The notes below the pieces were generated by a model. The model was not told the DNA's origin. It saw nothing but the letters and a program-made list of their open reading frames with translations, and made no database searches. Shown here piece after piece: positions 1 to 64,000 of a stretch of DNA of 64,000 bases; position 1 is the stretch's first letter, and the number at the start of each line of letters is the position of its first letter. Source of the stretch: Candidatus Xianfuyuplasma coldseepsis (lineage in GTDB: Bacteria; Bacillota_I; Bacilli_A; Izemoplasmatales; Izemoplasmataceae); the NCBI RefSeq assembly GCF_014023125.1, contig NZ_CP048914.1:1144698-1208697 (forward strand), written 5' to 3'. The translations under genes were made by a program, and so were the position numbers.

Positions 1-2
1 AT

Positions 3-527
3 ATCAATACAAACATACCGGTATCGAAAATGGCTCGATTAATCAATAGCTATCTTCCCGATAGTATCCACATACACCAACTAGAAGAAGTACCTCAAAC
101 GTTCCACAGTCGTTTTGATGTCCTTCAGAAAACCTATCAATATCGTATCAATACAAAAACCTACAATCCGATTCAACGGAACTACGAGTGGTTTGTAAAC
201 AACCTCGATCCAGTGCGATTGCAATCCATTTTAAATGAAATCAAGGGAACTCATGATTTCCAAAGTTTCACGACATCGACGGATCAATCAACTATACGAA
301 CGATATCCGACGTAGTGGTTGAACCAAACGATTCTCATATAGTGATTACGATTACTGGGGATGGATTCTTACGTTATATGGTGCGGTATATTGTGTATGC
401 TGCAGTATCGATAACGCAAAACAAACTACCCTATACCATGACCGAATTAGTAAACCGAAAAGATCCGAATCTGTTAAAAGAAATGGCTCCAGCATCGGGA
501 CTCTATCTCGACCATATTATGTATTAG
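3..527 (+). CDS. truA: tRNA pseudouridine synthase A, C-terminal part (5' truncated by window edge)
   Basis: TruA isomerises uridine to pseudouridine at positions 38-40 of the tRNA anticodon arm. The reading frame is open to the left edge, so the ATG at 30 is internal; the part seen starts just before the family segment around MARLINSYLP. Later blocks fit TruA: FHSRFDVLQKTYQYRI (the RNA-contacting strand) and GDGFLRYMVRYIV near the C-terminus. The N-terminal half with the catalytic Asp (GRTDxGVHA motif) lies outside the window. Ends with TAG just before the RBS of the next gene, suggesting co-transcription. Family assignment is confident; completeness cannot be judged. Confidence 0.9.
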   Translation: MNTNIPVSKMARLINSYLPDSIHIHQLEEVPQTFHSRFDVLQKTYQYRINTKTYNPIQRNYEWFVNNLDPVRLQSILNEIKGTHDFQSFTTSTDQSTIRTISDVVVEPNDSHIVITITGDGFLRYMVRYIVYAAVSITQNKLPYTMTELVNRKDPNLLKEMAPASGLYLDHIMY

Positions 528-536
528 GAGGTTGCT

Positions 537-935
537 ATGACATATCAAGAACTCCTGTTTGATGAAGATCAAATATTACATCTATACAATGCGAATCACT
601 GGACGGCATATACAAAGGATAAAGATACCTTATTCAAGGGAATCATTCAGTCCCTTGATACGCTTGCCTGTTACGACAATGATCAACTCGTTGGATTGAT
701 CCGAACCGTTGGTGACGGTCACACAATGGTGTATATCCTCGATATTTTGGTTCATCCCGATTATCACCGTCAAGGTATCGGACGAACGTTAATCAATAAA
801 ATACTAACAAAATATACCCATGTTCGTCAGATTCATCTGGCAACCGATAATACACCCGAGCAACAAGCATTTTACGAAGCCGTTGGATTTCAGCAATATG
901 GCGATGCAGGGCTTGTTGGTTATAAACGGAAATAA
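537..935 (+). CDS. GNAT family N-acetyltransferase
   Basis: 132-residue single-domain GNAT acetyltransferase, which would transfer acetyl from acetyl-CoA to an amine. The acetyl-CoA loop is clear as VHPDYHRQGIGRTLI at about residues 74-88 (the Q/RxxGxG/A pyrophosphate-binding motif), followed by the typical end FYEAVGFQQYG. A strong RBS (TAGGAGG) lies 5 bp before the ATG, 9 bases after the truA stop, so the two are probably one transcript. A terminator follows at once. Substrate unknown; small GNATs of this kind cannot be assigned a target from sequence. Confidence 0.85.
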   Translation: MTYQELLFDEDQILHLYNANHWTAYTKDKDTLFKGIIQSLDTLACYDNDQLVGLIRTVGDGHTMVYILDILVHPDYHRQGIGRTLINKILTKYTHVRQIHLATDNTPEQQAFYEAVGFQQYGDAGLVGYKRK

Positions 936-940
936 ACAAA

Positions 941-969
941 GATGTTCCACCGTTGGAACATCTTTTTTT
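941..969 (+). terminator. Rho-independent terminator
   Basis: Stem GATGTTCC/GGAACATC with a 6-nt loop followed by a run of T, directly after the acetyltransferase stop codon. Confidence 0.85.
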
Positions 970-1056
970 ATGATTTATGACATTTTTGTAAATATTGTTA
1001 CTTTGAAAAACGAACTACTAGGAGTATCCTATAAGTGAAGAGAGAAGGTGAATTCC

Positions 1057-1596
1057 ATGAAACGTTGGATTATAACGATTTCTTTCGTACTTGTATTAAT
1101 CATCCATTCCATCGAACCCGTCGTTCATGCAGCGACTGTTTTAGGTATTGGTCGCTCGTATGGATTCGCCCCAGCTACTCCCCACGGTGGCGGACAACCA
1201 ATCGTATCATTTGGCTCTCACAGTTATCCGATTGTTGAATTTATGATGATGATTGTGATGTTTTGTTGTATTACTTTTGCTACCGTTGCAAGTAGTTTTC
1301 ACATCCATCGGTATTATTTATTGAAAAATATTAAACGGATGAATCTACAACCCTATCTTCGTGTCACTAAGATTGGTTCAGCAATTTTAGTTGCTTCGTT
1401 ATTCTTAGCCTTTCTAATTATATATTCACTTTGGTATGTTGTGATTGTCGGATTGATTACTCAAGCAATTGGGTTAGCGTACTACATATGGAAGAACAAT
1501 CAACAAGGACATCCCATTGATAATCATGATATCCACCGGGCGTTCATAGTGAGTGCATCAACGATATCCTTAGTATTAATGCTGTTCTTAAAATAG
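1057..1596 (+). CDS. Small membrane protein with signal sequence, function unknown
   Basis: 179 residues from the ATG at 1057, chosen because AGAAGGTG lies 6 bp upstream; the in-frame GTG at 1048 would overlap this RBS. The N-terminus (KRWIITISFVLVLIIHSI) is a hydrophobic signal or anchor ending near HAATV, followed by a Gly/Pro-rich outside stretch and three more hydrophobic segments at about 55-75, 105-130 and 155-178. No catalytic motif was recognised. It stands alone between two terminators. Real because of the RBS and the membrane pattern; no function can be offered. Confidence 0.7.
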   Translation: MKRWIITISFVLVLIIHSIEPVVHAATVLGIGRSYGFAPATPHGGGQPIVSFGSHSYPIVEFMMMIVMFCCITFATVASSFHIHRYYLLKNIKRMNLQPYLRVTKIGSAILVASLFLAFLIIYSLWYVVIVGLITQAIGLAYYIWKNNQQGHPIDNHDIHRAFIVSASTISLVLMLFLK

Positions 1597-1599
1597 AAA

Positions 1600-1626
1600 A
1601 AAATCACTATTCAACTAGTGATTTTT
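1600..1626. terminator. Bidirectional terminator between convergent genes
   Basis: AAAATCACTA/TAGTGATTTTT hairpin with A-run on the left and T-run on the right; serves the membrane protein on + and the 92-residue gene on -. Confidence 0.8.
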
Positions 1627-1628
1627 AA

Positions 1629-1907
1629 TTAGTGTGGAAAGAGATAGTCGTGCAACTCATGTTCAAATTTCATGTTTCGATGTACGTTAATGAAGTCGCG
1701 TCCGTAGTTGCAGTAGTGTTCTTCAAATTCGATTGTTTGTTCATCTTGGTGAACATCAACTACATAGAATAAATGAAATTCGTCGCGGTCGGTATACATC
1801 ACTTCAACACGCATCGTGTGGTCGTCTTCGTATTCAATCTTCAAACGTTCTAGTTCTCCTTCGAAACAATCTTTTGTAATTGCGGCTAATGCACTGTATT
1901 TTTTCAT
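1629..1907 (-). CDS. Conserved-looking acidic small protein, function unknown
   Basis: 92 residues, rich in Glu/Asp/His and aromatic residues (EFHLFYVVDVHQDEQTIEFEEHYCNYG), no signal or membrane segment, so probably cytoplasmic. Not recognised as any family. The start ATG follows a run of A/T after a GGGGGC stretch, an unusual ribosome-binding context; the 60-90 bases upstream can form hairpins (see the leader feature). Ends in the bidirectional terminator. Confidence 0.6.
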   Translation of the reverse strand: MKKYSALAAITKDCFEGELERLKIEYEDDHTMRVEVMYTDRDEFHLFYVVDVHQDEQTIEFEEHYCNYGRDFINVHRNMKFEHELHDYLFPH

Positions 1908-1914
1908 AAAAAAA

Positions 1915-1975
1915 GCCCCCTATATCTTGGCAACAGTAAGGCGGGTTTGGAGAATCCAAGCGGGTCTTAACATGT
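1915..1975 (-). other. Possible structured leader of the 92-residue gene
   Basis: Read on the minus strand this GC-richer patch contains a TTGGA/TCCAA hairpin flanked by two ACCCGC repeats, and an alternative CTTGG/CCAAG pairing that would exclude the first. The GGGGGC at its 3' end lies where the RBS should be. It might be a cis-regulatory RNA; no known riboswitch class was recognised. Confidence 0.25.
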
Positions 1976-2094
1976 GTCATATCTAGTATTAATTATATGC
2001 CGATTCTATTTTTTTTCAAGGTTCGATTTAATCTTTTTTCATATTTATTCAATATGTGATACAATACAAACATCAAAAGGTTGAAGGTGATAAC

Positions 2095-3168
2095 ATGATT
2101 GTGAAGCACATCCAAGAAAAAATTAAAACCGAAGCGTTTGATGCGCTCTTACTCACAGGACTTGAAAATCCAGCAGCAAAGAAAAATCTTCAGTATGTAA
2201 CCAATTATACGGGTTCGTACGGGTTTGCGATTATTGGTGAAGACTACAAGTACTTCATCAGTGATTTTCGCTATCGTGATCAAGTAGCAGAGGAAGTACC
2301 CGATTTTACGTTTGTCGAGATTACCGGGGCATTTTTAGATGCTTTAAAAGAGGTTATTCAAAAAGAAAGTATCACGTCACTCGGATTTGATAAGCGCATT
2401 CGATATAGCGAATATGAACTGTATCAGACATTGGGGGTAACCCTTCATCCATTAAACAATTTTATGGAATCCTTCCGCGTATCGAAAACACCGGAGGAAG
2501 TTGCGAAGATTAAAAAGGCTTGTGAGATTACTGATCAAGCACTTGCGGACATTCTTCAGGAATTAAAAGTTGGCATGATTGAAAAAGACGTCGAGATCAA
2601 ATTGAAAAACCGGATGATTGAACTCGGTGCGGAAGTTACCTGGGATCGATTTATTGTTGCCAGTGGTGCCCGTGGAGCAATGCCACATGGTATGGCGAGT
2701 GATAAACGCATTGAAAAAGGCGATCTCGTTACCTTTGATATCGGCTGTGCCTACGAAGGGTATTATTCCGATCTAACCAGAACGGTAGCAATGGGTAAAC
2801 CATCGTCGAAAATGAAAGAATTATACGAGATTGTCAAAGAAGCACAACGCCGTGGCGTTGCGGCTGCCAAAGCCGGGATGACGGGAAAAGAACTCGATGC
2901 TGTCTGTCGTGATTATATCACCGAACGTGGGTATGGCGAGTACTTTAAACACGGTACGGGCCATGGTCTAGGAATGGATGTTCATGAGGCACCTCGTGTA
3001 TCATATGCGTATGATAAACCACTTGAAGTTGGAGCATGTGTCACGATTGAACCAGGAATCTACATCAGTGGACTTGGTGGCGTTCGGATTGAAGATGATG
3101 TCATCTTAACCGAAGATGGATGTATCGTTCTAAACGAGTTCCCGAAAGAACTTTTAATCATCGAATAA
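2095..3168 (+). CDS. Xaa-Pro dipeptidase/aminopeptidase, M24 family
   Basis: 357 residues, the usual length for PepQ/YqhT-type proline peptidases that cleave X-Pro bonds in the cytoplasm. The N-terminal creatinase-like domain covers about residues 1-125; the pita-bread M24 domain follows. Metal ligands are visible: D in TFDIGCAYEGYYSD (two Asp), H in HGTGHGLGMDVHE, E in TIEPGIYI and E in VRIEDDVIL. Start at ATG 2095 because GAAGGTGA sits 4 bp upstream; an upstream in-frame ATG at 2056 overlaps the likely extended -10 (TGATACAAT, 2057-2065). Single gene with its own terminator. Confidence 0.93.
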   Translation: MIVKHIQEKIKTEAFDALLLTGLENPAAKKNLQYVTNYTGSYGFAIIGEDYKYFISDFRYRDQVAEEVPDFTFVEITGAFLDALKEVIQKESITSLGFDKRIRYSEYELYQTLGVTLHPLNNFMESFRVSKTPEEVAKIKKACEITDQALADILQELKVGMIEKDVEIKLKNRMIELGAEVTWDRFIVASGARGAMPHGMASDKRIEKGDLVTFDIGCAYEGYYSDLTRTVAMGKPSSKMKELYEIVKEAQRRGVAAAKAGMTGKELDAVCRDYITERGYGEYFKHGTGHGLGMDVHEAPRVSYAYDKPLEVGACVTIEPGIYISGLGGVRIEDDVILTEDGCIVLNEFPKELLIIE

Positions 3169-3170
3169 GT

Positions 3171-3197
3171 AATAGGACGAGAAATCGTCCTATTTTT
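3171..3197 (+). terminator. Rho-independent terminator
   Basis: AATAGGACGA-GAAA-TCGTCCTATT followed by T's; GNRA-type tetraloop. Confidence 0.85.
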
Positions 3198-3212
3198 GGA
3201 AGAAGGTGAACA

Positions 3213-3953
3213 ATGGATACATGGCTCTATGTAAGTTTAATTGCCCTCACGGCAGGGTTTGTCAAAGGCGTTAGTGGGTTTGGGAGTAGTTTGGTATCCA
3301 TTCCCCTTTTGGCCCTCGTGTTTGGTGTAGATTATATCAAAGAGATTGTTGTTGTAATGGTGACATTTAACTTAATATTAAACAGCATGTTACTGGTGGC
3401 TCACAAAGGATTTCGTATAGATAGTCTTCGTAACGTGTGGTTGATTCCCCTGTTTGGGATCCTCTTTACCATTGTTGGCATTGAAATCTTTATTGCAGTT
3501 TCCGATACCACCATCAAGACGATAGCAGGAATTATGATTTTAGTTTCGATGGGGATTAAAATTCTTCAGTATTCTCCCTATTCGATTACATTGCCAGAAA
3601 CCAATCTATTCAAGATTATTGTTGGATCTCTAAGTGGAATTGGGAATGGGATTGCCTCGATTGATGGACCGCCTGTAGTCTTTTACTTAAGTAGTATACA
3701 TGCGGAAAAAGTATATTTTAAAAATGTCCTCGCAGCTCATTTTCTTGTGATGGGCATCGCCGCTGTGTTCTATCATATTAGCATTGGGTCGTATACAATG
3801 GACATTGTAAGTATTTTACTTGTGATGATTGTCGGAACAGCAATTGGTGCTTTTGTCGGAATCAAGATTAGTAAAAACTGGCAGCAACACATCTTTGATT
3901 ATGTGGTGATTGTAATTTTGTTTGCTCTAGGAATGTATTTCTTACTATGGTAA
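3213..3953 (+). CDS. TSUP (TauE/SafE) family membrane permease
   Basis: 246 residues with 7-8 hydrophobic segments. The N-terminal GFVKGVSGFGSSLVSIPLL is the characteristic TSUP motif, repeated in degenerate form in the second half (GSLSGIGNGIASIDGPPVVFYL). The family exports sulfite, sulfoacetate or related anions across the cell membrane. RBS GAAGGTG 6 bp before ATG. It sits between two terminators, so transcription probably begins in the short upstream gap. Substrate not predictable. Confidence 0.88.
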   Translation: MDTWLYVSLIALTAGFVKGVSGFGSSLVSIPLLALVFGVDYIKEIVVVMVTFNLILNSMLLVAHKGFRIDSLRNVWLIPLFGILFTIVGIEIFIAVSDTTIKTIAGIMILVSMGIKILQYSPYSITLPETNLFKIIVGSLSGIGNGIASIDGPPVVFYLSSIHAEKVYFKNVLAAHFLVMGIAAVFYHISIGSYTMDIVSILLVMIVGTAIGAFVGIKISKNWQQHIFDYVVIVILFALGMYFLLW

Positions 3954-3954
3954 C

Positions 3955-3983
3955 AAAAAAAGACCTAAAATTTAGGTCTTTTG
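3955..3983. terminator. Bidirectional terminator
   Basis: AAAAGACCTAAA/TTTAGGTCTTTT hairpin between convergent genes. Confidence 0.8.
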
Positions 3984-3994
3984 TTTTGAAGTTG

Positions 3995-4894
3995 TTATTG
4001 AACTTCTGTGACTAATTGTCCAAATGCAGCTTGTGCTAATTGGAAATAATCTGGGAAGTCGGAGTTGGTTGCTCCAGCAACAGTATCAGCAACTTGCCAG
4101 TAGGTGTCTTCAACACCATCTACAGTAGTATCTACTTGGGTAAAGGCTAACGTATCGAATGCTGCTCCATATTCTTCTAAGAATGCTTCTAATGCATCGA
4201 TGTTCGCTTGCCAACCAAGACGACCTCCTCCAGCTTGCCAGTAATCTGGATTACCATCTTTAAATTGTCCTGAAGTAACTGCCATTGGTGACGCATCATC
4301 AAATGATGTCATTAATTTGAATCCACCGTTTTCTAATGCATCGTAGTATGCTTTCATATTGGCATCATTACGAATAATGTGCATTTCTAAATTTTTAACG
4401 TCCCAACGTCCTGTTAATACAGCACCTGTTTCATCAGCTTCAGAATATACGAGTAGACCAGCTTCGGTTTCGAGCGCTTTGTATAATGTATCATTGTACA
4501 TGATATATAGTGCATAGCTACTGGTTCCAATTGTTAATGTATTGGTTTCATCCCACTCAGCATCATCCAAGGATACAGCTGCAAGAGTATGTGGTAAGAA
4601 CGCTTCGTTGATTTCTACATCAAGAACGCCATCGGTAACGACGATGGTTACTTGGCCGACATATCCACCGTGTGTGAATCCATACGCTTCGACACTTTGG
4701 TCGACATATCCAACCATTTGTCCATTTAACTCATTTTGAAGCTCCGCTTTTTCGCCTTCTAAAGTATTTACTTCAATCTCTAAATCAGCGACTTGATCAG
4801 TTAATGCATCATAGTCTTCTTGACTAACACCAGAACAAGCGGATAACGTCAAGACGATTCCTAAAACTAAAACCCGTGTTACATTTTTCAACAT
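3995..4894 (-). CDS. Lipoprotein with N-terminal coiled coil, function unknown
   Basis: 299 residues from ATG 4894, chosen because TTAGGAGGAA precedes it by 6 bp; a longer frame upstream lacks an RBS. A lipoprotein signal (VLVLGIVLTLSAC, Cys about residue 20) is followed by a coiled coil with heptad Leu/Val (about 28-55) and a beta-rich domain starting HGGYVGQVTIVVTDGVLDVEI. That segment resembles the repeated strand of extracellular FMN-binding-type domains but lacks a clear flavinylation SGAT motif, so that is only a suggestion. Anchored outside the cell membrane by lipid. A TATAAT on the minus strand (4911-4916) is a likely -10. Confidence 0.75.
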   Translation of the reverse strand: MLKNVTRVLVLGIVLTLSACSGVSQEDYDALTDQVADLEIEVNTLEGEKAELQNELNGQMVGYVDQSVEAYGFTHGGYVGQVTIVVTDGVLDVEINEAFLPHTLAAVSLDDAEWDETNTLTIGTSSYALYIMYNDTLYKALETEAGLLVYSEADETGAVLTGRWDVKNLEMHIIRNDANMKAYYDALENGGFKLMTSFDDASPMAVTSGQFKDGNPDYWQAGGGRLGWQANIDALEAFLEEYGAAFDTLAFTQVDTTVDGVEDTYWQVADTVAGATNSDFPDYFQLAQAAFGQLVTEVQ

Positions 4895-5126
4895 TTCATT
4901 TCCTCCTAATATTATAAATAATGGTTCGCGATATTGTAACAAATATCAAATATAGTTTCAATACGATTAGTTTATTTTCTAAACAAACTAGTTTTATTAT
5001 AAAACCATAAAAGTGGGGGATTTTGTCTTTGTAAGTAGAAGAATCAAGGATTAAGCTTAGTAGAATTTTCTAAATAACGAACATATCGTTAATGGCCAAA
5101 CGAGGCCCTTATTTATAATTGAATAC

Positions 5127-5168
5127 AAAAAAGAGTTTGCTTATCGTCTGATATAGCAAACTCTTTAA
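5127..5168 (-). terminator. Terminator of the FAD/SDR operon
   Basis: AAAGAGTTTGCT/AGCAAACTCTTT stem with T-run on the minus strand, 20 bases past the stop of the FAD-dependent oxidoreductase. Confidence 0.85.
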
Positions 5169-5186
5169 TTAAAATTGTAAATAATA

Positions 5187-6785
5187 TTACCGAGCTTTCT
5201 TAATCCGTTTAATCGCTTGGTTGGATGCGAGTTTCCCTGTTAAGATTGCAATCGGTAAACCTGCGGGAGAATAGGTCCATTGTCCCGATTGGAAAATATC
5301 TTTGAATGGTGTTTTAACCGATTGGGCAATTTTTATTAGTTCATCGACGGCAGGCATGTGGCTATTGGTGAAAGCCCATCCGGTGATGGCACCATCGATG
5401 TTGCCGGTACGGCTTTGTAGGGTGAGTGGCGTCGAACTAAAACGATCAATAATCTGATCTTGTAATCCAGGGAAAATCGTATTGGATAACACCTGAATAG
5501 TGATATCTTCCATCACGGTTTTAAATTCGTTGTACCATCCCATGTCTTGAATCTTTTTCGTGATGTCATAACTGAATAAGGTACTAACGATTAATCCCGA
5601 TTTCCCCTCGGGTGCCATGTCGGGATCGCGTAATACCGGAATCGAGATTTCATAGGTTGTATTCTCGTAATGACGAATCACCCAGTCTTTGATCGTTTCT
5701 TTATCGTTGGATAATAAGACCTTTTCCTCTTCTTGGAAGATATCATATAAACCATCTAGTTTTGGCGTATAGAAGAAGTGGGCGGTACATTTGTCATCGT
5801 AATACTCGGGTGGTAAATCAACCGAGAAGTAGGTGGTTGCGACGCTATCGCCACCACGTAATCCTTGGAGAGATTGTTTTTTGTCGAGTACTTTTTGTTT
5901 TTGCTTGATACGGGGTAAATGAGAGATATCAACGACGTCGTAGAAGGTCGTTAAGTTGGCACTCCATATGAGTGATTTATAGGAGTACTGTTCCCCCGAT
6001 TCGTCGGTGACAATTTTCTTCACGGGATCAATCGAGGTAATTTTGGTGTTGGTTTGAATCGTACCACCGGTTTCATTGATGTAGTCTTCGATGGTGTGGA
6101 CAAGCGTTCCGGTTCCGCCTTTGGGGTAGCGGTAATCAAGATATAGACTGAAATAGCTAAGCGCAAAGAAGGCGGGAGTTTGCTTGAAGAAGTGTTGGGC
6201 AATCACATCATTTAACGCTTGATTATTGGTTAATGTCCGCAAATAGTCTTCGACGGGGATACTGAGCTTTTGAACTTTACGGAAGGTAAAGAGATAATCA
6301 AACATCCAGGGAATGACTTTGGTGACGAAATACTTACCATCCTTGATTGGATCAAGGAAAATGGGATTGTCGATACCGTATAGAATTCGCATGTAATCCA
6401 TGATTTTATCGATTTGAGCAATGATCGTGTCAATGTCGTCTTTGTTGTTGGGGAATTTGGACTTTAAGACCTCACCATAGGCTAAAACGGCACTGCGATC
6501 TTGGACTTGAATCACGGTATCTTCAATACCGAGAGAGACGGTACTATCAAGAAATTCGACTTCGAGTCCTAGGGATTTCAACATCGGAAGTACAATCCCA
6601 GAATTTTCAATTGCTCGGATTCCACCATCAAAGGTGAACCCTTTATAGGTAAAGGTACTGACTAAACCACCGACTTTATCGGATTGTTCACAGAGGAGAG
6701 TATTGTAGCCTTGTTTGTTTAAAAAGGCGGTAGCGGTTAAGCCGCTGATTCCTCCGCCGACGACAATGGCATCATAGGATTTCAT
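5187..6785 (-). CDS. NAD(P)/FAD-dependent oxidoreductase, phytoene desaturase/retinol saturase-like
   Basis: 532 residues. The N-terminus has the Rossmann FAD motif VVGGGISGLTATAFLNKQGYN followed by the acidic residue and GG pair (CEQSDKVGG) typical of the phytoene dehydrogenase/CrtI-carotenoid isomerase-retinol 13,14-reductase family. The C-terminal end SGQWTYSPAGLPIAILTGKLA is the second FAD contact of that family. Likely acts on a lipophilic isoprenoid or polyene substrate at the membrane. Last gene of a four-gene minus-strand operon (esterase, NTF2-like, SDR, this); its ATG overlaps the SDR stop by 4 bases and GAGGTG precedes it. Substrate unknown. Confidence 0.85.
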   Translation of the reverse strand: MKSYDAIVVGGGISGLTATAFLNKQGYNTLLCEQSDKVGGLVSTFTYKGFTFDGGIRAIENSGIVLPMLKSLGLEVEFLDSTVSLGIEDTVIQVQDRSAVLAYGEVLKSKFPNNKDDIDTIIAQIDKIMDYMRILYGIDNPIFLDPIKDGKYFVTKVIPWMFDYLFTFRKVQKLSIPVEDYLRTLTNNQALNDVIAQHFFKQTPAFFALSYFSLYLDYRYPKGGTGTLVHTIEDYINETGGTIQTNTKITSIDPVKKIVTDESGEQYSYKSLIWSANLTTFYDVVDISHLPRIKQKQKVLDKKQSLQGLRGGDSVATTYFSVDLPPEYYDDKCTAHFFYTPKLDGLYDIFQEEEKVLLSNDKETIKDWVIRHYENTTYEISIPVLRDPDMAPEGKSGLIVSTLFSYDITKKIQDMGWYNEFKTVMEDITIQVLSNTIFPGLQDQIIDRFSSTPLTLQSRTGNIDGAITGWAFTNSHMPAVDELIKIAQSVKTPFKDIFQSGQWTYSPAGLPIAILTGKLASNQAIKRIKKAR

Positions 6786-7699
6786 GGTGTCACCTCATTT
6801 GTTAGTTGTATACTTAGTTCATATATTTTCTTACCAAGATCGCGGTTACGCGCATGCTTGGCGGGAATTTCTTCATTGGTAAGGTTGAAAAAGCGACCAG
6901 ATACCGTTTCTAATTCAGGAGCGGTACCGAGATAGTATAATGCGTTTCCAGATACTTTCGGATCTTTCAAGAAGGGTTGGGTGAATAGCGTATTAAAGAT
7001 ACGGTATAGTAGCCCGTTATTGGATCCGATTTTGGATTTGACGGCACCGGGATGCATCGCATTGATGGTGACGTTGGTTCCATGTAGTTGATCAGCTAGT
7101 TCCCATACTGTTAGTAATTGAGCAGTTTTGGATGCACCATACCCGCGGAGACCAGTGTACAACCGTTTGTGCCAATCGACGTCATGGATTCGTAGTCCAT
7201 TGAAGCGATGACCTTCGGAGTTTACTTGAATGATGCGCCCGTGTTCTTGTTTGATCAGTTTGGGAATAAGTAATTGCGTGAATAAGAACGGTCCTAAATG
7301 ATTAACAGCAAAGACCATCTCGCGTCCTTCTTTGGTATAGCGTTTCTTTGTTGAATGCATGCCAACACTATTGATGATAACATCAATGGTGTCATAGGTA
7401 GCTAGAATTTCATGTGCAGCATGACGGACACTATTCATATCACTAAAGTCGGCAATAATGATGTCAATTGTACCAGCTGTATCTTGTAATAATTCGGTTT
7501 TAATCGTTTCCGCTTTGTCTTGATTACGTACGACCATAACGATATGGGCGTGTCCTTCAAGATATCGTTTTGTGGCAGCAAGTCCAACACCGGAGGTGGC
7601 TCCGGAGATGATGACGGTTTTCCCATTCATATCGACGGTACTTTGTTTCTGAGGCATCCTTGAAACTGGGATGAAATTGAGTTCTTCAGGCCATTTCAT
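6782..7699 (-). CDS. Short-chain dehydrogenase/reductase (SDR)
   Basis: 305 residues from ATG 7699, chosen because AGAGGTG lies 6 bp upstream; a GTG three codons earlier overlaps that RBS. Cofactor motif ISGATSGVG near residues 28-36, NSVG (NNAG-type) motif, catalytic Ser in QVNSEGHR and YGASK (Tyr-x3-Lys) are present. Overall resembles retinol dehydrogenase-like SDRs. Uses NAD(P)H to reduce a carbonyl or oxidise an alcohol. Sits 12 bases after the NTF2-like gene and overlaps the FAD enzyme by 4 bases, so the products likely act in one pathway. Confidence 0.88.
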   Translation of the reverse strand: MKWPEELNFIPVSRMPQKQSTVDMNGKTVIISGATSGVGLAATKRYLEGHAHIVMVVRNQDKAETIKTELLQDTAGTIDIIIADFSDMNSVRHAAHEILATYDTIDVIINSVGMHSTKKRYTKEGREMVFAVNHLGPFLFTQLLIPKLIKQEHGRIIQVNSEGHRFNGLRIHDVDWHKRLYTGLRGYGASKTAQLLTVWELADQLHGTNVTINAMHPGAVKSKIGSNNGLLYRIFNTLFTQPFLKDPKVSGNALYYLGTAPELETVSGRFFNLTNEEIPAKHARNRDLGKKIYELSIQLTNEVTP

Positions 7700-7711
7700 A
7701 TCCGTCACCTC

Positions 7712-8155
7712 TTACCCAAAGAAGGTCCGCATAAACCAACGGTAGATGCGTCTCCATACGGGAACGTTGTCAAAGATGTCGCCCCATAAGTCGTAGTAGT
7801 CACGTTGTTCAATAATCCGTCCGTCTTCATGCAGTGTTAAACGTGTTGTACCGTACATTCTCGTTTTCGGAGAACGGCGAAACGACATCGTCATGATCCA
7901 TTCCATGAGGATGACGTTGTCGTTCTTATTGATGTTTAACAGGTCCATTTCGAGGGATTTGGTTCGTTTTGTTAGACGATTGCACATCTTTTCAAAATTG
8001 TCGAATCCTTCGACAACTTGAATTGAGTCTTGAAAGCGAATGTCTTCGTGGTAAAAAGGAAAGATGTGGGACCAATCTGGCTTGCCATCTTTGTTATAGG
8101 TTTTCGACCAGTATTCTTTAATGGTTGCTTCGGTTAATGTGGGAATGTCGTTCAT
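7712..8155 (-). CDS. SnoaL-like/NTF2-like small protein
   Basis: 147 residues with the cone-shaped NTF2/SnoaL pattern: N-terminal helix (ATIKEYWSKTY), a short helix before FYHEDIRFQDSIQVVEGFDNFEKMC, then long strands ending LHEDGRIIEQRDYYDLWG. In such proteins the cavity often isomerises or hydrolyses a small hydrophobic substrate (ketosteroid isomerase, epoxide hydrolase). The C-terminus ends in an aromatic/basic helix that could sit at the membrane surface. Middle of the oxidoreductase operon, RBS AGGTG. Exact reaction unknown. Confidence 0.75.
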   Translation of the reverse strand: MNDIPTLTEATIKEYWSKTYNKDGKPDWSHIFPFYHEDIRFQDSIQVVEGFDNFEKMCNRLTKRTKSLEMDLLNINKNDNVILMEWIMTMSFRRSPKTRMYGTTRLTLHEDGRIIEQRDYYDLWGDIFDNVPVWRRIYRWFMRTFFG

Positions 8156-8166
8156 GGTTCACCTCG

Positions 8167-9012
8167 TTAGGAAATGTGGGAGGATATATCGTGTAGGGTA
8201 TCGTTTTTAGCCTTGGTACCAGGAATGATACTACAGCAGTGGACAGCTTTATGGAATACATGTAGATTGATGTCTTGATGGAGATATTCGTATTTCAATA
8301 CATCGGGAAACAATAGATCGTGGGTTCCCGCGTATATGTGTAGTGGTTGTGGCAACTCGTTCTCTTCATATAAAGGTGATGCGATCGGGTCTTTTGGACG
8401 ATTCAGCGCATAATCGTTACCGCACTTTTGTAAGCCTTTAACCGAAAGAATGGGATCTTTCTTAATCAAATATTCAATGCCTTCGTTGGTCGTACTAACA
8501 TCCAACCAAGGAGATAGTAAGAAGAGTTCCTTGATGGTGTTGTGGGGCATTTGATGAGCTACACTGAGGGCGAGACCGCCACCGGCGCTATCGCCACTAA
8601 GGTAGATTGATTGAATCTTATTTGTAGTCATCAACTCATGAATGCATTCAATGGTTTTAGGGACGGTAACATCCACAGTACCTTCTGGTAGTAGTGGATA
8701 ATCAATGATGTGTACAGTTGCATTACTTTTGTTGGCCAAGTCACGAGCAAAATCAAAGTGCATCTTCATCATTTGATTTTTATAGGCACCCCCATGAAGA
8801 TAAATGACATGGTGGTTGGAAGTTTTGTTAAAGGAGTAGACATCAAGTCCACCATACGTACTTTTCACCGTATCATTTGGTTGGGAAATGGGAAGTGTAT
8901 TTGGTTTACGAATGGAACGATCGAGTAATGTTGATCGCATAATAAATTTTGAGATTACCAATAACCATCGTACCATTGAATTGGATGGATGGGATTTATG
9001 GACAATATTCAT
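8167..9012 (-). CDS. Alpha/beta hydrolase (acetyl-esterase, HSL/fold-3 type)
   Basis: 281 residues from ATG 9012 (RBS GAGGAGGTG 6 bp upstream; the frame extends 30 codons further without an RBS). Oxyanion-hole motif YLHGGAY and nucleophile elbow LSGDSAGGGLAL (Ser) are those of the hormone-sensitive lipase family; the catalytic Asp is likely in YAGTHDLLFPD and His in VFHKAVHCC. Hydrolyses short-chain esters. First gene of the minus-strand operon; a -10 of TATAAT with TG extension (9032-9037) lies upstream. Confidence 0.87.
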   Translation of the reverse strand: MNIVHKSHPSNSMVRWLLVISKFIMRSTLLDRSIRKPNTLPISQPNDTVKSTYGGLDVYSFNKTSNHHVIYLHGGAYKNQMMKMHFDFARDLANKSNATVHIIDYPLLPEGTVDVTVPKTIECIHELMTTNKIQSIYLSGDSAGGGLALSVAHQMPHNTIKELFLLSPWLDVSTTNEGIEYLIKKDPILSVKGLQKCGNDYALNRPKDPIASPLYEENELPQPLHIYAGTHDLLFPDVLKYEYLHQDINLHVFHKAVHCCSIIPGTKAKNDTLHDISSHIS

Positions 9013-9031
9013 AAGGCACCTCCTCTTGATT

Positions 9032-9060
9032 ATTATATCACACTTACCCCACAAGTTAAG
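9032..9060 (-). promoter_or_regulatory. Probable sigma-A promoter of the esterase-oxidoreductase operon
   Basis: Minus-strand TGA-TATAAT (extended -10) with a weak -35 (TTAACT or CTTAAC) 16-17 bp upstream, ending about 20 bases before the RBS. Confidence 0.55.
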
Positions 9061-9108
9061 GTAGATGATACTGAGAAATTTGTTGATGATACCGTAAATC
9101 AAGCAATA

Positions 9109-9141
9109 AAAATAATAGGACTCGATGTGAGTCCTATTTTT
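9109..9141 (-). terminator. Terminator of the M28 peptidase gene
   Basis: ATAGGACTC/GAGTCCTAT stem with T-rich tail on the minus strand; overlaps the last codons of the gene. Its outer stem matches the terminators at 3171 and 56901. Confidence 0.75.
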
Positions 9142-10318
9142 GATCTTGTTGTTGGATGTATTCGGTGAAAATATCTAGTGTTGCTTGCACGGCTTCGATT
9201 TCAATCGCATCCACCGTATCATGAGGTGTGTGATAGACACTGGCGCGTTCATTGTTGTTCCACGGCATTGCCATTAAGGTTGTTGCTTTGACACCGACTT
9301 TCGCGAGTTCAGCGGCATCCGTTCCACCAGTTAAAAAGGCGATGGGTTGATGTTTAGCTGGATAGCCTTTTTGCGTCGCAATGGTAACGAGATCCTTCGC
9401 AAGTTCGGTGGATAACTCCACACTGCCGTTGATGTCACTGGTTAAGAAGAATACGTCTTTTAGGTAATAGGGACAATCGACATTTAGTAAGGTTGTATCG
9501 AGTTCTTGAAACTCTTGCTTGTGAGTTTTTGCATACGCTCGAGCCCCACGTAAACCTTCTTCCTCGGCATCGAAACTGGCCATAATTATCCGCGTATGTT
9601 GCAGTGGATTATTTTTAAAGTATTGTCCTAGTTCGAGTGTCATCGTACTTGCAATTAAGTTATCTCCAGCTCCAGGAGTTCCGTTTTTGGACGCAAAGAA
9701 CCACATTTGTCCCGTTAACAAGAATCCTGCGGTTACGATGATTGTTAGTACGAGCTCTACTGTTGGAAGATCGACGATGACATTGAAGACTCCTACAAGT
9801 AACATGAGCACAATTAATCCTATCCCTCCGGTAACTCGAAGATTGTATAATTTGGGTTGATGGATAAAGAAGTTAAAGATCCGTGCACTGTCGTGGTGGC
9901 CACTGACAATGATTTGTCGTTTAACGTCTTGCTCTGGTTCAATCGTTCCAATCACATTACATCCGGTTTTCTTGGGATAGAAACGATCGAGTAACGGTTT
10001 ATATAAAAAGAACTGTAGGACCAGAATTAGCAAACCTAAAACAAGAAGAATGACAGTTACAAGTGGTTGATTTAACCACAATAAAACTCCTCCAGCTAAA
10101 TATAACACAACTAGGATGCGAATCCATCCTAAGAAGGCTCCTTGATAGAGGAAGAAGTGTTCTTTTTCAACCTTATCAGTCACAGCTTCCATCTTTGATG
10201 CAATCGCATCAGCCGCATTTAAACAGGCGGACGTTCCCGCAAGGCGGGGACCAAATTCATCAATGATGGTTTGAGTGTTCTTTAAGGCATTGTTAGCCAT
10301 TGATTGTAGTGGTTTCAT
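9134..10318 (-). CDS. Membrane-bound M28 family zinc peptidase
   Basis: 394 residues. An N-terminal peptidase portion is interrupted by two pairs of hydrophobic segments (about 66-112 and 165-210). M28 zinc ligands can be followed in order: SGHHDSA, GAGDNLIAS, FDAEEEG (catalytic Glu plus ligand), and the C-terminal YHTPHDT. The family removes N-terminal residues from peptides; with its membrane segments it probably works on the cytoplasmic or outer face of the membrane. RBS AGAGGTGATCGT before ATG. Monocistronic with its own terminator. Confidence 0.85.
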   Translation of the reverse strand: MKPLQSMANNALKNTQTIIDEFGPRLAGTSACLNAADAIASKMEAVTDKVEKEHFFLYQGAFLGWIRILVVLYLAGGVLLWLNQPLVTVILLVLGLLILVLQFFLYKPLLDRFYPKKTGCNVIGTIEPEQDVKRQIIVSGHHDSARIFNFFIHQPKLYNLRVTGGIGLIVLMLLVGVFNVIVDLPTVELVLTIIVTAGFLLTGQMWFFASKNGTPGAGDNLIASTMTLELGQYFKNNPLQHTRIIMASFDAEEEGLRGARAYAKTHKQEFQELDTTLLNVDCPYYLKDVFFLTSDINGSVELSTELAKDLVTIATQKGYPAKHQPIAFLTGGTDAAELAKVGVKATTLMAMPWNNNERASVYHTPHDTVDAIEIEAVQATLDIFTEYIQQQDQK

Positions 10319-10436
10319 ACGATCACCTCTTATATGGTTTATGATAAAGGGACATAATTGTCACTGTTCGTTTACATTCATATTGAGTATAATAAATATG
10401 GTTATGTAGGGATAACCGCGGATAGGAAGGAAATGG

Positions 10437-10464
10437 AAAAAGGAATCGATGGATTCCTTTTTTA
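10437..10464 (-). terminator. Terminator of the metal ABC transporter operon
   Basis: AAAAAGGAATC/GATTCCTTTTT hairpin just past the permease stop codon on the minus strand. Confidence 0.8.
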
Positions 10465-11361
10465 TTTTGCTTGGATTTCTCGCTGTTGTTGTTTGAGTCG
10501 TTTGTTCATGATGAAGCGTTTGAAGAATCCCGTTAAGAACAGGATAATGATATTGATTAATACGATACTGGCACCTGGTGGAACACTCAGTTCATAGGAT
10601 ATCCAGGATCCGAGTAATACCGATAACTCACTAAAGAGAATCGCGATTGTGATGGTATTACGGAAACTTTTACCGACTTTCATTGCAGCAGCGACAGGAA
10701 TAATCATCAATGATGATACAAGCAATACCCCAACAGTAACAATCGATAATGAAACAACAAGTGCTAAGACCAATGTCGACATGAATTGGAATCGATTGAT
10801 TTTAATGCCAACGAGTTTGGCGTACGCTTCATCAAACGATACCAAGACGATTTGTTTATAGAATAGAACAATCATTAAGATGACGGTTACAGCAACGACT
10901 AAGATTAGGGCTAAGTAATCACGACCTACGGTAAGCAAACTACCGAATAAGAAATTATAGATGGAGGAGTTCCATCCACCCGCAAGACTGATGAACAAGG
11001 CACTCAGTGCGGTCCCTAAACTCATAACAATCGGCATCGATATTTCTTTATAGTTGACATAGTATCCCCGTAAGATCTCAATGATAAAAGCTCCGATAAC
11101 GGCAGCAATAACAGCAAGGTATAAGGGGTCCCCAATAAAGACAAGACCTAGGGTGTTGATTAAGAACAAACCAATCGATAAACCAGCTAAGCTAAAGTGG
11201 CTTAAGGTATCGGCGATAAACGATAGACGACGGATAACAACAAACGACCCGATAAGCGGAGTGATGAATCCTAGAATCAACCCGGCGAAGAGAGAATATT
11301 GGAGGAACTCATAACGGAAGAGATCAAGGATAAAGGAGCCTTCGCTAGCTAACAGCATCAT
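10462..11361 (-). CDS. Metal ABC transporter permease (ZnuB/AdcB/MntB type)
   Basis: 299 residues, about eight membrane segments, with the ABC-3 family hallmarks near the N-terminus (SLFAGLILGFITPLIGSFVVIRRLSFIADTLSHFSLAG) that form the path for Zn2+ or Mn2+. Overlaps the ATPase gene by 4 bases, so translation is coupled. No substrate-binding lipoprotein or Fur/MntR-type regulator is next to it. Zn versus Mn cannot be decided from sequence. Confidence 0.92.
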   Translation of the reverse strand: MMLLASEGSFILDLFRYEFLQYSLFAGLILGFITPLIGSFVVIRRLSFIADTLSHFSLAGLSIGLFLINTLGLVFIGDPLYLAVIAAVIGAFIIEILRGYYVNYKEISMPIVMSLGTALSALFISLAGGWNSSIYNFLFGSLLTVGRDYLALILVVAVTVILMIVLFYKQIVLVSFDEAYAKLVGIKINRFQFMSTLVLALVVSLSIVTVGVLLVSSLMIIPVAAAMKVGKSFRNTITIAILFSELSVLLGSWISYELSVPPGASIVLINIIILFLTGFFKRFIMNKRLKQQQREIQAK

Positions 11362-12014
11362 TCGTCTTCCCCTCGCTCAACTTCTCTAAATACCCCTTCA
11401 CCATTGTGAATCGATAAGACATGGGATAGATTGGCTTTCGATTCATGAATGTTGTGGGTAATTAGGATAATCGTTATTCCTCCGGCATTGAGTTCGTTGA
11501 CTAATTTATAGAATGCTTCGACATTCTTTCTATCGACACCAACGGTCGGTTCATCCAAGATTAACATCTTGGGATCGTTCATTAAACTGCGAACGATAAA
11601 GACGCGTTGTAATTGGCCACCTGAAAGGTTATTGATGTTTTCGTTTTGGAGTTCTAAAATCCCGCTTTTATCGAGTAATTCTAAGAGTTTGTCTTCACTG
11701 ATATCACGGACGTTGGACGCACTTAAAATCTCGTTGACAGTAATTGGAAATTCGTAGTTGAAATCGTCAAATTTCTGCGGGACGTAACCAATGTTGATGA
11801 AGTTGGTAAAAAGCGATACATCGATATCGTCTAAGAAAATTTGTCCTGGTGCGACTTTGTTAATTCCTAGGATGCATTTAATCAAGGTTGATTTACCGGC
11901 ACCGTTGTTTCCAATAACCGCTAAAAAATCCCCAGAATTAATCTTCAAGGAGATGTCTTTTAATACGGTCCGATAGTCGTAACCAAAGGTTAAATTTTGA
12001 ATTAGTAATCGCAC
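11358..12014 (-). CDS. Metal ABC transporter ATP-binding protein (ZnuC type)
   Basis: 218 residues. Walker A GNNGAGKST, signature LSGGQLQRV, Walker B MLILDEPTVGVD and the H-loop ILITHN are all intact. Starts with GTG at 12014, with AGAGGTTG upstream. Powers the adjacent ABC-3 permease for uptake of a divalent metal. The upstream region is shared with the divergent tmk gene. Confidence 0.92.
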   Translation of the reverse strand: MRLLIQNLTFGYDYRTVLKDISLKINSGDFLAVIGNNGAGKSTLIKCILGINKVAPGQIFLDDIDVSLFTNFINIGYVPQKFDDFNYEFPITVNEILSASNVRDISEDKLLELLDKSGILELQNENINNLSGGQLQRVFIVRSLMNDPKMLILDEPTVGVDRKNVEAFYKLVNELNAGGITIILITHNIHESKANLSHVLSIHNGEGVFREVERGEDE

Positions 12015-12088
12015 AAGTCCACAACCTCTTTCTAAATTTCTCTATTCTCATTATATCATAGATTAACCGTATTAATAATGATTTAATG

Positions 12089-12117
12089 TTTAAAATTCCG
12101 GCAAAATATGCGATAAT
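12089..12117 (+). promoter_or_regulatory. Probable promoter of the tmk-metG cluster
   Basis: TTTAAA, 17-bp spacer, GATAAT; the -10 ends 27 bases before the tmk start codon. -35 is weak. Confidence 0.4.
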
Positions 12118-12144
12118 ATGATAAGTAGTAAAGGAGTGTTCATT

Positions 12145-12768
12145 GTGGCAGGAAAATTTATCACATTTGAAGGACCAGAAGGGTCCGGAAAAACATCCGT
12201 CATCAAAGCCGTACGAGATTTTCTCGTATCCGAAGGTTATGACATAGTAACAACAAGAGAACCCGGTGGAACAAAAATAGCTGAGGATATCAGAGACATC
12301 ATTTTAAGTAAAGAGAATACGGAAATGAATGCCCATACTGAAGCCTTGTTATATGCCGCTTCTCGTAGTCAACATTTCACCGAAGTCGTGGTTCCCGCAT
12401 TAGAGAAAGGACAAATCGTCATCTGTGATCGCTTTATTGATTCGAGTTTAGCTTATCAAGGATATGCCCGTAATCTAGGCATTGACGAAGTATTCGAAAT
12501 CAATCGTTTCGGTATCGGAAACAAACTTCCCGACGTAACGATTTTTATTGATGTTCCCCCCAAAGTTGGACTCAAACGCGTCTTTGACAACACCGGTCGT
12601 AAAGTCGATCGCTTGGATTTGGAATCCGTTGAGTTTCATGAGAAAGTCTATCAAGGCTATCTCTTATTAGCTGATAAATTCAAAGATCGCTTTGTTGTTG
12701 TCGACGGTACCAACGACGTCGAAACCGTCGTTGAAGATACGATTCAAATATTAAAAACATACTTATAA
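12145..12768 (+). CDS. tmk: Thymidylate kinase
   Basis: 207 residues starting at GTG 12145 (RBS AAAGGAGTG, 6 bp upstream); the protein begins AGKFITFEGPEGSGKT, the usual TMK N-terminus with P-loop. The DRX motif (DRFIDSSLAYQGYAR) and lid segment follow. Phosphorylates dTMP to dTDP with ATP. First gene of the cluster tmk-holB-ricT-trmN-rsmI-metG, in Bacillus order but without yaaQ, yaaR, yabA and abrB. Confidence 0.96.
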   Translation: MAGKFITFEGPEGSGKTSVIKAVRDFLVSEGYDIVTTREPGGTKIAEDIRDIILSKENTEMNAHTEALLYAASRSQHFTEVVVPALEKGQIVICDRFIDSSLAYQGYARNLGIDEVFEINRFGIGNKLPDVTIFIDVPPKVGLKRVFDNTGRKVDRLDLESVEFHEKVYQGYLLLADKFKDRFVVVDGTNDVETVVEDTIQILKTYL

Positions 12769-12786
12769 ATAAACTAGGTGAGACCC

Positions 12787-13770
12787 ATGGCTTTTGATAC
12801 CATCAAACAATCGCAACCCCATGTCGTGCAATTACTTGAAAACAGTCTAAAAAAAGACCGTCTTTCGCATGCGTATTTGTTTGAGGGGGAACCCGGTACG
12901 AAAAAGTTTGCAACAGCAATCTATTTCGCCCAGATGTTACTCTGTAAGAGTGAGGACAACAAACCATGTCAAACCTGTAGTAACTGTCGTCGGATTAAAC
13001 AAGGGATTCATCCCAATGTTTACATTGTTGAACCCATCAAAAACACGATCCGGAAACAACAGATTCAAGACCTACAAGAAGAGTTTTCCAAAACCAGTAT
13101 TGAACCCGGTAAGAAAATCTACATCATCAAAGACATAGATACGATCAATCAAAGCGCAGCGAATTCACTTCTTAAATTTTTAGAAGAACCTTTCCCAGGA
13201 ATTCATGCTATCTTAACCACCAACAATATTAGTCGGATGCTGCCGACGATTGTATCGCGGAGCCAAGTCGTTCAATTCTCATCGCTCAGTAACGATATCA
13301 TCGCTCAAGAACTCGAAGACGCGGGATACGATTACGATACAGCGCGAATTCTATCACATTTAAGCAATAGTGTTGAAGACGGAATTGCCCTCGCATCGAC
13401 CGAGTATTTCCTCGATATTGTCGATGCGGTAAAAGAAATTTATAAACGAATGTCGATGCCGCATTCATCACTCGTGCTTTACTTTAATGAAAATCATAGT
13501 ATAATATACCAAGATAAAGAGATTAGCGTGCTCTTTTTAGCCTGTATGACGTTATATCAAAAAGATCTGATTCATTTCCAAGAAGGAGATCGCGCTCACA
13601 TTGTGTTCTTACAAGAGGAAGAACACATTGCCCAAATTGCCAATCAAAAATCAAAACAACGCCTGATTAAAGAATTGGAAAGTATGTTGGCCTTACAATC
13701 ACGAATCAACTCCTACATCAACGAACGCCTCGCATACGACAATCTACTACTCGAACTAGAAAGAAGGTAA
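12787..13770 (+). CDS. holB: DNA polymerase III delta' subunit
   Basis: 327 residues from ATG 12787 (AGGTGAG 5 bp upstream). Clamp-loader subunit of replication. The P-loop is the degenerate FEGEPGTKKFATA expected for delta', a zinc-binding Cys set is kept (CKSEDNKPCQTCSNC), and the SRC/SRx motif appears as TIVSRSQVV. Partner proteins (DnaX, HolA) are outside the window. Co-transcribed with tmk and ricT. Confidence 0.92.
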   Translation: MAFDTIKQSQPHVVQLLENSLKKDRLSHAYLFEGEPGTKKFATAIYFAQMLLCKSEDNKPCQTCSNCRRIKQGIHPNVYIVEPIKNTIRKQQIQDLQEEFSKTSIEPGKKIYIIKDIDTINQSAANSLLKFLEEPFPGIHAILTTNNISRMLPTIVSRSQVVQFSSLSNDIIAQELEDAGYDYDTARILSHLSNSVEDGIALASTEYFLDIVDAVKEIYKRMSMPHSSLVLYFNENHSIIYQDKEISVLFLACMTLYQKDLIHFQEGDRAHIVFLQEEEHIAQIANQKSKQRLIKELESMLALQSRINSYINERLAYDNLLLELERR

Positions 13771-13774
13771 TACC

Positions 13775-14620
13775 ATGGCCAATACCGTTGTAGGTATCCG
13801 TTTTAAAACGGCTGGTAAAAAATATTATTTTGATCCCAAAGACTTAGATATTCATTTCGGTGATAAAGTTGTCGTGGAAACGATCCGAGGCTATGAACTT
13901 GGCGAAGTCATTGAAGATATCAAAACCGTCGAAGACAAAGAAATTATCTCCGCATTAAAGCCAGTCTTACGTAAAGCAACCGACGAAGACTTAAAGAATC
14001 ATGAAAAGAATCTTGAAACGATTCCCGAAGACTTGAAAATTATCGCCGAAGCCATTAAAAAGAATGAGCTTGACATGAAATTACTCGGTGCGGAATACAC
14101 GTTAGACCGCTCGAAACTCATCATCTATTTCAACGCCGATGGACGCGTTGATTTTCGTGAACTCGTCAAGGATCTAGCCAATGCATTCCGCCTGCGGATT
14201 GAACTACGTCAAGTCGGTACTCGCGATGGTGCGAAGTTTCTCGGAGGAATTGGTCCTTGTGGGTATTTACTCTGTTGTAATACGTTCTTAGGGGACTTTG
14301 AAACCGTCAGTATCCGCATGGCGAAAAATCAAAACCTATCACTAAATCCAGCTAATATTTCCGGCTTGTGCGGAAAATTACTCTGCTGCATCAAATACGA
14401 AAATGACACCTATACCGAACACCGTCAAGAACTACCCAAAGTTGGTAGCCATGTCAAAACCAAAGACAACGAACGCTGTAAAGTCATCGGTGTCAACATC
14501 ATCGAAAAAACGGTCCGTGTTGTCACGGAAGAAGATGGTGTCAAAACGTTTAAAGTGGAAGACCTAAAACATATCGAGCAATACGATAAACAAAAAAAGA
14601 AAGACAATAGTGGCGAATAA
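13775..14620 (+). CDS. ricT: PSP1-domain protein RicT (YaaT)
   Basis: 281 residues with the PSP1 C-terminal domain; the Cys-rich signature CGYLLCCNTF ... LCGKLLCCIKYE (residues about 169-207) is that of YaaT/RicT. In Bacillus RicT joins RicA and RicF in an Fe-S complex that promotes RNase Y-dependent mRNA maturation. The two partners are not in the window, so an independent role is possible. Position between holB and trmN is as in many Firmicutes. Starts 4 bases after holB. Confidence 0.93.
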   Translation: MANTVVGIRFKTAGKKYYFDPKDLDIHFGDKVVVETIRGYELGEVIEDIKTVEDKEIISALKPVLRKATDEDLKNHEKNLETIPEDLKIIAEAIKKNELDMKLLGAEYTLDRSKLIIYFNADGRVDFRELVKDLANAFRLRIELRQVGTRDGAKFLGGIGPCGYLLCCNTFLGDFETVSIRMAKNQNLSLNPANISGLCGKLLCCIKYENDTYTEHRQELPKVGSHVKTKDNERCKVIGVNIIEKTVRVVTEEDGVKTFKVEDLKHIEQYDKQKKKDNSGE

Positions 14621-15352
14621 ATGGATGAAGTGATTCATGACCTTCTAGGGTATGATGGCATCAAAATCATCCAACGTCCCGATATGTTCAACTTCAGTTT
14701 GGATTCCACCCTTCTTGCCGATTTTGTCACCCCGCTTAAAACGACAAAACAGATCATTGATTTAGGAACTGGGAACGCACCCGTTCCCCTTTTTCTATCA
14801 TTGAAAACGAAGGCACAAATCATCGGTATCGAAATCCAAGAAGAAGTGTATGATCTCGCCAAGCGAAGCGTTGAACTAAACAACCTACAAGATCAAATCA
14901 CCATCTTACAGAAAGACATCAACAACATTCACAAAGAATTTGAAAATGGGGCATTTGACATCGTTACTTGTAATCCCCCGTTCTTCAAATACAAAGAAAC
15001 ATCCAATATTAACGACAGTGACTATAAAACCATTGCCCGTCATGAAGTCTTAATCACCTTAGAACAAATCATCAAAGAAGCAAAGAGACTCTTACGGACC
15101 AAAGGTAGTTTATACATGGTTCACCGAACCGAACGATTCATCGATATTATTGAAGCCTTGCGTGCTCAACAGTTCTCGTTAAAACGGGTCCGCTTTGTCT
15201 ATCCCAAACAGGGACAACCATCAAACATGGTGTTGATTGAGGCGTCCAATAATGGCAATACGGCCCTCACGTTACTCGAGCCACTCTATGTTCATAATGC
15301 AGATGGCTATACCGATGAAATCAATCGTATCTTTGGCTATGGAAAGGAGTGA
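14621..15352 (+). CDS. tRNA1(Val) (adenine-N6)-methyltransferase-like protein (YabB/TrmN6)
   Basis: 243 residues, class I SAM methyltransferase. SAM motif I DLGTGNAPVPLFLS and catalytic motif CNPPFFK (NPPY/F type, amino-methylation of adenine) are plain. In Bacillus the neighbour-position gene yabB is the TrmN6 homologue, so N6-methylation of A37 in tRNA-Val is the best guess. ATG directly abuts the ricT stop codon. rsmI follows. Confidence 0.9.
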   Translation: MDEVIHDLLGYDGIKIIQRPDMFNFSLDSTLLADFVTPLKTTKQIIDLGTGNAPVPLFLSLKTKAQIIGIEIQEEVYDLAKRSVELNNLQDQITILQKDINNIHKEFENGAFDIVTCNPPFFKYKETSNINDSDYKTIARHEVLITLEQIIKEAKRLLRTKGSLYMVHRTERFIDIIEALRAQQFSLKRVRFVYPKQGQPSNMVLIEASNNGNTALTLLEPLYVHNADGYTDEINRIFGYGKE

Positions 15353-15356
15353 TGGG

Positions 15357-16199
15357 ATGAACCGACAAAAAAGCTTTGTAGATTCCAAACCAACTCTATT
15401 TCTCGTCGCCACGCCGATTGGAAACATGGAAGACATCACCTTTCGTGCCGTAAAAACACTGCAAGAAGTCGATGTCATCTTCTGTGAAGATACCCGTGTA
15501 TCGGGGAAATTACTCCATCGATATGAGATTAAAAAACCACTCAAATCCTACCATGATTTCAATAAAGAAGTCGGTAGTAAAGAGATTTTAAACCACCTTC
15601 AAGGAGGAGACAACGTCGCGCTCATCAGCGACGCTGGCATGCCTCTAATCAGTGATCCGGGATACTACGTCATCCAAGATGTGATTCACGAAGGATACCA
15701 CGTGGTATCGATTCCCGGAGTCAGTGCGGTCCTTACCGCAATCAGTGTCAGTGGACTGGTCCCGCATCCGTTCTTGTTTTATGGGTTCTTAGATAGTAAA
15801 TCTACCAAGAGAAAACAAGAATTACAACAACTAAAGCACTATCCCGAAACCCTCGTCTTTTATGAATCCCCGCATCGGATTCATAAAACAATCAAGGATC
15901 TCTATGAAGTGTTTGGGGAACGGAAACTTACCCTTGCTAGGGAACTCACGAAAAAGTTCGAAGAAGTGATTCGGGGAACCACCAAAGACATGCAAGAGAT
16001 TGACGATATCAAAGGGGAAATGGTGTTGGTTGTCGAGGGATATCAACCCTCAACTGAACAACCAACTACGACCATCCTAGAAGATGTCCAAACCTATATC
16101 AAAAACGGTCTTTCTAGTAAAGACGCAATCAAAAAAGTGGCCAAAGAGCGCAATGTACCAAAAAACGATGTGTATATGGCCTACCATCAAGAGTCGTAA
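15357..16199 (+). CDS. rsmI: 16S rRNA 2'-O-ribose C1402 methyltransferase
   Basis: 280 residues from ATG 15357 (RBS AAAGGAGTGATGG); longer in-frame extension overlaps trmN and lacks an RBS. RsmI landmarks: LFLVATPIGNMEDITFRA, CEDTRVSGKLL, SDAGMPLISDPGY, PGVSAVLTA and ESPHRI. It methylates the ribose of C1402 in the 30S decoding centre. Part of the tmk-metG cluster. Confidence 0.95.
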   Translation: MNRQKSFVDSKPTLFLVATPIGNMEDITFRAVKTLQEVDVIFCEDTRVSGKLLHRYEIKKPLKSYHDFNKEVGSKEILNHLQGGDNVALISDAGMPLISDPGYYVIQDVIHEGYHVVSIPGVSAVLTAISVSGLVPHPFLFYGFLDSKSTKRKQELQQLKHYPETLVFYESPHRIHKTIKDLYEVFGERKLTLARELTKKFEEVIRGTTKDMQEIDDIKGEMVLVVEGYQPSTEQPTTTILEDVQTYIKNGLSSKDAIKKVAKERNVPKNDVYMAYHQES

Positions 16200-16211
16200 A
16201 GGAGTGATACT

Positions 16212-18137
16212 ATGGCTCAAAAAACCTTTTACATAACAACCCCAATTTATTACCCGAGTGGAAAACTTCACATCGGGAACTCTTTCACAACCGTATTTTG
16301 TGATTCGATTATGCGGTATAAGAAATTACGGGGATACGATACCTACTATTTAACCGGTATGGATGAACATGGACAAAAAGTAGAGACGGTGGCCAAAGAG
16401 CTTGGACGCAGTCCCCAAGAACACGTGGATCTCATTGCCCATGACACCAAAAAACTTTGGGAACTGCTCGATATCGAATATGATGATTTTATTCGTACGA
16501 CACAGCCACGTCATGAGAAAGTTGTCGAAGAAATCTTCGAACAACTCTTAGGACAAGACGACATCTACTTGGGCCACTATGAAGGACATTACTGTATCTA
16601 TGACGAAAGTTTCTTCACTGAAACCCAATTAGAAGATGGAAACATCTGTCCCGACTGTGGTCGTCCGACAAAACTCGTCAAAGAAGAATCGTATTTCTTA
16701 CGGTTATCCAAATACGAAGACTGGTTACTTCAATTTATCGAAGAAAACCCTGACTTCATTACGCCTGAAACAAGAAAAAATGAAGTTGTATCGTTCATCA
16801 AAAATGGTCTTCAAGACTTAAGTGTATCCCGCACCAGTTTTGACTGGGGCGTCAATGTCAAATCCAATCCGAAACACGTTGTCTACGTCTGGGTCGATGC
16901 CCTAAGCAACTACATCACCGCCCTAGGTTATGGTAGTAAGGATACCACCTTATATGATAAGTATTGGAAGGGTGACGAAGTCCTACATGTTGTCGGTAAA
17001 GACATCTTACGTTTCCATGCGATTTACTGGCCAATTATGCTCCATGCGATTGGCGTACCTGTAAACTTTAAATTATATGCCCATGGTTGGTATTTAATGA
17101 AAGATGGTAAAATGAGTAAATCCAAAGGGAAAGTCGTCTATCCCGATGACTTAGTCCCTCATTATGGACTAGACGCGATGCGTTATTTCTTACTCAAAGA
17201 AATCCCCTATAGTGGTGACGGCGTCTTTACTCCAGAAGATTTCATCGCCCGGATCAACTATGATCTAGCTAATGACTTTGGGAATTTACTTAACCGAACC
17301 ATCAACATGATCAATAAATACTTCAATTCAAAACTAACCAAACCAGAAAAATCCTACTTCCCATTTGATGAGGAGTTAAAAGATACCTTGCAAGCATCAA
17401 TTGATTCCTATAAAGAAGATATGGACGAATGGAAAGTATCGAGTGCGATTCAGCACATCTGGACAACAATCTCAAGAAGTAACAAATACATTGATGAAAC
17501 GATGCCTTGGGTCCTCGCAAAAGACCATGACAAACAAGCAGAACTCAACAGTGTTTTATACAACCTCGTCGAAGCATTACGTCACATTGGTATTTTACTA
17601 AAACCGATCCTTATCAATGCCTCACAAGGACTCTTTGAACAGTTAAACATCCCATCAACTCTACAAACCTGGGATTCACTAGATTTTGGATTACTAAAAG
17701 AGATCCACGTAACCGACAAACCACAAGCCTTATTCCCGCGGTTGGATAAGAAAAAAGAAGAAGCCTTCATCACCGAGTTACTAAATCCGGTGAAGAAGGA
17801 AGAACCAAAAGAAGAAAACTTCATTACAATCGACGACTTCACAAAGCTTGAACTCGTCGTTGGTGAAGTCCAATCCTGTAAAGCTCATCCAAACGCAGAC
17901 AAGCTTTTAGTATCACAAGTGGACACAGGAGACCGCGTAAGACAAATCGTCTCTGGTGTATCAAAATACTACACCCCAGAAGAAATGGTTGGTAAAAAAC
18001 TCGTTGTTATCAAAAACCTAAAACCAGTCACTCTCCGCGGTGAATTAAGCGAAGGTATGGTTCTAGCAGGAAGTAACAAAAAAGCCCTACAATTAGTAGA
18101 ACTAGATCAATTAAAACCAGGAGATAAAGTATCGTAA
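16212..18137 (+). CDS. metG: Methionyl-tRNA synthetase
   Basis: 641 residues. HIGH-type motif YPSGKLHIGNS, KMSKS motif DGKMSKSKGKVVYP, and a zinc-knuckle pair CPDC after ICDE/CIYDESFF as in the one-knuckle (Bacillus metS-like) class. The C-terminal tRNA-binding (OB-fold) domain starts near residue 540 (IDDFTKLELVVGEV...HPNADKLLVSQVD) and gives dimerisation. Charges tRNA-Met, including initiator. Last gene of the cluster, ended by a good terminator. Confidence 0.96.
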   Translation: MAQKTFYITTPIYYPSGKLHIGNSFTTVFCDSIMRYKKLRGYDTYYLTGMDEHGQKVETVAKELGRSPQEHVDLIAHDTKKLWELLDIEYDDFIRTTQPRHEKVVEEIFEQLLGQDDIYLGHYEGHYCIYDESFFTETQLEDGNICPDCGRPTKLVKEESYFLRLSKYEDWLLQFIEENPDFITPETRKNEVVSFIKNGLQDLSVSRTSFDWGVNVKSNPKHVVYVWVDALSNYITALGYGSKDTTLYDKYWKGDEVLHVVGKDILRFHAIYWPIMLHAIGVPVNFKLYAHGWYLMKDGKMSKSKGKVVYPDDLVPHYGLDAMRYFLLKEIPYSGDGVFTPEDFIARINYDLANDFGNLLNRTINMINKYFNSKLTKPEKSYFPFDEELKDTLQASIDSYKEDMDEWKVSSAIQHIWTTISRSNKYIDETMPWVLAKDHDKQAELNSVLYNLVEALRHIGILLKPILINASQGLFEQLNIPSTLQTWDSLDFGLLKEIHVTDKPQALFPRLDKKKEEAFITELLNPVKKEEPKEENFITIDDFTKLELVVGEVQSCKAHPNADKLLVSQVDTGDRVRQIVSGVSKYYTPEEMVGKKLVVIKNLKPVTLRGELSEGMVLAGSNKKALQLVELDQLKPGDKVS

Positions 18138-18164
18138 AAGTAGCCTAATTGGCTGCTTTTTTTG
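18136..18164 (+). terminator. Terminator after metG
   Basis: AAGTAGCC/GGCTGCTT stem with T-run. Confidence 0.8.
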
Positions 18165-18268
18165 ATACACCAAAGGACACCCGTTTGCCATGTAACCACA
18201 AAGTCGTATATATATACAGAGAAAATCATCACGTTTTTGCTGTGAATTAATACTTTTTGACATGGCTA

Positions 18269-18297
18269 TTTGCTGTTTATTTAGAATGCGTTATAAT
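18269..18297 (+). promoter_or_regulatory. Probable promoter of the Fe-S protein gene
   Basis: Perfect TATAAT (18292-18297) with a poor -35 TTTGCT 17 bp upstream; a perfect TTGACA at 18257 is 29 bp away, too far for this -10. Confidence 0.4.
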
Positions 18298-18326
18298 ATA
18301 ACTAATAGTATATGTAGGAGGGACCT

Positions 18327-19628
18327 ATGGCACATAATACCAGCAGAGGTGGATATGATAAATTAGTAGAGCGTTTAAACAAATTTCCACAAGGTGTTCC
18401 ACCATCTGACACGTTATTTCAGATTTTACGGTTATTGTTTTCCGAAGAAGAAGCAAAATTGGTTTCATTGTTACCCATTAAACCATTCAGTGTGAAAACA
18501 GCCGCAAAAGCGTGGAAAAAACCACAAGATGAAACGAAAGAAATATTGGATGAGTTAGCTTCTCGAGCATTGTTAGTTGATTTAGAACGAGACGGAAAGA
18601 CGACATATACCTTACCGCCCCCTATGGCAGGATTTTTTGAATTTAGTATGATGCGTATTGGTGGGAAGATTGATCAAAAAGTTCTTGCGGAACTGTTTTA
18701 TCAATACATGAATGTAGAAGATGATTTTATCATAGCATTGATGTCGTATGAAACGCCAATTGGAAGAACTTTTGTTCAAGAGGAACAAATCAAAGAAACC
18801 AGTGTGGAAGTCCTTGGCTATGAACGTGCAACCGAAGTTATCAAAACCGCATCTCATATCGGTATTGGTACTTGCTACTGTAGACATAAAATGGAGCACG
18901 TGGGCAAAAACTGTGACGCACCAATGGAGATTTGCATGACATTTAACGGCACCGCTTCATCCCTTATTAAGCATGGATATGCAAAGGAAGTTGATGCAGA
19001 GGAATGTTTGAGATTATTGGATGTCGCAAAAGAACACAATCTTGTTCAATTTGGAGACAATGTCCAACAAGAGGTTGCGTTTATCTGTAATTGTTGTGGG
19101 TGTTGTTGTGAAGCGTTAGTGGGTGCTAGAAAGCGAATCCCTTCCCAAGCAATTGCTACTTCGAATTTCATCTGTGACATTATCACAGAACACTGTACAG
19201 GTTGTATGAAGTGTGTGGATGTTTGTCCTGTAGAGGCACTACGTATGGTATCAAAAAATGACCCTCACAAACCAAAAGCAAAAGTAGCAGTCTTGACAGA
19301 AGAGTATTGCATTGGTTGTGGTGTTTGTAAAAATGTATGTAATTTTGATGCTATTGAAATGTTACCTAGAGACAAGCGAGTCTTAACACCGGTTAATATG
19401 GCACATAGAGTAGTACTAGAAGCAATTGAAAAGAATAAGCTACAAAACTTGTTCTTTGATAATCAAGCACATTTTTCACACAGAGCAATGGCCTCAATTC
19501 TAGGTGTAATCTTAAAACTATCACCCATCAAGCAACTATTGGCTTCTGAACAGGTGAAATCAAAATACTTGGTAAAATTAATTGAGCGCAATAATCAAAA
19601 GATAATTAACTCTCATGTTAAAAACTAA
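18327..19628 (+). CDS. 4Fe-4S dicluster protein with N-terminal winged-helix-like region
   Basis: 433 residues. Residues about 35-95 resemble a winged helix (DTLFQILRLLFSEEEAKLV...WKKPQDETKEILDELASRALLVDLERDGKTTYTLP). Cys-rich central segments TCYCRHKMEHVGKNCDAPMEIC and CNCCGCCCEAL precede two ferredoxin motifs, CTGCMKCVDVCP and CIGCGVCKNVCN, which should bind two [4Fe-4S] clusters. The family is found in anaerobes and is thought to carry electrons; the partner is unknown. RBS GGAGGG. Followed by a terminator, so it stands alone. Base composition begins to shift to AT here. Confidence 0.8.
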   Translation: MAHNTSRGGYDKLVERLNKFPQGVPPSDTLFQILRLLFSEEEAKLVSLLPIKPFSVKTAAKAWKKPQDETKEILDELASRALLVDLERDGKTTYTLPPPMAGFFEFSMMRIGGKIDQKVLAELFYQYMNVEDDFIIALMSYETPIGRTFVQEEQIKETSVEVLGYERATEVIKTASHIGIGTCYCRHKMEHVGKNCDAPMEICMTFNGTASSLIKHGYAKEVDAEECLRLLDVAKEHNLVQFGDNVQQEVAFICNCCGCCCEALVGARKRIPSQAIATSNFICDIITEHCTGCMKCVDVCPVEALRMVSKNDPHKPKAKVAVLTEEYCIGCGVCKNVCNFDAIEMLPRDKRVLTPVNMAHRVVLEAIEKNKLQNLFFDNQAHFSHRAMASILGVILKLSPIKQLLASEQVKSKYLVKLIERNNQKIINSHVKN

Positions 19629-19703
19629 TATTTCCTTCTTTTAGAATTAACAACAACGAGCCGTATCACAAATGACCTAGAAGAATACGGAATATAGCAT
19701 ATT

Positions 19704-19734
19704 TGGTACTTTCCTCACAAGAAAGTGCCTTTTT
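19704..19734 (+). terminator. Terminator after the Fe-S protein gene
   Basis: GGTACTTTC/GAAAGTGCC stem with T5 tail. Confidence 0.8.
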
Positions 19735-19772
19735 AATTGCAATATGTTAAAATGGATAAAAGGTGTGATAGA

Positions 19773-20408
19773 ATGAACAACCAAGAACAGGTTACTAAAT
19801 ATTATGATAGATTCAGTAAGATTTATAATTTAATCTCTTCAAAAAGGTATTACCATAAAATAAGGCAATTTGCTATTAATCAATTAGATATTCAAAAAGG
19901 CGATATAATACTCAATGTACCGTGTGGTACAGGAGTAAACTTTTCATATTTCAATAATTACTTGCAAAACTCAGGTAAAGTTATCGGAATTGATTTATCG
20001 GATGGTATGATTAGAAAGGCAAAAAAAATGATACATAAAAAGGAATATACCAATTTCGAGATTATCAAGAAAGACGTAACTACTTTGAATGAAAGTTGGA
20101 GAAAATCTATTCTAAACAACGAGAAGTTTGATCTGATTCTTTGTGATCTAGGTTTGTCAGGATTTCCAAGTTGGAAAAGTGTTATAAAAAACCTGTACTC
20201 ATTATTGAAAGAAGATGGAAAACTTGTAATTTTCGATTTTTATATTGAAGAAGACACTTTTAGATCAAAATACATTAAGTTTTTTGGTAAGGGTGAAGTG
20301 AATAGAAATATCCCAGAATATGTATCGTCTACATATAGTGATGTTACAATTAATCAATCCTTTAAAAAAGGTGACATGTTTGTTGCTACAATTATAAAAA
20401 CTACTTAG
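19773..20408 (+). CDS. Class I SAM-dependent methyltransferase
   Basis: 211 residues from ATG 19773 (RBS AAAGGTGTG; an upstream ATG at 19737 is inside the terminator tail). UbiE/MenG-like fold with SAM motif LNVPCGTGVNFSYF, acidic residue in GIDLSDGMI, and motif FDLILCDLGLSG. Substrate not assignable. 29 bases before the integral-membrane methyltransferase gene; they are likely an operon. Arg codons are now mostly AGA, unlike the first 18 kb. Confidence 0.82.
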   Translation: MNNQEQVTKYYDRFSKIYNLISSKRYYHKIRQFAINQLDIQKGDIILNVPCGTGVNFSYFNNYLQNSGKVIGIDLSDGMIRKAKKMIHKKEYTNFEIIKKDVTTLNESWRKSILNNEKFDLILCDLGLSGFPSWKSVIKNLYSLLKEDGKLVIFDFYIEEDTFRSKYIKFFGKGEVNRNIPEYVSSTYSDVTINQSFKKGDMFVATIIKTT

Positions 20409-20437
20409 TTATAAATAACTAACTGGAGGAAAGAAAG

Positions 20438-21025
20438 ATGCTTATAAAAATTTATACAATTATAGTAATAACACTGTTCTATTTGATTTATTTTGGGAAG
20501 ATGTTCATTCAAAGTAGAAAAGGTATTAAAACCAACCAACTTGGTAAATATAAGCATAACAAGAGAGTTGTGTTCCAAGAAATAGTTTTAAGAATTATAA
20601 CCACTACAATTGTTATTGTACAAGTAATTTCTATTATACTAAATTGGTCTTTATTAAATACCACATATAGGTATGTAGGCCTTGTAATTGGAACATTAGG
20701 AGTTATTGTGTTTTTTATCTCAATTGTTACTATGAGAGACAGCTGGAGAGCTGGATTAACCGATGATAAAACTGAACTAATCACCAAAGGGATATACGGC
20801 TTTAGTAGAAATCCAGCATTTTTAGGTTTTGACTTAGTTTATGTTGGAGTATTATTATCATATTTTTCTTACTTTCTTTTGATAGTGAGTGTAATTGCTA
20901 TAGTCTCTTTACACCTTCAAATACTAACTGAGGAAAAAACACTACCTTCAGTCTTTGGCGAAGATTACAAACAGTATTTTCTCAATGTTAGAAGGTACTT
21001 TGGAAAAAAGAAAACAGGAATGTAA
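20438..21025 (+). CDS. Isoprenylcysteine carboxyl methyltransferase/phospholipid methyltransferase-like membrane protein
   Basis: 195 residues with four to five membrane segments. The C-terminal block fits the ICMT/PEMT superfamily: ELITKGIYGFSRNPAFLGFDLVYVG, then EEKTLPSVFGEDYKQYFLNVRRYF (the RHPxY...E...E pattern). The family methylates lipids or C-terminal cysteines at the membrane with SAM. Paired with a soluble methyltransferase, RBS TGGAGGA. In bacteria the substrate of these short members is usually unknown. Confidence 0.82.
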   Translation: MLIKIYTIIVITLFYLIYFGKMFIQSRKGIKTNQLGKYKHNKRVVFQEIVLRIITTTIVIVQVISIILNWSLLNTTYRYVGLVIGTLGVIVFFISIVTMRDSWRAGLTDDKTELITKGIYGFSRNPAFLGFDLVYVGVLLSYFSYFLLIVSVIAIVSLHLQILTEEKTLPSVFGEDYKQYFLNVRRYFGKKKTGM

Positions 21026-21083
21026 AGCCTATTTTTAATATTTCATTCTATGGTATAATTATATTATGAATGGAGTGATTACT

Positions 21084-21938
21084 ATGAATGAATGGATCTT
21101 TAATAATCCAATATTAGCTGCACTACTGGGAACTATGTTTACTTGGGGTGTTACAGCCCTTGGATCATCATTAGTATTCCCGTTTAAAAACGTTCCTAAG
21201 AAGGTTTTTAATGGGATGTTAGGTTTTAGTGCTGGTGTTATGATAGCTGCATCATTCTGGAGCTTATTAAATCCTGGAATAGGATTAGCAGAAGAGTTAC
21301 AAGTGAACTATGCGCAAGGGACTTTTCAGTATATACTCTTTACACCATGGTTACAGGCTGTGTTAGGATTTCTTTCAGGAGGGTTATTCATTCTTTTGAT
21401 TGATAAATATCTTCCACATGAACATATTGAATCTCATCATAAGGAAGGTTTGCCTTCATCATGGAGAAGAAGTGTACTCTTGGTATTAGCAATAACTCTT
21501 CATAATATTCCTGAGGGGTTGGCAGTTGGTGTAGCGTTTGGGTATGCAGCAAGTGCATTTGGGACCTCAACAGCAGCGTCTGCTGCTATTGGTGGAGCTG
21601 TTGCCTTAGGAATTGGAATAGGTCTTCAAAACTTTCCGGAAGGAGCAGCAGTATCAATTCCATTACGTCGCGAAGGAATGTCTAGAAGAAGAGCTTTCGC
21701 AATAGGGCAATTTAGTGGTATGGTAGAGCCAATCGCAGGAGTTATTGGTGCTTTTCTCGCAATCTCTATGAGACAGATATTACCATTCAGTTTGTGTTTC
21801 GCGGCTGGGGCAATGATTTATGTTGTAGTTGAAGAATTGATTCCAGAATCTCAAATGTTAAAAACAACGAAAATCGCCACCATAGGCGCAATGATTGGGT
21901 TTTCAGTTATGATGATGTTGGATGTAGCTTTAGGATAG
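21084..21938 (+). CDS. ZIP family divalent metal transporter
   Basis: 284 residues from ATG 21084 (TGGAGTG 8 bp upstream; the ATG at 21066 lies next to the -10). Eight membrane segments; the metal-site helices IV and V are clear: LHNIPEGLAVGVAFG and LQNFPEGAAVSIPL. A His-containing loop (PHEHIESHHKEG) lies between segments III and IV. ZupT-like proteins import Zn2+ and other divalent metals. Extended -10 TGG-TATAAT at 21051-21059. It sits at the edge of the metal island and may balance the efflux pumps that follow. Confidence 0.9.
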   Translation: MNEWIFNNPILAALLGTMFTWGVTALGSSLVFPFKNVPKKVFNGMLGFSAGVMIAASFWSLLNPGIGLAEELQVNYAQGTFQYILFTPWLQAVLGFLSGGLFILLIDKYLPHEHIESHHKEGLPSSWRRSVLLVLAITLHNIPEGLAVGVAFGYAASAFGTSTAASAAIGGAVALGIGIGLQNFPEGAAVSIPLRREGMSRRRAFAIGQFSGMVEPIAGVIGAFLAISMRQILPFSLCFAAGAMIYVVVEELIPESQMLKTTKIATIGAMIGFSVMMMLDVALG

Positions 21939-21951
21939 AACATCGTAAAAT

Positions 21952-21989
21952 AAAAATACCCTTTTCATATAAAATGAAGGGTATTTTTT
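21952..21989. terminator. Terminator after ZIP gene (may serve both strands)
   Basis: AAAAATACCC...TTCAT/ATGAA...GGGTATTTTTT hairpin between the convergent ZIP and P-type ATPase genes. Confidence 0.85.
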
Positions 21990-22043
21990 AATTGAGTTAT
22001 TATTATGCATTCACAAATGATTAGTTTTCAAAGCTAAGTGTTA

Positions 22044-24362
22044 TTAATTAACAGTACTAAATTTTAACATCTCAAAGATACTTTTATCAATTAAATAGTA
22101 GTAAGTGACACCATCAATCTTTTTCTCTGAAATTAGTTTTTCTTCTTTTAATAACTTAATTCGATTCTCTATTCTTGACGTTTTTACTTTGATTTGATTA
22201 TAAAGATTATCTGCTGATTTCTCTCCACTAGAAAGAAAGTCTAGAATACTGTAAATTACTATATCTGAACAAAGTTCAAAAATACGATTTGAGTGATTAG
22301 TTTTTTGGTTAGACTTATTATTGAATTCTTTTGAGTAAATGATACGTAAACTATTTATTACAGCAATTAGTGAAACTCCCACATCGGCGAATATAGCTGC
22401 CAACATAGAACTGAGCCCAAATGCCGCTAGGGAAACTACAAAGAATTTTAGTCCAATTGTTAACGCAATATTCTGATAAACTATTCTTTTAGTCTTTAGA
22501 GATATTTTTCTAGCCAAGGGTATTTTTGTAAGGTCATTATTCATAATTATTATATCAGCAACATCAATAGCTATTTCGCTACCTTGTCCCATTGCTACTC
22601 CAATATCTGCATTTTTTAATAGTGGAGCATCATTTATTCCATCACCAACGAACATCTTGTATTGATCACTTTGAATATTATTGTATTCTTCAATTTTTTG
22701 TTCAGGTAGAAGTCCACTTTTGAAGTTGATTCCTAATTCATTGGCTATTTTACTTGCAATGTATTTATTGTCACCTGTCAACATTGTGATATCTATACCT
22801 TTTAAGCTATCGATTGCTACTTTTGCTGTTTCGTGTATTTCATCTTCTATAACTACTTGTCCAACGAACTCATTTTCAATAGCTACAAGAACTGATGTTG
22901 TATCTTCGTTCAGGTTAGTATAGATAATATCATTTTCATTCATCAATTGTCTGTTACCTACTAAAACAATCTTTCCTTCAATGATACCAGATATACCTTT
23001 TCCGCTAATTTCCTTTACATCTTTTACTTCATATAATGGTCCTTTATAGTATTCAACTATAGAACTAGCAATTGGATGGTTACTAAATGCTTCAATTGAT
23101 GCTGCAAGCTTCAACGTTTCATCATTTGAATAACTAGAAACTGTAAAATTACCTTTTGTTAGAGTACCTGTTTTATCTATAGCAATATTGTCAATATTTG
23201 CCAACATATCTAAATATGTACTACCTTTAAATAAGATTCCATTTCTAGCAGAAGCACCAATTCCAGAGAAATAAGTTAAAGGAATACTTAATACTAATGC
23301 GCACGGACAACTGATAACTAAAAAGATTGCAGCTCTATACAAGTACACTTCCATACCGGAAGGATTTATCAATGTAGGGATGGTAAACATTAGAAGCGCT
23401 AAAACTGCTACAGTTGGTGTGTATATTTTTGCAAACTTAGTAATGAAATTTTCAGGTGTTGCTTTATTATTTGTTGAGTTTTCAATTAAATCAATGATTT
23501 TTGCAACTGTAGAATCTTTATACATTTTAGTTGCCTTAACCTTGATTACTGAACCTACATTGATATTACCACTTAGGATTTCATCTCCTTTGTTTACTAT
23601 TGTCAATTTCGACTCACCAGTTAATGCGGAGGTATTAATTGATGTATTTCCATCGATTACAATACCGTCTACTGGGATTTTTTCACCATTCTTAACAAGC
23701 AATACATCATCGATACTAATTTCTTCCGGAGTTTTTATGATCGTTTCACCATTTATTAAAACATTTGCATATTCTATTTTCAGATCAACAAGCCCTTTTA
23801 TTTCACCACGGCTTTTTTTAACTGCTCTGTTTTGCAAAAATTCTCCAAATGTGTAGAATAATACAACCAATACTGCTTCATTAAATTCACCAAGTAACAT
23901 CGCAACAACTGTTGCAACAATCATTAAGGTGTTTTCATTGAAGAAGTCTTTTCTGTAAAGACCTTTGAATGTCTTTATAAGAATGTTTTTACTAATTAGT
24001 ATATATCCAATCCATCTTAATGCAATCGAGATATTAATATTCATTTTATTTTCAAATAAGAATGCTGTTGAGGTTATGACTATTCCTAAAAGAAAAGCAT
24101 TTATGATTATTCTTTTCTTCATCTTTGTTGACTCACTATTAGGCAAATGCGTATCTACTCCTGTTTCAATAGAATCTACGATTTTTTTAATTTCAATAAG
24201 TGCTTCATTCTCATTATATTTATCTGTCACATCTAACAACATGGTTTGTGTGTTGAAATTAAATGAAGCATTGTCAATATATGAAAGACTTTTAAGTTCG
24301 GTTTCGATTTTACTTGTACAACTTGTGCACATTAGGTTTTCCATAATTATCTTTTTTATCAT
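22044..24362 (-). CDS. P1B-type Zn/Cd ATPase with C-terminal ArsR-like winged-helix domain
   Basis: 772 residues. Order: HMA domain (MENLMCTSCTSKI, about 7-70), membrane segments, actuator with TGES, CPC metal helix (SCPCALVLSIPL, about 350), phosphorylation site DKTGTLTKG (about 394), ATP domain GDGINDAPLL, last membrane pair ending near 670. CPC followed by IPLTYFSGIGASARNGILFKG is of the Zn/Cd (ZntA/CadA) class rather than CopA. After the last membrane segment an extra 80-100 residues follow: IVIYSILDFLSSGEKSADNLYNQI...RIENRIKLLKEEKLISEKKIDGVTYYYLIDKS, a winged helix like ArsR repressors. The frame is continuous, so this is a true fusion here. Own regulated promoter at 24400-24458. Confidence 0.9.
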   Translation of the reverse strand: MIKKIIMENLMCTSCTSKIETELKSLSYIDNASFNFNTQTMLLDVTDKYNENEALIEIKKIVDSIETGVDTHLPNSESTKMKKRIIINAFLLGIVITSTAFLFENKMNINISIALRWIGYILISKNILIKTFKGLYRKDFFNENTLMIVATVVAMLLGEFNEAVLVVLFYTFGEFLQNRAVKKSRGEIKGLVDLKIEYANVLINGETIIKTPEEISIDDVLLVKNGEKIPVDGIVIDGNTSINTSALTGESKLTIVNKGDEILSGNINVGSVIKVKATKMYKDSTVAKIIDLIENSTNNKATPENFITKFAKIYTPTVAVLALLMFTIPTLINPSGMEVYLYRAAIFLVISCPCALVLSIPLTYFSGIGASARNGILFKGSTYLDMLANIDNIAIDKTGTLTKGNFTVSSYSNDETLKLAASIEAFSNHPIASSIVEYYKGPLYEVKDVKEISGKGISGIIEGKIVLVGNRQLMNENDIIYTNLNEDTTSVLVAIENEFVGQVVIEDEIHETAKVAIDSLKGIDITMLTGDNKYIASKIANELGINFKSGLLPEQKIEEYNNIQSDQYKMFVGDGINDAPLLKNADIGVAMGQGSEIAIDVADIIIMNNDLTKIPLARKISLKTKRIVYQNIALTIGLKFFVVSLAAFGLSSMLAAIFADVGVSLIAVINSLRIIYSKEFNNKSNQKTNHSNRIFELCSDIVIYSILDFLSSGEKSADNLYNQIKVKTSRIENRIKLLKEEKLISEKKIDGVTYYYLIDKSIFEMLKFSTVN

Positions 24363-24399
24363 TGTATTTACCTCTTTTCGTTAATTGATTAGAATTGCT

Positions 24400-24421
24400 T
24401 ATATGAGTGTTTGCTCATATA
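24400..24421. promoter_or_regulatory. ArsR-type operator at the transcription start of the ATPase gene
   Basis: Perfect 8-bp inverted repeat TATATGAG/CTCATATA with 6-bp spacer, placed just downstream of the minus-strand -10 (24427-24432). Pattern and position match operators of ArsR/SmtB metal repressors. A near-copy lies at 25221. Confidence 0.65.
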
Positions 24422-24426
24422 TAATG

Positions 24427-24458
24427 ATTCTAACTCTCAAATGTGTCGGAAATGTGTT
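24427..24458 (-). promoter_or_regulatory. Response-regulator box plus -10 of the ATPase gene (AACACA class)
   Basis: On the minus strand: AACACA, 5 bp (TTTCC), GACACA, 9 bp, TAGAAT. No -35 hexamer; the 11-bp direct repeat takes its place. Spacing is identical to seven other promoters in the island. Confidence 0.65.
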
Positions 24459-24478
24459 AAACACATATTTGTAAGTAT

Positions 24479-24934
24479 TTATTCATGGAAACTGGAGTAG
24501 AAGTTTGAAATCTCTACTGTACCGATATAGAACTCAGTTATTATACCATTCTCTACAACCATCAAAGTTGGAGTTGAAGTTAATTCCTCACCAAAAGGTA
24601 AAATTAGGATGTCCTTGGACCCCTTAATTCTAGTTGCATCCATCATATATACAGGTAAATCATCTTCATACTGCTTAAAAAAGCTTAAAGAGGATGTTTT
24701 GATGTTCTGACATGCTCCACAACTTTCTGAGTAAAAGTATAGAAGAAATTTTTGATCATCTATTGAATAAATGTCATCATAATTGTTTATTTCATCAAAA
24801 CTTGAGTACTTTAGTTCTTCTGATGAAGCTTCAAATACAATTATCAATACAATTAAAGTAAGGAAAATCGTACCGAATCCAATCAGGACATTTCTGAAAA
24901 AATGATCCGATTTTCTATGTTTTTTCCTAGACAT
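24479..24934 (-). CDS. Membrane-anchored thioredoxin-like protein
   Basis: 151 residues: basic N-terminus (SRKKHRKSDH), one membrane anchor (about 15-35), then a thioredoxin fold outside the cell with active site SESCGACQNI, cis-Pro segment TSTPTLMVVENG and a final strand/helix. Likely a thiol oxidoreductase or thiol guard for metal-stressed envelope proteins. Close paralogue of the gene at 27339-27797 (more than half of the C-terminal 70 residues identical by eye). Overlaps the HMA gene by 8 bases, so both are made from one message starting near 25241. Confidence 0.8.
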   Translation of the reverse strand: MSRKKHRKSDHFFRNVLIGFGTIFLTLIVLIIVFEASSEELKYSSFDEINNYDDIYSIDDQKFLLYFYSESCGACQNIKTSSLSFFKQYEDDLPVYMMDATRIKGSKDILILPFGEELTSTPTLMVVENGIITEFYIGTVEISNFYSSFHE

Positions 24935-25187
24935 ATTCTTTACCTTTGACTTTGATACTTTCTAACAAATAAGTATTGATACCAGACTCAATCGAGTCTA
25001 CAATTTTTTTTATTTCCAATAATGACTCATTGGAGTTGAAGTCATTGGTGACTGTGATTTCCATAATTTGAGAATTGAAATCAAAAAGTGCAGCACTCAC
25101 ATACTTTAGATTCTTCAGTTCGTTGATTATTTTGTTTGTACAACCATTACATGCAAGATTTTCCATAGCAATTCTTTTTTTTAACAT
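24927..25187 (-). CDS. HMA-domain metal-binding protein (chaperone-like)
   Basis: 86 residues, one HMA domain with metal motif NLACNGCTNK (CxxC). Strikingly like the N-terminal domain of the 22044-24362 ATPase (shared LLEIKKIVDSIE-G segment), so it probably arose by duplication and may hand metal to that pump. RBS AGAGGTG. First gene of a two-gene minus-strand operon with the thioredoxin-like gene, under the promoter/operator at 25221-25279. Confidence 0.85.
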   Translation of the reverse strand: MLKKRIAMENLACNGCTNKIINELKNLKYVSAALFDFNSQIMEITVTNDFNSNESLLEIKKIVDSIESGINTYLLESIKVKGKEYV

Positions 25188-25220
25188 GATACACCTCTTT
25201 CTATTTTTGTGTTATAATTT

Positions 25221-25242
25221 TATATGAATATCCGTTCATACA
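25221..25242. promoter_or_regulatory. ArsR-type operator upstream of the HMA-thioredoxin operon
   Basis: TATATGAA, 6 bp, TTCATACA: inverted repeat with one mismatch, same half-site and spacing as at 24400, and again starting 6 positions downstream of the -10 (25248-25253 on the minus strand). Confidence 0.6.
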
Positions 25243-25247
25243 TTGGT

Positions 25248-25279
25248 ATTTTATATCTCAAATGTGTTGGAAATGTGTT
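25248..25279 (-). promoter_or_regulatory. Response-regulator box plus -10 of the HMA-thioredoxin operon (AACACA class)
   Basis: Minus strand: AACACA, TTTCC, AACACA, 9 bp, TAAAAT. The repeat unit is nearly identical to 24427-24458 (about 23 matching bases with one difference). The divergent regulator gene 25306 has its own TATAAT at 25285-25290, so the box may also affect it. Confidence 0.65.
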
Positions 25280-25305
25280 TGTATTATAATTTAGGAGGTA
25301 AAGTT

Positions 25306-25986
25306 ATGAAGATTATGATTTTAGAAGATAACATCGAAATAAATAGAATTCTAAGTGAGTCGTTTCAAAATGAAGGTTATGAGGTAGCATCATTTTATAA
25401 TGCCTTTGATGCTATTGAAGCATTCAAACATGATAAATTTCATTGTGTGTTAACAGATTTGATGCTTCCTATAATGAGTGGTGAGCAATTTATAAAAAAA
25501 ATAAGAGTTGATTACTATGGACTAATTATTGCTATTACAGCAAAGGTAAATGATTCTGACAAGTTAAAGGTGCTTGAACTTGGTGCCGATGATTATATAA
25601 CTAAGCCTTTTAACAAAAGAGAGGTGTTATTAAAAGTTAATAACTATATAAAAAAGATCACAAGAAGCAATCACACTACCTCTTTAAATGGAGGGGAGTT
25701 TATTTATGATTTTCACAATAATAACTTGAGAATTAATAAGAATGAAATCATCTTAACTAGTATAGAATATTTAACATTGGGTGAGTTAGTTAAGTCTTTA
25801 AACAAAATTATTACAAGAGAATCCATTCTACAAAATATCTATTACGACGATGTTGATGTTTTTGACAGAGTGATTGATGGACACATAAAAAAACTTCGAA
25901 AAAAAATCAAAGAACATACAGCAACAGAATACATTAAAACTGTTTATGGTATGGGTTATAAATTAGTTGGTGTAGTTGATGAATAG
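25306..25986 (+). CDS. OmpR-family response regulator (system 1)
   Basis: 226 residues from ATG 25306 (RBS TTAGGAGGT). Receiver domain 1-115: acidic pair EDN, phosphorylated Asp in LTDLMLPIMSG, Thr in IAITAK, Lys in YITKPF. C-terminal winged helix of the OmpR/PhoB type ending YIKTVYGMGYKLVG. Overlaps the kinase gene by 8 bases. About half identical by eye to the second regulator at 32712. Best candidate to bind the AACACA-class boxes next to it. Confidence 0.92.
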   Translation: MKIMILEDNIEINRILSESFQNEGYEVASFYNAFDAIEAFKHDKFHCVLTDLMLPIMSGEQFIKKIRVDYYGLIIAITAKVNDSDKLKVLELGADDYITKPFNKREVLLKVNNYIKKITRSNHTTSLNGGEFIYDFHNNNLRINKNEIILTSIEYLTLGELVKSLNKIITRESILQNIYYDDVDVFDRVIDGHIKKLRKKIKEHTATEYIKTVYGMGYKLVGVVDE

Positions 25987-27238
25987 TTTATATAAATTGT
26001 CTAGAAAAAGAGTTCTAATTTTAATTGGTTCATTTCTTTTCCTTGTTTTATTCGGTGTTTCTTCGGTAGCTTATTTAGTTAATCAATATTACCGAGAACA
26101 GTTAGTTGAAATTGAAAATGAACGTTTTGTTGAATTTTTTGAACACGATTTCAAGTTTTCAGGTGAAGAAAGTGCGATTGATTTAGCGAAACACTATGCA
26201 CATGTAAACAACCTTCAACTTATAATAACTGATGATAGTGATAGTATTATCTATGAAACTGAAAAACCCGTTGAAGAGTTTTCCATTTATAGCATTGAAG
26301 TCAATGAAAGCCTATATAGTATAAAAATTGATTATTCTAATAGTAGGATTTTGCTTGTAAGGGATAAAGAAATTATGATTATGTACTACATTATAATATC
26401 CGTATATACCATAACAATTGTTTACATTGTTATATCTAGGAGATTAAAAAACAAAAGAATACTATCGGATTTAGGACAAATAGAATATTTGATATCTAAT
26501 AAACAACGAATGAAAAACTCTTTTCATTATGAAGAACTAGCTAGATTGTTTGATACTTTTAATGAGTTTTCATCAAAATTAGATCTATTACAGGAGAAGA
26601 GAAAAGATGGATTTAATGCTTTAGCTCATGATCTCAAAACTCCGATAACTATTTTGCTAAATCATCTTGAGGGCATTACAGAAACCGATGAGTTATTCAA
26701 AAATAAAGAGGCCATTTTAGAATCTTTAAGAAATCTTAGTTCAACTGCTAGTGATTTAGTAAGTGAGAATTTCCAAGGTATAAGTACTAGATTTAATATT
26801 TCTAAAGCTCTAAAGAAGGAGTTGCCAAAGTACACATCATCGTTCGCTTCTAGGAACATGAAAATTAAAGATTATATACTAGATGATTTGTATGTAGAAT
26901 GGAATAGAACAGATTTCTCAAGAGTTTTAGGTAATCTACTCACAAATGCATTCTACTATAGTGATAAAGATACAGAAGTGACTGTACAGTTGATTAACGG
27001 AAGTGAAACATACTCTCTTGTTGTTATAAATTACGGTGAGTTAATTAATGATGAGAATTTGGAAAGGATTTTCGAAAAGAATGTTAGGATTTCTGAAGAA
27101 GGTGACGACACAGGAAACGGAATAGGATTATATATCACAAAACTATTAGTCCAAGAGGCTGGTGGAACTATAAAAGCTACTAGTTCTCAGGAGTTCAATA
27201 GATTTGAAATAACCCTCCCAAAGTGGATAGAAGATTAA
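25979..27238 (+). CDS. Sensor histidine kinase (system 1)
   Basis: 419 residues from ATG 25979. Membrane segments near 12-34 and 120-142 flank an extracytoplasmic sensor of about 85 residues (EEFSIYSIEVNESLYSIKIDY). H-box ALAHDLKTPITILLNHLEG, N-box LGNLLTNAFYYSDKD, and G-box GNGIGLYITKLLV are intact, so it should autophosphorylate. Sensor has no obvious Cys/His metal site. Paired with the regulator before it. Confidence 0.92.
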   Translation: MNSLYKLSRKRVLILIGSFLFLVLFGVSSVAYLVNQYYREQLVEIENERFVEFFEHDFKFSGEESAIDLAKHYAHVNNLQLIITDDSDSIIYETEKPVEEFSIYSIEVNESLYSIKIDYSNSRILLVRDKEIMIMYYIIISVYTITIVYIVISRRLKNKRILSDLGQIEYLISNKQRMKNSFHYEELARLFDTFNEFSSKLDLLQEKRKDGFNALAHDLKTPITILLNHLEGITETDELFKNKEAILESLRNLSSTASDLVSENFQGISTRFNISKALKKELPKYTSSFASRNMKIKDYILDDLYVEWNRTDFSRVLGNLLTNAFYYSDKDTEVTVQLINGSETYSLVVINYGELINDENLERIFEKNVRISEEGDDTGNGIGLYITKLLVQEAGGTIKATSSQEFNRFEITLPKWIED

Positions 27239-27338
27239 GTGTTTTCGATAAGCTTTGAGTTACATTGTATAATGTATCCGTTAAGAATCGAGTCTAACAA
27301 AAAAAAGCGAAGTTTGATTTTCACAAACATACACTTTT

Positions 27339-27797
27339 TTATTTACCATAATTGTCATAATAATTTTGAATTTCTACAGTACCAACTAGAAATTGAGTAA
27401 TTATTCCATTTTCTACCACCATGAGAGTAGGTGTTGAGCTTAGACTTTCACCAAATGGTAAGTTTAAACTATCTTTTGATCCTCTTATTCTGTCAGCATC
27501 TAACATGTATACGGGTAACTCGTCTTTGTTTTCGTCAAAGAAGTTTAGTGAAGTAGCCTTAATCTGTTGACAATATGGGCAACTATCTGAATAGTAATAT
27601 AGTAAATATTTCTGATCACTGATATTTTTTACTTCTTCATATGATGATACATTCTCAAAATCCTTATATTTTAGTTCATCTGAAGTTATATTGTAAATAA
27701 TTAACATACCTATTAATATTACAAACATTGAACCAAAAATAATAAGTACATTTCTAATGAAGTTGTCTTTACTACGTCTTTTTCGTTTTTTTGCCAT
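27339..27797 (-). CDS. Membrane-anchored thioredoxin-like protein, second copy
   Basis: 152 residues: basic start (AKKRKRRSKD), membrane anchor, then thioredoxin fold with active site SDSCPYCQQI and STPTLMVVENGIITQF. Paralogue of 24479-24934 but with CPYC instead of CGAC, the glutaredoxin/DsbA-like dipeptide, implying a different redox potential. Located downstream of the DUF302 gene on the same strand (69-base gap); it could share that regulated transcript. An imperfect T-rich hairpin lies past its stop (about 27300-27340). Confidence 0.8.
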   Translation of the reverse strand: MAKKRKRRSKDNFIRNVLIIFGSMFVILIGMLIIYNITSDELKYKDFENVSSYEEVKNISDQKYLLYYYSDSCPYCQQIKATSLNFFDENKDELPVYMLDADRIRGSKDSLNLPFGESLSSTPTLMVVENGIITQFLVGTVEIQNYYDNYGK

Positions 27798-27866
27798 TAA
27801 AATCTCCTATCTTAAGTACTAAATAATGGTTATTTTTCTAATCATAAGTATTAGATATCATGAACA

Positions 27867-28268
27867 CTAATTAATATTTAACTTATTTTTCTTTTCTACT
27901 ACTGATATTGCCTGTTTAATCTCATTTAAAACATATTGCTCTGCATCACTTAAAGAGTATTCAAGTGCATCAAAAGCTTCATAGTTCATAATTCCAACTG
28001 ATATTCTTTTGCCTTTATTAATAGTTATCCTACATGGGAGCAAAAATTTGGAGTTAGCTTTAGTATTTAATACAGCATAAGCGTATGATGGATTACATAC
28101 TTCCATTACAATTAATTCATCACTATATGGCAAATTATTTGCCCTTAATTTATCTGAAAGGTTAAATTCTGCGAGTATTGTGAAATTCGCAGATGTAATT
28201 GTATTTCTTACTAATTCTAATGTTTCTTCTAGAGTATAGTCTGATTCAATTTTATAGAACAGTTTCAT
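27867..28268 (-). CDS. DUF302-family protein
   Basis: 133 residues from ATG 28268 (RBS AAGGAGGA 5 bp upstream; the frame opens 9 codons earlier without RBS). Pattern KLFYKIESDYTLEETLELVRNTITSANFTILAEFNLSDKL...MEVCNPSYAYAVL...LLPCRITI is that of DUF302, small proteins often found with metal or sulfur redox genes; a Cys in EVCNP and one in LPCR are conserved features of the family. Function unknown. Promoter at 28291-28322 belongs to the island regulon. Confidence 0.8.
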   Translation of the reverse strand: MKLFYKIESDYTLEETLELVRNTITSANFTILAEFNLSDKLRANNLPYSDELIVMEVCNPSYAYAVLNTKANSKFLLPCRITINKGKRISVGIMNYEAFDALEYSLSDAEQYVLNEIKQAISVVEKKNKLNIN

Positions 28269-28290
28269 TTTATTCCTCCTTTTCAAATTA

Positions 28291-28322
28291 ATCATAGACT
28301 ATAAATGTTAAAGAAATATTAA
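28291..28322 (-). promoter_or_regulatory. Response-regulator box plus -10 of the DUF302 gene (TTAAYA class)
   Basis: Minus strand: TTAATA, TTTCT, TTAACA, 9 bp, TATGAT. Confidence 0.6.
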
Positions 28323-28346
28323 GATTGCGAAATAGTAAAAAGAGTG

Positions 28347-28378
28347 TTCACATTTTCTTAATATTGTTATGGTATCCT
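28347..28378 (+). promoter_or_regulatory. Response-regulator box plus -10 of the G1PDH-like gene
   Basis: TTCACA, TTTTC, TTAATA, 9 bp, TATCCT. Divergent to the DUF302 promoter; the two boxes are 24 bp apart. Confidence 0.6.
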
Positions 28379-28406
28379 ATTGAAAAAAGTAAATGAGGTG
28401 CTGTAA

Positions 28407-29471
28407 ATGAGAAGTATAACACATAAAATTTCTATACCAAGTATTGTTAAGATAGAAAAAGGTTCATTTGATTTAATTGGGGATATATTAATTGATGACA
28501 ATATAGAAAGAGTCATCATAATAATAGATCAAAACATGCATAATATATTGTCAGAACGGATTGATAAGCAGTTTAAGAAAATCAAAATAGAATTTAGTTT
28601 CCTAATTGTGGATACTAATCTTTCACTTAGAAAGTTAAGTAAGACTGCATATAATTTAGATAATAAGACTCAATTATTGTTAGGTATTGGTGGAGGTAGC
28701 ATTATTGATAGAACAAAGTACATTAGCTATTTAAGAAAAATACCTTGGATTAGTATTCCCACATCACCTTCTAACGATGGGATTTCATCACCTCTTTCAT
28801 CCTTATATATAGATAATAAAAGAGTAAGTGTTCCAGCTAAAATGCCATATGGAATAATTATAGATACAAATATTATTATGAACAGTCCTTATCATATGAT
28901 AATGTCCGGTATTGGAGATAGTGTGTCTAATATAACAGCTGTATATGATATGGAGTTAGAAAGTAAACACACCAGAAATCAAAAAGATGATTTCTCAGTT
29001 ATTTTTTCACTTCAGAGCATCAGTTCCTTAATGGGTCTACCTATTATGAATGTAAGAAGCGAAAAATTTATCGAGAGTCTTTTAACCTCCTTGGTAATGA
29101 GTGGAATTGCAATGGAAATGTCAGGAACGTCTAAACCTTCAAGTGGATCAGAACATTTAATCAGTCATGCAATTGATCAAGTACTAGAAATAAATAACTA
29201 TCCACATGGTATTCAAGTTGGACTTTCAACGTATATTGTAAGCCGTGTTCAAGAAAACTGTAGTAAGGAAATTAACATGTTTTTCACTAAGACCGGATTT
29301 TGGGAGTATGTTGAAGAATTGAAAATAAAGAAATCAGTTATAGTTGAAGCCATAAAATTGGCACCTTTCATAAAGGAGAATAGATATACTATTTTAAGTA
29401 ATCAAGAGTACATTGATAAGGCGATTAGAATTCTTGATGAAGATGAATATCTAAAAAGAGTACTTTTTTGA
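28407..29471 (+). CDS. sn-Glycerol-1-phosphate dehydrogenase-like (iron-containing ADH superfamily)
   Basis: 354 residues. Nucleotide motif LLGIGGGSIIDRTKY, then PTSPSNDGISSPLSSLY as in G1PDH/AraM, and metal ligands Asp in SGIGDSVSN, His in SGSEHLISHAID and His in NYPHGIQVG. G1PDH reduces dihydroxyacetone phosphate to sn-glycerol-1-phosphate with NAD(P)H, the backbone of archaeal-type ether lipids and of a few Bacillus lipids. The two partner prenyl transferase genes are not in the window. Its promoter has the metal-island box, so it is induced with copper genes by inference. A polyol dehydrogenase role remains possible. Confidence 0.8.
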   Translation: MRSITHKISIPSIVKIEKGSFDLIGDILIDDNIERVIIIIDQNMHNILSERIDKQFKKIKIEFSFLIVDTNLSLRKLSKTAYNLDNKTQLLLGIGGGSIIDRTKYISYLRKIPWISIPTSPSNDGISSPLSSLYIDNKRVSVPAKMPYGIIIDTNIIMNSPYHMIMSGIGDSVSNITAVYDMELESKHTRNQKDDFSVIFSLQSISSLMGLPIMNVRSEKFIESLLTSLVMSGIAMEMSGTSKPSSGSEHLISHAIDQVLEINNYPHGIQVGLSTYIVSRVQENCSKEINMFFTKTGFWEYVEELKIKKSVIVEAIKLAPFIKENRYTILSNQEYIDKAIRILDEDEYLKRVLF

Positions 29472-29475
29472 TCAC

Positions 29476-29507
29476 TTCATAATTCCTTAACATTTAAAGT
29501 ATATTCT
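29476..29507 (+). promoter_or_regulatory. Response-regulator box plus -10 of copA
   Basis: TTCATA, ATTCC, TTAACA, 9 bp, TATTCT. Confidence 0.65.
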
Positions 29508-29512
29508 ATAAA

Positions 29513-29533
29513 CACCCCCCCTCGTACGGGGTG
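29513..29533. promoter_or_regulatory. CsoR-type operator upstream of copA
   Basis: CACCCC...GGGGTG inverted repeat with 9 bp between, a GC-tract palindrome as bound by CsoR tetramers, starting 6 positions after the -10 end and just before the RBS of copA. csoR itself is the third gene of this transcript, giving a feedback loop. Confidence 0.7.
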
Positions 29534-29561
29534 CATAAATTGATATTAAAGGAGATTTAAA

Positions 29562-32036
29562 ATGAAAAAAACAGACAACACATTAGATTTTAAGATAGAT
29601 GGTATGACTTGTAGTACTTGTGCAAATACTGTTGAGAAAAAGTTAGATTCTTTAGAAGGTGTCTCAATAGCGAATGTCAATATTGCTACTGAAAAAGGGC
29701 ATGTTGTTTTTGATTCTACTAAGATAGACGAATCTAAAATTTATGCTGCAGTTTCAGAAGCTGGATACAAGGCTGTTATAAATAAAGAGTCTAGTATAGA
29801 AAAGGTAACTATGAGAGTTGATAACATGACATGTTCATCTTGTGCTATCAGCATAGAAAAAATACTTGATACACTTGAAGGAGTCGTTTCTGCAAATGTA
29901 AACTTCGCTGTAGAAAAAGTAACAATAGAGTACGATAAAAATCAATTAAGATTAGTTGATATTCAAAACAAAGTATCTGAAATTGGTTATGAGATTAAGT
30001 TGGAGAGCACGAATGAAGATGTAGATGAAGATGAAATCAAGATAAAAAAAGCCGCAAAAAAAATGTGGATATCAATTGGTTTATCTACATTAATTATGAT
30101 AATCATGGTGGTTCACATGTTTATTACACCAGTCCCTGGTTATCTCGCAATTACAGCAATATTAGGAATACCAATTATATTTGGTACAGGATTACACGTA
30201 CATAAAGGAAGTTTCAAAGCACTAAGAAACTGGAATCCTAATATGGACGTATTAGTAACGTTGGGATCATTACCTCCTTATCTAATTGGACTACTTGGTT
30301 TCTTTATACCCGTTACAACATTTATTGAAATGGCAACAACAATCATGACTTTTCACCTTATTGGTAAATATTTAGAAATTCGTGCAAAAGGTAGAGCATC
30401 ACAGGCTATTAAGAAATTATTAGAAATGGGTGCGAAAACAGCAAAAGTAATTATTGATGGCAAAGAAGTAGAAATGCCAGTATCAGATTTACAAGTTGGA
30501 GATATAATGGTTGTTAGACCTGGAGAAAAAGTACCTACTGATGGGATTATCATAGAAGGAAAAGGACTTCTTGATGAGTCGATGGCAACAGGAGAATCAA
30601 TGCCTGTTAAAAGAGTAGTTGGGGATGAACTGATAGGGGCAACTATCAATAAACAAGGACTATTAAAAGTAGAAGTATCAAAAATTGGTAAAGATACATT
30701 TTTGTCTCAAGTTGTAAAAATGATGGAAGAGTGTCAAGGGTCAAAAGTACCTATTCAAGAGTTTGCAGATAGAATAACTGGATATTTTGTACCAGCTATT
30801 ATGATTATTACTCTGTTAACTTTTATCTCATTTAATTTATTTCCTGGATTCCATCTAGGTATTGTTGAATGGGGAGCAAGATTCTTACCTTGGGTTAATC
30901 CTGATTTATCTCCTCTCACATTATCATTTATTACTGCAACAGCAGTATTGGTAATCTCGTGTCCATGTGCATTAGGTCTTGGTACACCTACAGCATTGAT
31001 GGTAGGTAGTGGAATGGGTGCAGAAAAAGGAATTTTAATTCGTAATGGTGAAGCTATCCAAACATTTAAGAGTGTTACAGCTGTAGCCTTTGATAAAACT
31101 GGAACAATTACGAAAGGGAAACCTGAAGTAACTGACATCATCTCATATAATAACACTTCAAATTCGGACATTTTATTCTATTCTGCCTCAGTTGAACATG
31201 GTTCAGAACATCCATTATCAAATGCAATCGTAGAAAAAGCCGAGATAGAAGGTATTAAAATTGATAATGTGAAAGACTTTGAAGTAATCGTAGGAATGGG
31301 TGTAAAAGGTACCGTTAAAAAACAAAATGTACTAATTGGTAATCGTAAACTTATGACTACAAATGACATCGAGTACTCTACAATTGAAAGTGATTTAATA
31401 AAGCTAGAAGAAGAAGCTAAAACAGCTATGATTATGGCACTTGAGAATAAGATAGTTGCAGTAATTGCAGTAGCCGATCCGATTAAAGAAGAATCTGCTC
31501 AGGCAATTGAGTTGCTAACAAAAATGGGCTTAACAACAGTTATGATAACAGGAGATAATAAAAGAACTGCAAATGCAATTGGACGTAAAGTAGGAATCAC
31601 TCATGTGGTTGCTGAAGTGTTGCCAGATGGTAAAGTTGATGAAGTTAAACGTCTTCAAGAGAAGTTTGGTACAGTTGCAATGGTCGGTGATGGAATCAAT
31701 GATGCGCCAGCTTTAAAACAAGCTAACGTTGGAATTGCAATTGGAACTGGAACTGATATCGCTATAGAGGCAGCTGACGTAACACTTGTCAGAGGAGAAC
31801 TAACTGGAATTGTTTCGGCAATAAGATTATCAAGAGCTATCTTTAGAAAGATTAAAGAAAACTACTTCTGGGCATGGATTTATAATGCGGTATTTATTCC
31901 AATAGCAGTTATAGGGTTACTACATCCGCTTATCGGTGCAGCAGCGATGGCCATGAGTTCACTAAATGTAGTATATAACTCATTAAGATTGAAAAAACAA
32001 GATATAGAACCTAAATTAGTTACAAGATCAGTTTAA
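29562..32036 (+). CDS. copA: Copper-exporting P1B-type ATPase CopA
   Basis: 824 residues. Two N-terminal HMA domains (GMTCSTCANT at about 15-24 and NMTCSSCAIS at about 87-96), eight membrane segments, actuator TGES, metal helix CPC (ISCPCALGLGTPTALMVGSG, about 463), phosphorylation site DKTGTITKG (about 509), HP motif SEHPLS, GDGINDAPAL and a final helix pair with MSSLNVVYNSLRL. The CPC plus the downstream YN and MxxS motifs are those of Cu+ exporters. RBS AAAGGAGA. Followed by copZ and csoR with short gaps, one operon with a terminator at 32585. Confidence 0.96.
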   Translation: MKKTDNTLDFKIDGMTCSTCANTVEKKLDSLEGVSIANVNIATEKGHVVFDSTKIDESKIYAAVSEAGYKAVINKESSIEKVTMRVDNMTCSSCAISIEKILDTLEGVVSANVNFAVEKVTIEYDKNQLRLVDIQNKVSEIGYEIKLESTNEDVDEDEIKIKKAAKKMWISIGLSTLIMIIMVVHMFITPVPGYLAITAILGIPIIFGTGLHVHKGSFKALRNWNPNMDVLVTLGSLPPYLIGLLGFFIPVTTFIEMATTIMTFHLIGKYLEIRAKGRASQAIKKLLEMGAKTAKVIIDGKEVEMPVSDLQVGDIMVVRPGEKVPTDGIIIEGKGLLDESMATGESMPVKRVVGDELIGATINKQGLLKVEVSKIGKDTFLSQVVKMMEECQGSKVPIQEFADRITGYFVPAIMIITLLTFISFNLFPGFHLGIVEWGARFLPWVNPDLSPLTLSFITATAVLVISCPCALGLGTPTALMVGSGMGAEKGILIRNGEAIQTFKSVTAVAFDKTGTITKGKPEVTDIISYNNTSNSDILFYSASVEHGSEHPLSNAIVEKAEIEGIKIDNVKDFEVIVGMGVKGTVKKQNVLIGNRKLMTTNDIEYSTIESDLIKLEEEAKTAMIMALENKIVAVIAVADPIKEESAQAIELLTKMGLTTVMITGDNKRTANAIGRKVGITHVVAEVLPDGKVDEVKRLQEKFGTVAMVGDGINDAPALKQANVGIAIGTGTDIAIEAADVTLVRGELTGIVSAIRLSRAIFRKIKENYFWAWIYNAVFIPIAVIGLLHPLIGAAAMAMSSLNVVYNSLRLKKQDIEPKLVTRSV

Positions 32037-32061
32037 ATTATATATATTAAAGGAGAAAAAT

Positions 32062-32274
32062 ATGAAAAAAGAATTACATATTGAAGGTATGACTTGCAAA
32101 CATTGCTCTATGAAGGTTGAAAATAAACTTTTAGAGATTTGTGGTGTTTCAAGTGTTGAAGTAAATGTAGATTCAAAGACAGCAATAGTTCAGTTGAATC
32201 ATGAAGTTAGTGACTTGACATTTGAAGAGAGTATTGGATCTATTGGTTATACTCTTTTAGAAATCAAAAAATAA
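32062..32274 (+). CDS. copZ: Copper chaperone CopZ
   Basis: 70 residues, a single HMA ferredoxin-like domain with GMTCKHCSMKVE. Carries Cu+ in the cytoplasm to CopA. 25 bases after copA, RBS AAAGGAGA. Confidence 0.93.
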   Translation: MKKELHIEGMTCKHCSMKVENKLLEICGVSSVEVNVDSKTAIVQLNHEVSDLTFEESIGSIGYTLLEIKK

Positions 32275-32309
32275 GTCATTATAAAATTACAGTTTAAAGG
32301 AGTAACAAT

Positions 32310-32564
32310 ATGGATAATAAGACAATAAATATTTTAAAAACTTCCCGAGGTCAAATTGATGCAGTTATTAGAATGGCTGAAGAAGGTAGATATTGTGTCG
32401 ATATATTGAACCAGATTTTAGCTACACAGGCTTTGCTAAAGAAGGCAAACTTGAAAATCTTAGAAGATCATATTAGAGGATGTGTGAAAAACTCATTTGA
32501 AAATGGTGATTCTAATAGTAAAATTGACGAAGTAATTGAAATTATTGATACGTACTTGAAATGA
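32310..32564 (+). CDS. csoR: Copper-sensing repressor CsoR
   Basis: 84 residues, all-helical CsoR/RcnR fold. Cu+ ligands of CsoR are present in order: Cys in RYCVDIL, His in EDHIRGC, Cys four residues later in RGC; start motif RGQIDAVIRM. When Cu+ binds, CsoR leaves DNA. The GC-tract inverted repeat at 29513-29533 is its likely target. Last gene of copA-copZ-csoR. Confidence 0.94.
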   Translation: MDNKTINILKTSRGQIDAVIRMAEEGRYCVDILNQILATQALLKKANLKILEDHIRGCVKNSFENGDSNSKIDEVIEIIDTYLK

Positions 32565-32584
32565 CTATAGTTTTGAGTTAAATA

Positions 32585-32613
32585 GAAGATAGGTTGATTT
32601 GACCTATCTTCTT
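32585..32613 (+). terminator. Terminator of copA-copZ-csoR
   Basis: GAAGATAGGT/ACCTATCTTC perfect 10-bp stem with T-rich tail. Confidence 0.85.
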
Positions 32614-32711
32614 AATTCATATAGACTAGTTACATTTTGTTATATGTTATAATAAGAATGTCTAGAATAAATTAGATGTAGTTTAACAAGATGGTTGAAA
32701 GAGGTGTAAAA

Positions 32712-33395
32712 ATGAGAAATATATTAGTACTAGAAGATAACAAGGATATAAATAAGGTGATTACAAACCTATTGACGAAAGCGGGTTATAAAGTGTTCTC
32801 GACTTTTAATGCTTTTGATGCCCTTGAAGTTTTTAAGCAAAACAAAATCGAATGTATTTTAACAGACTTAATGTTACCAATAATGTCTGGTGAGGAGTTT
32901 ATACAGGAAATTCGTAAAGAATCTAATGTTCATATAATCATTATTTCAGCTAAAACAACCAACCCTGATAAACTTGAAGGACTAAAAAAAGGTGCAGATG
33001 ATTATTTGTTTAAGCCATTCTTAGAAGATGAAGTATTAATTAAGATTGAGAATCTGTTTATTAAAAAAGACTATCAGGAAAACATTAAAACTTTTAATGA
33101 TAAAGAAGTGGTATTTGTGGAAGGAAAACCAGAATTAGTACTATCTAATAAAGTAGTTTCATTAACTACTGTAGAGTATCAAATGGTTCGATTACTTATT
33201 CAAGAAAATAACAAAGTCATAACTAGAGATCAATTCATGGATGTTTTATATGCATTTGGTGATGAAGTGTTTGATAGAGTAATCGATGTTCATATAAGAA
33301 ACATACGCAAGAAAATCAAGAAGGTCTATAATAAAGAGATTATCAAGACAGTCTATGGATTAGGGTATTCATTCATAGGTGATTTGGATGAATAA
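32712..33395 (+). CDS. OmpR-family response regulator (system 2)
   Basis: 227 residues from ATG 32712 (AAAGAGGTG 5 bp upstream; ATG at 32691 lies before this RBS). Phospho-acceptor Asp in LTDLMLPIMSGEEF, Ser/Thr in IIISAK, Lys in YLFKPF; winged helix ends KTVYGLGYSFIG. Paralogue of the regulator at 25306. Closest candidate for the six TTAAYA-class boxes. Kinase gene overlaps by 8 bases. A TATAAT at about 32647-32652 is the likely -10; no box of the regulon kind is seen there. Confidence 0.92.
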   Translation: MRNILVLEDNKDINKVITNLLTKAGYKVFSTFNAFDALEVFKQNKIECILTDLMLPIMSGEEFIQEIRKESNVHIIIISAKTTNPDKLEGLKKGADDYLFKPFLEDEVLIKIENLFIKKDYQENIKTFNDKEVVFVEGKPELVLSNKVVSLTTVEYQMVRLLIQENNKVITRDQFMDVLYAFGDEVFDRVIDVHIRNIRKKIKKVYNKEIIKTVYGLGYSFIGDLDE

Positions 33396-34635
33396 ATCTC
33401 TTAACAAGAAATTCAAAAAGAATGTATTAGTTTTGTCAATTATAATTACAATTGTATTCTTGGTAATAAATATTTCTTTATACATTATTAACAATAACTA
33501 TCTTGTGAATAAAGTAGAAGAAGAGAACGCTGCATTCTTGCAAATAACAACACATATCATTAATGAGAATGAAGTTGAAGTGGCACTAGAGTATATCGAA
33601 CATTACACACATATTCACAAAGTGCATATAGAAGTCATGGATGAAAACGAAAATATGCTTTACTCATCTGATGTTGCTCATCTATATTCAAGTCAGTACA
33701 ACATTGAAACGACAAAAGGATTGTTTACGGTATTTATCGATAATACTGATAGTGTTACAGTGAGTACGATTGAAACCAATACAATATACATAAATGTATC
33801 ACTATTGATTATTTATCTATTTTCAATAGTTATTCTATTGAGAAATAACAGACTAACTACCAAAGAGATAAATCAAGATATAGGAAATGTATTAAAACTT
33901 ATTGATAGTGAAAAATTTGATGAAAGCAACTTTAATCATACAGAATTCGAGCATATTCATACAGTTATCACCACCTACCTTGAAAATATTGATTTGTTAA
34001 CCGAACAGAAATCAATGAATATGAAAGGGTTAGCTCATGATATAAAGACCCCATTAACTTTAATATACTCGTATTTTGAAAAGGTACTTAAAAAACAAAC
34101 ATTAAATGAAAAAGAGGCAAAGACATCCTTTGAAGCAGCTGTAAGAATCAATGATCTCTTAAATGATATTATTGAGGATAATAAGCGACAAAGCTCAAAA
34201 GAAATAGAGCTTTCAGCTATATTAAATAATAAGATTGAAGAGTATGCCCCTATCTTTAAGAATAAAGGAATTTCAATTGTCAAAAATATTGAAGAGAGTA
34301 TAACTTTTAGATGGAGTGAGAAAGATTTTGTAAGGGTGATTGATAATTTGATTTCAAATGCATACTATTATTCTAAAGATTCATCTGTATTTGAAGTGAA
34401 TGTCAAGAATGAAGAACGAGTTCTAATCGAATTCATTTCTACTCCAATAAATATTAATGACATTGAAAAAGATAAGATTTTCAATAAGGGGTTCCGTGGA
34501 TCATTAAGTTTTGACAATAATAGTTATGGAAAAGGATATGGTTTATATTTGTGTAGATTATTATTAAGCTCAATTGGCGGCTCAGTTAGTATAGATTTAA
34601 TAAATGAAAATGTGAAGTTTACAATTATTTTGTAA
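33388..34635 (+). CDS. Sensor histidine kinase (system 2)
   Basis: 415 residues from ATG 33388. Two membrane segments (about 13-37 and 135-155) enclose an extracytoplasmic sensor with several His (HITHIINENEVEVALEYIEHYTHIHKVH) that could touch metal. H-box LAHDIKTPLTLIYSYFEK, N-box VIDNLISNAYYYSKDS, G-box GKGYGLYLCRLLL. Similar layout to the system 1 kinase, so the two systems are likely a duplication. Confidence 0.92.
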   Translation: MNKSLNKKFKKNVLVLSIIITIVFLVINISLYIINNNYLVNKVEEENAAFLQITTHIINENEVEVALEYIEHYTHIHKVHIEVMDENENMLYSSDVAHLYSSQYNIETTKGLFTVFIDNTDSVTVSTIETNTIYINVSLLIIYLFSIVILLRNNRLTTKEINQDIGNVLKLIDSEKFDESNFNHTEFEHIHTVITTYLENIDLLTEQKSMNMKGLAHDIKTPLTLIYSYFEKVLKKQTLNEKEAKTSFEAAVRINDLLNDIIEDNKRQSSKEIELSAILNNKIEEYAPIFKNKGISIVKNIEESITFRWSEKDFVRVIDNLISNAYYYSKDSSVFEVNVKNEERVLIEFISTPININDIEKDKIFNKGFRGSLSFDNNSYGKGYGLYLCRLLLSSIGGSVSIDLINENVKFTIIL

Positions 34636-34637
34636 TC

Positions 34638-34669
34638 TTCACATTTCTTTAATATTTATTGTATACAAT
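34638..34669 (+). promoter_or_regulatory. Response-regulator box plus -10 of the SHOCT/Cys small-protein operon
   Basis: TTCACA, TTTCT, TTAATA, 9 bp, TACAAT; begins 3 bases after the kinase stop codon. Confidence 0.6.
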
Positions 34670-34686
34670 CTAAGTGGGTGGTAAAA

Positions 34687-35013
34687 ATGAAAAAGAAAAA
34701 AGGACTAATTTATGTTTTATTAAGTATTTCAATTGGATATCTATTTTATAATTATTTATTTACAGATTATGGTTTCGGAATGATGAATCATCATTACGGA
34801 TATTACGATGATTATTCAAGGATCACGTACTATTTAAATAGTAGTTTGGTATTTATATCATATACAATTATAATTGTTTCGACATTAATCTTGATAACTA
34901 GTAAAACAGAATCCAAGGATTATTCTATGACTTTCCTTGATGAACGACTTTCAAAAGGTGAAATCTCTGTTGATGAATACCGAAAAATAAAAGGAGTTAT
35001 CAACAAAAAATGA
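34687..35013 (+). CDS. Membrane protein with C-terminal SHOCT domain
   Basis: 108 residues from ATG 34687 (GTGGGTGG upstream). Two membrane segments (about 5-22 and 53-72) with a Met/His/Tyr-rich outside loop (GFGMMNHHYGYYDDY) that could bind copper, and a cytoplasmic SHOCT motif FLDERLSKGEISVDEYRKIK. SHOCT is a short helical oligomerisation motif. First gene of an operon with the next three small genes; stop overlaps the next ATG. Confidence 0.75.
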   Translation: MKKKKGLIYVLLSISIGYLFYNYLFTDYGFGMMNHHYGYYDDYSRITYYLNSSLVFISYTIIIVSTLILITSKTESKDYSMTFLDERLSKGEISVDEYRKIKGVINKK

Positions 35014-35153
35014 TTGGTATTGCCTTATTAGTAGGTATAGTTTTAATATTTGTAGTTGCAACATTCTTGAATGGAAGAACAGAGGTTCCTGAAGAATGTC
35101 GTGAACTAGCAGATGAGTGTGTATCATGTCATGGTCATAGCATAGGAGAGTAG
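35010..35153 (+). CDS. 47-residue single-pass protein with C-x6-C-x2-C-H tail
   Basis: Small gene starting ATG 35010, overlapping the previous stop as ATGA. One N-terminal membrane helix (GIALLVGIVLIFVVATFL) and a tail ECRELADECVSCHGHS. Size and layout recall FeoB-associated Cys-rich membrane proteins, small metal-binding partners of transporters. The CVSCH would satisfy CxxCH of c-type haem, but no cytochrome maturation genes are seen and the tail is too short for a cytochrome. Most likely a metal-binding tail; inference from context. Confidence 0.65.
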   Translation: MIGIALLVGIVLIFVVATFLNGRTEVPEECRELADECVSCHGHSIGE

Positions 35154-35161
35154 GTGAAATT

Positions 35162-35344
35162 ATGATGATTTTATGGTTTGTAATTATAGGAGCTTTGGTT
35201 TATTTTCTAGTAAAAGGTGACTTTAGTTTGGGTTCAATACAAGGTCGAAGTGCTGACAGTCATCTAGATGAAAGACTTGCTAAAGGTGAAATTAGTATCG
35301 AAGAATATCAAGAATTAAAAACTACCCTGAAGGAGAAAAGATAA
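35162..35344 (+). CDS. SHOCT-domain small membrane protein
   Basis: 60 residues: one membrane helix (ILWFVIIGALVYFLV) and a SHOCT motif HLDERLAKGEISIEEYQELKTTL, nearly the same as the C-terminus of the 34687 protein. Probably oligomerises with it. RBS AGGTGAAA. The stop overlaps the start of the next gene. Confidence 0.72.
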   Translation: MMILWFVIIGALVYFLVKGDFSLGSIQGRSADSHLDERLAKGEISIEEYQELKTTLKEKR

Positions 35345-35772
35345 TGAATATAATCAAGATAGGTTTAGTATTATTAACAGGAGCAGGTTTCGGGTTTGGA
35401 GTAGATAAACTTGCTGACACAGAAATGTTCCCGAAAGACTATGATGGTTATGGGCACATGGAAGATGATGGTTATTATGGACACATGGGTGGAGGATGCC
35501 ATGGTGATGGTGATTTCTTAGAGCACATGTTAGATGAGCTTTCTGATGAAGAATTATTATTAGTTCAAGGAAAAATTGATGAATTACTTATAGAGTATTC
35601 AATTACACTTGAAGAGCTTAATGATAATTATGAAGTTAGATATGATTTCATGAATGATTTGATGGATTTTCTAGAAGAAAATGAAATAGATTATCACAAC
35701 CATGGTGGTAATCACGATCATGACGATCACGATGATGAAGATGATTGGCATGGTGGAATGGGAATGCATTAA
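35344..35772 (+). CDS. His/Asp/Met-rich exported protein, probable metal sponge
   Basis: 142 residues. Short hydrophobic N-terminus (IIKIGLVLLTGAGFGFGV), then GYGHMEDDGYYGHMGGGCHGDGD, a helical acidic middle (about 60-115), and a C-terminus of HNHGGNHDHDDHDDEDDWHGGMGMH. Such His/Asp/Met clusters bind Cu or Zn. Likely anchored outside the membrane. No enzyme motif. Last gene of the small-protein operon, followed by a strong terminator. Confidence 0.72.
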   Translation: MNIIKIGLVLLTGAGFGFGVDKLADTEMFPKDYDGYGHMEDDGYYGHMGGGCHGDGDFLEHMLDELSDEELLLVQGKIDELLIEYSITLEELNDNYEVRYDFMNDLMDFLEENEIDYHNHGGNHDHDDHDDEDDWHGGMGMH

Positions 35773-35798
35773 AGGTTTGTTAACTCAAACCTTTTTTT
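35770..35798 (+). terminator. Terminator of the small-protein operon
   Basis: AAAGGTTTG/CAAACCTTT stem, 6-nt loop, T7 tail. Confidence 0.85.
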
Positions 35799-35803
35799 CT
35801 TTC

Positions 35804-35835
35804 TACATATTTCCTTAACATTTGAGTAGTATATT
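35804..35835 (+). promoter_or_regulatory. Response-regulator box plus -10 of cueP
   Basis: TACATA, TTTCC, TTAACA, 9 bp, TATATT. Confidence 0.6.
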
Positions 35836-35857
35836 TGTATATGATAGGAGGAATAAT

Positions 35858-36391
35858 ATGAAAAAAATAATATTGATTGTAACAGTATTACTTGTAACAT
35901 TAACACTGAGTGCATGTTCAAGTAACAATGATCTAGCAAGTGTAGGATTAGAAGGTATGAGTGGTAAAGAGATATTGATGGGTGTAGCTGATGGAAGTAT
36001 CGAAGTAGAAGGATTTGGATTATCAGTTTATGATGATGAGCTAGTAGTAATTTTGGATGATACAAGAATATCAGTTGATATGCCTGAAGATGAGTTTTAT
36101 CTTTCAGTTGCACCATTTATTGACACGACACATGAATGTGCATTTCATAGCGCTACAGGTTGTAGAGGCGAAATGAAACAAGAAGAGTTTCATGTAGAAT
36201 TTATTGATTTAGATGGCAACATCATTGTATCAGAGAGTATGATGTCGATGAGTAATGGTTTTATTGATTTGTGGTTACCAAGAGACTTAGAAGGAACATT
36301 GACAATTACACAAGGTGATTTAACTGCAGTTAAATTAATTTCAACAGAAGCAGGAGAACCAACTTGTGAGACAACAATGCAATTGACATGA
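35858..36391 (+). CDS. cueP: CueP-family copper-binding lipoprotein
   Basis: 177 residues from ATG 35858 (ATAGGAGGA upstream). Lipobox LTLSAC (Cys20). The mature part matches CueP: HECAFHSATGCRGEM, GFIDLWLPRDLEGTLTI and a closing PTCETTMQL; the three conserved Cys fall in the expected places. In Salmonella CueP is the main periplasmic copper protein and helps supply copper to enzymes. Here it is a lipoprotein on the outer face of the membrane. The next HMA gene overlaps by 4 bases. Confidence 0.88.
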   Translation: MKKIILIVTVLLVTLTLSACSSNNDLASVGLEGMSGKEILMGVADGSIEVEGFGLSVYDDELVVILDDTRISVDMPEDEFYLSVAPFIDTTHECAFHSATGCRGEMKQEEFHVEFIDLDGNIIVSESMMSMSNGFIDLWLPRDLEGTLTITQGDLTAVKLISTEAGEPTCETTMQLT

Positions 36392-36780
36392 TCAAACTTA
36401 TAGTAACGAACATGTCATGCGGACACTGTCAACTTAAAATTAATGCAGAGTTAGAAGCAAACAACTATAAAGTAGTAAAAATAGATATGAGTAAAAATTC
36501 AGTACTTATTAATACAAGTAGTGATCAAGTAAACAAAATAAAAAGAATTCTAGATAGTATTAATTATGTAGTAGATAATGAGACACCTGTATTAGATATT
36601 GAAGAACATACAATATGGGATGACAAACTAGATGATGACTTAAACTATGAAACATTTACAACATACTTATTTAATAATGAAATAAGTATAATTGGATTTA
36701 ATGATGAAGATTTCGGAGTTATTATATTGTGTACTGTAACTCAGTTACATGATGCAGTTGAATATATTAACCAAATGTAA
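36388..36780 (+). CDS. HMA-domain protein with C-terminal extension
   Basis: 130 residues. N-terminal HMA domain with NMSCGHCQLKI (CxxC) up to about residue 70, then an acidic domain of 60 residues (DDKLDDDLNYETFTTYLF...EDFGVIILCTVTQLHDAVEYI) not recognised. Translationally coupled to cueP. May pass copper between cytoplasmic partners; CueP itself is outside, so the two do not meet directly. Confidence 0.8.
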   Translation: MIKLIVTNMSCGHCQLKINAELEANNYKVVKIDMSKNSVLINTSSDQVNKIKRILDSINYVVDNETPVLDIEEHTIWDDKLDDDLNYETFTTYLFNNEISIIGFNDEDFGVIILCTVTQLHDAVEYINQM

Positions 36781-36788
36781 TATAAAAT

Positions 36789-36866
36789 GATAACATTATA
36801 TTTACTGGATGCTTTCTCTTCTCCCTTACACACTTCCCCTAAATTTTCATCCAGTAAAGTGTTATC
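36789..36866 (+). other. Long stem-loop in the leader of the BFD-like gene
   Basis: GATAACA...TTTACTGGATG pairs with CATCCAGTAAA...TGTTATC; the 36-nt loop is almost free of G and rich in C/T. It lies between the HMA gene and the BFD-like gene and ends 21 bases before the start codon. May be a processing or regulatory element; no T-run after it, so not a plain terminator. Confidence 0.5.
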
Positions 36867-36886
36867 TATAATAAAAGGAGAAAACA

Positions 36887-37075
36887 ATGGAAAAAGAAGT
36901 ATTATGCTGTTGCCACAATGTAACACTTGAAGATGTAAAAGAGCAGATAATCTTAGGTGTTGATAATTTTGAAGACCTGCAAGAAATAACAAAAATCGGG
37001 ACGGATTGTCCACCTTGTAAAGAAAAAAATGAGAAACTATTTAAAATATTGTTAGAAGAAGAAATTAAAGGGTAA
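36887..37075 (+). CDS. BFD-like [2Fe-2S]-binding small protein
   Basis: 62 residues with Cys at CCCHN (residues 7-9) and DCPPC (41-44), the C-x-C...x31...C-x2-C spacing of bacterioferritin-associated ferredoxin-like domains, with the helix-turn-helix between them (TLEDVKEQIILGVDNFEDLQEI). Binds a [2Fe-2S] cluster or, in copper clusters (as in CopZ fusions), accompanies copper transfer. RBS AAAGGAGA. Preceded by the long stem-loop, followed by two T-rich hairpins. Confidence 0.82.
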   Translation: MEKEVLCCCHNVTLEDVKEQIILGVDNFEDLQEITKIGTDCPPCKEKNEKLFKILLEEEIKG

Positions 37076-37127
37076 ATTCTTTTTGAAATTCACAAAAAAA
37101 GTGTTTGCTTTTTTATAGATTAACACG

Positions 37128-37157
37128 TAAAGACAGACAAAATATCTGTCTTTTTTT
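37128..37157 (+). terminator. Terminator after the BFD-like gene
   Basis: AAAGACAGA/TCTGTCTTT stem with 7-nt loop and T tail; a weaker A-run/T-run hairpin precedes it at about 37094-37118. Confidence 0.85.
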
Positions 37158-37163
37158 AGTATC

Positions 37164-37195
37164 TTCATAATTACTTAATATTATTATTAGACAAT
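37164..37195 (+). promoter_or_regulatory. Response-regulator box plus -10 of the copB operon
   Basis: TTCATA, ATTAC, TTAATA, 9 bp, GACAAT. Confidence 0.6.
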
Positions 37196-37217
37196 GTAGA
37201 TATAAGGAGTTGATATT

Positions 37218-37358
37218 ATGAAATTTCTACAAAAAATAAGTGTATATATGTTATTGATTACAGGGTTATATGTCTTTTTGTTCTTGTTAGATGAGAGTAA
37301 GGTTGACAAATATATGAATGTAATTAATACTAAAAAATTAAAATTACAAAATCAATAA
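37218..37358 (+). CDS. 46-residue single-pass membrane protein upstream of copB
   Basis: ATG 37218 with RBS AAGGAG; one membrane helix (SVYMLLITGLYVFLFLL) and a basic tail (INTKKLKLQNQ). Ends 30 bases before copB in the same transcript. Might assist the pump as a small subunit; no family recognised. Confidence 0.55.
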   Translation: MKFLQKISVYMLLITGLYVFLFLLDESKVDKYMNVINTKKLKLQNQ

Positions 37359-37388
37359 TTGAAGATTAATCTTTTTGGAGGAGAAAAC

Positions 37389-39413
37389 ATGAAAAAAATG
37401 GATCAACACAATCATATGAATCATGAAAGCCATATGGATCACAATCATAAGGATCACAATCATTCAGGTCATGATCACTCACATATGTTAATTGAATATA
37501 AAAACAAATTTATTATAAGCATGTTGGTGACAATACCTATTCTTATATTGTCTCCAATGATACAAGACTTTTTGGGATTTGAGTTATCATTCATTGGTGA
37601 TAGTTACATACTATTTGCACTGTCAACATTTGTGTTTATTTATGGTGGTAAACCATTCTTATTAGGTTCAGTAGATGAGGTTAAGAAAAGAAACTTAGGT
37701 ATGATGACCCTGATCGCTTTGGCAATTATAGTTGCATATCTGTATAGCGCATTGACAATATTTGTCTTAGAAGGAAGTAATTTCTTTTGGGAACTAGCAA
37801 CTTTGATAGATATTATGTTGATAGGTCACTATATTGAAATGAAATCTGTCATGAGCGCATCAAACGCTCTTGAGAAACTAGTTAAATTGATACCTAGTGA
37901 AGCCCATCTAATTGTCTCAAATGGGAATGTTAAAACCATTAGAACTGATGAAGTTCAAAAAGGCGATAAACTATTAATTAAACCAGGTGAAAAAATACCA
38001 GTTGATTGTGCTATCTTAAGTGGTGAATCAACAGTTGATGAATCAATGTTAACTGGGGAATCTGTTCCAGTAACGAAGAAAAAAGGCGATTTATTAATAG
38101 GTGGAGCGATTAATGGATCTGGGAGTTTAACTGTTCAAGTACAAAAAATTGGTAAAGATAGTTATATATATCAGGTTATTGATTTAGTTAAAGAAGCTCA
38201 AGAATCAAAGTCTAGAACACAAGACCTATCTAACAGAGCAGCCAAGTTACTATTTTACGTTGCAGTAAGTGTTGGTGTAATTACATTCATTATATGGATT
38301 ATTATAGGAAAAGATGTTTCTTATGCATTGGAAAGAATGGTTACAGTTATGGTAATCGCGTGTCCTCACGCACTAGGATTAGCTGCACCATTGGTAGTTG
38401 CTAGATCAACAGCAATTTCTGCTCAAAACGGATTACTAATTCGTAATCGTGCTAATTTTGAAGAAGCCAGAAATCTTGAAGCGATTGTTTTTGATAAAAC
38501 AGGAACACTAACAAAAGGTGCCTTTATAGTGACAGATATTGTCCTAGCAAAAGGCCATACAGAAGAAGAACTATTAAAATATGCTGCTTCATTGGAATCT
38601 CAATCTAGTCATCCGCTTGCTATTGGCTTATTAAAAAGTGCAAAAGATAAAAACACAAAAATCATTAAGCCTACTAAATTTGAATCACTTACTGGTAAAG
38701 GTATTACTGGTATAGTCGAGAATAATCAAGTTCATGTTATAAGTCCAGGTTATATGGAAGATGAAAAGATAAAGTATCCCGTAGACAAGTATAAAAAACT
38801 TTCAAACGAAGGTAAGACTATTTCATTTGTATTGGTAAATAATGAGCTTATTGGATTCTATGCTTTGGCTGATGAAGTTAGAGAAAGTGCAAAAAGTGCT
38901 GTTAAGAAATTAAAGGAAATGAACATCAAAACTATAATGCTTACAGGAGACAACAAACAGGTTGCAAATTGGGTAGCAAATCAACTTGGACTTGATGAAG
39001 TATACGCAGAAGTACTACCACATGAAAAAGCAGAGATTATAAAAGAACTTAAAACTAGATATAAAAAAGTAGCCATGACAGGTGATGGGATTAATGATGC
39101 CCCTGCATTAGTTACTGCTGATTTAGGAATTGCAATTGGAGCAGGAACAGATGTGGCAATAGAATCTGCAGATGTAATTCTTGTGAGAAGTGATCCAGAA
39201 GATGTTGTATCAATTATTAGTTTATCTAGATCGACATATCGAAAAATGAAACAAAATCTTTGGTGGGCTGCAGGTTACAACATTGTAACTATTCCATTGG
39301 CTGCAGGAGTTTTATACTCGATTGGTATTGTGCTAAGTCCAGCAATGGGTGCAGTTTTAATGTCATTGAGTACAGTTATAGTGGCAATAAATGCAAGACT
39401 ATTTAAAGGATAG
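37389..39413 (+). CDS. copB: CopB-type copper/silver P1B-ATPase
   Basis: 674 residues from ATG 37389 (TTGGAGGAG upstream). His/Met-rich N-terminus (DQHNHMNHESHMDHNHKDHNH...) replaces HMA domains. Membrane metal motif is CPH (IACPHALGLAAPLV, about 323), the mark of the P1B-3 CopB class exporting Cu2+/Cu+ or Ag+. TGES, DKTGTLTKG (about 368), SSHPLA, GDGINDAPAL follow. Works beside CopA with a different entry site. OsmC gene follows in the operon. Confidence 0.93.
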   Translation: MKKMDQHNHMNHESHMDHNHKDHNHSGHDHSHMLIEYKNKFIISMLVTIPILILSPMIQDFLGFELSFIGDSYILFALSTFVFIYGGKPFLLGSVDEVKKRNLGMMTLIALAIIVAYLYSALTIFVLEGSNFFWELATLIDIMLIGHYIEMKSVMSASNALEKLVKLIPSEAHLIVSNGNVKTIRTDEVQKGDKLLIKPGEKIPVDCAILSGESTVDESMLTGESVPVTKKKGDLLIGGAINGSGSLTVQVQKIGKDSYIYQVIDLVKEAQESKSRTQDLSNRAAKLLFYVAVSVGVITFIIWIIIGKDVSYALERMVTVMVIACPHALGLAAPLVVARSTAISAQNGLLIRNRANFEEARNLEAIVFDKTGTLTKGAFIVTDIVLAKGHTEEELLKYAASLESQSSHPLAIGLLKSAKDKNTKIIKPTKFESLTGKGITGIVENNQVHVISPGYMEDEKIKYPVDKYKKLSNEGKTISFVLVNNELIGFYALADEVRESAKSAVKKLKEMNIKTIMLTGDNKQVANWVANQLGLDEVYAEVLPHEKAEIIKELKTRYKKVAMTGDGINDAPALVTADLGIAIGAGTDVAIESADVILVRSDPEDVVSIISLSRSTYRKMKQNLWWAAGYNIVTIPLAAGVLYSIGIVLSPAMGAVLMSLSTVIVAINARLFKG

Positions 39414-39447
39414 TAAAAAATACAGAAATTAAAAAGGAGAATAAAAT

Positions 39448-39888
39448 ATGCTAACTACATACAAAGCAAAAGCAATAAAATCACCGGAAGGCTTACAGGT
39501 AGAAGCTGAATCAAGGAACTTTAAAATCAGTATTGATGAACCTAAAAGTTTAGGAGGAATGGATACTTCGATGAGTCCAGTAGAAGTGTTACTTTGTGCA
39601 CTTGGGGGATGTCAGGCTATTGTAGCGACTGCATTTGCAGCTAGTCACAACGTAACTTTCGAAGATTTCTTTGTTGAAATTGAAGGAGATATTGATTTAG
39701 ATGGATTTTTAGGAAAAGCGGATGTTAGACCTGGATTCCAAGAAGTACGATACACAATGCATTTCAAGACAAACGAACCAAGAGAAAAAATGGAAAAATT
39801 TGTTGAATTTATGGAGCGAACTTGTCCAGTTGGAGATTCAATAGAGAATGAAATAAGACTTGTAAACGCTGGTATAGTGATAATATAG
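39448..39888 (+). CDS. OsmC-family peroxiredoxin-like protein
   Basis: 146 residues with the two OsmC Cys: one in LCALGGCQAIVA and one in ERTCPVGDSI. OsmC/Ohr enzymes reduce organic peroxides using paired thiols; in this setting they would deal with copper-driven oxidants. RBS AAAGGAGA, 34 bases after copB, terminator after it. Confidence 0.88.
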   Translation: MLTTYKAKAIKSPEGLQVEAESRNFKISIDEPKSLGGMDTSMSPVEVLLCALGGCQAIVATAFAASHNVTFEDFFVEIEGDIDLDGFLGKADVRPGFQEVRYTMHFKTNEPREKMEKFVEFMERTCPVGDSIENEIRLVNAGIVII

Positions 39889-39901
39889 GTATCATTAAAT
39901 G

Positions 39902-39933
39902 AAGATGATAGTTAAGCATAATCATCTTTTTTT
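39902..39933 (+). terminator. Terminator of the copB-osmC operon
   Basis: AAGATGAT/ATCATCTT stem with T7 tail. Confidence 0.8.
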
Positions 39934-39968
39934 ATGAAATACTCAATACATTAGAAGGAGTTGGTTTT

Positions 39969-40439
39969 ATGAAGTTGATAAAGTTTAGTACAGTAATAGT
40001 AATAACGCTATTTGGAGCATATTACTCATTAAATTACATAAAAGATAATGTTTTATTGGAAAATGAAACTGCAACGAAGTATTCATCTGGCGAAGCAATA
40101 GACTATCAAATAACGTTTGAGAATATGATCTTAAATGATGAAGATTATTGGATATTTGAAATGAAATTTGATACACATACACTTGAATTAGAAGACCTTG
40201 TATTTATTGAAGATATTGAAGTATATTTCTCAGATAAACTTATTTCAAACAAGCATACGATATTACAAAAGAATGGAACAGGACATCATATATCATATAG
40301 CCTAAAAATTAGGAAAGAAGATATTGATGTTCAAGAAACGGATATTGCATCTATAACAATTAAGTTCGATTTTGAGAATGAAGAGGCAAAAGAGTTTCTT
40401 TGGAATTTAAATAATTATGATTGGTATCTAGAAGAATGA
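39969..40439 (+). CDS. Membrane-anchored exported protein, function unknown
   Basis: 156 residues: N-terminal anchor (LIKFSTVIVITLFGAYYSLNYI) and a beta-rich, acidic outside domain (YQITFENMILNDEDYWIFEMKFDTHTLELEDL...). No family recognised. RBS AGAAGGAG. First of four overlapping genes ending with lgt: its stop overlaps the start of the next gene, so the set is one operon. Confidence 0.65.
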   Translation: MKLIKFSTVIVITLFGAYYSLNYIKDNVLLENETATKYSSGEAIDYQITFENMILNDEDYWIFEMKFDTHTLELEDLVFIEDIEVYFSDKLISNKHTILQKNGTGHHISYSLKIRKEDIDVQETDIASITIKFDFENEEAKEFLWNLNNYDWYLEE

Positions 40440-41020
40440 TGATGTCTGTTAAAAAAAATAAACATTATATATATGGAGGTATAGGATCTTTTATGATGCT
40501 GATTCTCTATATCGGTATCATGTTAATATTTAATCCATTATATTATGTAATTGATGATTTTATTTCTAAGTTTATTTGGTTTTCTCTACTAATTATAATT
40601 TTTGGAGTTCAGATTGGATTAATTACTTTTGTTAGAGGTATAAATAATAAAAGGAAGATGACTAAAGGACAAACCGCATTATCAGGTGGGATAAGTACAA
40701 CATCCATGCTGGCTTGTTGCATCCATCATGTCACAGAATTCATACCACTGATTGGAATCTCTGCATTTACAATATTCTTGGTTGAATTTCAGGTGTTCTT
40801 TCTAATCGTAGGTATACTATTTGGAATTCTATCGATTATAAATATTCTGATTCATATAAAAAAACATAAAGTGTACGAAACTCCTTCGACATTTGAGTTT
40901 CTTAAAGATATTAGTTTATTAAAAATTAGAAAAATTTATGTTTGGACTTCAATACTAGCGAGTTCAGGTTATGGACTATATTTGCTAATTAATATTCTTA
41001 TTCTAGGAGGTGATTTATGA
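40436..41020 (+). CDS. Integral membrane protein with CCIHH motif
   Basis: 194 residues from ATG 40436 (overlaps previous stop as ATGA; a GTG five codons earlier has no RBS). Five membrane segments. The sequence TTSMLACCIHHVTEFIPLIG places Cys-Cys and His-His in or near a membrane helix, a likely Cu/Zn/Hg-type site as in small transporter or chaperone proteins of resistance loci. Function inferred from motif and place only. Confidence 0.65.
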   Translation: MMMSVKKNKHYIYGGIGSFMMLILYIGIMLIFNPLYYVIDDFISKFIWFSLLIIIFGVQIGLITFVRGINNKRKMTKGQTALSGGISTTSMLACCIHHVTEFIPLIGISAFTIFLVEFQVFFLIVGILFGILSIINILIHIKKHKVYETPSTFEFLKDISLLKIRKIYVWTSILASSGYGLYLLINILILGGDL

Positions 41021-41271
41021 TGAGTTGTTGTAGTGGGAATAGTAAAGAATCAATGAGTAAAGTGGATCTTAATCATAGTAACGAGTCTAGAAAAAGTTTT
41101 AGTGTAGGAAAATCATTAGTTGTATTTTTACACTTATCTATCCTAGCAATTTTAATTCTAGGTGACGAGATAGGATTCTTGGAAGATAATCTACAATATT
41201 TTATATTAGGTTATGTATTACTATTTGTTTCTATTATAGTTATAGGAAATCGGAAAAGGAGTGATATTTAA
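41017..41271 (+). CDS. Small membrane protein with N-terminal Cys pair
   Basis: 84 residues starting MMSCCSGNSKES, then two membrane helices (about 32-46 and 58-76). The CC near the start suggests a metal-binding end facing the cytoplasm. RBS GGAGGTGA; overlaps both neighbours by 1-4 bases. Confidence 0.62.
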   Translation: MMSCCSGNSKESMSKVDLNHSNESRKSFSVGKSLVVFLHLSILAILILGDEIGFLEDNLQYFILGYVLLFVSIIVIGNRKRSDI

Positions 41272-42170
41272 TGCATATTTATGACCCTCTGCCCAATGTG
41301 TTCTTTGAGATTGGTCCTATTGTATGGTACATGTACAGTGTGATGATAATGCTTGGTATTGTGGTGGCTGTTACGCTTGGTATTCGTGAAGGAAAGAAGT
41401 TAGGTATAAAATCACATACAATAATTGATGGTTTACTAATAATATTACCAATAAGTATTATAGGGACTAGATTATGGTACGTTATTTTCGAGTGGGAAAG
41501 ATATCGTTTTGATATTATAAAGATAATCACAATTCAAGATGGTGGATTAGCTATTCATGGAGGAATATTTACAGCCTTTATTGCAACTTATATTTACACC
41601 AAGTACAAAAACATCGATGTATTTAAAGTGTTTGATATAATGGCACCAGGTTTTATTATTGCACAAGCATTCGGAAGATGGGGGAACTTTTTTAATCAAG
41701 AGGCTCACGGAGGGGTCATTGGTGGATTAATGAACGAAGAACCTCTACTAACTTTAGATGAGCAAAGAGAGTTTCTAAGTAACACATTGAAGTTACCTAA
41801 ATTTGTAGTAGATAATATGTATTTATATGGTCCTGATGGACTAAATTATTATCATCCAACTTTTTTATATGAGTCACTTTGGAATATTTTTGGTTTCATA
41901 ATGATTGTAATCCTGAGAAGAACAAAATTCATTCGTTCAGGAGATTTAGTTGCGATTTATGCTATATGGTATTCTATAGGAAGATTTGTTATAGAAGGAA
42001 TGAGAACAGATAGCTTATATATTGGAAATACAGGATTAAGAACTGCACAGATTGTATCAATAGCATTGATTGTTTTAGGCGTTGGGTATCTGTTGATAAC
42101 TAGATTCACTTTGAAAAGACCTTTGTATATTGATGTAGTAAATCAGAAGAAAATTTCCATAGAAGAATAA
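41271..42170 (+). CDS. lgt: Prolipoprotein diacylglyceryl transferase
   Basis: 299 residues, about seven membrane segments. Lgt signature GRWGNFFNQEAHGG (catalytic Arg/His region), IHGGIFTAFIATY, and YHPTFLYESLWN are intact. Transfers diacylglycerol from phosphatidylglycerol to the lipobox Cys of lipoprotein precursors such as the cueP product. Located at the end of a copper operon rather than in a housekeeping position, so it may be a second copy. RBS AAAGGAGTG within the preceding gene. Confidence 0.94.
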   Translation: MHIYDPLPNVFFEIGPIVWYMYSVMIMLGIVVAVTLGIREGKKLGIKSHTIIDGLLIILPISIIGTRLWYVIFEWERYRFDIIKIITIQDGGLAIHGGIFTAFIATYIYTKYKNIDVFKVFDIMAPGFIIAQAFGRWGNFFNQEAHGGVIGGLMNEEPLLTLDEQREFLSNTLKLPKFVVDNMYLYGPDGLNYYHPTFLYESLWNIFGFIMIVILRRTKFIRSGDLVAIYAIWYSIGRFVIEGMRTDSLYIGNTGLRTAQIVSIALIVLGVGYLLITRFTLKRPLYIDVVNQKKISIEE

Positions 42171-42284
42171 GAACAAATATTTTTTTCAATAAATAAATAT
42201 AAAATGACGTATTAAAACGATAAGATCACTCCCTGATGGAGAATGTTAAGCGCTCTGGTATATGGCGTTATATAGTAATATTAC

Positions 42285-42320
42285 ACTCAGTTTTGGCCCC
42301 GGCTGAGTAACTAGGGGCCA
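42285..42320. other. Interlocked stems, possible pseudoknot or conditional hairpin
   Basis: ACTCAG (42285-42290) pairs with CTGAGT (42303-42308) while TGGCCCC (42294-42300) pairs with GGGGCCA (42314-42320). The order a-b-a'-b' fits an H-type pseudoknot with loops of 3, 2 and 5 nt, or two alternative hairpins. In DNA form, the GC-tract hairpin also recalls a relaxase nick region. Confidence 0.45.
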
Positions 42321-42473
42321 TTTTCGTACTAATAGTATCTTATATATAGCAAATACAATATAAAATTATATATATAGTATATAAAGGTTGAAATCCATGG
42401 ATATATTATGATTTCTCGGTATATTATATAGAATAAAAATATATTATAGTTATGTCCATAAAGAAATAAACAC

Positions 42474-42505
42474 AAGATCAATAACTTCGGTTATTGGTCT
42501 TTTTC
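42474..42505 (+). terminator. Terminator or attenuator before the SSB operon
   Basis: AAGATCAATAAC-TTCG-GTTATTGGTCTT with T5; UUCG tetraloop, ending 22 bases before the ATG at 42527. Confidence 0.75.
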
Positions 42506-42526
42506 TATGCAAAGAGAGGAGAATCT

Positions 42527-42805
42527 ATGGAAAAGAAAAAGTACTATCCCCAAAAGAAAAAGAGTAATTATCCAAAGAATCAAAGTATCACAAAACCCCT
42601 TGCTTTTGATAATCGAATTAGATATCAAAAGGGACATCAGAATCAACTGTTAAATGCATCTAGAAGGACAGAAACCTATACCAAGGATAAAACCGTGATT
42701 GTCACAGAAAGTGTTAATGTGGTTGATTTTAACAGTGATAACTTTGAATATGCATTTGGTGGGAAACAAGTAAAGAGAAATCAATATGACAGGAGGAAAC
42801 AATAA
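42527..42805 (+). CDS. Small basic protein, function unknown, first in SSB-RadC operon
   Basis: 92 residues from ATG 42527 (RBS GAGAGGAGA). Very Lys/Arg/Gln/Tyr-rich (EKKKYYPQKKKSNYPK...), likely disordered and nucleic-acid binding, then VIVTESVNVVDFNSDNFEYAFGG. Immediately before an SSB gene; such leaders occur in conjugative elements and prophages. Family not recognised. Confidence 0.6.
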   Translation: MEKKKYYPQKKKSNYPKNQSITKPLAFDNRIRYQKGHQNQLLNASRRTETYTKDKTVIVTESVNVVDFNSDNFEYAFGGKQVKRNQYDRRKQ

Positions 42806-42807
42806 GT

Positions 42808-43122
42808 ATGTTAAATCAATGTATTTTAGTCGGAAGAGTTGTCCAAATCAAAGAGGAGAATAAGACAACCATTCTAACCTTAAGAATTGCACGCAACTAT
42901 AAGGATCCAGATACTGAAGAATATGAAGTAGACAACCTTGATGTGCAACTATCGGAGCATTTGAGTGCAACGGCAAAAGAGTATTTGAGTGAGGAATCCA
43001 CCGTTGGAGTAAAAGCCAGAATTGCATCCGAAAAGAGAATCGTTGCAAATGATGAGATAACGTTGCATACCATCATTGCAGAGAAGTTAACCTTCATCAA
43101 TACCAAGAAAAGTGAAAATTGA
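42808..43122 (+). CDS. Single-stranded DNA-binding protein-like (OB fold)
   Basis: 104 residues, NQCILVGRVVQIKEE start and LTLRIARNYKDPDTEEYEVDNLDVQLSEHLSATAKEYL, as in SSB/PriB OB folds. It lacks the acidic DDIPF-like C-terminal tip of housekeeping SSB and is shorter, like SSB copies of plasmids and integrative elements. RBS ACAGGAGGA. Stop overlaps the next ATG. Confidence 0.8.
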   Translation: MLNQCILVGRVVQIKEENKTTILTLRIARNYKDPDTEEYEVDNLDVQLSEHLSATAKEYLSEESTVGVKARIASEKRIVANDEITLHTIIAEKLTFINTKKSEN

Positions 43123-43499
43123 TGGTAAACCCACATTATGTGGAAATGGACGTCATCGAGGACGTCTACTTTTACAACCTCAAAACTAGTAAATCACCAC
43201 TTTTAACTCATTATTATGAGAAAACTGACTTATGGACACTACTATATTCAAGTTTACAGGATGAGTTCCTCATAAAACTGATGCTTTTTAATCTATCATT
43301 CAACATTGCACCGGTTCATACATTTATTACGTACTACAAAGAAGAGCTGGAAAAACTAGTATTAAATCGATTTGACAAGCAATGCATCGGGTACCACGTA
43401 GGATTTATCCTTGCAACTCTTGGATATAAGAAAACAAGACAAATCTACAGAAAGGATGCAATCATTAAGTATGCTGGATTCTACGAACTAGACTCTTGA
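43122..43499 (+). CDS. Protein of unknown function, mobile-element type
   Basis: 125 residues from ATG 43122, overlapping the SSB stop. Mostly helical, aromatic-rich (EDVYFYNLKTSKSPLLTHYYEKTDLW...). No motif recognised. Tightly packed between SSB and RadC genes. Confidence 0.6.
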   Translation: MVNPHYVEMDVIEDVYFYNLKTSKSPLLTHYYEKTDLWTLLYSSLQDEFLIKLMLFNLSFNIAPVHTFITYYKEELEKLVLNRFDKQCIGYHVGFILATLGYKKTRQIYRKDAIIKYAGFYELDS

Positions 43500-43531
43500 A
43501 CAGTTGCACAGACAAAACAATGGAAGTAATC

Positions 43532-43978
43532 ATGGAGATTGTTGAGACCTATCTCAAGTTCAAAGGTACCAAGAGAGTATCAATAGATACCGTTACATCA
43601 CCAGAAAAAGGTGCACACATCTTTACACAAATGTTTGGGGATAATAGTCAGGAATGTTTAGGTATTATCTGTTTAGATACCAAAGGAAGACCTACACATT
43701 ACTCCACTATCTATAAAGGTACTACCAATCATATTGTGATTTCTCCCAAAGACATTATGAAGGTTGCGTTACTCAGTAATGCAACTTCAATTATCTTAGG
43801 ACACAATCATCCTAGTAATGACTTAACACCATCACCACATGACATAGAAACAACACGGAACATAAAGAAAGCCTGTTCTCAGTTAGATATTCAACTTGTA
43901 GATCATCTAATCATCAATTCAAAAGGTGAATACTACTCTATTAGAGAACATATACCAAAGGAGTTTAGTGCATACTAA
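43532..43978 (+). CDS. RadC-like JAB/MPN domain protein
   Basis: 148 residues from ATG 43532 (GGAAG 5 bp before); ATG 43520 or a TTG at 43496 overlapping the previous stop are alternatives. Only the metal-binding JAMM domain is present: GHNHPSNDLTPSPHDIETT followed by VDHLII. Full RadC has an N-terminal helix-hairpin-helix (usual length about 220), absent here; the short form is typical of mobile elements. Role in DNA processing is suspected but unproven. Confidence 0.85.
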   Translation: MEIVETYLKFKGTKRVSIDTVTSPEKGAHIFTQMFGDNSQECLGIICLDTKGRPTHYSTIYKGTTNHIVISPKDIMKVALLSNATSIILGHNHPSNDLTPSPHDIETTRNIKKACSQLDIQLVDHLIINSKGEYYSIREHIPKEFSAY

Positions 43979-44007
43979 ATCTTCTTTTTGTAAGAATTAT
44001 AATATGG

Positions 44008-44013
44008 TATAAT
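44008..44013 (+). promoter_or_regulatory. Extended -10 of the kinase-Nudix operon
   Basis: TATAAT preceded by TGG; the same ATGGTATAAT sequence occurs before the genes at 21084, 50434 and 53777. Confidence 0.5.
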
Positions 44014-44034
44014 TAGCACTAAGGATGTGGTAAC

Positions 44035-45870
44035 ATGCATGATTATATAAATCGAATAAAACAAATTACTAAATCGTCTGAAATAAAACAGTATGGCTCA
44101 AACTATTCAGGTGAAATCAAGTATATATGTAAAAGTGAAGATAAGATACAATTATTCCGATTGATTCAAGATAAACCAGATCGAGGAATTTCATCAATGC
44201 ACACGTGTGAAAAACAAGAATTAATTAAGAAGGTCTTGATTAAGTGTGATGAGCTCGCTCTCAAAGTCCCTAAGTATATTGCAAATGGTAGATTTGATGA
44301 AAAGTGTTACAGAATAACCAGCTTTATCGGTGGTTCTACAGTGGATGAAATTGCATCAAAACTATCTTATGAAGATCAATATACTGTTGGCTTGAAGTTG
44401 GGAATACTACTGAGGAAGCTTCACTCTTTGAAAGAATTAAAACTTGATTATGATGCTGGTAATGAACTGCAAAACAAGTACCTAGTTAGAATGAATGAAT
44501 ACCACCTAAAATCACAAGAGTTAGGATACTCGTTACCTGAAAAATATGAGAAAACCGCCACTCAATATATAGAAGATTACAAACACTTAATTTCACAGAA
44601 TACAACAATCATTCATAATGACGTCCATTTATCAAATGTTATGATAGAGAATGGAGTATTCAATGGTCTCATTGATTTCAGCGAATTATCATATGGTAAT
44701 GCATATTTGGATTTTAAGTTCCTATTCTTAGATTCAATCATTGAAGTACCACACTTTTGTTCAGGTGTTGTTGATGGATATTTTGAGAATAAGATACCGA
44801 ACGATTTTTGGAAATCAATCAAATTATTCATGTATCTCTACTTACTATCATCCAATCCAATTGCTAAACCAGATGTGTATACTTTGGAAGAAATGAAAGA
44901 TGACATTGAATTTATGATGTCAGTACATAATGCATACGGTGATTTACTAGTGCCGAAATGGTATGTAAGCAGAAGTCTAGAAAGATTGGTTCAATTACAA
45001 GAAATTATAAATGGGAATATTTCAACCTTTGAAGAGTTGACAAAAGGTTTCTCATTGGATCAGAAATATGTTGTTAATAATAAGTTTGTTGTTAGAGTTT
45101 TCCCCCGTGATAAATACGAACAATTCAAAGAAGTGTTTCGGGTTCAAAAGGAATTTAACAAAGTAGCTTTGTGTCAAAAACCAATTAAACTTATTAAAGA
45201 TCAAAACTATGGATATTATATAACAGAATATATAGATGGAGAGAATGGGCTTGAAGTAATAGAAAGTTACTCTAAGAGAAGACAATATGAACTTGGTATT
45301 ATTGCTGCAAAGGAGATTGTAAAGTTCCATAAAGCATATCCACTTCCAGAATTTGATATGAAACAACATTTAAATACTTACATGAATGCAAAAATTAAAG
45401 CAGCACTAGAAAATAATGTTAAGAAGTTATTGCCTGAAATAGATGATATTATAACTGTAGTTAAATCTAATATACATCATCTATATTCATTATTGGGTGT
45501 TCAAACACATGCGGATTATCACCTGTTTAATATGATATTTAAAGAAGGTGAGTATAAAGGAGTCATTGATTTTGAGCGTGTACGCCCAGGATCTTTATTA
45601 ACTGATTTTAGGAATAACACCCCGCATAATGCCAAGATTAGTCCATATTTTGCATCAGGTTATATAGACGGATACTTAGATGAAATTCCTGTTGAAGATT
45701 TTTTCCTGAAATATAATATCTATGATTTACTATTAACCATTGCAGCTATTCCTTGGGTGCAGAAGTTTGATCCAGACAATATAGATAAAAGTGTAAAAAT
45801 AATTAAAGAGATATTCAGTATTAAGGACGATTTATATAGAAGTCCTGGATGGTATATTGGTAAATATTAG
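44035..45870 (+). CDS. Tandem aminoglycoside phosphotransferase-like (APH) double kinase
   Basis: 611 residues made of two APH/choline-kinase folds. First: catalytic loop IIHNDVHLSNVM (about 192) and metal loop LIDFSEL. Second, after a linker around 310: THADYHLFNMIF (about 488) and VIDFERV. Both catalytic Asp and Asn are kept, so two active sites are possible. APH-fold enzymes phosphorylate antibiotics, sugars, choline or nucleosides with ATP. Tandem arrangement is uncommon. First gene of a five-gene operon with Nudix, phosphorylase and two GNAT genes; RBS AAGGATGTGG. Substrate unknown. Confidence 0.8.
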   Translation: MHDYINRIKQITKSSEIKQYGSNYSGEIKYICKSEDKIQLFRLIQDKPDRGISSMHTCEKQELIKKVLIKCDELALKVPKYIANGRFDEKCYRITSFIGGSTVDEIASKLSYEDQYTVGLKLGILLRKLHSLKELKLDYDAGNELQNKYLVRMNEYHLKSQELGYSLPEKYEKTATQYIEDYKHLISQNTTIIHNDVHLSNVMIENGVFNGLIDFSELSYGNAYLDFKFLFLDSIIEVPHFCSGVVDGYFENKIPNDFWKSIKLFMYLYLLSSNPIAKPDVYTLEEMKDDIEFMMSVHNAYGDLLVPKWYVSRSLERLVQLQEIINGNISTFEELTKGFSLDQKYVVNNKFVVRVFPRDKYEQFKEVFRVQKEFNKVALCQKPIKLIKDQNYGYYITEYIDGENGLEVIESYSKRRQYELGIIAAKEIVKFHKAYPLPEFDMKQHLNTYMNAKIKAALENNVKKLLPEIDDIITVVKSNIHHLYSLLGVQTHADYHLFNMIFKEGEYKGVIDFERVRPGSLLTDFRNNTPHNAKISPYFASGYIDGYLDEIPVEDFFLKYNIYDLLLTIAAIPWVQKFDPDNIDKSVKIIKEIFSIKDDLYRSPGWYIGKY

Positions 45871-45881
45871 GGAGGGTCATT

Positions 45882-46358
45882 ATGTTAGAAATTAGAGTCA
45901 ACAGTTCAGCATTTAATCAAGAAGTTAGGAAAAAGATTGCATCAAGAGCACTTATTCTTAAGGGAAATGAAGTAGCTATATTATATTCGAAGAAATACAA
46001 TGCGTACATAACTCCAGGTGGTGGGGTAGAAGAAAATGAGACATTAGAACAAGCCTGCATTAGAGAAGCAAAGGAAGAAGCAGGTTTGATTGTGAAACCA
46101 ATTGAACAAATTGCAGTTTTAGATTGCAATTATCCTAAAATTAGGATTATTCATAACTATTTTGTTTGTGAGTTAATTAAGGAAGTTGATGACACAAATA
46201 GAACAGATCACGAAATAGATCAAGACTTGGAATTGAGATGGCTATCTTTGGAGGGTTTGAAACAAGCATATGCTACACATACAGAAAACTATAAATACGA
46301 TACTTGGATGCAAAGAGAATTTATCGTTATTCCAGAGTTGAGAAAGTATTTGAAATAA
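45882..46358 (+). CDS. Nudix hydrolase
   Basis: 158 residues with a full Nudix box GGVEENETLEQACIREAKEEAGL (residues about 47-69; G-x5-E-x7-R-E-U-x-E-E-x-G-U). Cleaves X-linked nucleoside diphosphates or related pyrophosphates with Mg2+. 11 bases after the double kinase. Could remove a phosphorylated or oxidised nucleotide made by its neighbours. Confidence 0.9.
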   Translation: MLEIRVNSSAFNQEVRKKIASRALILKGNEVAILYSKKYNAYITPGGGVEENETLEQACIREAKEEAGLIVKPIEQIAVLDCNYPKIRIIHNYFVCELIKEVDDTNRTDHEIDQDLELRWLSLEGLKQAYATHTENYKYDTWMQREFIVIPELRKYLK

Positions 46359-46372
46359 GAGGGGGAGTTGGT

Positions 46373-47134
46373 ATGAAAAAAGCACCTATATTAGAAACCA
46401 GAGGATTAAATGAAACTGGTGTAATAAGTCCGAACATTATTCTAGATGACTGTGAAAAGCTACCAGAGCACATTGATACAGCAGTTATGCTATTTGATGG
46501 ACATCCAGATGAAGATTTACTTAAAGATGCAAAACCTTTATTTAGATTTGTTGGAGCTTCATATAGATTGCAACAATACTTATATAAAGACTCAATAGTA
46601 TTGTCATATGCACCATTGGGTAGTGCTGCTGCGGGTGGCTTGCTTGAAGAGTTAATAGCAATAGGTATTAAAAAAGTTATAGCTTGTGGAAGTAGTGGGC
46701 TAATAGGTGAATTTGATCCTAAGAAAGTTATATTAGTATCAAAAGCAATTAGAGATGAAGGATTGTCATATCATTATATGGAACCTTCAGTATATGTAGA
46801 AACAAACAAAGAACTAAATGTTTTAGTAGAAAAAGAACTTAAAGCAATGAATATAGATTTTAAAGAGGACATAGTTTGGACAACAGATGCTTTCTATAGA
46901 GAAACGAAATCTCGAATAGAGATTAGAAAACAACAAGGTGCAGTTGCTGTTGAAATGGAATGTGCTGGAATGGCTGCTGTTGCAAAATTTAGAGACATAC
47001 AATTCTCACAAATATTGTACTTCTCGGATATTGTTAAACAAGATACATGGAGTGGTTTCTTAGTTGAAAGAAGAAAGATTAAAGATATAGTGAATAAGAT
47101 TGCAGTTGATATTGCAATGAAAATTGCTATATAG
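46373..47134 (+). CDS. Nucleoside phosphorylase family protein
   Basis: 253 residues from ATG 46373 (AGAGGGGGAG upstream). Purine/uridine phosphorylase fold: SYAPLGSAAAGGLLEELIAIGIKKVIACGSSGLIG (phosphate loop and base region), YVETNKEL, and VAVEMECAGMAAVAKFRDIQF, the ribose-binding MExE-type segment. Splits a nucleoside into base and ribose-1-phosphate. 14 bases after the Nudix gene. Confidence 0.88.
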   Translation: MKKAPILETRGLNETGVISPNIILDDCEKLPEHIDTAVMLFDGHPDEDLLKDAKPLFRFVGASYRLQQYLYKDSIVLSYAPLGSAAAGGLLEELIAIGIKKVIACGSSGLIGEFDPKKVILVSKAIRDEGLSYHYMEPSVYVETNKELNVLVEKELKAMNIDFKEDIVWTTDAFYRETKSRIEIRKQQGAVAVEMECAGMAAVAKFRDIQFSQILYFSDIVKQDTWSGFLVERRKIKDIVNKIAVDIAMKIAI

Positions 47135-47167
47135 CAATTAAAAGAAGTATGCAAGTGGGGTGGTTCA

Positions 47168-47698
47168 ATGAAAAATCATATTATTATTAGAAAAGCAACA
47201 ATTGATGATGCTGAAGGAAAAGGATATGTTCACTATCATTCATGGAATGAGGCTTATACAGGTTTGATTGATCAAAACTATTTAGATTCAAGAACACTTA
47301 CAAATTGTGTAGAAACAGCTAGGAAATATCCTCAGAACACGTATGTCGCCCTTTTCGATGATAAGATAGTTGGATTTGCATGTTACTTAAAATGTAGAGA
47401 CGATGATCTTGAAGATACAGGCGAGATAAATGCAATATATGTACTTAAAAAGTATTATGGATTAGGCATTGGGAAGCAACTTATGAACATGTGTTTCAAA
47501 GAACTCAGAGAGTATTCAAATATTTCGTTATGGGTTTTAAAGACGAATAGTCATGCTATTAAATTTTATGAACATATAGGATTTGAAAAGGACGGAAAAG
47601 AAAAAACTGTCAACTTAAACAATGGATCAAGTATTGTTGAAATAAGAATGACATTAGACATAGCCGGTTTGAAAATTGGGGAATCATATGAAATATAG
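47168..47698 (+). CDS. GNAT family N-acetyltransferase
   Basis: 176 residues. Acetyl-CoA loop VLKKYYGLGIGKQLMNMC and end KTNSHAIKFYEHIGFEKDGKEK. Resembles RimI/PhnO-like small-molecule acetyltransferases. RBS GGGTGG. Fourth gene of the kinase-Nudix-phosphorylase operon; overlaps the next gene by 11 bases. Confidence 0.87.
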   Translation: MKNHIIIRKATIDDAEGKGYVHYHSWNEAYTGLIDQNYLDSRTLTNCVETARKYPQNTYVALFDDKIVGFACYLKCRDDDLEDTGEINAIYVLKKYYGLGIGKQLMNMCFKELREYSNISLWVLKTNSHAIKFYEHIGFEKDGKEKTVNLNNGSSIVEIRMTLDIAGLKIGESYEI

Positions 47699-48122
47699 TC
47701 TAAGAAAAGCTTCAATAGAAGATAAAAAATGCATATACGATCTTAAGAAAAACTCCAACTACAAGTATGTTGATGAAATATGGGGGTGGGACGAAACATA
47801 TCAAATAAATGATTTTAATGATTCATTTATTATCGAAGAATTAACTGTTATAGAAAATGAAGGGAATGTTATAGGGTTTTATCAATTATCTGTTCATCCT
47901 GATAAAATCAATCTTACAGAAATACATATTAAACCCGAGTTTCGAGGGCGTGGTATCGGTTCAGAATTGATTAATGCGTTTATCACTGGTGCTAGAAATC
48001 AACGTAAACGATTAACATTAGGTAGTTTTAAGTCGAACACAAGAGCTACTGAGTTGTATCATAGATTAGGTTTTACAATTTTCGATGAAACTGCTACACA
48101 CTATATGATGGAAATCAAATAA
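47688..48122 (+). CDS. GNAT family N-acetyltransferase, second in operon
   Basis: 144 residues from ATG 47688 (GGGGA 6 bp upstream). Acetyl-CoA loop IKPEFRGRGIGSELINAF; end SNTRATELYHRLGFTIFDET. Distinct from the preceding GNAT. Ends before a terminator. Confidence 0.87.
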   Translation: MKYSLRKASIEDKKCIYDLKKNSNYKYVDEIWGWDETYQINDFNDSFIIEELTVIENEGNVIGFYQLSVHPDKINLTEIHIKPEFRGRGIGSELINAFITGARNQRKRLTLGSFKSNTRATELYHRLGFTIFDETATHYMMEIK

Positions 48123-48126
48123 CTAC

Positions 48127-48158
48127 AAGTCTAGATTAATTAATTTCTAGGCTTTTTA
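48127..48158 (+). terminator. Terminator of the five-gene operon
   Basis: AAGTCTAGA/TCTAGGCTT (one G-T pair), loop TTAATTAATT, T5 tail. Confidence 0.75.
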
Positions 48159-48240
48159 ATTTGCTTGTTGTCTATTTCTTAGTCTTCTATGGAACACCTA
48201 ACAGTCCATTATTAAAAATTAATGATGGAAGGTGTATCAC

Positions 48241-48345
48241 ATGGAAAATCTTAGAAATAATAAAATACTAGAACTGTTATATCAGTTACTAGTAATGAAA
48301 TTAGAAAAAGAAAGAGAGGAGAAAACCAATGAACAAAATCAATAA
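48241..48345 (+). CDS. 34-residue peptide overlapping the recombinase start
   Basis: ATG 48241 preceded by GGAAGGTG; short amphipathic helix (KILELLYQLLVMKLEKEREE). Its 3' end covers the start of the serine recombinase in another frame and contains that gene's RBS, so it probably couples translation. Preceded by an imperfect inverted repeat (ACACC...CCATTATT/AATGATGG...GGTGT, 48196-48236). Confidence 0.5.
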   Translation: MENLRNNKILELLYQLLVMKLEKEREEKTNEQNQ

Positions 48346-49915
48346 GAAAATCGCAATCTATATTAGAGTAAGTTCCGATAAACAATTAAAACAAGGTTTC
48401 TCCTTTGAAGATCAAGAAGAGAAACTTATCGAAGAAGTCAAACGAGAAAAACAAGAATATATTGTATATCGAGATGGTGGAATTTCTGGAACAAAAATTG
48501 ATAATAGACAAGGTTTGATTCGTCTGATGAAGGATGTAGAACTTGGCCTTATTTCAAAAGTATATGTGACGAAATTATCGAGATTAGCTCGAAACGCAAG
48601 AGACTTACTAAACATTGTATATGACCTAAAAAGACAAGATGTTTCCTTTCGAGCAATCAATGATAATATTGACACTTCAACCCCAATGGGAAAAGCAATG
48701 ATTACTCTGATGGGTCTATTTGCTGAAATGGAACGAGATATCATTATTGAGCAAACCCGTGCTGGTGCTGAACGTCGTGCCAAAGAAGGTAAGATGTACG
48801 GTTCAGGACCCATCTTTGGTTATGATAGAGTACTTGATGAAACTTCTGAGAAGAAAACTATGAAGATTGTTATTAACGAACAAGAAGGTGAAGTTGTTAG
48901 AACGATATTTGAGATGTACCTGGGTGGATATGGATACAAAGCCATTACCAACAAGTTAAATAAGGCAGGAGTTCGAACCAAAAAAAATAAACTCTTCGCA
49001 ATCAATACAATCAAGACCATTTTGGATAATCCACTATATGCTGGATATATTAGATATGGGAAATATAAAGACTGGAATATTAAACGTAGAAAAGGATTAT
49101 CCACAGAGCATATAATAGTCGAAGGGAACCACGATGCAATCGTTACAAAAGAAGATTGGGACCAAGTTCAAGAGAAAATGAAACAGAATCAACGACGAAA
49201 AGCACCGGTTGGAAAATACATTCTTGCTGGTGTTCTTGCATGTCCTGAATGTGGTAGCAAAATGACAGGTTCAAAAACAAAATACAAGACCAAAAATGGT
49301 CCTGTAGAAAGACTATATTATAGCTGCTCACAATTTCACAATAAGGGTTTGACCGCATGTCATGCGAATGGTATCAGAGTAGACTTAATTGATCCTATCG
49401 CCATTAAGAAAATAGCAAAGAAATTGAACTCACCTGAACTAGTAGAGACCCTATATAATTACATCACTGAAAATACCATCGATGAAAATAGTGCTGATGG
49501 TAAAAGACGCATCTTAGAGATTGAAATTGAAAAGCGTTCTCGACTGAAATCTGAGGTATTGTCAATGCATCGAGAAGGATTAATTACTGCTTCTGAGCTT
49601 AAGGAAGAACTTGAAAAAATCAAAGATAGAACAGAGGAGTACCAACACCTGATGTCTGAACTTATTGAGGGTACTGATGATATAAAATCACAGTCACTTC
49701 TTATCACGAAACAGGATGTTGAATCGTTCTTATCAGATATCTCATCAATCCTAAAAACTAAGGTTGAATCTGAGAGACTCAAAGTCAAAGAACTGATCCG
49801 TCTTATAGTGAGTCGTATTGACATTACCAACAAGTCTACCGCACAGATGGACATCCAATTAAGCTATGACGAGATGCTGTATGGTATTCTTAATCGACCT
49901 ACTCAAACAAAGTAA
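48329..49915 (+). CDS. Large serine recombinase (site-specific integrase)
   Basis: 528 residues. Resolvase catalytic domain with nucleophile Ser in YIRVSSDKQ and Arg in KLSRLARNARD; recombinase domain (about 165-280); zinc ribbon CPECGSKMTGSK...YYSCS...ACHANGI (about 307-350); coiled coil (about 400-450). Such enzymes integrate and excise phages and integrative elements between attP and attB without a resolvase partner. RBS AGAGAGGAG. No integrase-directed att pair could be proven; see short flanking similarity in findings. Confidence 0.93.
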   Translation: MNKINKKIAIYIRVSSDKQLKQGFSFEDQEEKLIEEVKREKQEYIVYRDGGISGTKIDNRQGLIRLMKDVELGLISKVYVTKLSRLARNARDLLNIVYDLKRQDVSFRAINDNIDTSTPMGKAMITLMGLFAEMERDIIIEQTRAGAERRAKEGKMYGSGPIFGYDRVLDETSEKKTMKIVINEQEGEVVRTIFEMYLGGYGYKAITNKLNKAGVRTKKNKLFAINTIKTILDNPLYAGYIRYGKYKDWNIKRRKGLSTEHIIVEGNHDAIVTKEDWDQVQEKMKQNQRRKAPVGKYILAGVLACPECGSKMTGSKTKYKTKNGPVERLYYSCSQFHNKGLTACHANGIRVDLIDPIAIKKIAKKLNSPELVETLYNYITENTIDENSADGKRRILEIEIEKRSRLKSEVLSMHREGLITASELKEELEKIKDRTEEYQHLMSELIEGTDDIKSQSLLITKQDVESFLSDISSILKTKVESERLKVKELIRLIVSRIDITNKSTAQMDIQLSYDEMLYGILNRPTQTK

Positions 49916-49943
49916 GGAACCAATGGTGTATTGATTTGTTCGG

Positions 49944-49969
49944 AGGACCATAGACTTCTATGGTTCTTT
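49944..49969 (+). terminator. Terminator after the recombinase
   Basis: AGGACCATAG-ACTT-CTATGGTTCT stem (one G-T pair) with TTT tail. Confidence 0.7.
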
Positions 49970-50433
49970 GAACAGGTACATACCATGAATCAAAAGAAGT
50001 AGTTATGATAGACTGTAAAAGGGTTATGCACATGTGTAAAATGATTTTACAAATGTGGTAACTAGTTAATGTGTAAAATGATATTACATACTGAAAAAAT
50101 AGAACTGTAAACTCGCTTTACACCACAAATAATTCTGAGTGATTCCTCTAAGTGTAAACTGATTTTACATTTAAGGATATTCTTGTAAGACGAAAACTTT
50201 GCCAACGCTTCAAAGTTGTAGACTCGATTGTATAAGGTGATTGAAATAATAGTTGGGAATCATACATCCTACTTCACAGAATCAGAATTTAAAGCTCTGT
50301 CATTAGCTTCAGTTTCAAATCATTCACATCGAATATGACTCTTATCTAGGGAGGGCCTTTTAAGATAGAAAATGCCATGATTAGAGTATGGTATAATTAT
50401 AGTAACAATAGATTTTTATCGGGGGTAAAACTT
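49970..50433. other. Noncoding gap with palindrome array
   Basis: No gene seen. Contains four 17-bp palindromes (separate feature), then about 200 bases without recognised elements, and ATGGTATAAT (about 50388-50397), an extended -10 for the gene at 50434. Confidence 0.6.
50035..50169. repeat. Four palindromic sites TGTAAA-N5-TTTACA
   Basis: Sites at 50035-50051 (perfect 17-bp palindrome), 50072-50088 (one arm imperfect), 50106-50122 and 50153-50169, start-to-start 37, 34 and 47 bp. A single half-site TGTAAAA lies just before at about 50014. Looks like a multi-operator or iteron region for a dimeric DNA-binding protein. Confidence 0.7.
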
Positions 50434-51282
50434 ATGAAGAAGTTTGATTTGAGGAAAGTATTTTTTCAATCTGGATATTCAATAACTGACATTGCCGATG
50501 AGCTTGATGTGAAAAGACCAACAGTATACAATAATATGAAAGAGTTTGAAGAAAAACTATCATGCAAAAACAAAGAGCTCATGATGCTTTTTTGTAGATT
50601 TACTTATTATGACCGTTTCACCAAAGGTTTGGTTCAAGATCAGATTGATATGGTTAAAAATGTGATGAGAAGAATTGAGTATATTTATGATGAGAATTCA
50701 CGAGTGAAGGGTAATGAGTTATATCGAGAATTTGTCAGAGTAATTGATGATGCAAATCAAGAAGAATCTGAAAAAGATGATGTTATACACGAATCGAGTA
50801 TTGAGAACAATGAATCTGTAGTCTGGGGAAATCTAGTTTGCAATAAATGTGATGCAAATGGTACCCTAATTTATGATGAGAGAAAGGATCATATTTTTTG
50901 TCAGTATTGTATGAATGAGTCCCAACCTGAAGAGTATGGAATTACTCCTGGTGGAAAGTATTTTATAAAAGATAAAAAATACGAAGACAAAGTTTTATCA
51001 AATGATAATGACATACAGGGAAACCAAAATGAGTATGTTATAAATAGATCCAACTATGTCCAGATGGGGGATTTTATTGAAGGTGAAATAATTGGTAGTA
51101 CAAAACACGGTGTTCTCGTTTTGTTTAATGACAACCATAAAGGGTTTATGAAAATAAGTGATCTGCCAGAGTGGCTCAAAAGTAAAATTGATCTTGTTGG
51201 ATGGAAAATTATAGCGGAAATTGTACGTAAAGATGGAAAAAACCATAATTTGAAATACGTAGCTAATAGAACATGGAAATGA
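50434..51282 (+). CDS. HTH, zinc-ribbon and S1-like domain protein
   Basis: 282 residues from ATG 50434 (GGGGG 9 bp upstream; upstream in-frame ATG at 50377 lies before the -10). N-terminal helix-turn-helix (FFQSGYSITDIADELDVKRPTVYNNMKEF), middle helices, a zinc ribbon CNKCDANG...CQYC (about 149-168), and a C-terminal S1-like OB domain (MGDFIEGEIIGSTKHGVLVLFNDNHKGFMKISDLP). The combination of DNA-reading HTH and RNA-type S1 fold is unusual. Candidate binder of the upstream palindromes. Function unknown. Confidence 0.7.
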   Translation: MKKFDLRKVFFQSGYSITDIADELDVKRPTVYNNMKEFEEKLSCKNKELMMLFCRFTYYDRFTKGLVQDQIDMVKNVMRRIEYIYDENSRVKGNELYREFVRVIDDANQEESEKDDVIHESSIENNESVVWGNLVCNKCDANGTLIYDERKDHIFCQYCMNESQPEEYGITPGGKYFIKDKKYEDKVLSNDNDIQGNQNEYVINRSNYVQMGDFIEGEIIGSTKHGVLVLFNDNHKGFMKISDLPEWLKSKIDLVGWKIIAEIVRKDGKNHNLKYVANRTWK

Positions 51283-51405
51283 TTTGAATAAATTTCTATC
51301 TTAGATAGAAAGAAGAATGTAGTGTACAAATAACTTGACATCACTCTATTTCTGAACTAAACTATAGGTGCAATCAAGTATTGCAAAAAAGTGAATAAAA
51401 GACAT

Positions 51406-51460
51406 AACACAAACCATTTCATCGAAAACAACTAGTTTTTGAACGGTTTGTGTTTTTTTG
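51406..51460 (+). terminator. Terminator downstream of the HTH-S1 gene
   Basis: AACACAAACC/GGTTTGTGTT stem, long loop, T7 tail; lies about 120 bases past the stop codon. The rest of 51283-51565 holds nothing recognised. Confidence 0.7.
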
Positions 51461-51565
51461 TCTCAAAACAGAGCTGGAACTGTAACAGCACAAAACTTAT
51501 TGGTTTAGAGTCACAACAATAATACTTCTCCTATAGACCAAAATAAAACTTAAGGAGAAAATATA

Positions 51566-51961
51566 ATGAAAAAAATGGAAGATTTAACAAAGCAAGAGCT
51601 GCATGAATTACTATACAAACAATTGTACGTTGTATTCAATCTGTGGCATGATGGTGATTATTGGTGTTTTAGAACTTGTTTGCCAGGAGCCTACAACAAA
51701 ACGGAAGCAAGAAACAAAGCTACGAAGTATTTTAGAAAGATAGGGCAACCTATGAAGTATGGCTGTGTTATTGGGCCTATTGATTTAGGAATGCTACCTT
51801 GGAGTTTTCGGGAGTATGACATTGAACAGGATTCAAGATTGGATGGATACGTTTATAATGAGTGGTTAAACTTTATACTCCAGGAAGATCAAGAAAACTG
51901 GGGACCATATGACATATTAGATTACTTTAAGAAGTATTGGTTTCTTTGCTTAGGGCTATGA
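51566..51961 (+). CDS. Protein of unknown function, paralogue of next gene
   Basis: 131 residues, Trp/Tyr/Asp-rich, no signal or membrane segment. Its second half (LGMLPWSFREYDIEQDSRLDGYVY...PYDILDYFKKYW) lines up with the same region of the 51969 protein. RBS TAAGGAGA. Stop is 7 bases before the next gene. Family not recognised. Confidence 0.6.
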   Translation: MKKMEDLTKQELHELLYKQLYVVFNLWHDGDYWCFRTCLPGAYNKTEARNKATKYFRKIGQPMKYGCVIGPIDLGMLPWSFREYDIEQDSRLDGYVYNEWLNFILQEDQENWGPYDILDYFKKYWFLCLGL

Positions 51962-51968
51962 TGTAAAT

Positions 51969-52313
51969 ATGAGAAGATATTATCCCGTATTCATTCTCAC
52001 CAAAATAAAATCACAATTATATTACAGCGCAGTATTTCCACATACTGACAGAATAATCAAAGCTAAAATCAGTACAAGAAAGTTTTTTAGTAGCCGAAAT
52101 GTAAAAGTAATCGATTTAAAAGGTTCAGAAATGGAAATCGATCTCTCCCAATTGCCTAGAAAAGTTAGAAGATATGATATTACCGAAGAACGTGGTTTTA
52201 GAGGGAAAGTTTACAAGCATCTGATACCATATGATAACTTCGAACGAAAATCCACCGTAGAGATATTGGATGAACTACTATCTGATTGGATTGGGAGCCT
52301 AGACAAACTTTGA
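51969..52313 (+). CDS. Protein of unknown function, paralogue of previous gene
   Basis: 114 residues, basic N-terminus. LSQLPRKVRRYDITEERGFRGKVYK...TVEILDELLSDW aligns with the second half of the 51566 product: pattern L-x2-LP-x3-R-x-YDI-x6-G-x-VY...ILD-x5-W. No RBS of note; probably translated after its neighbour. Function unknown. Confidence 0.55.
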   Translation: MRRYYPVFILTKIKSQLYYSAVFPHTDRIIKAKISTRKFFSSRNVKVIDLKGSEMEIDLSQLPRKVRRYDITEERGFRGKVYKHLIPYDNFERKSTVEILDELLSDWIGSLDKL

Positions 52314-52324
52314 ACACAAGATTG

Positions 52325-52349
52325 AAGAGTGATTTTTTCACTCTTTTTC
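52325..52349 (+). terminator. Terminator of the paralogue pair
   Basis: AAGAGTGA/TCACTCTT hairpin with T tail. Confidence 0.8.
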
Positions 52350-52362
52350 TTTATGCTAAGAT

Positions 52363-52391
52363 TTGACAAGAAAAATAAATAGGTTTAAAAT
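52363..52391 (+). promoter_or_regulatory. Strong sigma-A promoter of the candidate ncRNA
   Basis: Perfect TTGACA, 17-bp spacer, TAAAAT (one mismatch to TATAAT). No start codon with RBS follows for almost 400 bases. Confidence 0.7.
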
Positions 52392-52397
52392 AAAACT

Positions 52398-52713
52398 ATA
52401 GGAAACTACAATTGTTGCATCTTCTCCTTGATGCAGGCAACCATATTTCATGCGATAGAGGTTAGCCAATGTTACAATACTGCCCTGTAGGCATTTTCCT
52501 ATAAGAATATTGGAATATTAGATAGTGTTTCTCAAAGATTCAAGAGGATAACGCAGTGGCGCCCTATTTGATGATTGAGACCATGATTATGAATTGTGGA
52601 TGTGATGGATCGCAAATTGCTATCCGACTAGACAAATTGTCTAGCTGAATAACGCATGAGTTAAAAGCACGACTATACTGATATCAATGAAAAGAAGCAC
52701 GAGTTGCTCTTTT
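52398..52713 (+). ncRNA. Candidate structured noncoding RNA, about 315 nt
   Basis: Bounded by a near-consensus promoter and a terminator-like hairpin (52690-52713, AAAAGAAGCA/TGCTCTTTT with one bulge). TATAGGAAA at the 5' end pairs with TTTCCTATA at about 52495-52503, closing a 5' domain with inner hairpins TGCATC/GATGCA and TGCC/GGCA. The 3' domain has AATATT-GG-AATATT, GGAT..GCA/TGC..ATCC and the perfect CTAGACA/TGTCTAG hairpins. No ORF with RBS. It does not match tmRNA, 6S, SRP, RNase P or riboswitches as I know them. 5' end is predicted from the promoter only. Confidence 0.45.
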
Positions 52714-52778
52714 GATTGATGTTATGTATGGTCGTTTTTGTTTCTATATATTCAATACACATAAGAAGGGATGATTTT

Positions 52779-53564
52779 ATGAGTTATTTATTTTTCGACA
52801 TCGAGGCAGCAAATAGACATGATAAGACTGCAAAGATTTATTCATTTGGATATGTACTAACAGATAAGCACTTCAATATTATTGAACAGAGGGAGATTAT
52901 CATTAATCCAGATGCTGAGTACTATTTTCGAAAGGATGGAGTACATCAAAAAATACCCTGCCCTATTGATGCCGAGTTAATGGCAAAAGCGGAATTGTTT
53001 CCACATCACTATGATGAAATTAAACGATTGGTGTCATCAAATGTATGCATTGGCTATGATACAGCGAATGATGCATTTATGCTTCATGAAAGTTGTAAAC
53101 GATATGATTTGGCATCATATGATTTCCGATTCTATGATCTAAGAGAGATTTCAGATACATTACTTGGTAAAAGAATTTCAGGACTAAGTAAACTTGCTGA
53201 ACATCTAGATTATATAAACGAGAATCCCCATAATGGGTTATCAGATGCTGTTACTACATTTGAAGTTTGTAAAAAACTACTCAGTGAAACCAAGTATGCT
53301 TTAGACTACCTGAGATTCAAATCTAAGATATTTATGTATCATGCTAGGAATTATAAAGTCTACAAAATGGAGAATGGGAAAGAAAGGTATGTCAATAAAC
53401 GGATATTTGATGATATGAGGATTAAGGATGATCCAAAACAGAATGGGAATTTACATCAGACTTTCAAGAATGATGGTATTCATAACAATCAATTAGGAGA
53501 GGAGTTGAAGAAATGGCTAAAAGAGGCGGAGTATCAGGACACACACATACGCAACAACAATTAG
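52779..53564 (+). CDS. DEDDh-type 3'-5' exonuclease (DnaQ-like)
   Basis: 261 residues from ATG 52779 (AGAAGGGATG upstream; an ATG at 52716 lacks an RBS). Exonuclease residues: D and E in LFFDIEAAN, D in IGYDTANDAFM, and H...D in NPHNGLSDAVTTFEVC. C-terminal 90 residues form an extra helical/basic region ending KWLKEAEYQDTH. Degrades single-stranded DNA or RNA ends; the target is unknown. A 57-residue gene overlaps its 3' end. Confidence 0.85.
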   Translation: MSYLFFDIEAANRHDKTAKIYSFGYVLTDKHFNIIEQREIIINPDAEYYFRKDGVHQKIPCPIDAELMAKAELFPHHYDEIKRLVSSNVCIGYDTANDAFMLHESCKRYDLASYDFRFYDLREISDTLLGKRISGLSKLAEHLDYINENPHNGLSDAVTTFEVCKKLLSETKYALDYLRFKSKIFMYHARNYKVYKMENGKERYVNKRIFDDMRIKDDPKQNGNLHQTFKNDGIHNNQLGEELKKWLKEAEYQDTHIRNNN

Positions 53565-53686
53565 ATGACTATGCAAATCAAAATAACCCTAATAATGACG
53601 CTTATCAAGATGATTTGGATAACCATGCTGATCAATTGAACCCTAACAACGATGAATACAAAGGCGAAGAAAAAGATGATAAGTAG
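53513..53686 (+). CDS. 57-residue repeat protein overlapping the exonuclease gene
   Basis: ATG 53513 preceded by AGGAGAGGAG, in a different frame from the exonuclease whose last 52 bases it overlaps. Sequence is two imperfect 18-residue repeats, LDDYANQNNPNNDAYQDD and LDNHADQLNPNNDEYKGE, after KRGGVSGHTHTQQQ. Highly hydrophilic. The repeat style is seen in small conserved proteins of Firmicutes; function unknown. Confidence 0.65.
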   Translation: MAKRGGVSGHTHTQQQLDDYANQNNPNNDAYQDDLDNHADQLNPNNDEYKGEEKDDK

Positions 53687-53713
53687 GTCCTAATATGGAC
53701 TTACTTATTTCTT
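53681..53713 (+). terminator. Terminator after the 57-residue gene
   Basis: AAGTAGGTCC/GGACTTACTT stem (with a G-T pair) overlapping the stop codon, T-rich tail. Confidence 0.6.
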
Positions 53714-53776
53714 TATAAAATGGTATAATTTGATTAGAGTGTTTTATAAAGAAATTTTGAATATAGGAGATGGGGT

Positions 53777-55672
53777 ATGAAAGTTAATTTACAAAAAGCA
53801 GTTAATGTTCTTTCTAATAGGAAGATTAATTTCTTGCAACCATTATATGAAACAATAGTAAACTCAATTGAGGCTGGAGCATCAGATATTAAGGTGATAT
53901 TTGATATCGAAAAAACATTGGATCATACACCTAATTTGGTAAATAGTTATACTGTTATCGATAATGGAGAAGGATTTACGCAGAAAAACAGAGATGCATT
54001 TTTAGAGCTTTGGACTAATAATAAGATTAAGTTAGGTGCAAAGGGAAGTGGAAGGTTTACTTGGCTGAATATTTTTAAACATGTAGAAATTGAAAGTATG
54101 GTTGCATCTGAGGGCTGTAAAGTTAATATTCCTTTCAACATTAATTTTGATGATAGCGATTTGAATGTGGAGGATCTTTCAATTGAAGAATCGAAGACGG
54201 TTGTAAGACTATATGACATTGTAGAGAGAAAGAGGGATATTCGAGTAGAAGCGAATGCTGAACTGATTAAGAAAGCGATTATTGATCACCTTTTATTGAA
54301 ATTAGTTTTACTAAAAGAAGAGGGGAGACATTATGTAATAAATCTGCATTTAGACGATGAAGAACTAAGCATAAGTCCAAATGATATCCCCGATCTCAAA
54401 GAATCTGATTTTACCGTTGATAGCGATATTACCAACGAAGTTTTTGATTTTCAAATGCATTATGAGTTTTTTGATGATCAAAAATCAGAAATTAAAGCAT
54501 TCTATTGTGCGAATTTTAGAACCGTTAAGGAGATAAATTTATCATATTTAGGTATTAATGGGTCTTTTCCAAATAACTCTTCATTAACATTACTAGTTAC
54601 ATCAGAGTATTTTGATGAGAGAGACGATGATAGTAGGAATGAACTACCTGGGTTAAAAGGGTTAAAAGATCCTAACTTGGATAATCCGGTCACTTTGAAG
54701 ATGATTAATACTGATCTTAAGGATCAACTCCGTCATATAATATTTCAAGAGTACCCAGAACTAATTGAAGCAACCAAAAGGGAATTAGAAAAAGCAAGAG
54801 ATGAAGCACCACACTTGGCAATATATTTTGAAACTGAAGACGACATCATCGGTGATAAAGATGTTATTATTAAGAACGCTAGAAAGAAATTTGAAAACAG
54901 CAAAAGCGAAACTCGAATGAAATTCCAGAAGATTCTAAAGAAAAACAATGTTCCGACTGATAATTTTATTGAGGCAATTAATGAAGTTAGTACAGTTGCA
55001 GCTGCTGAATTAGCTGAATATATTTTATATAGAGACCAAATTACAGATGCTTTAGAGAAATCTTTAAGTGATGAAAGCAAGAATGAATCTTTTATCCACA
55101 ATCTGTTTATGCCGATGAAAACTGATTCGTTTAGAGGTGATGATAGCTATCTTCAAAGTAACTTATGGTTATTAGATGACAAGTTTATGACATATTACTA
55201 TGCAGCAAGCGATAAGACTGTTAACCAAATAAAGAATGAACTAGGTATTGAAACAACTGTTAAAGCTGACCATAGACGGAGACCTGACTTAACTGTATAT
55301 TATAATACTGATTCAGAATACAGAAACGCTGTAGTGGTAGAAATAAAAGGTGTGTTTGCATCTAACGACGAAAAGAATAAAGCTATAACCGAGTTGCCTA
55401 ACAATGTTGTTACTTTACGACAAAACATCGAAAAAACTGGGACAATTTGGTCGTATATTATTACGGATATAGATAGTTACTTCGCACAAACTATTGAAAA
55501 TCAAGACAGATATACATTGTTGTTTAATAAAGGTTCAGAGTATAAGGTGTATTATGCATATTTTGAACGCAATGATACTCACCAGTATATTGTTGATATA
55601 AAAACTATAGTAAGAGATGCTAAGGATAGAAATGTCACATTTTTGGATATATTAAAGAATAGAAGCAACTAA
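53777..55672 (+). CDS. GHKL (MORC/Hsp90-like) ATPase with C-terminal PD-(D/E)XK-like nuclease domain
   Basis: 631 residues. ATP site: ETIVNSIEAGA (Glu25, Asn29), VIDNGEGF (about 60-67), GAKGSGRFTWL (about 87-97), the N, G1 and G2 boxes of GHKL ATPases. After a helical middle (about 330-430) the C-terminal 200 residues contain RRRPDLTVYY (Asp about 502) and VVVEIKG (Glu about 521, Lys about 523), the D...E-x-K spacing of restriction-type nucleases and Shedu-like domains. Suggests an ATP-gated clamp that cuts nucleic acid, as in antiphage systems. Extended -10 TGGTATAAT at 53721-53729. Defence role is inference. Confidence 0.75.
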   Translation: MKVNLQKAVNVLSNRKINFLQPLYETIVNSIEAGASDIKVIFDIEKTLDHTPNLVNSYTVIDNGEGFTQKNRDAFLELWTNNKIKLGAKGSGRFTWLNIFKHVEIESMVASEGCKVNIPFNINFDDSDLNVEDLSIEESKTVVRLYDIVERKRDIRVEANAELIKKAIIDHLLLKLVLLKEEGRHYVINLHLDDEELSISPNDIPDLKESDFTVDSDITNEVFDFQMHYEFFDDQKSEIKAFYCANFRTVKEINLSYLGINGSFPNNSSLTLLVTSEYFDERDDDSRNELPGLKGLKDPNLDNPVTLKMINTDLKDQLRHIIFQEYPELIEATKRELEKARDEAPHLAIYFETEDDIIGDKDVIIKNARKKFENSKSETRMKFQKILKKNNVPTDNFIEAINEVSTVAAAELAEYILYRDQITDALEKSLSDESKNESFIHNLFMPMKTDSFRGDDSYLQSNLWLLDDKFMTYYYAASDKTVNQIKNELGIETTVKADHRRRPDLTVYYNTDSEYRNAVVVEIKGVFASNDEKNKAITELPNNVVTLRQNIEKTGTIWSYIITDIDSYFAQTIENQDRYTLLFNKGSEYKVYYAYFERNDTHQYIVDIKTIVRDAKDRNVTFLDILKNRSN

Positions 55673-55750
55673 CAAAGATTGTTTTATAGGTATATAAGTG
55701 TCCTATTTAAGAATGGGTTAAGAAAAAACAATAGAAGGTAGATAACAAGT

Positions 55751-56302
55751 ATGAGACAGATTAGCGATTTGATGTTGATAATTTACGATGTGTTAGGGAT
55801 TAAAGGAAAGAACCATCCAATACTTGTTAGTGGTGTAAGAACAAAATACAACCCCGTAGAGAATATAATATATGTACGAAGTATAGGATTTCCTACAATT
55901 ATTCATGAGATAGGACATGAGGCCGTCCATTATTTACAGCATACTGAGAACCGATTAAAACCTTATGATCGGATGGATATTGAAAAATTCCGAGGTAAAA
56001 AAGAAGGTATGTTTTGTAAGTATGATTTTGAAAGAGAGGCAATTGCTTTTAGTTGGGTTTTAGCATTGAAGTTAAATGAGTATTTTTTCTCTGCAAGAGA
56101 AGATATAAAACAGCAATACAAGTATCATAAGAATTTCTACTCCTCTATGGTACAACTTCGAATTACCGATGTAACTAATGAGATAGTAATGGAAGAGCTG
56201 CAAATGAAGTTGGATTTAGCATACGATAGAGCGAAAGCAAAATATATAGGTTTAATTGAAAATAAGAGACAAGAGTTTATTAACTGGTATACCGAATCGT
56301 AG
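55751..56302 (+). CDS. HEXXH zinc metallopeptidase, ImmA/IrrE-like
   Basis: 183 residues. Zinc motif IIHEIGHEAVHYLQH (His52, Glu53, His56), and a downstream Glu in DFEREAIAFSW as third ligand, as in IrrE/ImmA peptidases that cut repressors. RBS AGAAGGTAG is weak. 78 bases after the GHKL-nuclease gene, same strand. May release a repressor or act as an accessory of that gene; no XRE repressor is beside it. Confidence 0.8.
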   Translation: MRQISDLMLIIYDVLGIKGKNHPILVSGVRTKYNPVENIIYVRSIGFPTIIHEIGHEAVHYLQHTENRLKPYDRMDIEKFRGKKEGMFCKYDFEREAIAFSWVLALKLNEYFFSAREDIKQQYKYHKNFYSSMVQLRITDVTNEIVMEELQMKLDLAYDRAKAKYIGLIENKRQEFINWYTES

Positions 56303-56359
56303 GACTTGTTTCCAATGATTTTTGTTAACTTAGCATAAACGATTAAAGGAGTCAAACAC

Positions 56360-56731
56360 ATGAAAAGACAAGATTATTTTAGATTAAGTGCAATAATCTC
56401 AATGTTGCTATTGATTACTATGTATAGCTATTTTTGGTACTCTGCAGGAGTGGTTGGATTTAGTTATGCATTTAAACACGTATTATGGGGAATTGCAATA
56501 CTAATCATATTTGCTTTGAGCACAGTTTCTGCAAGTAAATCTCCATACCTAGAAAAGAAACATTCCTTGATTTTTTCTGGAATATCCCTTACACCAATAA
56601 TTCTCTACATAATCGCTTATTTATTGAGTGGTGAAATTCTAGATTTTGCTGTTGGTTTTGCATATACAATGTTTGCCATTCTCATTTTGTGTGCTTTGTC
56701 ATATATCCTTTCAATATTTGCTAAGGATTAA
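56360..56731 (+). CDS. Four-helix membrane protein, function unknown
   Basis: 123 residues with four membrane segments (about 10-27, 37-53, 70-88, 97-118) and short loops. RBS AAAGGAGT. Could be the membrane partner of the preceding genes (57-base gap) or independent. Last gene of the AT-rich accessory region. Confidence 0.65.
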   Translation: MKRQDYFRLSAIISMLLLITMYSYFWYSAGVVGFSYAFKHVLWGIAILIIFALSTVSASKSPYLEKKHSLIFSGISLTPIILYIIAYLLSGEILDFAVGFAYTMFAILILCALSYILSIFAKD

Positions 56732-56900
56732 CACTCAAAAAGGGTAAAAATAATATATAGTTTTTCCCCGAACTGCGATACACTGAATCGTACCACAAGT
56801 AATTACTACTAATGACATGCAGATCATGACAAATCCTTTTTCACTATTTTATATGTACTCAAATCGTATGTATGCTATAATTAATTTAGAATACATTACA

Positions 56901-56925
56901 AATAGGACAACAATGTCCTATTTTT
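56901..56925 (+). terminator. Terminator just upstream of the esterase gene
   Basis: AATAGGACA/TGTCCTATT stem with T5; it lies between a TATAAT (about 56874-56879) and the esterase RBS, so it could act as an attenuator. 56732-56900 holds no other recognised element. Confidence 0.65.
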
Positions 56926-56943
56926 GTTTATAGGAGGAAATGG

Positions 56944-58245
56944 ATGAAATTAGTACCCAATGTACCAGTTCTTAGTCCCATATTAAAAAGATTTCATAAA
57001 CAACTAAAGAAATCAGAAAACAAACAAGCTGAATTAGACAAGTTTTGGAAAAAGGTACAACGTAAAGGCACGCCGTTATACGAAAAAATTAAAACAGAAC
57101 CAGATTACTATTTAGTAACATTTTTGTTTCAGTCCAACCGAAGAACAAACGAACTATTTGTCCACAGTAGTATCTTTGGATGGATCGATCAACGAGCCCA
57201 AATGGGACTACTTGAAGGGACAAACGTCTATTATAAGTCGATATTTGTTTTAAACCAAACGTATGTATCGTACTTTATTCGACAAGGAGCTTTACAAGAC
57301 ATTGATAGTCCGCAACAACCCAATCATGATGAGCTTGTCTTAGATCCGTATAATAAAACATATCATACGGTACAATTTCCCAATCGAAAAGTCTGTTTTC
57401 ACTTATTACAAACGCCAGATTATGTAACGTATCCGTTAACCAAAGAAACCATCCCAGAGGGCACGATGGACGAATACGAATTTCCATGTGAACCAATGAT
57501 TCAAGCAATCAATACAGCGATGAAAAGTCACATACCTGAAGATACAAAATATAAAGTGAGTATCTATAAACCGTACAACTATAATGAAACAACAACATAT
57601 AAATCATTAACCTTATATGATGGGGATATCATATTGAGAGGAAGCAAGGAAAATAATATCATTCGTGTTTTCGATCAAATGATTTATCATGAGGAAATGC
57701 AACCTATTATAATCATCCTTATTCATCAAATAAATCGCATGGTTGAATTATGGGGTAATGATATCTTCAATGACTTTGTCGCAAATACCGTACGCAAAAA
57801 ACTATATACCAAATATAATATCGACGAACGTTCCGAATCGAATGCAATCGGTGGATATAGCTTAGGAGGACTTCAGGCTGCGCACATGGGACTATTTCAT
57901 TCACAACACTATGGGAATGCGATGTGCTTATCGCCATCGATGTGGGCGCCAAAGGTCTCAACCCTTGGTAAAATATCGGATGATGATAAAGAGTTATCAC
58001 AATATATCATTAACAAATATGTAAAAGAGGATACACAAGATACAAAATTCTATATATCAATCGGTCGATATGAAACGCCAGAAACCATCGGATTTGGACC
58101 CAATCATTATTGGTCGATTCGTCATTTTCGAGATGTTTTGTTATCAAAAGGTTATGATGTCCATTACATCGAAAACAACCAGAGTCATTCGTTCTTGTTT
58201 GTGAAAGATAATGTAGTTGATGCGATGAAATGGTTTTTCAGTTAA
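56944..58245 (+). CDS. Esterase D-like alpha/beta hydrolase with long N-terminal extension
   Basis: 433 residues. The C-terminal half is an esterase: nucleophile elbow GGYSLGGLQAAHMG (Ser about 304), an active-site His in NNQSHSFLFV near the end. The N-terminal 220 residues are not recognised and contain a beta-rich acceptor-like part. Cytoplasmic, no signal. RBS ATAGGAGGA. Likely hydrolyses acyl or thio esters; substrate unknown. Codon use is again backbone-like (CGA/CGT for Arg). Confidence 0.78.
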   Translation: MKLVPNVPVLSPILKRFHKQLKKSENKQAELDKFWKKVQRKGTPLYEKIKTEPDYYLVTFLFQSNRRTNELFVHSSIFGWIDQRAQMGLLEGTNVYYKSIFVLNQTYVSYFIRQGALQDIDSPQQPNHDELVLDPYNKTYHTVQFPNRKVCFHLLQTPDYVTYPLTKETIPEGTMDEYEFPCEPMIQAINTAMKSHIPEDTKYKVSIYKPYNYNETTTYKSLTLYDGDIILRGSKENNIIRVFDQMIYHEEMQPIIIILIHQINRMVELWGNDIFNDFVANTVRKKLYTKYNIDERSESNAIGGYSLGGLQAAHMGLFHSQHYGNAMCLSPSMWAPKVSTLGKISDDDKELSQYIINKYVKEDTQDTKFYISIGRYETPETIGFGPNHYWSIRHFRDVLLSKGYDVHYIENNQSHSFLFVKDNVVDAMKWFFS

Positions 58246-58481
58246 TCTAATACTATAGGATTTCTTTACTACAAAAATAGATTGCTGACCACGGCTTAAT
58301 TTAGCTCCTAATCGAAATTATTGTGATGAGGGTAATTGTGTCCTCCAAGTCTATCTAGGAAAGGGACTAGAATATGATCTTGTATTCATTTTATAGGATT
58401 AGTTCAAGATTGAAGTAGAGATTTTTAGAACACATGATTTTGAGTGAAGAATAGATCGTAAAACATGCAGAATCAATAGAG

Positions 58482-58518
58482 AAAACCACAGGCATCAAGT
58501 ATGCTTGTGGGTTTTTTG
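58482..58518 (+). terminator. Rho-independent terminator
   Basis: AAACCACAGGCAT/ATGCTTGTGGGTTT stem with T6. Confidence 0.75.
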
Positions 58519-58549
58519 TATATTACAAACGCTTTTCATGCGATTTATC

Positions 58550-58577
58550 TTTCATATTTATGAATCTGTGATATAGT
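58550..58577 (+). promoter_or_regulatory. Probable promoter of typA
   Basis: TTTCAT, 16 bp, TATAGT with TG extension before the -10. Confidence 0.4.
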
Positions 58578-58621
58578 CTTTAAGGAACGATGGATGATGG
58601 AATCATCATTGGAGGACGAAT

Positions 58622-60442
58622 ATGAGAAACAAAGATATTATCAATGTCGCCGTGATAGCGCACGTCGACGCCGGAAAATCAACCTTAGTGGATGCACTAC
58701 TTGCACAAAGTGGTGTCTTTAGTGAAAACGAAGTCGTTGTCGAACAAGTCATGGATAGTAATGATTTAGAACGAGAACGTGGAATTACGATTTATTCCAA
58801 GAACTGTGCGATTGAACATAACAATACGAAAATCAATATCGTTGATACCCCCGGACATGCGGACTTCTCCAGTGAAGTGGAACGAATTATGAAAACGGTC
58901 GATACGGTTATTTTATTAGTAGATTCTAGTGAAGGACCGATGCCACAAACAAGGGTGGTCTTACAAAAATCCCTTGAACAAGGACTACGACCAATTCTAT
59001 TCATTAATAAGATCGACAAAAAAGATCAACGAGCCGAAGAGGTCGTTGATCTATCCTTTGACTTGTTTGTAGAGTTAGGAGCAACCGATGAACAATTAGA
59101 TTTTCCAATCATATACGGAGTTGCTAGAGATGGAATTGCGATGCGTGAGATGGATGAGGACAGCCATGACTTAACACCGCTATTTGACCTCATCATTAGT
59201 CATGTCGCACCGTATCCAGATAACTCAGCTGAACCCTTACAACTTCAAGTCTCTAGCTTAGGATACGATGACTATGTGGGACGACTTGGGATTGGACGAA
59301 TCTCCAGAGGTACTCTACATGCTGGTGAGATTGTAACGGTAAGCAAACGAGATGGTACTTCGGTTCAAACTAAGATTGCGAAGCTCTATGTCAATGAAGG
59401 CTTATCCAAGGTAGAAAAAGACATTGTTTATGCTGGTGATATCGTAACCTTTAGTGGAATCTCCCATATATCTATTGGAGAAACAATCTGTGACAAAGAA
59501 CATGTCGAACCAATGGATATGATTGCGATTGAACGTCCTACTCTTGCTATGAACTTCTTAGTCAATGATTCTCCATTTGTCGGACGAAGTGGACACTTCG
59601 TTACCTCCCGTCAAATCCGAGCAAGACTCCACAAAGAACTCGAAACCAATGTCGGCTTAGAAGTTGAAGAATTAGATCACTCCGATGGCTACCGCGTCAG
59701 TGGACGTGGAGAACTTCACTTATCGATCTTACTCGAGAACATGAGACGAGAAGGATATGAGTTAAGTGTATCCAAACCAGAAGTTCTCTTTATCAAACAA
59801 AATGATCAAACCTTGGAACCATTTGAAAAAGTGATAGTAAGTGCTCCTGATGAATTTATCGGTAGTGTAATCCAACAACTCAATCAACGAAAAGGAACGA
59901 TGATTTCAATGAACACTGATGGAAGTTACTCAATGATTGAATATCTTGTCCCAACTAGAGGAATCATAGGTTATCGCAGTGAGTTCATCAATAGTACTCG
60001 TGGAAGAGGAACAATGGAGAAATCCTTTTACTCCTATGAACCTTACGCAGGAACGATTGAACGAAAACGAAATGGTGTCTTCATTGCCAAAGAAAAAGGA
60101 AAGACAATGTCTTATAGTCTTTTCCAATTATCGGAACGCGCTAGAATGTGCGTCAAACCAAGTGTTGAAGTCTACGAAGGTATGATCGTTGGACTCAACT
60201 CACGAGCGAACGATCTAGTCGTAAACCCTTGTAAAAACAAGAACTTAACGAATGTCCGTTCGTCGGGAACCGATGAAGCAATTAAACTACTAGATCCTCT
60301 CACATTTACCTTAGAGGAAGCTCTAGAATTCATTGAGGGAGACGAACTTGTCGAAATTACTCCAGATGATATTCGTTTGCGTAAGAAAATCTTAAGTGAG
60401 ATTGATCGTAAACGAGAATATAAGAGATTGTCGTATCAATAA
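58622..60442 (+). CDS. typA: Translational GTPase TypA/BipA
   Basis: 606 residues. GTP motifs: AHVDAGKST (G1), RGITIYSKN (G2), DTPGHADF (G3), NKID (G4). EF-G-like domains follow with the BipA-specific C-terminus (YEGMIVGLNSRANDLVVNPCKNKNLTNVRSSGTDEAI). Ribosome-associated GTPase for assembly and stress/cold adaptation. RBS TTGGAGGA. Single gene with strong terminator. Confidence 0.96.
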   Translation: MRNKDIINVAVIAHVDAGKSTLVDALLAQSGVFSENEVVVEQVMDSNDLERERGITIYSKNCAIEHNNTKINIVDTPGHADFSSEVERIMKTVDTVILLVDSSEGPMPQTRVVLQKSLEQGLRPILFINKIDKKDQRAEEVVDLSFDLFVELGATDEQLDFPIIYGVARDGIAMREMDEDSHDLTPLFDLIISHVAPYPDNSAEPLQLQVSSLGYDDYVGRLGIGRISRGTLHAGEIVTVSKRDGTSVQTKIAKLYVNEGLSKVEKDIVYAGDIVTFSGISHISIGETICDKEHVEPMDMIAIERPTLAMNFLVNDSPFVGRSGHFVTSRQIRARLHKELETNVGLEVEELDHSDGYRVSGRGELHLSILLENMRREGYELSVSKPEVLFIKQNDQTLEPFEKVIVSAPDEFIGSVIQQLNQRKGTMISMNTDGSYSMIEYLVPTRGIIGYRSEFINSTRGRGTMEKSFYSYEPYAGTIERKRNGVFIAKEKGKTMSYSLFQLSERARMCVKPSVEVYEGMIVGLNSRANDLVVNPCKNKNLTNVRSSGTDEAIKLLDPLTFTLEEALEFIEGDELVEITPDDIRLRKKILSEIDRKREYKRLSYQ

Positions 60443-60452
60443 CTAGATTTAT

Positions 60453-60489
60453 AGCCCCATTCAGAACTCTCTGAATGGGGCTTCTTTTG
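60453..60489 (+). terminator. Terminator after typA
   Basis: AGCCCCATTCAGA/TCTGAATGGGGCT perfect 13-bp stem, T tail. Confidence 0.9.
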
Positions 60490-60550
60490 TATTGGAGATT
60501 GTGTTATACTAGTTTTCCTTCGATTAACCTTTTTAGGTTTCAAAATGTGT

Positions 60551-61390
60551 TTAAACTGAGATGTTTGATGTAACTACAAGACTAATGACGTACTCCCATT
60601 TCGTATCGATTGTAGGATCGTCTTTTACAATCTTTACTTGATATCCATCTTCGACTAACGTCAGATATAAATGAGATAGTGCAATCCCGATATCGACTCT
60701 CTGTATATCAAACACAAGGAGATTTCCATAATTTGGTGTTCTCTCTAGATAAAGATGAAAGACACGTTCGATTAATAGGATACGCCATGGTTGTTTATTC
60801 GATGCACTCGGAGCAAGTCGAACAGCTTCAAGATACTTGTAATAGATATGGTCGATTGGAACCGGACGGACCGGATTACCGAGAAAGAATAACATATCAA
60901 AAGGACGTCGCTGGTCGCCTTTTGCACCCCAACGAATCACTCGTTCTCGGAGCGATCTTGACGTCCCGTATCCAACCGGAGATACGGCCGCAATGATCTC
61001 ACCATCGTCTACTCGGACATCAAAGTTTTTGCGATGATAGGTTCCTCCCAGCCAGACCGTACCAAACCCTAGCTCTGTCAAGCGAAGAATGACTTGTTCC
61101 ATCAAGAAACCAAAATCAACCATTCCTTCGATCGAGTTGTGTACTACACCACCAATGAAAGATGGTGGGTTTTTAATAAAACCATATGTCCCAATCTTTG
61201 TTTGTCTGGTTGTCCCGTTATCGACAAGAAAGAACCGAACAGAATGTCCAAAAGGAGGAGTCTGTTGTTGATATTCCTCAAGGATTTCTGTTATCTTTGT
61301 TCGGTCTTGATTCGATAGTTGTTTGTTCTCATAACTGCGAACGGATGTTCGCTCTTCAATGATTGTAAAGAATGATTTGTTCTTCTCCAT
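60551..61390 (-). CDS. Nitroreductase-family protein
   Basis: 279 residues. FMN-binding starts: RTSVRSYENKQLS (RxSxR), middle GFLMEQVILRLTELGFGTVWLGG, and VRLAPSASNKQPWRILLI, of the two-half TM1586-like nitroreductase group in which both halves of the fold lie in one chain. Reduces nitro or quinone compounds, or acts in flavin metabolism. RBS AGGTGGT. Unlinked to neighbours. Confidence 0.85.
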   Translation of the reverse strand: MEKNKSFFTIIEERTSVRSYENKQLSNQDRTKITEILEEYQQQTPPFGHSVRFFLVDNGTTRQTKIGTYGFIKNPPSFIGGVVHNSIEGMVDFGFLMEQVILRLTELGFGTVWLGGTYHRKNFDVRVDDGEIIAAVSPVGYGTSRSLRERVIRWGAKGDQRRPFDMLFFLGNPVRPVPIDHIYYKYLEAVRLAPSASNKQPWRILLIERVFHLYLERTPNYGNLLVFDIQRVDIGIALSHLYLTLVEDGYQVKIVKDDPTIDTKWEYVISLVVTSNISV

Positions 61391-61437
61391 ATAATTACCA
61401 CCTCATACCGTGAATAGTATACCACATGATGAATTAT

Positions 61438-61476
61438 AAAAACGATGTGAACCTAGATGGATTCACATCGTTTTTA
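61438..61476. terminator. Terminator downstream of the permease pair
   Basis: AAAAACGATGTGAA/TTCACATCGTTTTT, strong stem with A/T runs on both sides. Confidence 0.85.
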
Positions 61477-61479
61477 TTA

Positions 61480-62016
61480 TTATTGTTGGCTATTGGCATT
61501 TTCTAAGAATAGATCTTTTTCTTGTTTGGTAAAGAAGACATCTGCAAGTAACGCACTAATGATGAATACAATTAACATCGTAATATTAATAATCAGTGAG
61601 AATTGTAGCCCGAGGGTTGTTACTTGGTAGAATACAATTGGCAGTTTCAAGGAACTCCAAACCATTAAGAAGAATAGGACGTTGGAATACTTCGCACCTT
61701 TCTTTAACATTAACATCGCAATGGGGAAGGCGATTAAGGTAGGTCCAGCGCTGAAAGCGCCAAGGAAGAATGCCCAGAACATTCCTTTGGCTTTGGATGT
61801 TTCTCCCATGTGTTTGATGATGGTTTCTCTTGGAACCCATACATCAAAGAGTCCAATTAAGACAAAGATCGGTGGAACAATTAACAACATATTCCATACC
61901 TGATTCCAAGTGTTTTCAAACGCTTGATAGGTTAACTGGATATCAATAATTGTCATCCCAATGAGTAGGACAATTGATACAAGAAAGAACTTCTGTTTCT
62001 TGACAAACTGTTTCAT
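61480..62016 (-). CDS. Permease half-protein B (ArsP/YraQ-like)
   Basis: 178 residues, five membrane segments. Motif FWAFFLGAFSAGPTLIAFPIAMLMLKKGAKYSNVLFFLMVWSSLKLP resembles the repeated unit of DUF318/ArsP permeases. Overlaps the partner gene by 4 bases. In many bacteria both halves are in one 300-350-residue chain; here they are two genes, perhaps forming a heterodimer. Possible export of organometal compounds; inference. Confidence 0.72.
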   Translation of the reverse strand: MKQFVKKQKFFLVSIVLLIGMTIIDIQLTYQAFENTWNQVWNMLLIVPPIFVLIGLFDVWVPRETIIKHMGETSKAKGMFWAFFLGAFSAGPTLIAFPIAMLMLKKGAKYSNVLFFLMVWSSLKLPIVFYQVTTLGLQFSLIINITMLIVFIISALLADVFFTKQEKDLFLENANSQQ

Positions 62017-62498
62017 GCGTACACCACCAATACTATGAGAACGACAATGATTGCACCAACGAAACTAATCAAGTTGCGGTATACTGCAGCTTTCTTATTG
62101 AAGTACTTGCTTTCAACAGCAAAGTAGACAAGACCGACACTCATGACCGTCACTAAAAATCCTGCAACTTGTGGATAAGCTGCACCATTTTCTAATAGTT
62201 CTACTCCAAGTGGGTAAGCCACAAATGGAGACATGAACGTAATACTACCAACAACCATACCAATAACATAGCCTAGAAAACCACTATCTTCTCCCAGGAT
62301 GCTAGAAATGAACGATGGGGTAATCAGTGCTAGTAGGATTCCAATGAATAAGAATAACGGCAAAATAAGAGGCATTAACTTCCGAAAGCTTTTCCAAGCT
62401 TTCAGTAGTCCTTTTTTGGTTTTTTGTGTGTCTTTTATATATGACACAATAAGTAAGATAATTGCAAGTGCATAGATGATATATGAGGATACACCCAT
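62013..62498 (-). CDS. Permease half-protein A (ArsP/YraQ-like)
   Basis: 161 residues, four to five membrane segments, with FISSILGEDSGFLGYVIGMVVGSITFMSPFVAYPLGVELLENGAAYPQVAGFLVTVMSVG, the same repeat type as half B. RBS AAGAAGGAG. Divergent from the ArsR-type regulator at 62733, which probably controls it. Confidence 0.72.
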   Translation of the reverse strand: MGVSSYIIYALAIILLIVSYIKDTQKTKKGLLKAWKSFRKLMPLILPLFLFIGILLALITPSFISSILGEDSGFLGYVIGMVVGSITFMSPFVAYPLGVELLENGAAYPQVAGFLVTVMSVGLVYFAVESKYFNKKAAVYRNLISFVGAIIVVLIVLVVYA

Positions 62499-62654
62499 AA
62501 CCGATCAACTCCTTCTTCAAGTATTGTAAATGAATCTATCGCTCAATACAACTACATTGCACCCTTTTGCCAGAACTCCCCATAATAGCTAATAATGTAT
62601 AAATGGTTGTTGAAGTGGCATGTTGTTTAAAATGTTAAATTGCATCACTTATAC

Positions 62655-62684
62655 TTGACATTCAATATAGTTTAACGTTATAAT
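62655..62684 (+). promoter_or_regulatory. Promoter of the ArsR-type regulator
   Basis: TTGACA, 18 bp, TATAAT. TTCAAT and ATTGAA half-sites flank the -10 and AACGTT occurs twice, a possible autoregulatory operator. Confidence 0.65.
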
Positions 62685-62732
62685 AAATTGAACGTTGATA
62701 TACATTCAATAAACAAGATGGAAGATGATAAT

Positions 62733-63299
62733 ATGAAAGGCACAATATATTTAACTACCGATCAACAGCTAAAGATCGTCTATGATCCGTATCGGATGCG
62801 CATTATTGAAACATATTTTAAAACTCAAGAACCGCAAACCGCCACTCAAATCGCGGACATTATTGGAGAACCACCGGGTAAAGTTCATTACCATGTAAAC
62901 AAATTACATGAAATAGATGTTCTCCAAATTGAAAAAACGAAAAGTATTAATGGTATTCAAGCCAAATATTATGGATTGAAGTATGAACATATACTTGTAG
63001 ATCCAGAACTGCGAAAAGGACAGTATTTTCGAGAAATACGTGGTATGTCTCGAGCAACAAACTTTCGGATTCACGTAGAGCACTTTTCAGAAGACATAGT
63101 AAAAGCACATGAATTTACCTTTTCGGGTAGTGAATATCACCCCGGTTATGTATATTCCAATCATACAAAATTATATATGACAAAAGAGCAACAACGAGAT
63201 TTTATGAAAGAGATGAACCAATTGATTCAACAATATACTACTCCAGATGATTCAGTGGGTGTATATACAACACTATTTGGCTTGGCAAGAGTAGAATAA
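62733..63299 (+). CDS. ArsR-family winged-helix regulator with C-terminal extension
   Basis: 188 residues from ATG 62733 (GGAAG 8 bp upstream; ATG 62718 possible). Winged helix at about 15-75: PYRMRIIETYFKTQEPQTATQIADIIGEPPGKVHYHVNKLHEIDVLQI. C-terminal 110 residues (sensor) not recognised; no CxC metal site. Divergent to the permease pair, so likely its repressor. Related to YlmH/helix-turn-helix 'ArsR-like' proteins of Firmicutes. Confidence 0.82.
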   Translation: MKGTIYLTTDQQLKIVYDPYRMRIIETYFKTQEPQTATQIADIIGEPPGKVHYHVNKLHEIDVLQIEKTKSINGIQAKYYGLKYEHILVDPELRKGQYFREIRGMSRATNFRIHVEHFSEDIVKAHEFTFSGSEYHPGYVYSNHTKLYMTKEQQRDFMKEMNQLIQQYTTPDDSVGVYTTLFGLARVE

Positions 63300-63371
63300 C
63301 GAGAAACGACATCGATGACTACACCGAAAGTAACAAAGTCTGGTCTACTACACAATACTATTACAAACAAG

Positions 63372-63396
63372 AAGCTAGCACTTTGCTAGCTTTTTG
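63372..63396 (+). terminator. Terminator after the ArsR-type regulator
   Basis: AAGCTAGC/GCTAGCTT stem with T5. Confidence 0.85.
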
Positions 63397-63426
63397 TTTT
63401 TTATGGAAATGGATAAGGAGAAGATT

Positions 63427-64000
63427 ATGAAAAAAGCGGCATTACTATTCGCACTATGGTTGATTGTACTAATTTCAGGATGTGAAACCGAACTCACAAT
63501 TGAATTTGAAACCAATGGGGGTCCTGTAATTGATTCAATTACTTTACTCGAGGGAACGTCACCAACACTTCCGGACGACCCAACCAAAGAAGGGTATATC
63601 TTTGTTGGGTGGTATGTAGATGATACCTTTGAGGAAGCATTTGATGATACAACAACTGTATCGACGAATCTCACCTTGTATGCAAAATGGGAAATGCCAT
63701 TACGAACACTAACATTTCTTGATTTTGATAATAGTGTCCTCAACACGTTCACTTATGAAACAGGGGATGACTTATCAGCGCTTAGTGCACCTACTGTGGA
63801 ACGAGAAGGATATGAGTTTACAGGTTGGGATGTCATCGTACCGGATACGATGCCAGCTGGCGATTTAACAATCATTGCTCAATATCAGGTCCGGCAATAC
63901 ACCATCGAATTCCACGATATCGATGGAAATGTTATATCGAGTGATCAAATCGACTTTGGACAAGATTTAACCATTTATGAGGTACCTGCTATACCCGAGC
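63427..64000 (+). CDS. InlB B-repeat lipoprotein (3' truncated by window edge)
   Basis: Open to the end of the window; 191 codons seen. ATG 63427 with RBS AAGGAGA. Lipoprotein signal ALLFALWLIVLISGC, then InlB B-repeats of about 65-70 residues, the first with EGYIFVGWYVDDTFEEAFDDTTTVSTNLTLYAKW, the second with REGYEFTGWD, the third starting at RQYTIEFHDIDG. Such repeats form surface stalks in Gram-positive and mollicute-like bacteria. A + strand product, since the antisense frame at 63375-63752 has no RBS. Confidence 0.85.
   Translation, partial: MKKAALLFALWLIVLISGCETELTIEFETNGGPVIDSITLLEGTSPTLPDDPTKEGYIFVGWYVDDTFEEAFDDTTTVSTNLTLYAKWEMPLRTLTFLDFDNSVLNTFTYETGDDLSALSAPTVEREGYEFTGWDVIVPDTMPAGDLTIIAQYQVRQYTIEFHDIDGNVISSDQIDFGQDLTIYEVPAIPE

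Follow-up and report, generated by a model that had tools for sequence, protein, structure and literature searches.

P1B-type Zn/Cd/Pb ATPases (CadA/ZntA, TIGR01512) have an HMA domain, the motifs CPC, DKTGT and GDGIND and a last membrane helix that contains D, and their C-terminus lies in the cytosol. In the pump-arsR operons of the Izemoplasmatales the pump and its ArsR-type partner are two separate proteins, and the operator lies between the -35 and -10 elements. An ArsR-family repressor is also found at the membrane in the SdpI/SdpR system, where the membrane protein SdpI holds the repressor SdpR; these are separate proteins and no transport is involved. The alpha5 metal ligands of ArsR-type sensors are D84/H86/H97/H100 in CzrA and D101/H103/H114/E117 in CadC, and some DNA-binding members of the family (HlyU) are also without metal sites (PMC1665450). 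The gene described here joins a pump of the first kind to a winged helix of the ArsR kind in one polypeptide, and so resembles SdpI/SdpR in principle only, as an ArsR domain at the membrane, but differs in being a single chain and a transporter.

The fused gene and its distribution

The gene lies in a stretch of 64,000 nucleotides (the window) from the chromosome of Candidatus Xianfuyuplasma coldseepsis, a free-living wall-less bacterium whose chromosome of 1,958,905 bases is one contig. The open reading frame (22044-24362, minus strand) runs through 772 residues in a single frame without interruption; residues 1-676 form the pump and residues 677-772 (22047-22334, minus strand) the winged helix. 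The pump part matches the HMA (at the N-terminus), E1-E2 ATPase, HAD hydrolase and TIGR01512/TIGR01525 models, and with 474 bits it is well placed within TIGR01512 (curated cut-off 313.5). The motifs C352-P-C354, D396KTGT and G573DG-ND are present and invariant in the 28 sequences compared. It shares the features of the CadA/ZntA-type ATPases, including the D-containing last membrane helix, and is about 40–60% identical to relatives, but unlike such ATPases it carries the extra winged helix. Judged by its family, the fused pump would move Zn and Cd.

The first-pass annotation had proposed this fusion, and a search for other pumps with such a C-terminus confirms it. The fused frame is found without a stop in 5 of 90 genomes of the order, namely this one, G012, G008, G044 and G060, of which G044 is a complete genome. 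Homologous in-frame fusions in four other assemblies exclude a local error of sequencing or assembly. A junction profile, used at E limits of 1e-50 and 1e-40 and of limited sensitivity for distant pumps, found no fusion outside the order in 395 genomes of the class or in 392 genomes of the phylum (a sample that overlaps the first), and none among 20 listed plasmid records. The literature searched, mostly open-access, describes no pump-ArsR fusion and, as far as it shows, the fusion is undescribed.

The fused copies of G044, G060 and G008 are 98.7–99.9% identical in DNA and yet spread over two families, and transposase- or recombinase-like genes surround them, which points to recent horizontal transfer of the module. 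Between these near-identical copies the tail shows 0–3 synonymous and 2–3 non-synonymous changes, too few for dN/dS, and the three distinct fused lineages known are too few to measure selection within each. The chromosome of the window also holds a second, IS-broken copy of the mobile fused-pump module (L053:8394-12541, at about 84,400-88,540), in which the pump is 5'-truncated beside an IS3-type transposase pair while the genes for a Trx-like protein and a CDF transporter are intact.

Origin of the fusion

In most relatives a stand-alone ArsR gene lies directly 3' of the homologous pump gene, often with a start-stop overlap of 4–8 bases or with a few bases in between. Some unfused pairs share one frame (pump-TAA-CAA-ATG in G008, pump-TAA-ATG in G012), so that losing one stop codon would fuse both genes, and the fusion is thus the derived state. 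All fused proteins form one clade of the pump tree (99/99), placed inside the arsR-paired pumps, as fits one fusion event. Besides the fused pump, this genome, G008 and G012 have an unfused pair, the neighbourhood of which is conserved on the chromosome, with a LacI-type regulator and tyrS-like neighbours. The Izemoplasmatales operons have the same pump family and operator as the fused gene and are the likely source of the fusion, with a repressor of the CzrA/SmtB type as the likely ancestral partner of the pump. The ancestral operon would have had a Zn/Cd efflux pump gene directly before a CzrA-type ArsR gene and would have been present in a second copy, and this copy, as the single nested clade suggests, would have lost its stop or frame boundary to give one pump-ArsR polypeptide. 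Today the fused gene belongs to a cluster that is partly mobile and includes a divergently transcribed two-component system, unlike the stand-alone pump-arsR operons examined, which have no such system beside them. Another family of the order has the homologous pump without an ArsR gene after it, and in L035, L036 and L037 the gene that comes next encodes a CBS/CNNM-type membrane protein.

The winged-helix tail

By its predicted winged-helix fold and its sequence relation the tail belongs to ArsR/SmtB, as had been read from its residue pattern at first. The zinc sensor CzrA of S. aureus (PDB 1r1u) is both the best PDB match in a single-sequence phmmer search (E 2e-4) and the top structural match of the predicted tail (mean pLDDT 84, TM about 0.8, 26% identity). 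A profile built on a small set of stand-alone ArsRs matches the tail with E 1e-10. General profiles stay under their cut-offs, which marks the domain as divergent: the NCBIfam SdpR-family (3.6e-7) and HTH_metalloreg (3e-5) models give 24–30 bits where 55–100 are required (NF033788, NF033789), and the Pfam HTH_5 profile gives no match to the tail. From the topology of P1B pumps the domain should face the cytosol; in the full-length model the linker and the domain placement have low confidence. A free repressor made from an internal start is ruled out for the window protein, as no ATG, GTG or TTG occurs in the tail ahead of codon 88. In contrast to CzrA/SmtB repressors, the tail is covalently joined to a pump, its canonical operator-reading residues are gone and, in the window protein, there is no alpha5 site.

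These losses are seen when the three fused lineages are compared with 32 stand-alone ArsRs. All 32 have the recognition helix Q-S-x-x-S-H-Q-L, the positions of which presumably contact DNA (on general knowledge and their conservation), together with a wing G-K and an R-L motif. The former recognition helix of the window protein (residues 728-740; 22143-22181, minus strand) reads T-S-x-x-E-N-R-I, that of L010 (G012) T-V-x-x-Y-R-H-V and that of G044 S-G-x-x-M-K-K-L, while the wing G-K is gone from all fused lineages. Nearly all operator-reading residues are therefore replaced, one Ser being retained in the window protein, and the fused domains differ among themselves at these positions. At alpha5, stand-alone ArsRs have D, H and H plus a C-terminal E or C; G044/G008 have D-H-H-C and G012 D-C-H-E. 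In the window protein the former zinc site (22050-22088, minus strand) is reduced to D759, both His being changed, to S and N, and the chain stopping before the fourth ligand; the protein has neither an alpha3N nor an alpha5 site. The earlier remark that the winged helix has one Cys and no evident metal site was correct.

The fused tails are only 21–25% identical to each other, with pump bodies at 55–59%. Stand-alone ArsRs whose pumps are 50–62% identical have a mean identity of 53% and a minimum of 43% (271 pairs), so that at matched pump identity the fused tail diverges far more (21–25% vs at least 43%). The hydrophobic core is nonetheless kept (at 24/27, 26/28 and 22/29 columns), and codon position two is more conserved in the tail than positions one and three; this argues for selection on the fold and not on operator contact. 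Were the tail a plain relic, which folds but has no function and whose frame merely happened to stay open, its very fast divergence and the loss of metal and DNA residues in the window protein would be expected. We regard this as unlikely, given that the frame is open in three lineages at this distance between their pump bodies, that core hydrophobicity and second codon positions are conserved, and that G044/G008 keep four possible alpha5 ligands.

The net charge of recognition helix and wing is +4 in the window protein, against a mean of +4.3 in stand-alone ArsRs, and a net positive charge is kept in two of the three fused lineages, which leaves room for unspecific or altered DNA binding. DNA contact by the fused pump is unlikely, and there is only a small chance that it binds DNA with changed specificity, or binds the operator paired with a stand-alone ArsR. 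A transporter of that kind, carrying its own DNA-reading domain, would pass information on pumping or metal load straight to its promoter.

Promoters and operators

An ArsR-type operator, ATATGAGTGTTTGCTCATAT (24401-24420; matrix match 24400-24421), lies shortly after the -10 element predicted for the fused pump gene, TAGAAT (24427-24432, minus strand), which was read from the sequence and is spaced as in G012, G044 and G008. Five nucleotides before this hexamer is a direct repeat of 11-bp period, ACACATTTCCG-ACACATTT (24439-24457, minus strand), a putative box for a response regulator of the OmpR family. With a weight matrix trained on 30 pump-arsR operon promoters of other genomes (training minimum 21.4), the operator scores 23.2 bits, against a highest score of 17.9 in 20 simulated windows, which rules out a chance match; the operator of the stand-alone pump in the same genome scores 28.4. 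Two ArsR-type operators had been claimed at first. The one at 24401-24420 is strong, while the weaker one before the HMA-Trx genes (25222-25241; matrix match 25221-25242) scores 14.9, within the chance range, but is correctly placed in its promoter. Exact operator-like sites at chromosome positions 1,372,302 and 1,202,312 were set aside as they lie inside genes, and one at 1,537,240 is intergenic but has no promoter-like context.

The operator of the fused pump has the sequence used in stand-alone pump-ArsR operons, where it sits between TTGACA and the -10 element. The order at the fused pump is unlike this: direct repeat, 5 nt, -10-like hexamer, operator. The same layout is found at both promoters of the window and in G044/G008, and in G012 with a weaker first repeat. 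A second perfect putative response-regulator box, ACACATTTCCA-ACACATTT, is present at 25260-25278 (minus strand), and in the 1.96-Mb genome the perfect direct repeat occurs at exactly two sites, both at promoters of the fused-pump module; the next-best sites have two mismatches and are at control level. A perfect palindrome, ATGTGTTTAACACAT (24452-24466), overlaps the first half of the first box. G044 has a similar ATATGTTTTACACATAT, and a palindrome of the ATGTGTTTAACACAT type is possibly an inverted third half-site.

Neighbouring genes

The weaker operator precedes a probable operon, the first gene of which encodes a stand-alone HMA metal-binding protein (24927-25187, minus strand) that is 59% identical to the HMA domain of the fused pump and probably a duplicated metal chaperone. 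It is followed by a membrane-anchored thioredoxin-like protein (24479-24934, minus strand) with homologues behind the fused pump in G044, G008 and G060. A paralogue of the latter at 27339-27797 (57% identical) is part of the same zinc island, and the thioredoxin-like proteins that travel with the zinc pump are probably outward-facing. Divergent from the operon are genes for an OmpR-family response regulator (25306-25986, plus strand) and its sensor histidine kinase partner (25976-27238, plus strand). Such a divergent pair also adjoins the fused pump in G012, G044 and G008, whereas the short contig of G060 has a transposase-like frame in its place. Homologues of the window regulator adjoin the fused pump in G012 (56% identity) and G044/G008 (50%), and regulators beside fused pumps are 49–56% identical between lineages. 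A regulator with receiver and Trans_reg_C domains, an adjacent kinase and a promoter repeat of about 11-bp period are together consistent with control of the OmpR-family kind.

Further along the window, a gene at 28407-29471 encodes an iron-containing alcohol-dehydrogenase-family protein (Fe-ADH_2) resembling glycerol-1-phosphate dehydrogenases. An adjoining copper-type module (29562-39413) contains a pair of P-type pumps together with a CsoR-like protein (32310-32564). It also has a two-component system of its own (32691-34635), the second in this region, whose regulator shares 46% identity with that of the system next to the fused pump.

Control of the pump and role of the tail

The first-pass annotation noted that no separate ArsR gene lies near, which is true locally. 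On the same chromosome, however, there is one CzrA-type ArsR with a canonical helix (1,482,828-1,483,139), and its own pump carries the same operator as 24401-24420. The simplest reading is that this ArsR would also read the operator of the fused pump. CzrA-type ArsRs are encoded in three of the five fused-pump genomes; no stand-alone one was found in G044 and G060, in both of which the fused module comes with an operator-like site. The module looks like a newcomer in these two genomes, so the absence of ArsR there does not decide between the models, and there may not have been time for decay.

The fused protein had at first been proposed to be a membrane-bound sensor-transporter able to touch DNA at its own promoter. 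In this model the winged helix, while held at the membrane, would bind the operator of its own gene and repress it, the signal being whether the pump is occupied by metal. A cytosolic C-terminus, an ArsR fold with a charge of +4, a good operator directly upstream and the situation in G044/G060 would all agree with this. It is nevertheless quite unlikely, as the residues that read the operator are nearly all replaced and differ from one fused domain to the next, while the operator has kept its ancestral sequence and a matching ArsR is available in trans. Of the earlier interpretation, the fusion itself, the descent from an ArsR and the operators hold good; the two-component system had not been considered.

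We also weighed the idea that the tail acts as a tether, pairing with the stand-alone ArsR at the membrane and so coupling pump abundance to the availability of the repressor, in the manner of SdpI/SdpR. ArsR proteins dimerise (general knowledge; PMC1665450), three of the five genomes could supply a partner, and the SdpR family is the best NCBIfam match of the tail. This match is weak and below its cut-off, however, and G044 and G060 lack a CzrA-type partner, which makes a tether very unlikely.

With the operator-reading residues lost, the pump is probably switched by other regulators. The explanation we favour, and hold to be rather probable, is that the swallowed repressor has become an accessory domain, and that transcription is governed by the two-component system together with an ArsR acting in trans. 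It builds on what can be read in the sequences, namely the fusion and its single origin, the loss of conserved operator-reading residues and, here, of metal residues, and the promoter anatomy. From that anatomy, we infer that the neighbouring response regulator would activate transcription at the direct-repeat box near -35, and that the stand-alone ArsR would hold it down in trans at the old operator. The winged helix would no longer read the operator. It would persist in folded form in the cytosol and tune the pump, most likely through dimerisation or, in the sister lineages with four possible alpha5 ligands, as a regulatory domain that responds to metal. In the window protein, which has lost the metal ligands too, the most likely role is structural or dimerising; conservation of the fold is what suggests dimerisation or pump tuning. 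Counted against this explanation are the lack of a CzrA-type ArsR in G044/G060 and the positive charge kept by helix and wing in two lineages.

Overall, a repressor has been swallowed by the transporter that it controlled, and the unfused state persists in the same genome. In the sister lineages, which lack the DNA-reading residues but have four possible metal ligands, the sequences suggest that a transcription sensor has turned into an allosteric metal-binding domain of the pump. A general question thereby becomes testable: what a repressor domain turns into when it is joined to a pump in the membrane, and how other regulators take over control.

Follow-up and report, generated by a model that had tools for sequence, protein, structure and literature searches.

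The 465-base gap ahead of an accessory exonuclease gene of Candidatus Xianfuyuplasma coldseepsis (genome of 1.96 Mb, single contig) holds a promoter-to-terminator unit that is well supported as real at the sequence level and from which a short noncoding transcript, without a likely protein gene, is likely made. The reading that we favour, with confidence that is about even, is that the region is a promoter-driven, prematurely terminated, attenuator-like 5' leader of the exonuclease gene. The window analysed is a stretch of 64 kb drawn from this genome, in which the gap separates small paralogous genes (51566-52313) from the gene of the DEDDh exonuclease (52779-53564). The features of the locus are the following:

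52324-52346, plus strand: terminator closing the upstream operon, which encodes two small paralogous proteins (51566-52313), and setting it apart from the RNA unit
52363-52391, plus strand: promoter of sigma-70/SigA type, TTGACA (52363-52368), 17 nt, TAAAAT (52386-52391)
52397-52503, plus strand: closed 5' domain, a 9-bp stem (TATAGGAAA/TTTCCTATA) with three stem-loops inside
52398-52743, plus strand: predicted short noncoding transcript or leader RNA of about 345 nt, from promoter plus terminator, fold z -4.31
52508-52668, plus strand: middle region whose hairpins (e.g. CTAGACAAATTGTCTAG) are modest, of no significance as a whole
52556-52648, plus strand: possible upstream ORF of 30 aa, GTG start, AAGAGGA 7 nt ahead of the GTG
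52669-52743, plus strand: long intrinsic terminator, an imperfect stem of about 30 bp (to 52735), then TTTTTGTTT
52779-53564, plus strand: DEDDh 3'-5' exonuclease of 261 aa with intact catalytic motifs, its gene preceded by the Shine-Dalgarno region AAGAAGGGATG at 52763

According to the favoured reading, RNA polymerase would initiate near 52398, a start placed about 7 nt past the -10 box, and would produce the closed 5' domain and the loosely folded middle. Most polymerases would then halt at the strong intrinsic terminator (52669-52743), giving a free RNA of about 345 nt, and a minority would pass it to make the exonuclease mRNA. The terminator would in this way keep the exonuclease level low, and read-through might be raised by a signal, be it a protein, a ligand, an antisense RNA or translation of the 30-aa ORF. 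Transcription, premature termination and the dependence of the exonuclease on read-through are what we infer from the promoter, the lack of a likely gene, the 5' domain, the terminator, its spacing to the exonuclease and the upstream operon's own terminator. Should this reading hold, the unit would be another accessory nuclease gene kept low through premature termination, a layout also found in RNA-gated anti-phage systems. Given one sequence without relatives, its practical value is that of a lead.

The near-perfect promoter described in the initial annotation was recovered. It agrees with the consensus at 11 of 12 positions, with a spacer of 17 and a perfect -35 box. Three sites with at least 11/12 matches, this one included, occur on the two strands of the 64 kb window, and about 3.5 are expected per window by chance under a first-order Markov model of its dinucleotide make-up. 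Rarity therefore does not count in favour of the promoter, which is convincing because of its intergenic position; all three sites begin outside ORFs of at least 100 codons, that is, in the 13.4% of the window made up of such sequence. The G+C content of the gap (0.37) is the second highest among the 16 gaps longer than 200 nt in the window.

As had been claimed, no likely gene follows the promoter: from 52314 to 52778 there is no ORF of at least 60 aa, apart from the exonuclease frame when prolonged upstream to a TTG start. The 64 kb window contains no tmRNA or tRNA. The longest short ORF of the plus strand lying wholly within 52314-52778 has 30 aa and begins with the GTG at 52556. It is part of an open frame of 39 aa (52529-52645) whose codon score, 0.076 bits per codon, corresponds to the 31st percentile of real gene pieces and exceeds that of 93% of off-frame pieces. 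Such a score, which real genes also show, would suit a decayed or non-functional sequence, for instance the remnant of an old gene, accompanied by a promoter-like site and a terminator; so would an RNA body that folds barely above chance (z -1.31, see below) and the lack of homologues. This origin nevertheless appears unlikely in view of the quality and position of the promoter, the strong terminator and the 5' domain (z -2.74). A gene remnant was also sought in the 39-aa frame itself but is not shown: the score falls between the coding and the off-frame distributions, and neither tblastn against phages (E up to 10) nor Pfam gave a match.

The 30-aa ORF raises the question of a ribosome-mediated attenuator, in which its translation (GTG at 52556, stop at 52648) would govern folding and read-through. 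The AAGAGGA motif 7 nt ahead of the GTG and a stop codon placed 20 nt ahead of the terminator stem are compatible with such a device. However, the codon score of this ORF is about zero bits per codon, no significant antiterminator accompanies it and it is not conserved, so that we regard this mechanism as the least probable of those considered, hardly to be expected.

Folding was evaluated region by region. The closed 5' domain formed by TATAGGAAA and TTTCCTATA, already proposed in the initial annotation, is borne out at a modest level of significance (z -2.74; 2/200 shuffles fold equally well or better). The annotation had also spoken of several strong hairpins; this is true of the terminator and, modestly, of the 5' domain, but not of the middle region. 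Indeed, once the terminator is removed, the remaining RNA (52397-52668) has a z of -1.31, with 20/200 shuffles equal or better, and the subregions 52530-52610 and 52610-52660 have z of -0.99 and -2.13, respectively. The z of -4.31 of the whole RNA is thus mainly owed to the terminator. On the plus strand, the energy per base of the gap is the lowest when compared with the 15 other gaps longer than 200 nt in the window; its z is -5.12 and one other gap is alike at -5.16, values that are rough (25 shuffles each). Folding alone leaves the strand open, with z -3.69 for the minus strand and -4.31 for the plus strand. The RNA was assigned to the plus strand because of the promoter and the U-tract.

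A loop of the 5' domain, at 52422-52429, reads TTCTCCTT and is the complement of AAGGAGAA Shine-Dalgarno sequences. This, together with a promoter of its own and a very strong terminator, would fit an independent trans-acting sRNA that lies before the exonuclease gene by accident and whose loop could block translation of genes of the element. In particular, the 8 nt of the loop exactly complement the AAGGAGAA present at 51552, ahead of the gene of the 131-aa protein, and when the starts of 65 genes were compared, that of the recombinase gene (48329) also ranked with the best for pairing. It should, however, be noted that AAGGAGAA is a generic Shine-Dalgarno sequence, with seven occurrences on the plus strand and three on the minus strand of the window; one of these last three is the loop itself read in complement. 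No target is claimed for the loop, because this complementarity is too generic; lacking conservation, the RNA has no supported target. We hold this function to be somewhat unlikely, though the least improbable of the alternatives to an attenuator-like leader.

The terminator is the most prominent element of the unit. Its stem (52669-52735) has a folding energy of -34.2 kcal/mol and a z of -7.79, none of 200 shuffles being equal or better, and it ranks second lowest in energy of the 25,572 70-nt windows compared (both strands, neighbours merged). The most stable 70-nt fold of the window is found at 49921-49990, directly behind the serine recombinase gene, and is likely the terminator of that gene. 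A terminator-like stem had been recognized ahead of the exonuclease, as had a unit that ends with it. Both stand, with two amendments: the stem is larger and extends beyond the end first given, to 52743, and the RNA measures about 345 nt instead of 315, since the earlier end fell inside the terminator.

The end of the terminator is 35 nt away from the start codon of the exonuclease gene. Between the two, a consensus scan listed no promoter-like site of at least 9/12, although such a scan could miss a weak promoter in or right after the terminator. Expression of the exonuclease therefore probably depends on transcriptional read-through. The RNA had been described as independent. It does have its own promoter and terminator, but its independence is doubtful because a terminator so close to the gene, with no listed promoter between them, is the arrangement expected of a prematurely terminated leader.

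The predicted succession of promoter, structured leader, intrinsic terminator and promoterless gene is that of an attenuator leader. In Firmicutes, attenuators and riboswitch-type leaders consist of a structured leader and an intrinsic terminator, after which comes the start codon. The present region shares with them a structured leader with an intrinsic terminator upstream of the start codon, but differs in having no significant antiterminator and no Rfam riboswitch at the gathering threshold. A candidate antiterminator does exist: in folds of truncated transcripts, 52508-52526 pairs with 52672-52689, in the 5' arm of the terminator, and in the growing transcript this pairing appears before the 3' arm is made. 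Upstream complementarity to the terminator arm is nonetheless within chance: it was matched in 190 of 2000 shuffles and by 98 of 479 real segments of the window. For this reason, no regulated switch is claimed.

Searches for homologues of the RNA returned its own locus only. No Rfam family reached the gathering threshold across the 64 kb. Four weak Rfam matches (E up to 5) in 52300-52800 were rejected, all being far under their thresholds; the best of them, tsr24 (RF02577), scores 21 bits where the gathering score is 50, begins in the preceding gene, spans its terminator and resembles the RNA in A+U-rich letters only. With BLASTN, the RNA matched nothing but itself in 101 genomes, chance short matches aside. 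Matches of 25-38 nt in two others of these genomes were both read and taken as chance, one of them (L003) lying in an apparent coding sequence. Matches with E of 4e-4 to 0.01 in 23 others of 392 genomes of the phylum were, as a group, likewise put down to chance; many of them cluster on the A+T-rich 52493-52541. No copy of the RNA was found in plasmids or phages. Exact-pattern scans gave 10 stretches with 17 nt in genome_contigs and eight with 16 nt in viral_contigs, none of which fell below E 3.8 with the covariance model R1 or below E 1 with the model R2; patterns of 23 nt and 19 nt had no match in viral_contigs.

These two models were each built from one sequence entered twice. They carry no covariation signal and have little power in searches, and the genome sets of the RNA searches overlap. 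Among 90 genomes of the order, R1 gave two weak matches other than the locus itself (E 0.15 and 0.96), the better of which (L043) looked like chance when its sequence was read; in 386 genomes of the class it found its own locus only. In 39 relatives, R2 gave two other matches, at E 0.0013 and E 0.47. The first lies within an intact ORF, called ribokinase-like here from a reading of its sequence, and was taken as chance. With stricter filters, R2 too recovered only its own locus in the 386 genomes of the class. In related genomes, up to 386 per search, the covariance models thus revealed no convincing homologue. The searches yielded no homologue with the covariation by which a conserved structured RNA class would be recognized. 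The suggestion that the region represents a new RNA class of mobile elements finds no support, no second copy or convincing homologue having come out of any search; since nothing similar is found elsewhere, such a class cannot be claimed. The RNA is an orphan, one sequence without relatives.

The exonuclease, on the other hand, has relatives. Its start at 52779 is backed by homologues that align from their first residues. The protein contains FFDIE (residue 5), NDAFML (residue 97) and HNGLSDA (residue 151), which we take to be the DEDDh motifs, and their acidic residues and histidine align with those of 10 relatives picked from 29 other loci. It matches DEDDh/RNase_T exonuclease models, PHROG 192, an exonuclease subunit (E 2e-21), and the PADLOC models DEDDh (E 4e-11) and PDC-S48 (E 3e-7). 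In 395 genomes of the class, 37 others have a relative at E up to 0.001, all with at most 35% identity; searches of viral_contigs, genome_contigs, plasmids and phages yielded none, and none was found in the PDB by sequence. Thirty exonuclease loci were fetched, of which one was the window's own and two had no central ORF, leaving 27 to be examined. An upstream gap longer than 300 nt was observed at two of these (at L011 a TGA in the frame accounts for a late start in table 11, and at L020 the adjacent gene runs divergently) and measured 211 nt or less at the others. The RNA was not found at any of the 27, and neither R1 nor R2 matched any of the loci. It thus does not accompany this exonuclease family as a constant partner, and the conservation of RNA with exonuclease that the initial annotation proposed to look for is absent (0/27).

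The layout of the locus recalls RNA-gated systems. In RCd22-abiF of Clostridioides difficile, a SigA promoter, an ncRNA, a Rho-independent terminator and a promoterless gene expressed by read-through are reported to follow one another (PMC12373285), and type III toxin-antitoxins are described as having a single promoter, an RNA, a Rho-independent terminator and a nuclease gene (PMC5086642). The released RNA might by analogy be an antitoxin-like regulator that binds and restrains the nuclease. The order of promoter, ncRNA, intrinsic terminator and promoterless nuclease gene is the same as in RCd22-AbiF and, as predicted, shared with ToxIN, CptIN and TenpIN, at least as far as these sources describe them; moreover, the catalytic motifs of the exonuclease are intact and the PADLOC DEDDh and PDC-S48 models match it. 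However, the tandem repeats that define type III systems are missing: Tandem Repeats Finder returned 0 rows and 52363-52745 contains no direct repeats. The toxin family also differs, the protein being a DEDDh exonuclease according to its DEDDh/RNase_T models and neither a ToxN/CptN/TenpN-family endoribonuclease nor a HEPN-type RNase. With respect to RCd22-AbiF as described in that source, the RNA is longer (about 345 nt versus 132), lacks a repeated motif and precedes a DEDDh exonuclease gene. The abiF RNA motif is present in Rfam as RF03085, according to the same source (PMC12373285), but it matched the window neither at its gathering score nor among the four permissive Rfam matches. Finally, the RNA is absent at the 27 exonuclease relatives. 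An unusual enzyme alone does not rule out an antitoxin, because avcID is reported to be type III-like although its toxin is not an RNase (PMC10511110). On balance, restraint of the nuclease by the RNA seems improbable.

Even less probable, to the point of being speculative, is that a repeat-free RNA of about 345 nt both attenuates the DEDDh exonuclease gene and, once freed, restrains its product, the whole forming an RNA-gated exonuclease defence module that this lineage carries beside the serine recombinase. Among the entries listed in a limited literature search, no DEDDh exonuclease had an RNA partner of this type, which does not prove that there is none. If the released RNA acted on the exonuclease, RNA-gated toxins would be extended to a new enzyme fold, and only in that case would the unit gain in importance. 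The earlier idea that the RNA is part of a defence module is not upheld, given the 27 exonuclease relatives without the RNA and the lack of a confirmed defence gene among the neighbours. The only links to defence are the PADLOC matches of the exonuclease and an HATPase_c_3 domain in a 631-aa protein.

Several observations concern the neighbouring genes. The two adjacent small proteins encoded at 51566-52313 are diverged paralogues (24% identity, E 2e-6) that belong to no Pfam, PHROG or NCBIfam family; the 131-aa protein has no convincing relative in 149 genomes of the class. The 114-aa, 131-aa and GHKL-type proteins have no relatives in viral_contigs; relatives of the GHKL-type protein occur in 53 plasmid records, each with less than 60% identity. 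A protein of 57 aa, which contains an HTHTQQQ motif and several copies of NPNN, is encoded at 53513-53686, the start of its gene overlapping the end of the exonuclease gene; it has no match in Pfam, PHROG or NCBIfam and none in plasmids. Three genes upstream of the exonuclease stands the gene of a 301-aa protein (50377-51282) with weak matches to an N-terminal HTH and a C-terminal S1 RNA-binding domain. Ahead of it, at 50032-50169, a 20-nt near-palindrome, ATGTGTAAAATGATTTTACA, is present in three copies, which may be operator sites. Around the GTPase gene at 58622, synteny with two relatives of the genus is poor and an empty site could not be defined. A piece of a dispersed repeat lies at 56761-56841; similar sequences are found in the same genome (G000:C1:591084 and 595849) and in the genomes G002 and G003. 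Several copies adjoin AAAAGCCC..GGGCTTT hairpins, and the repeat, which would mark the border of the accessory region, might be a small element of mobile or terminal type.
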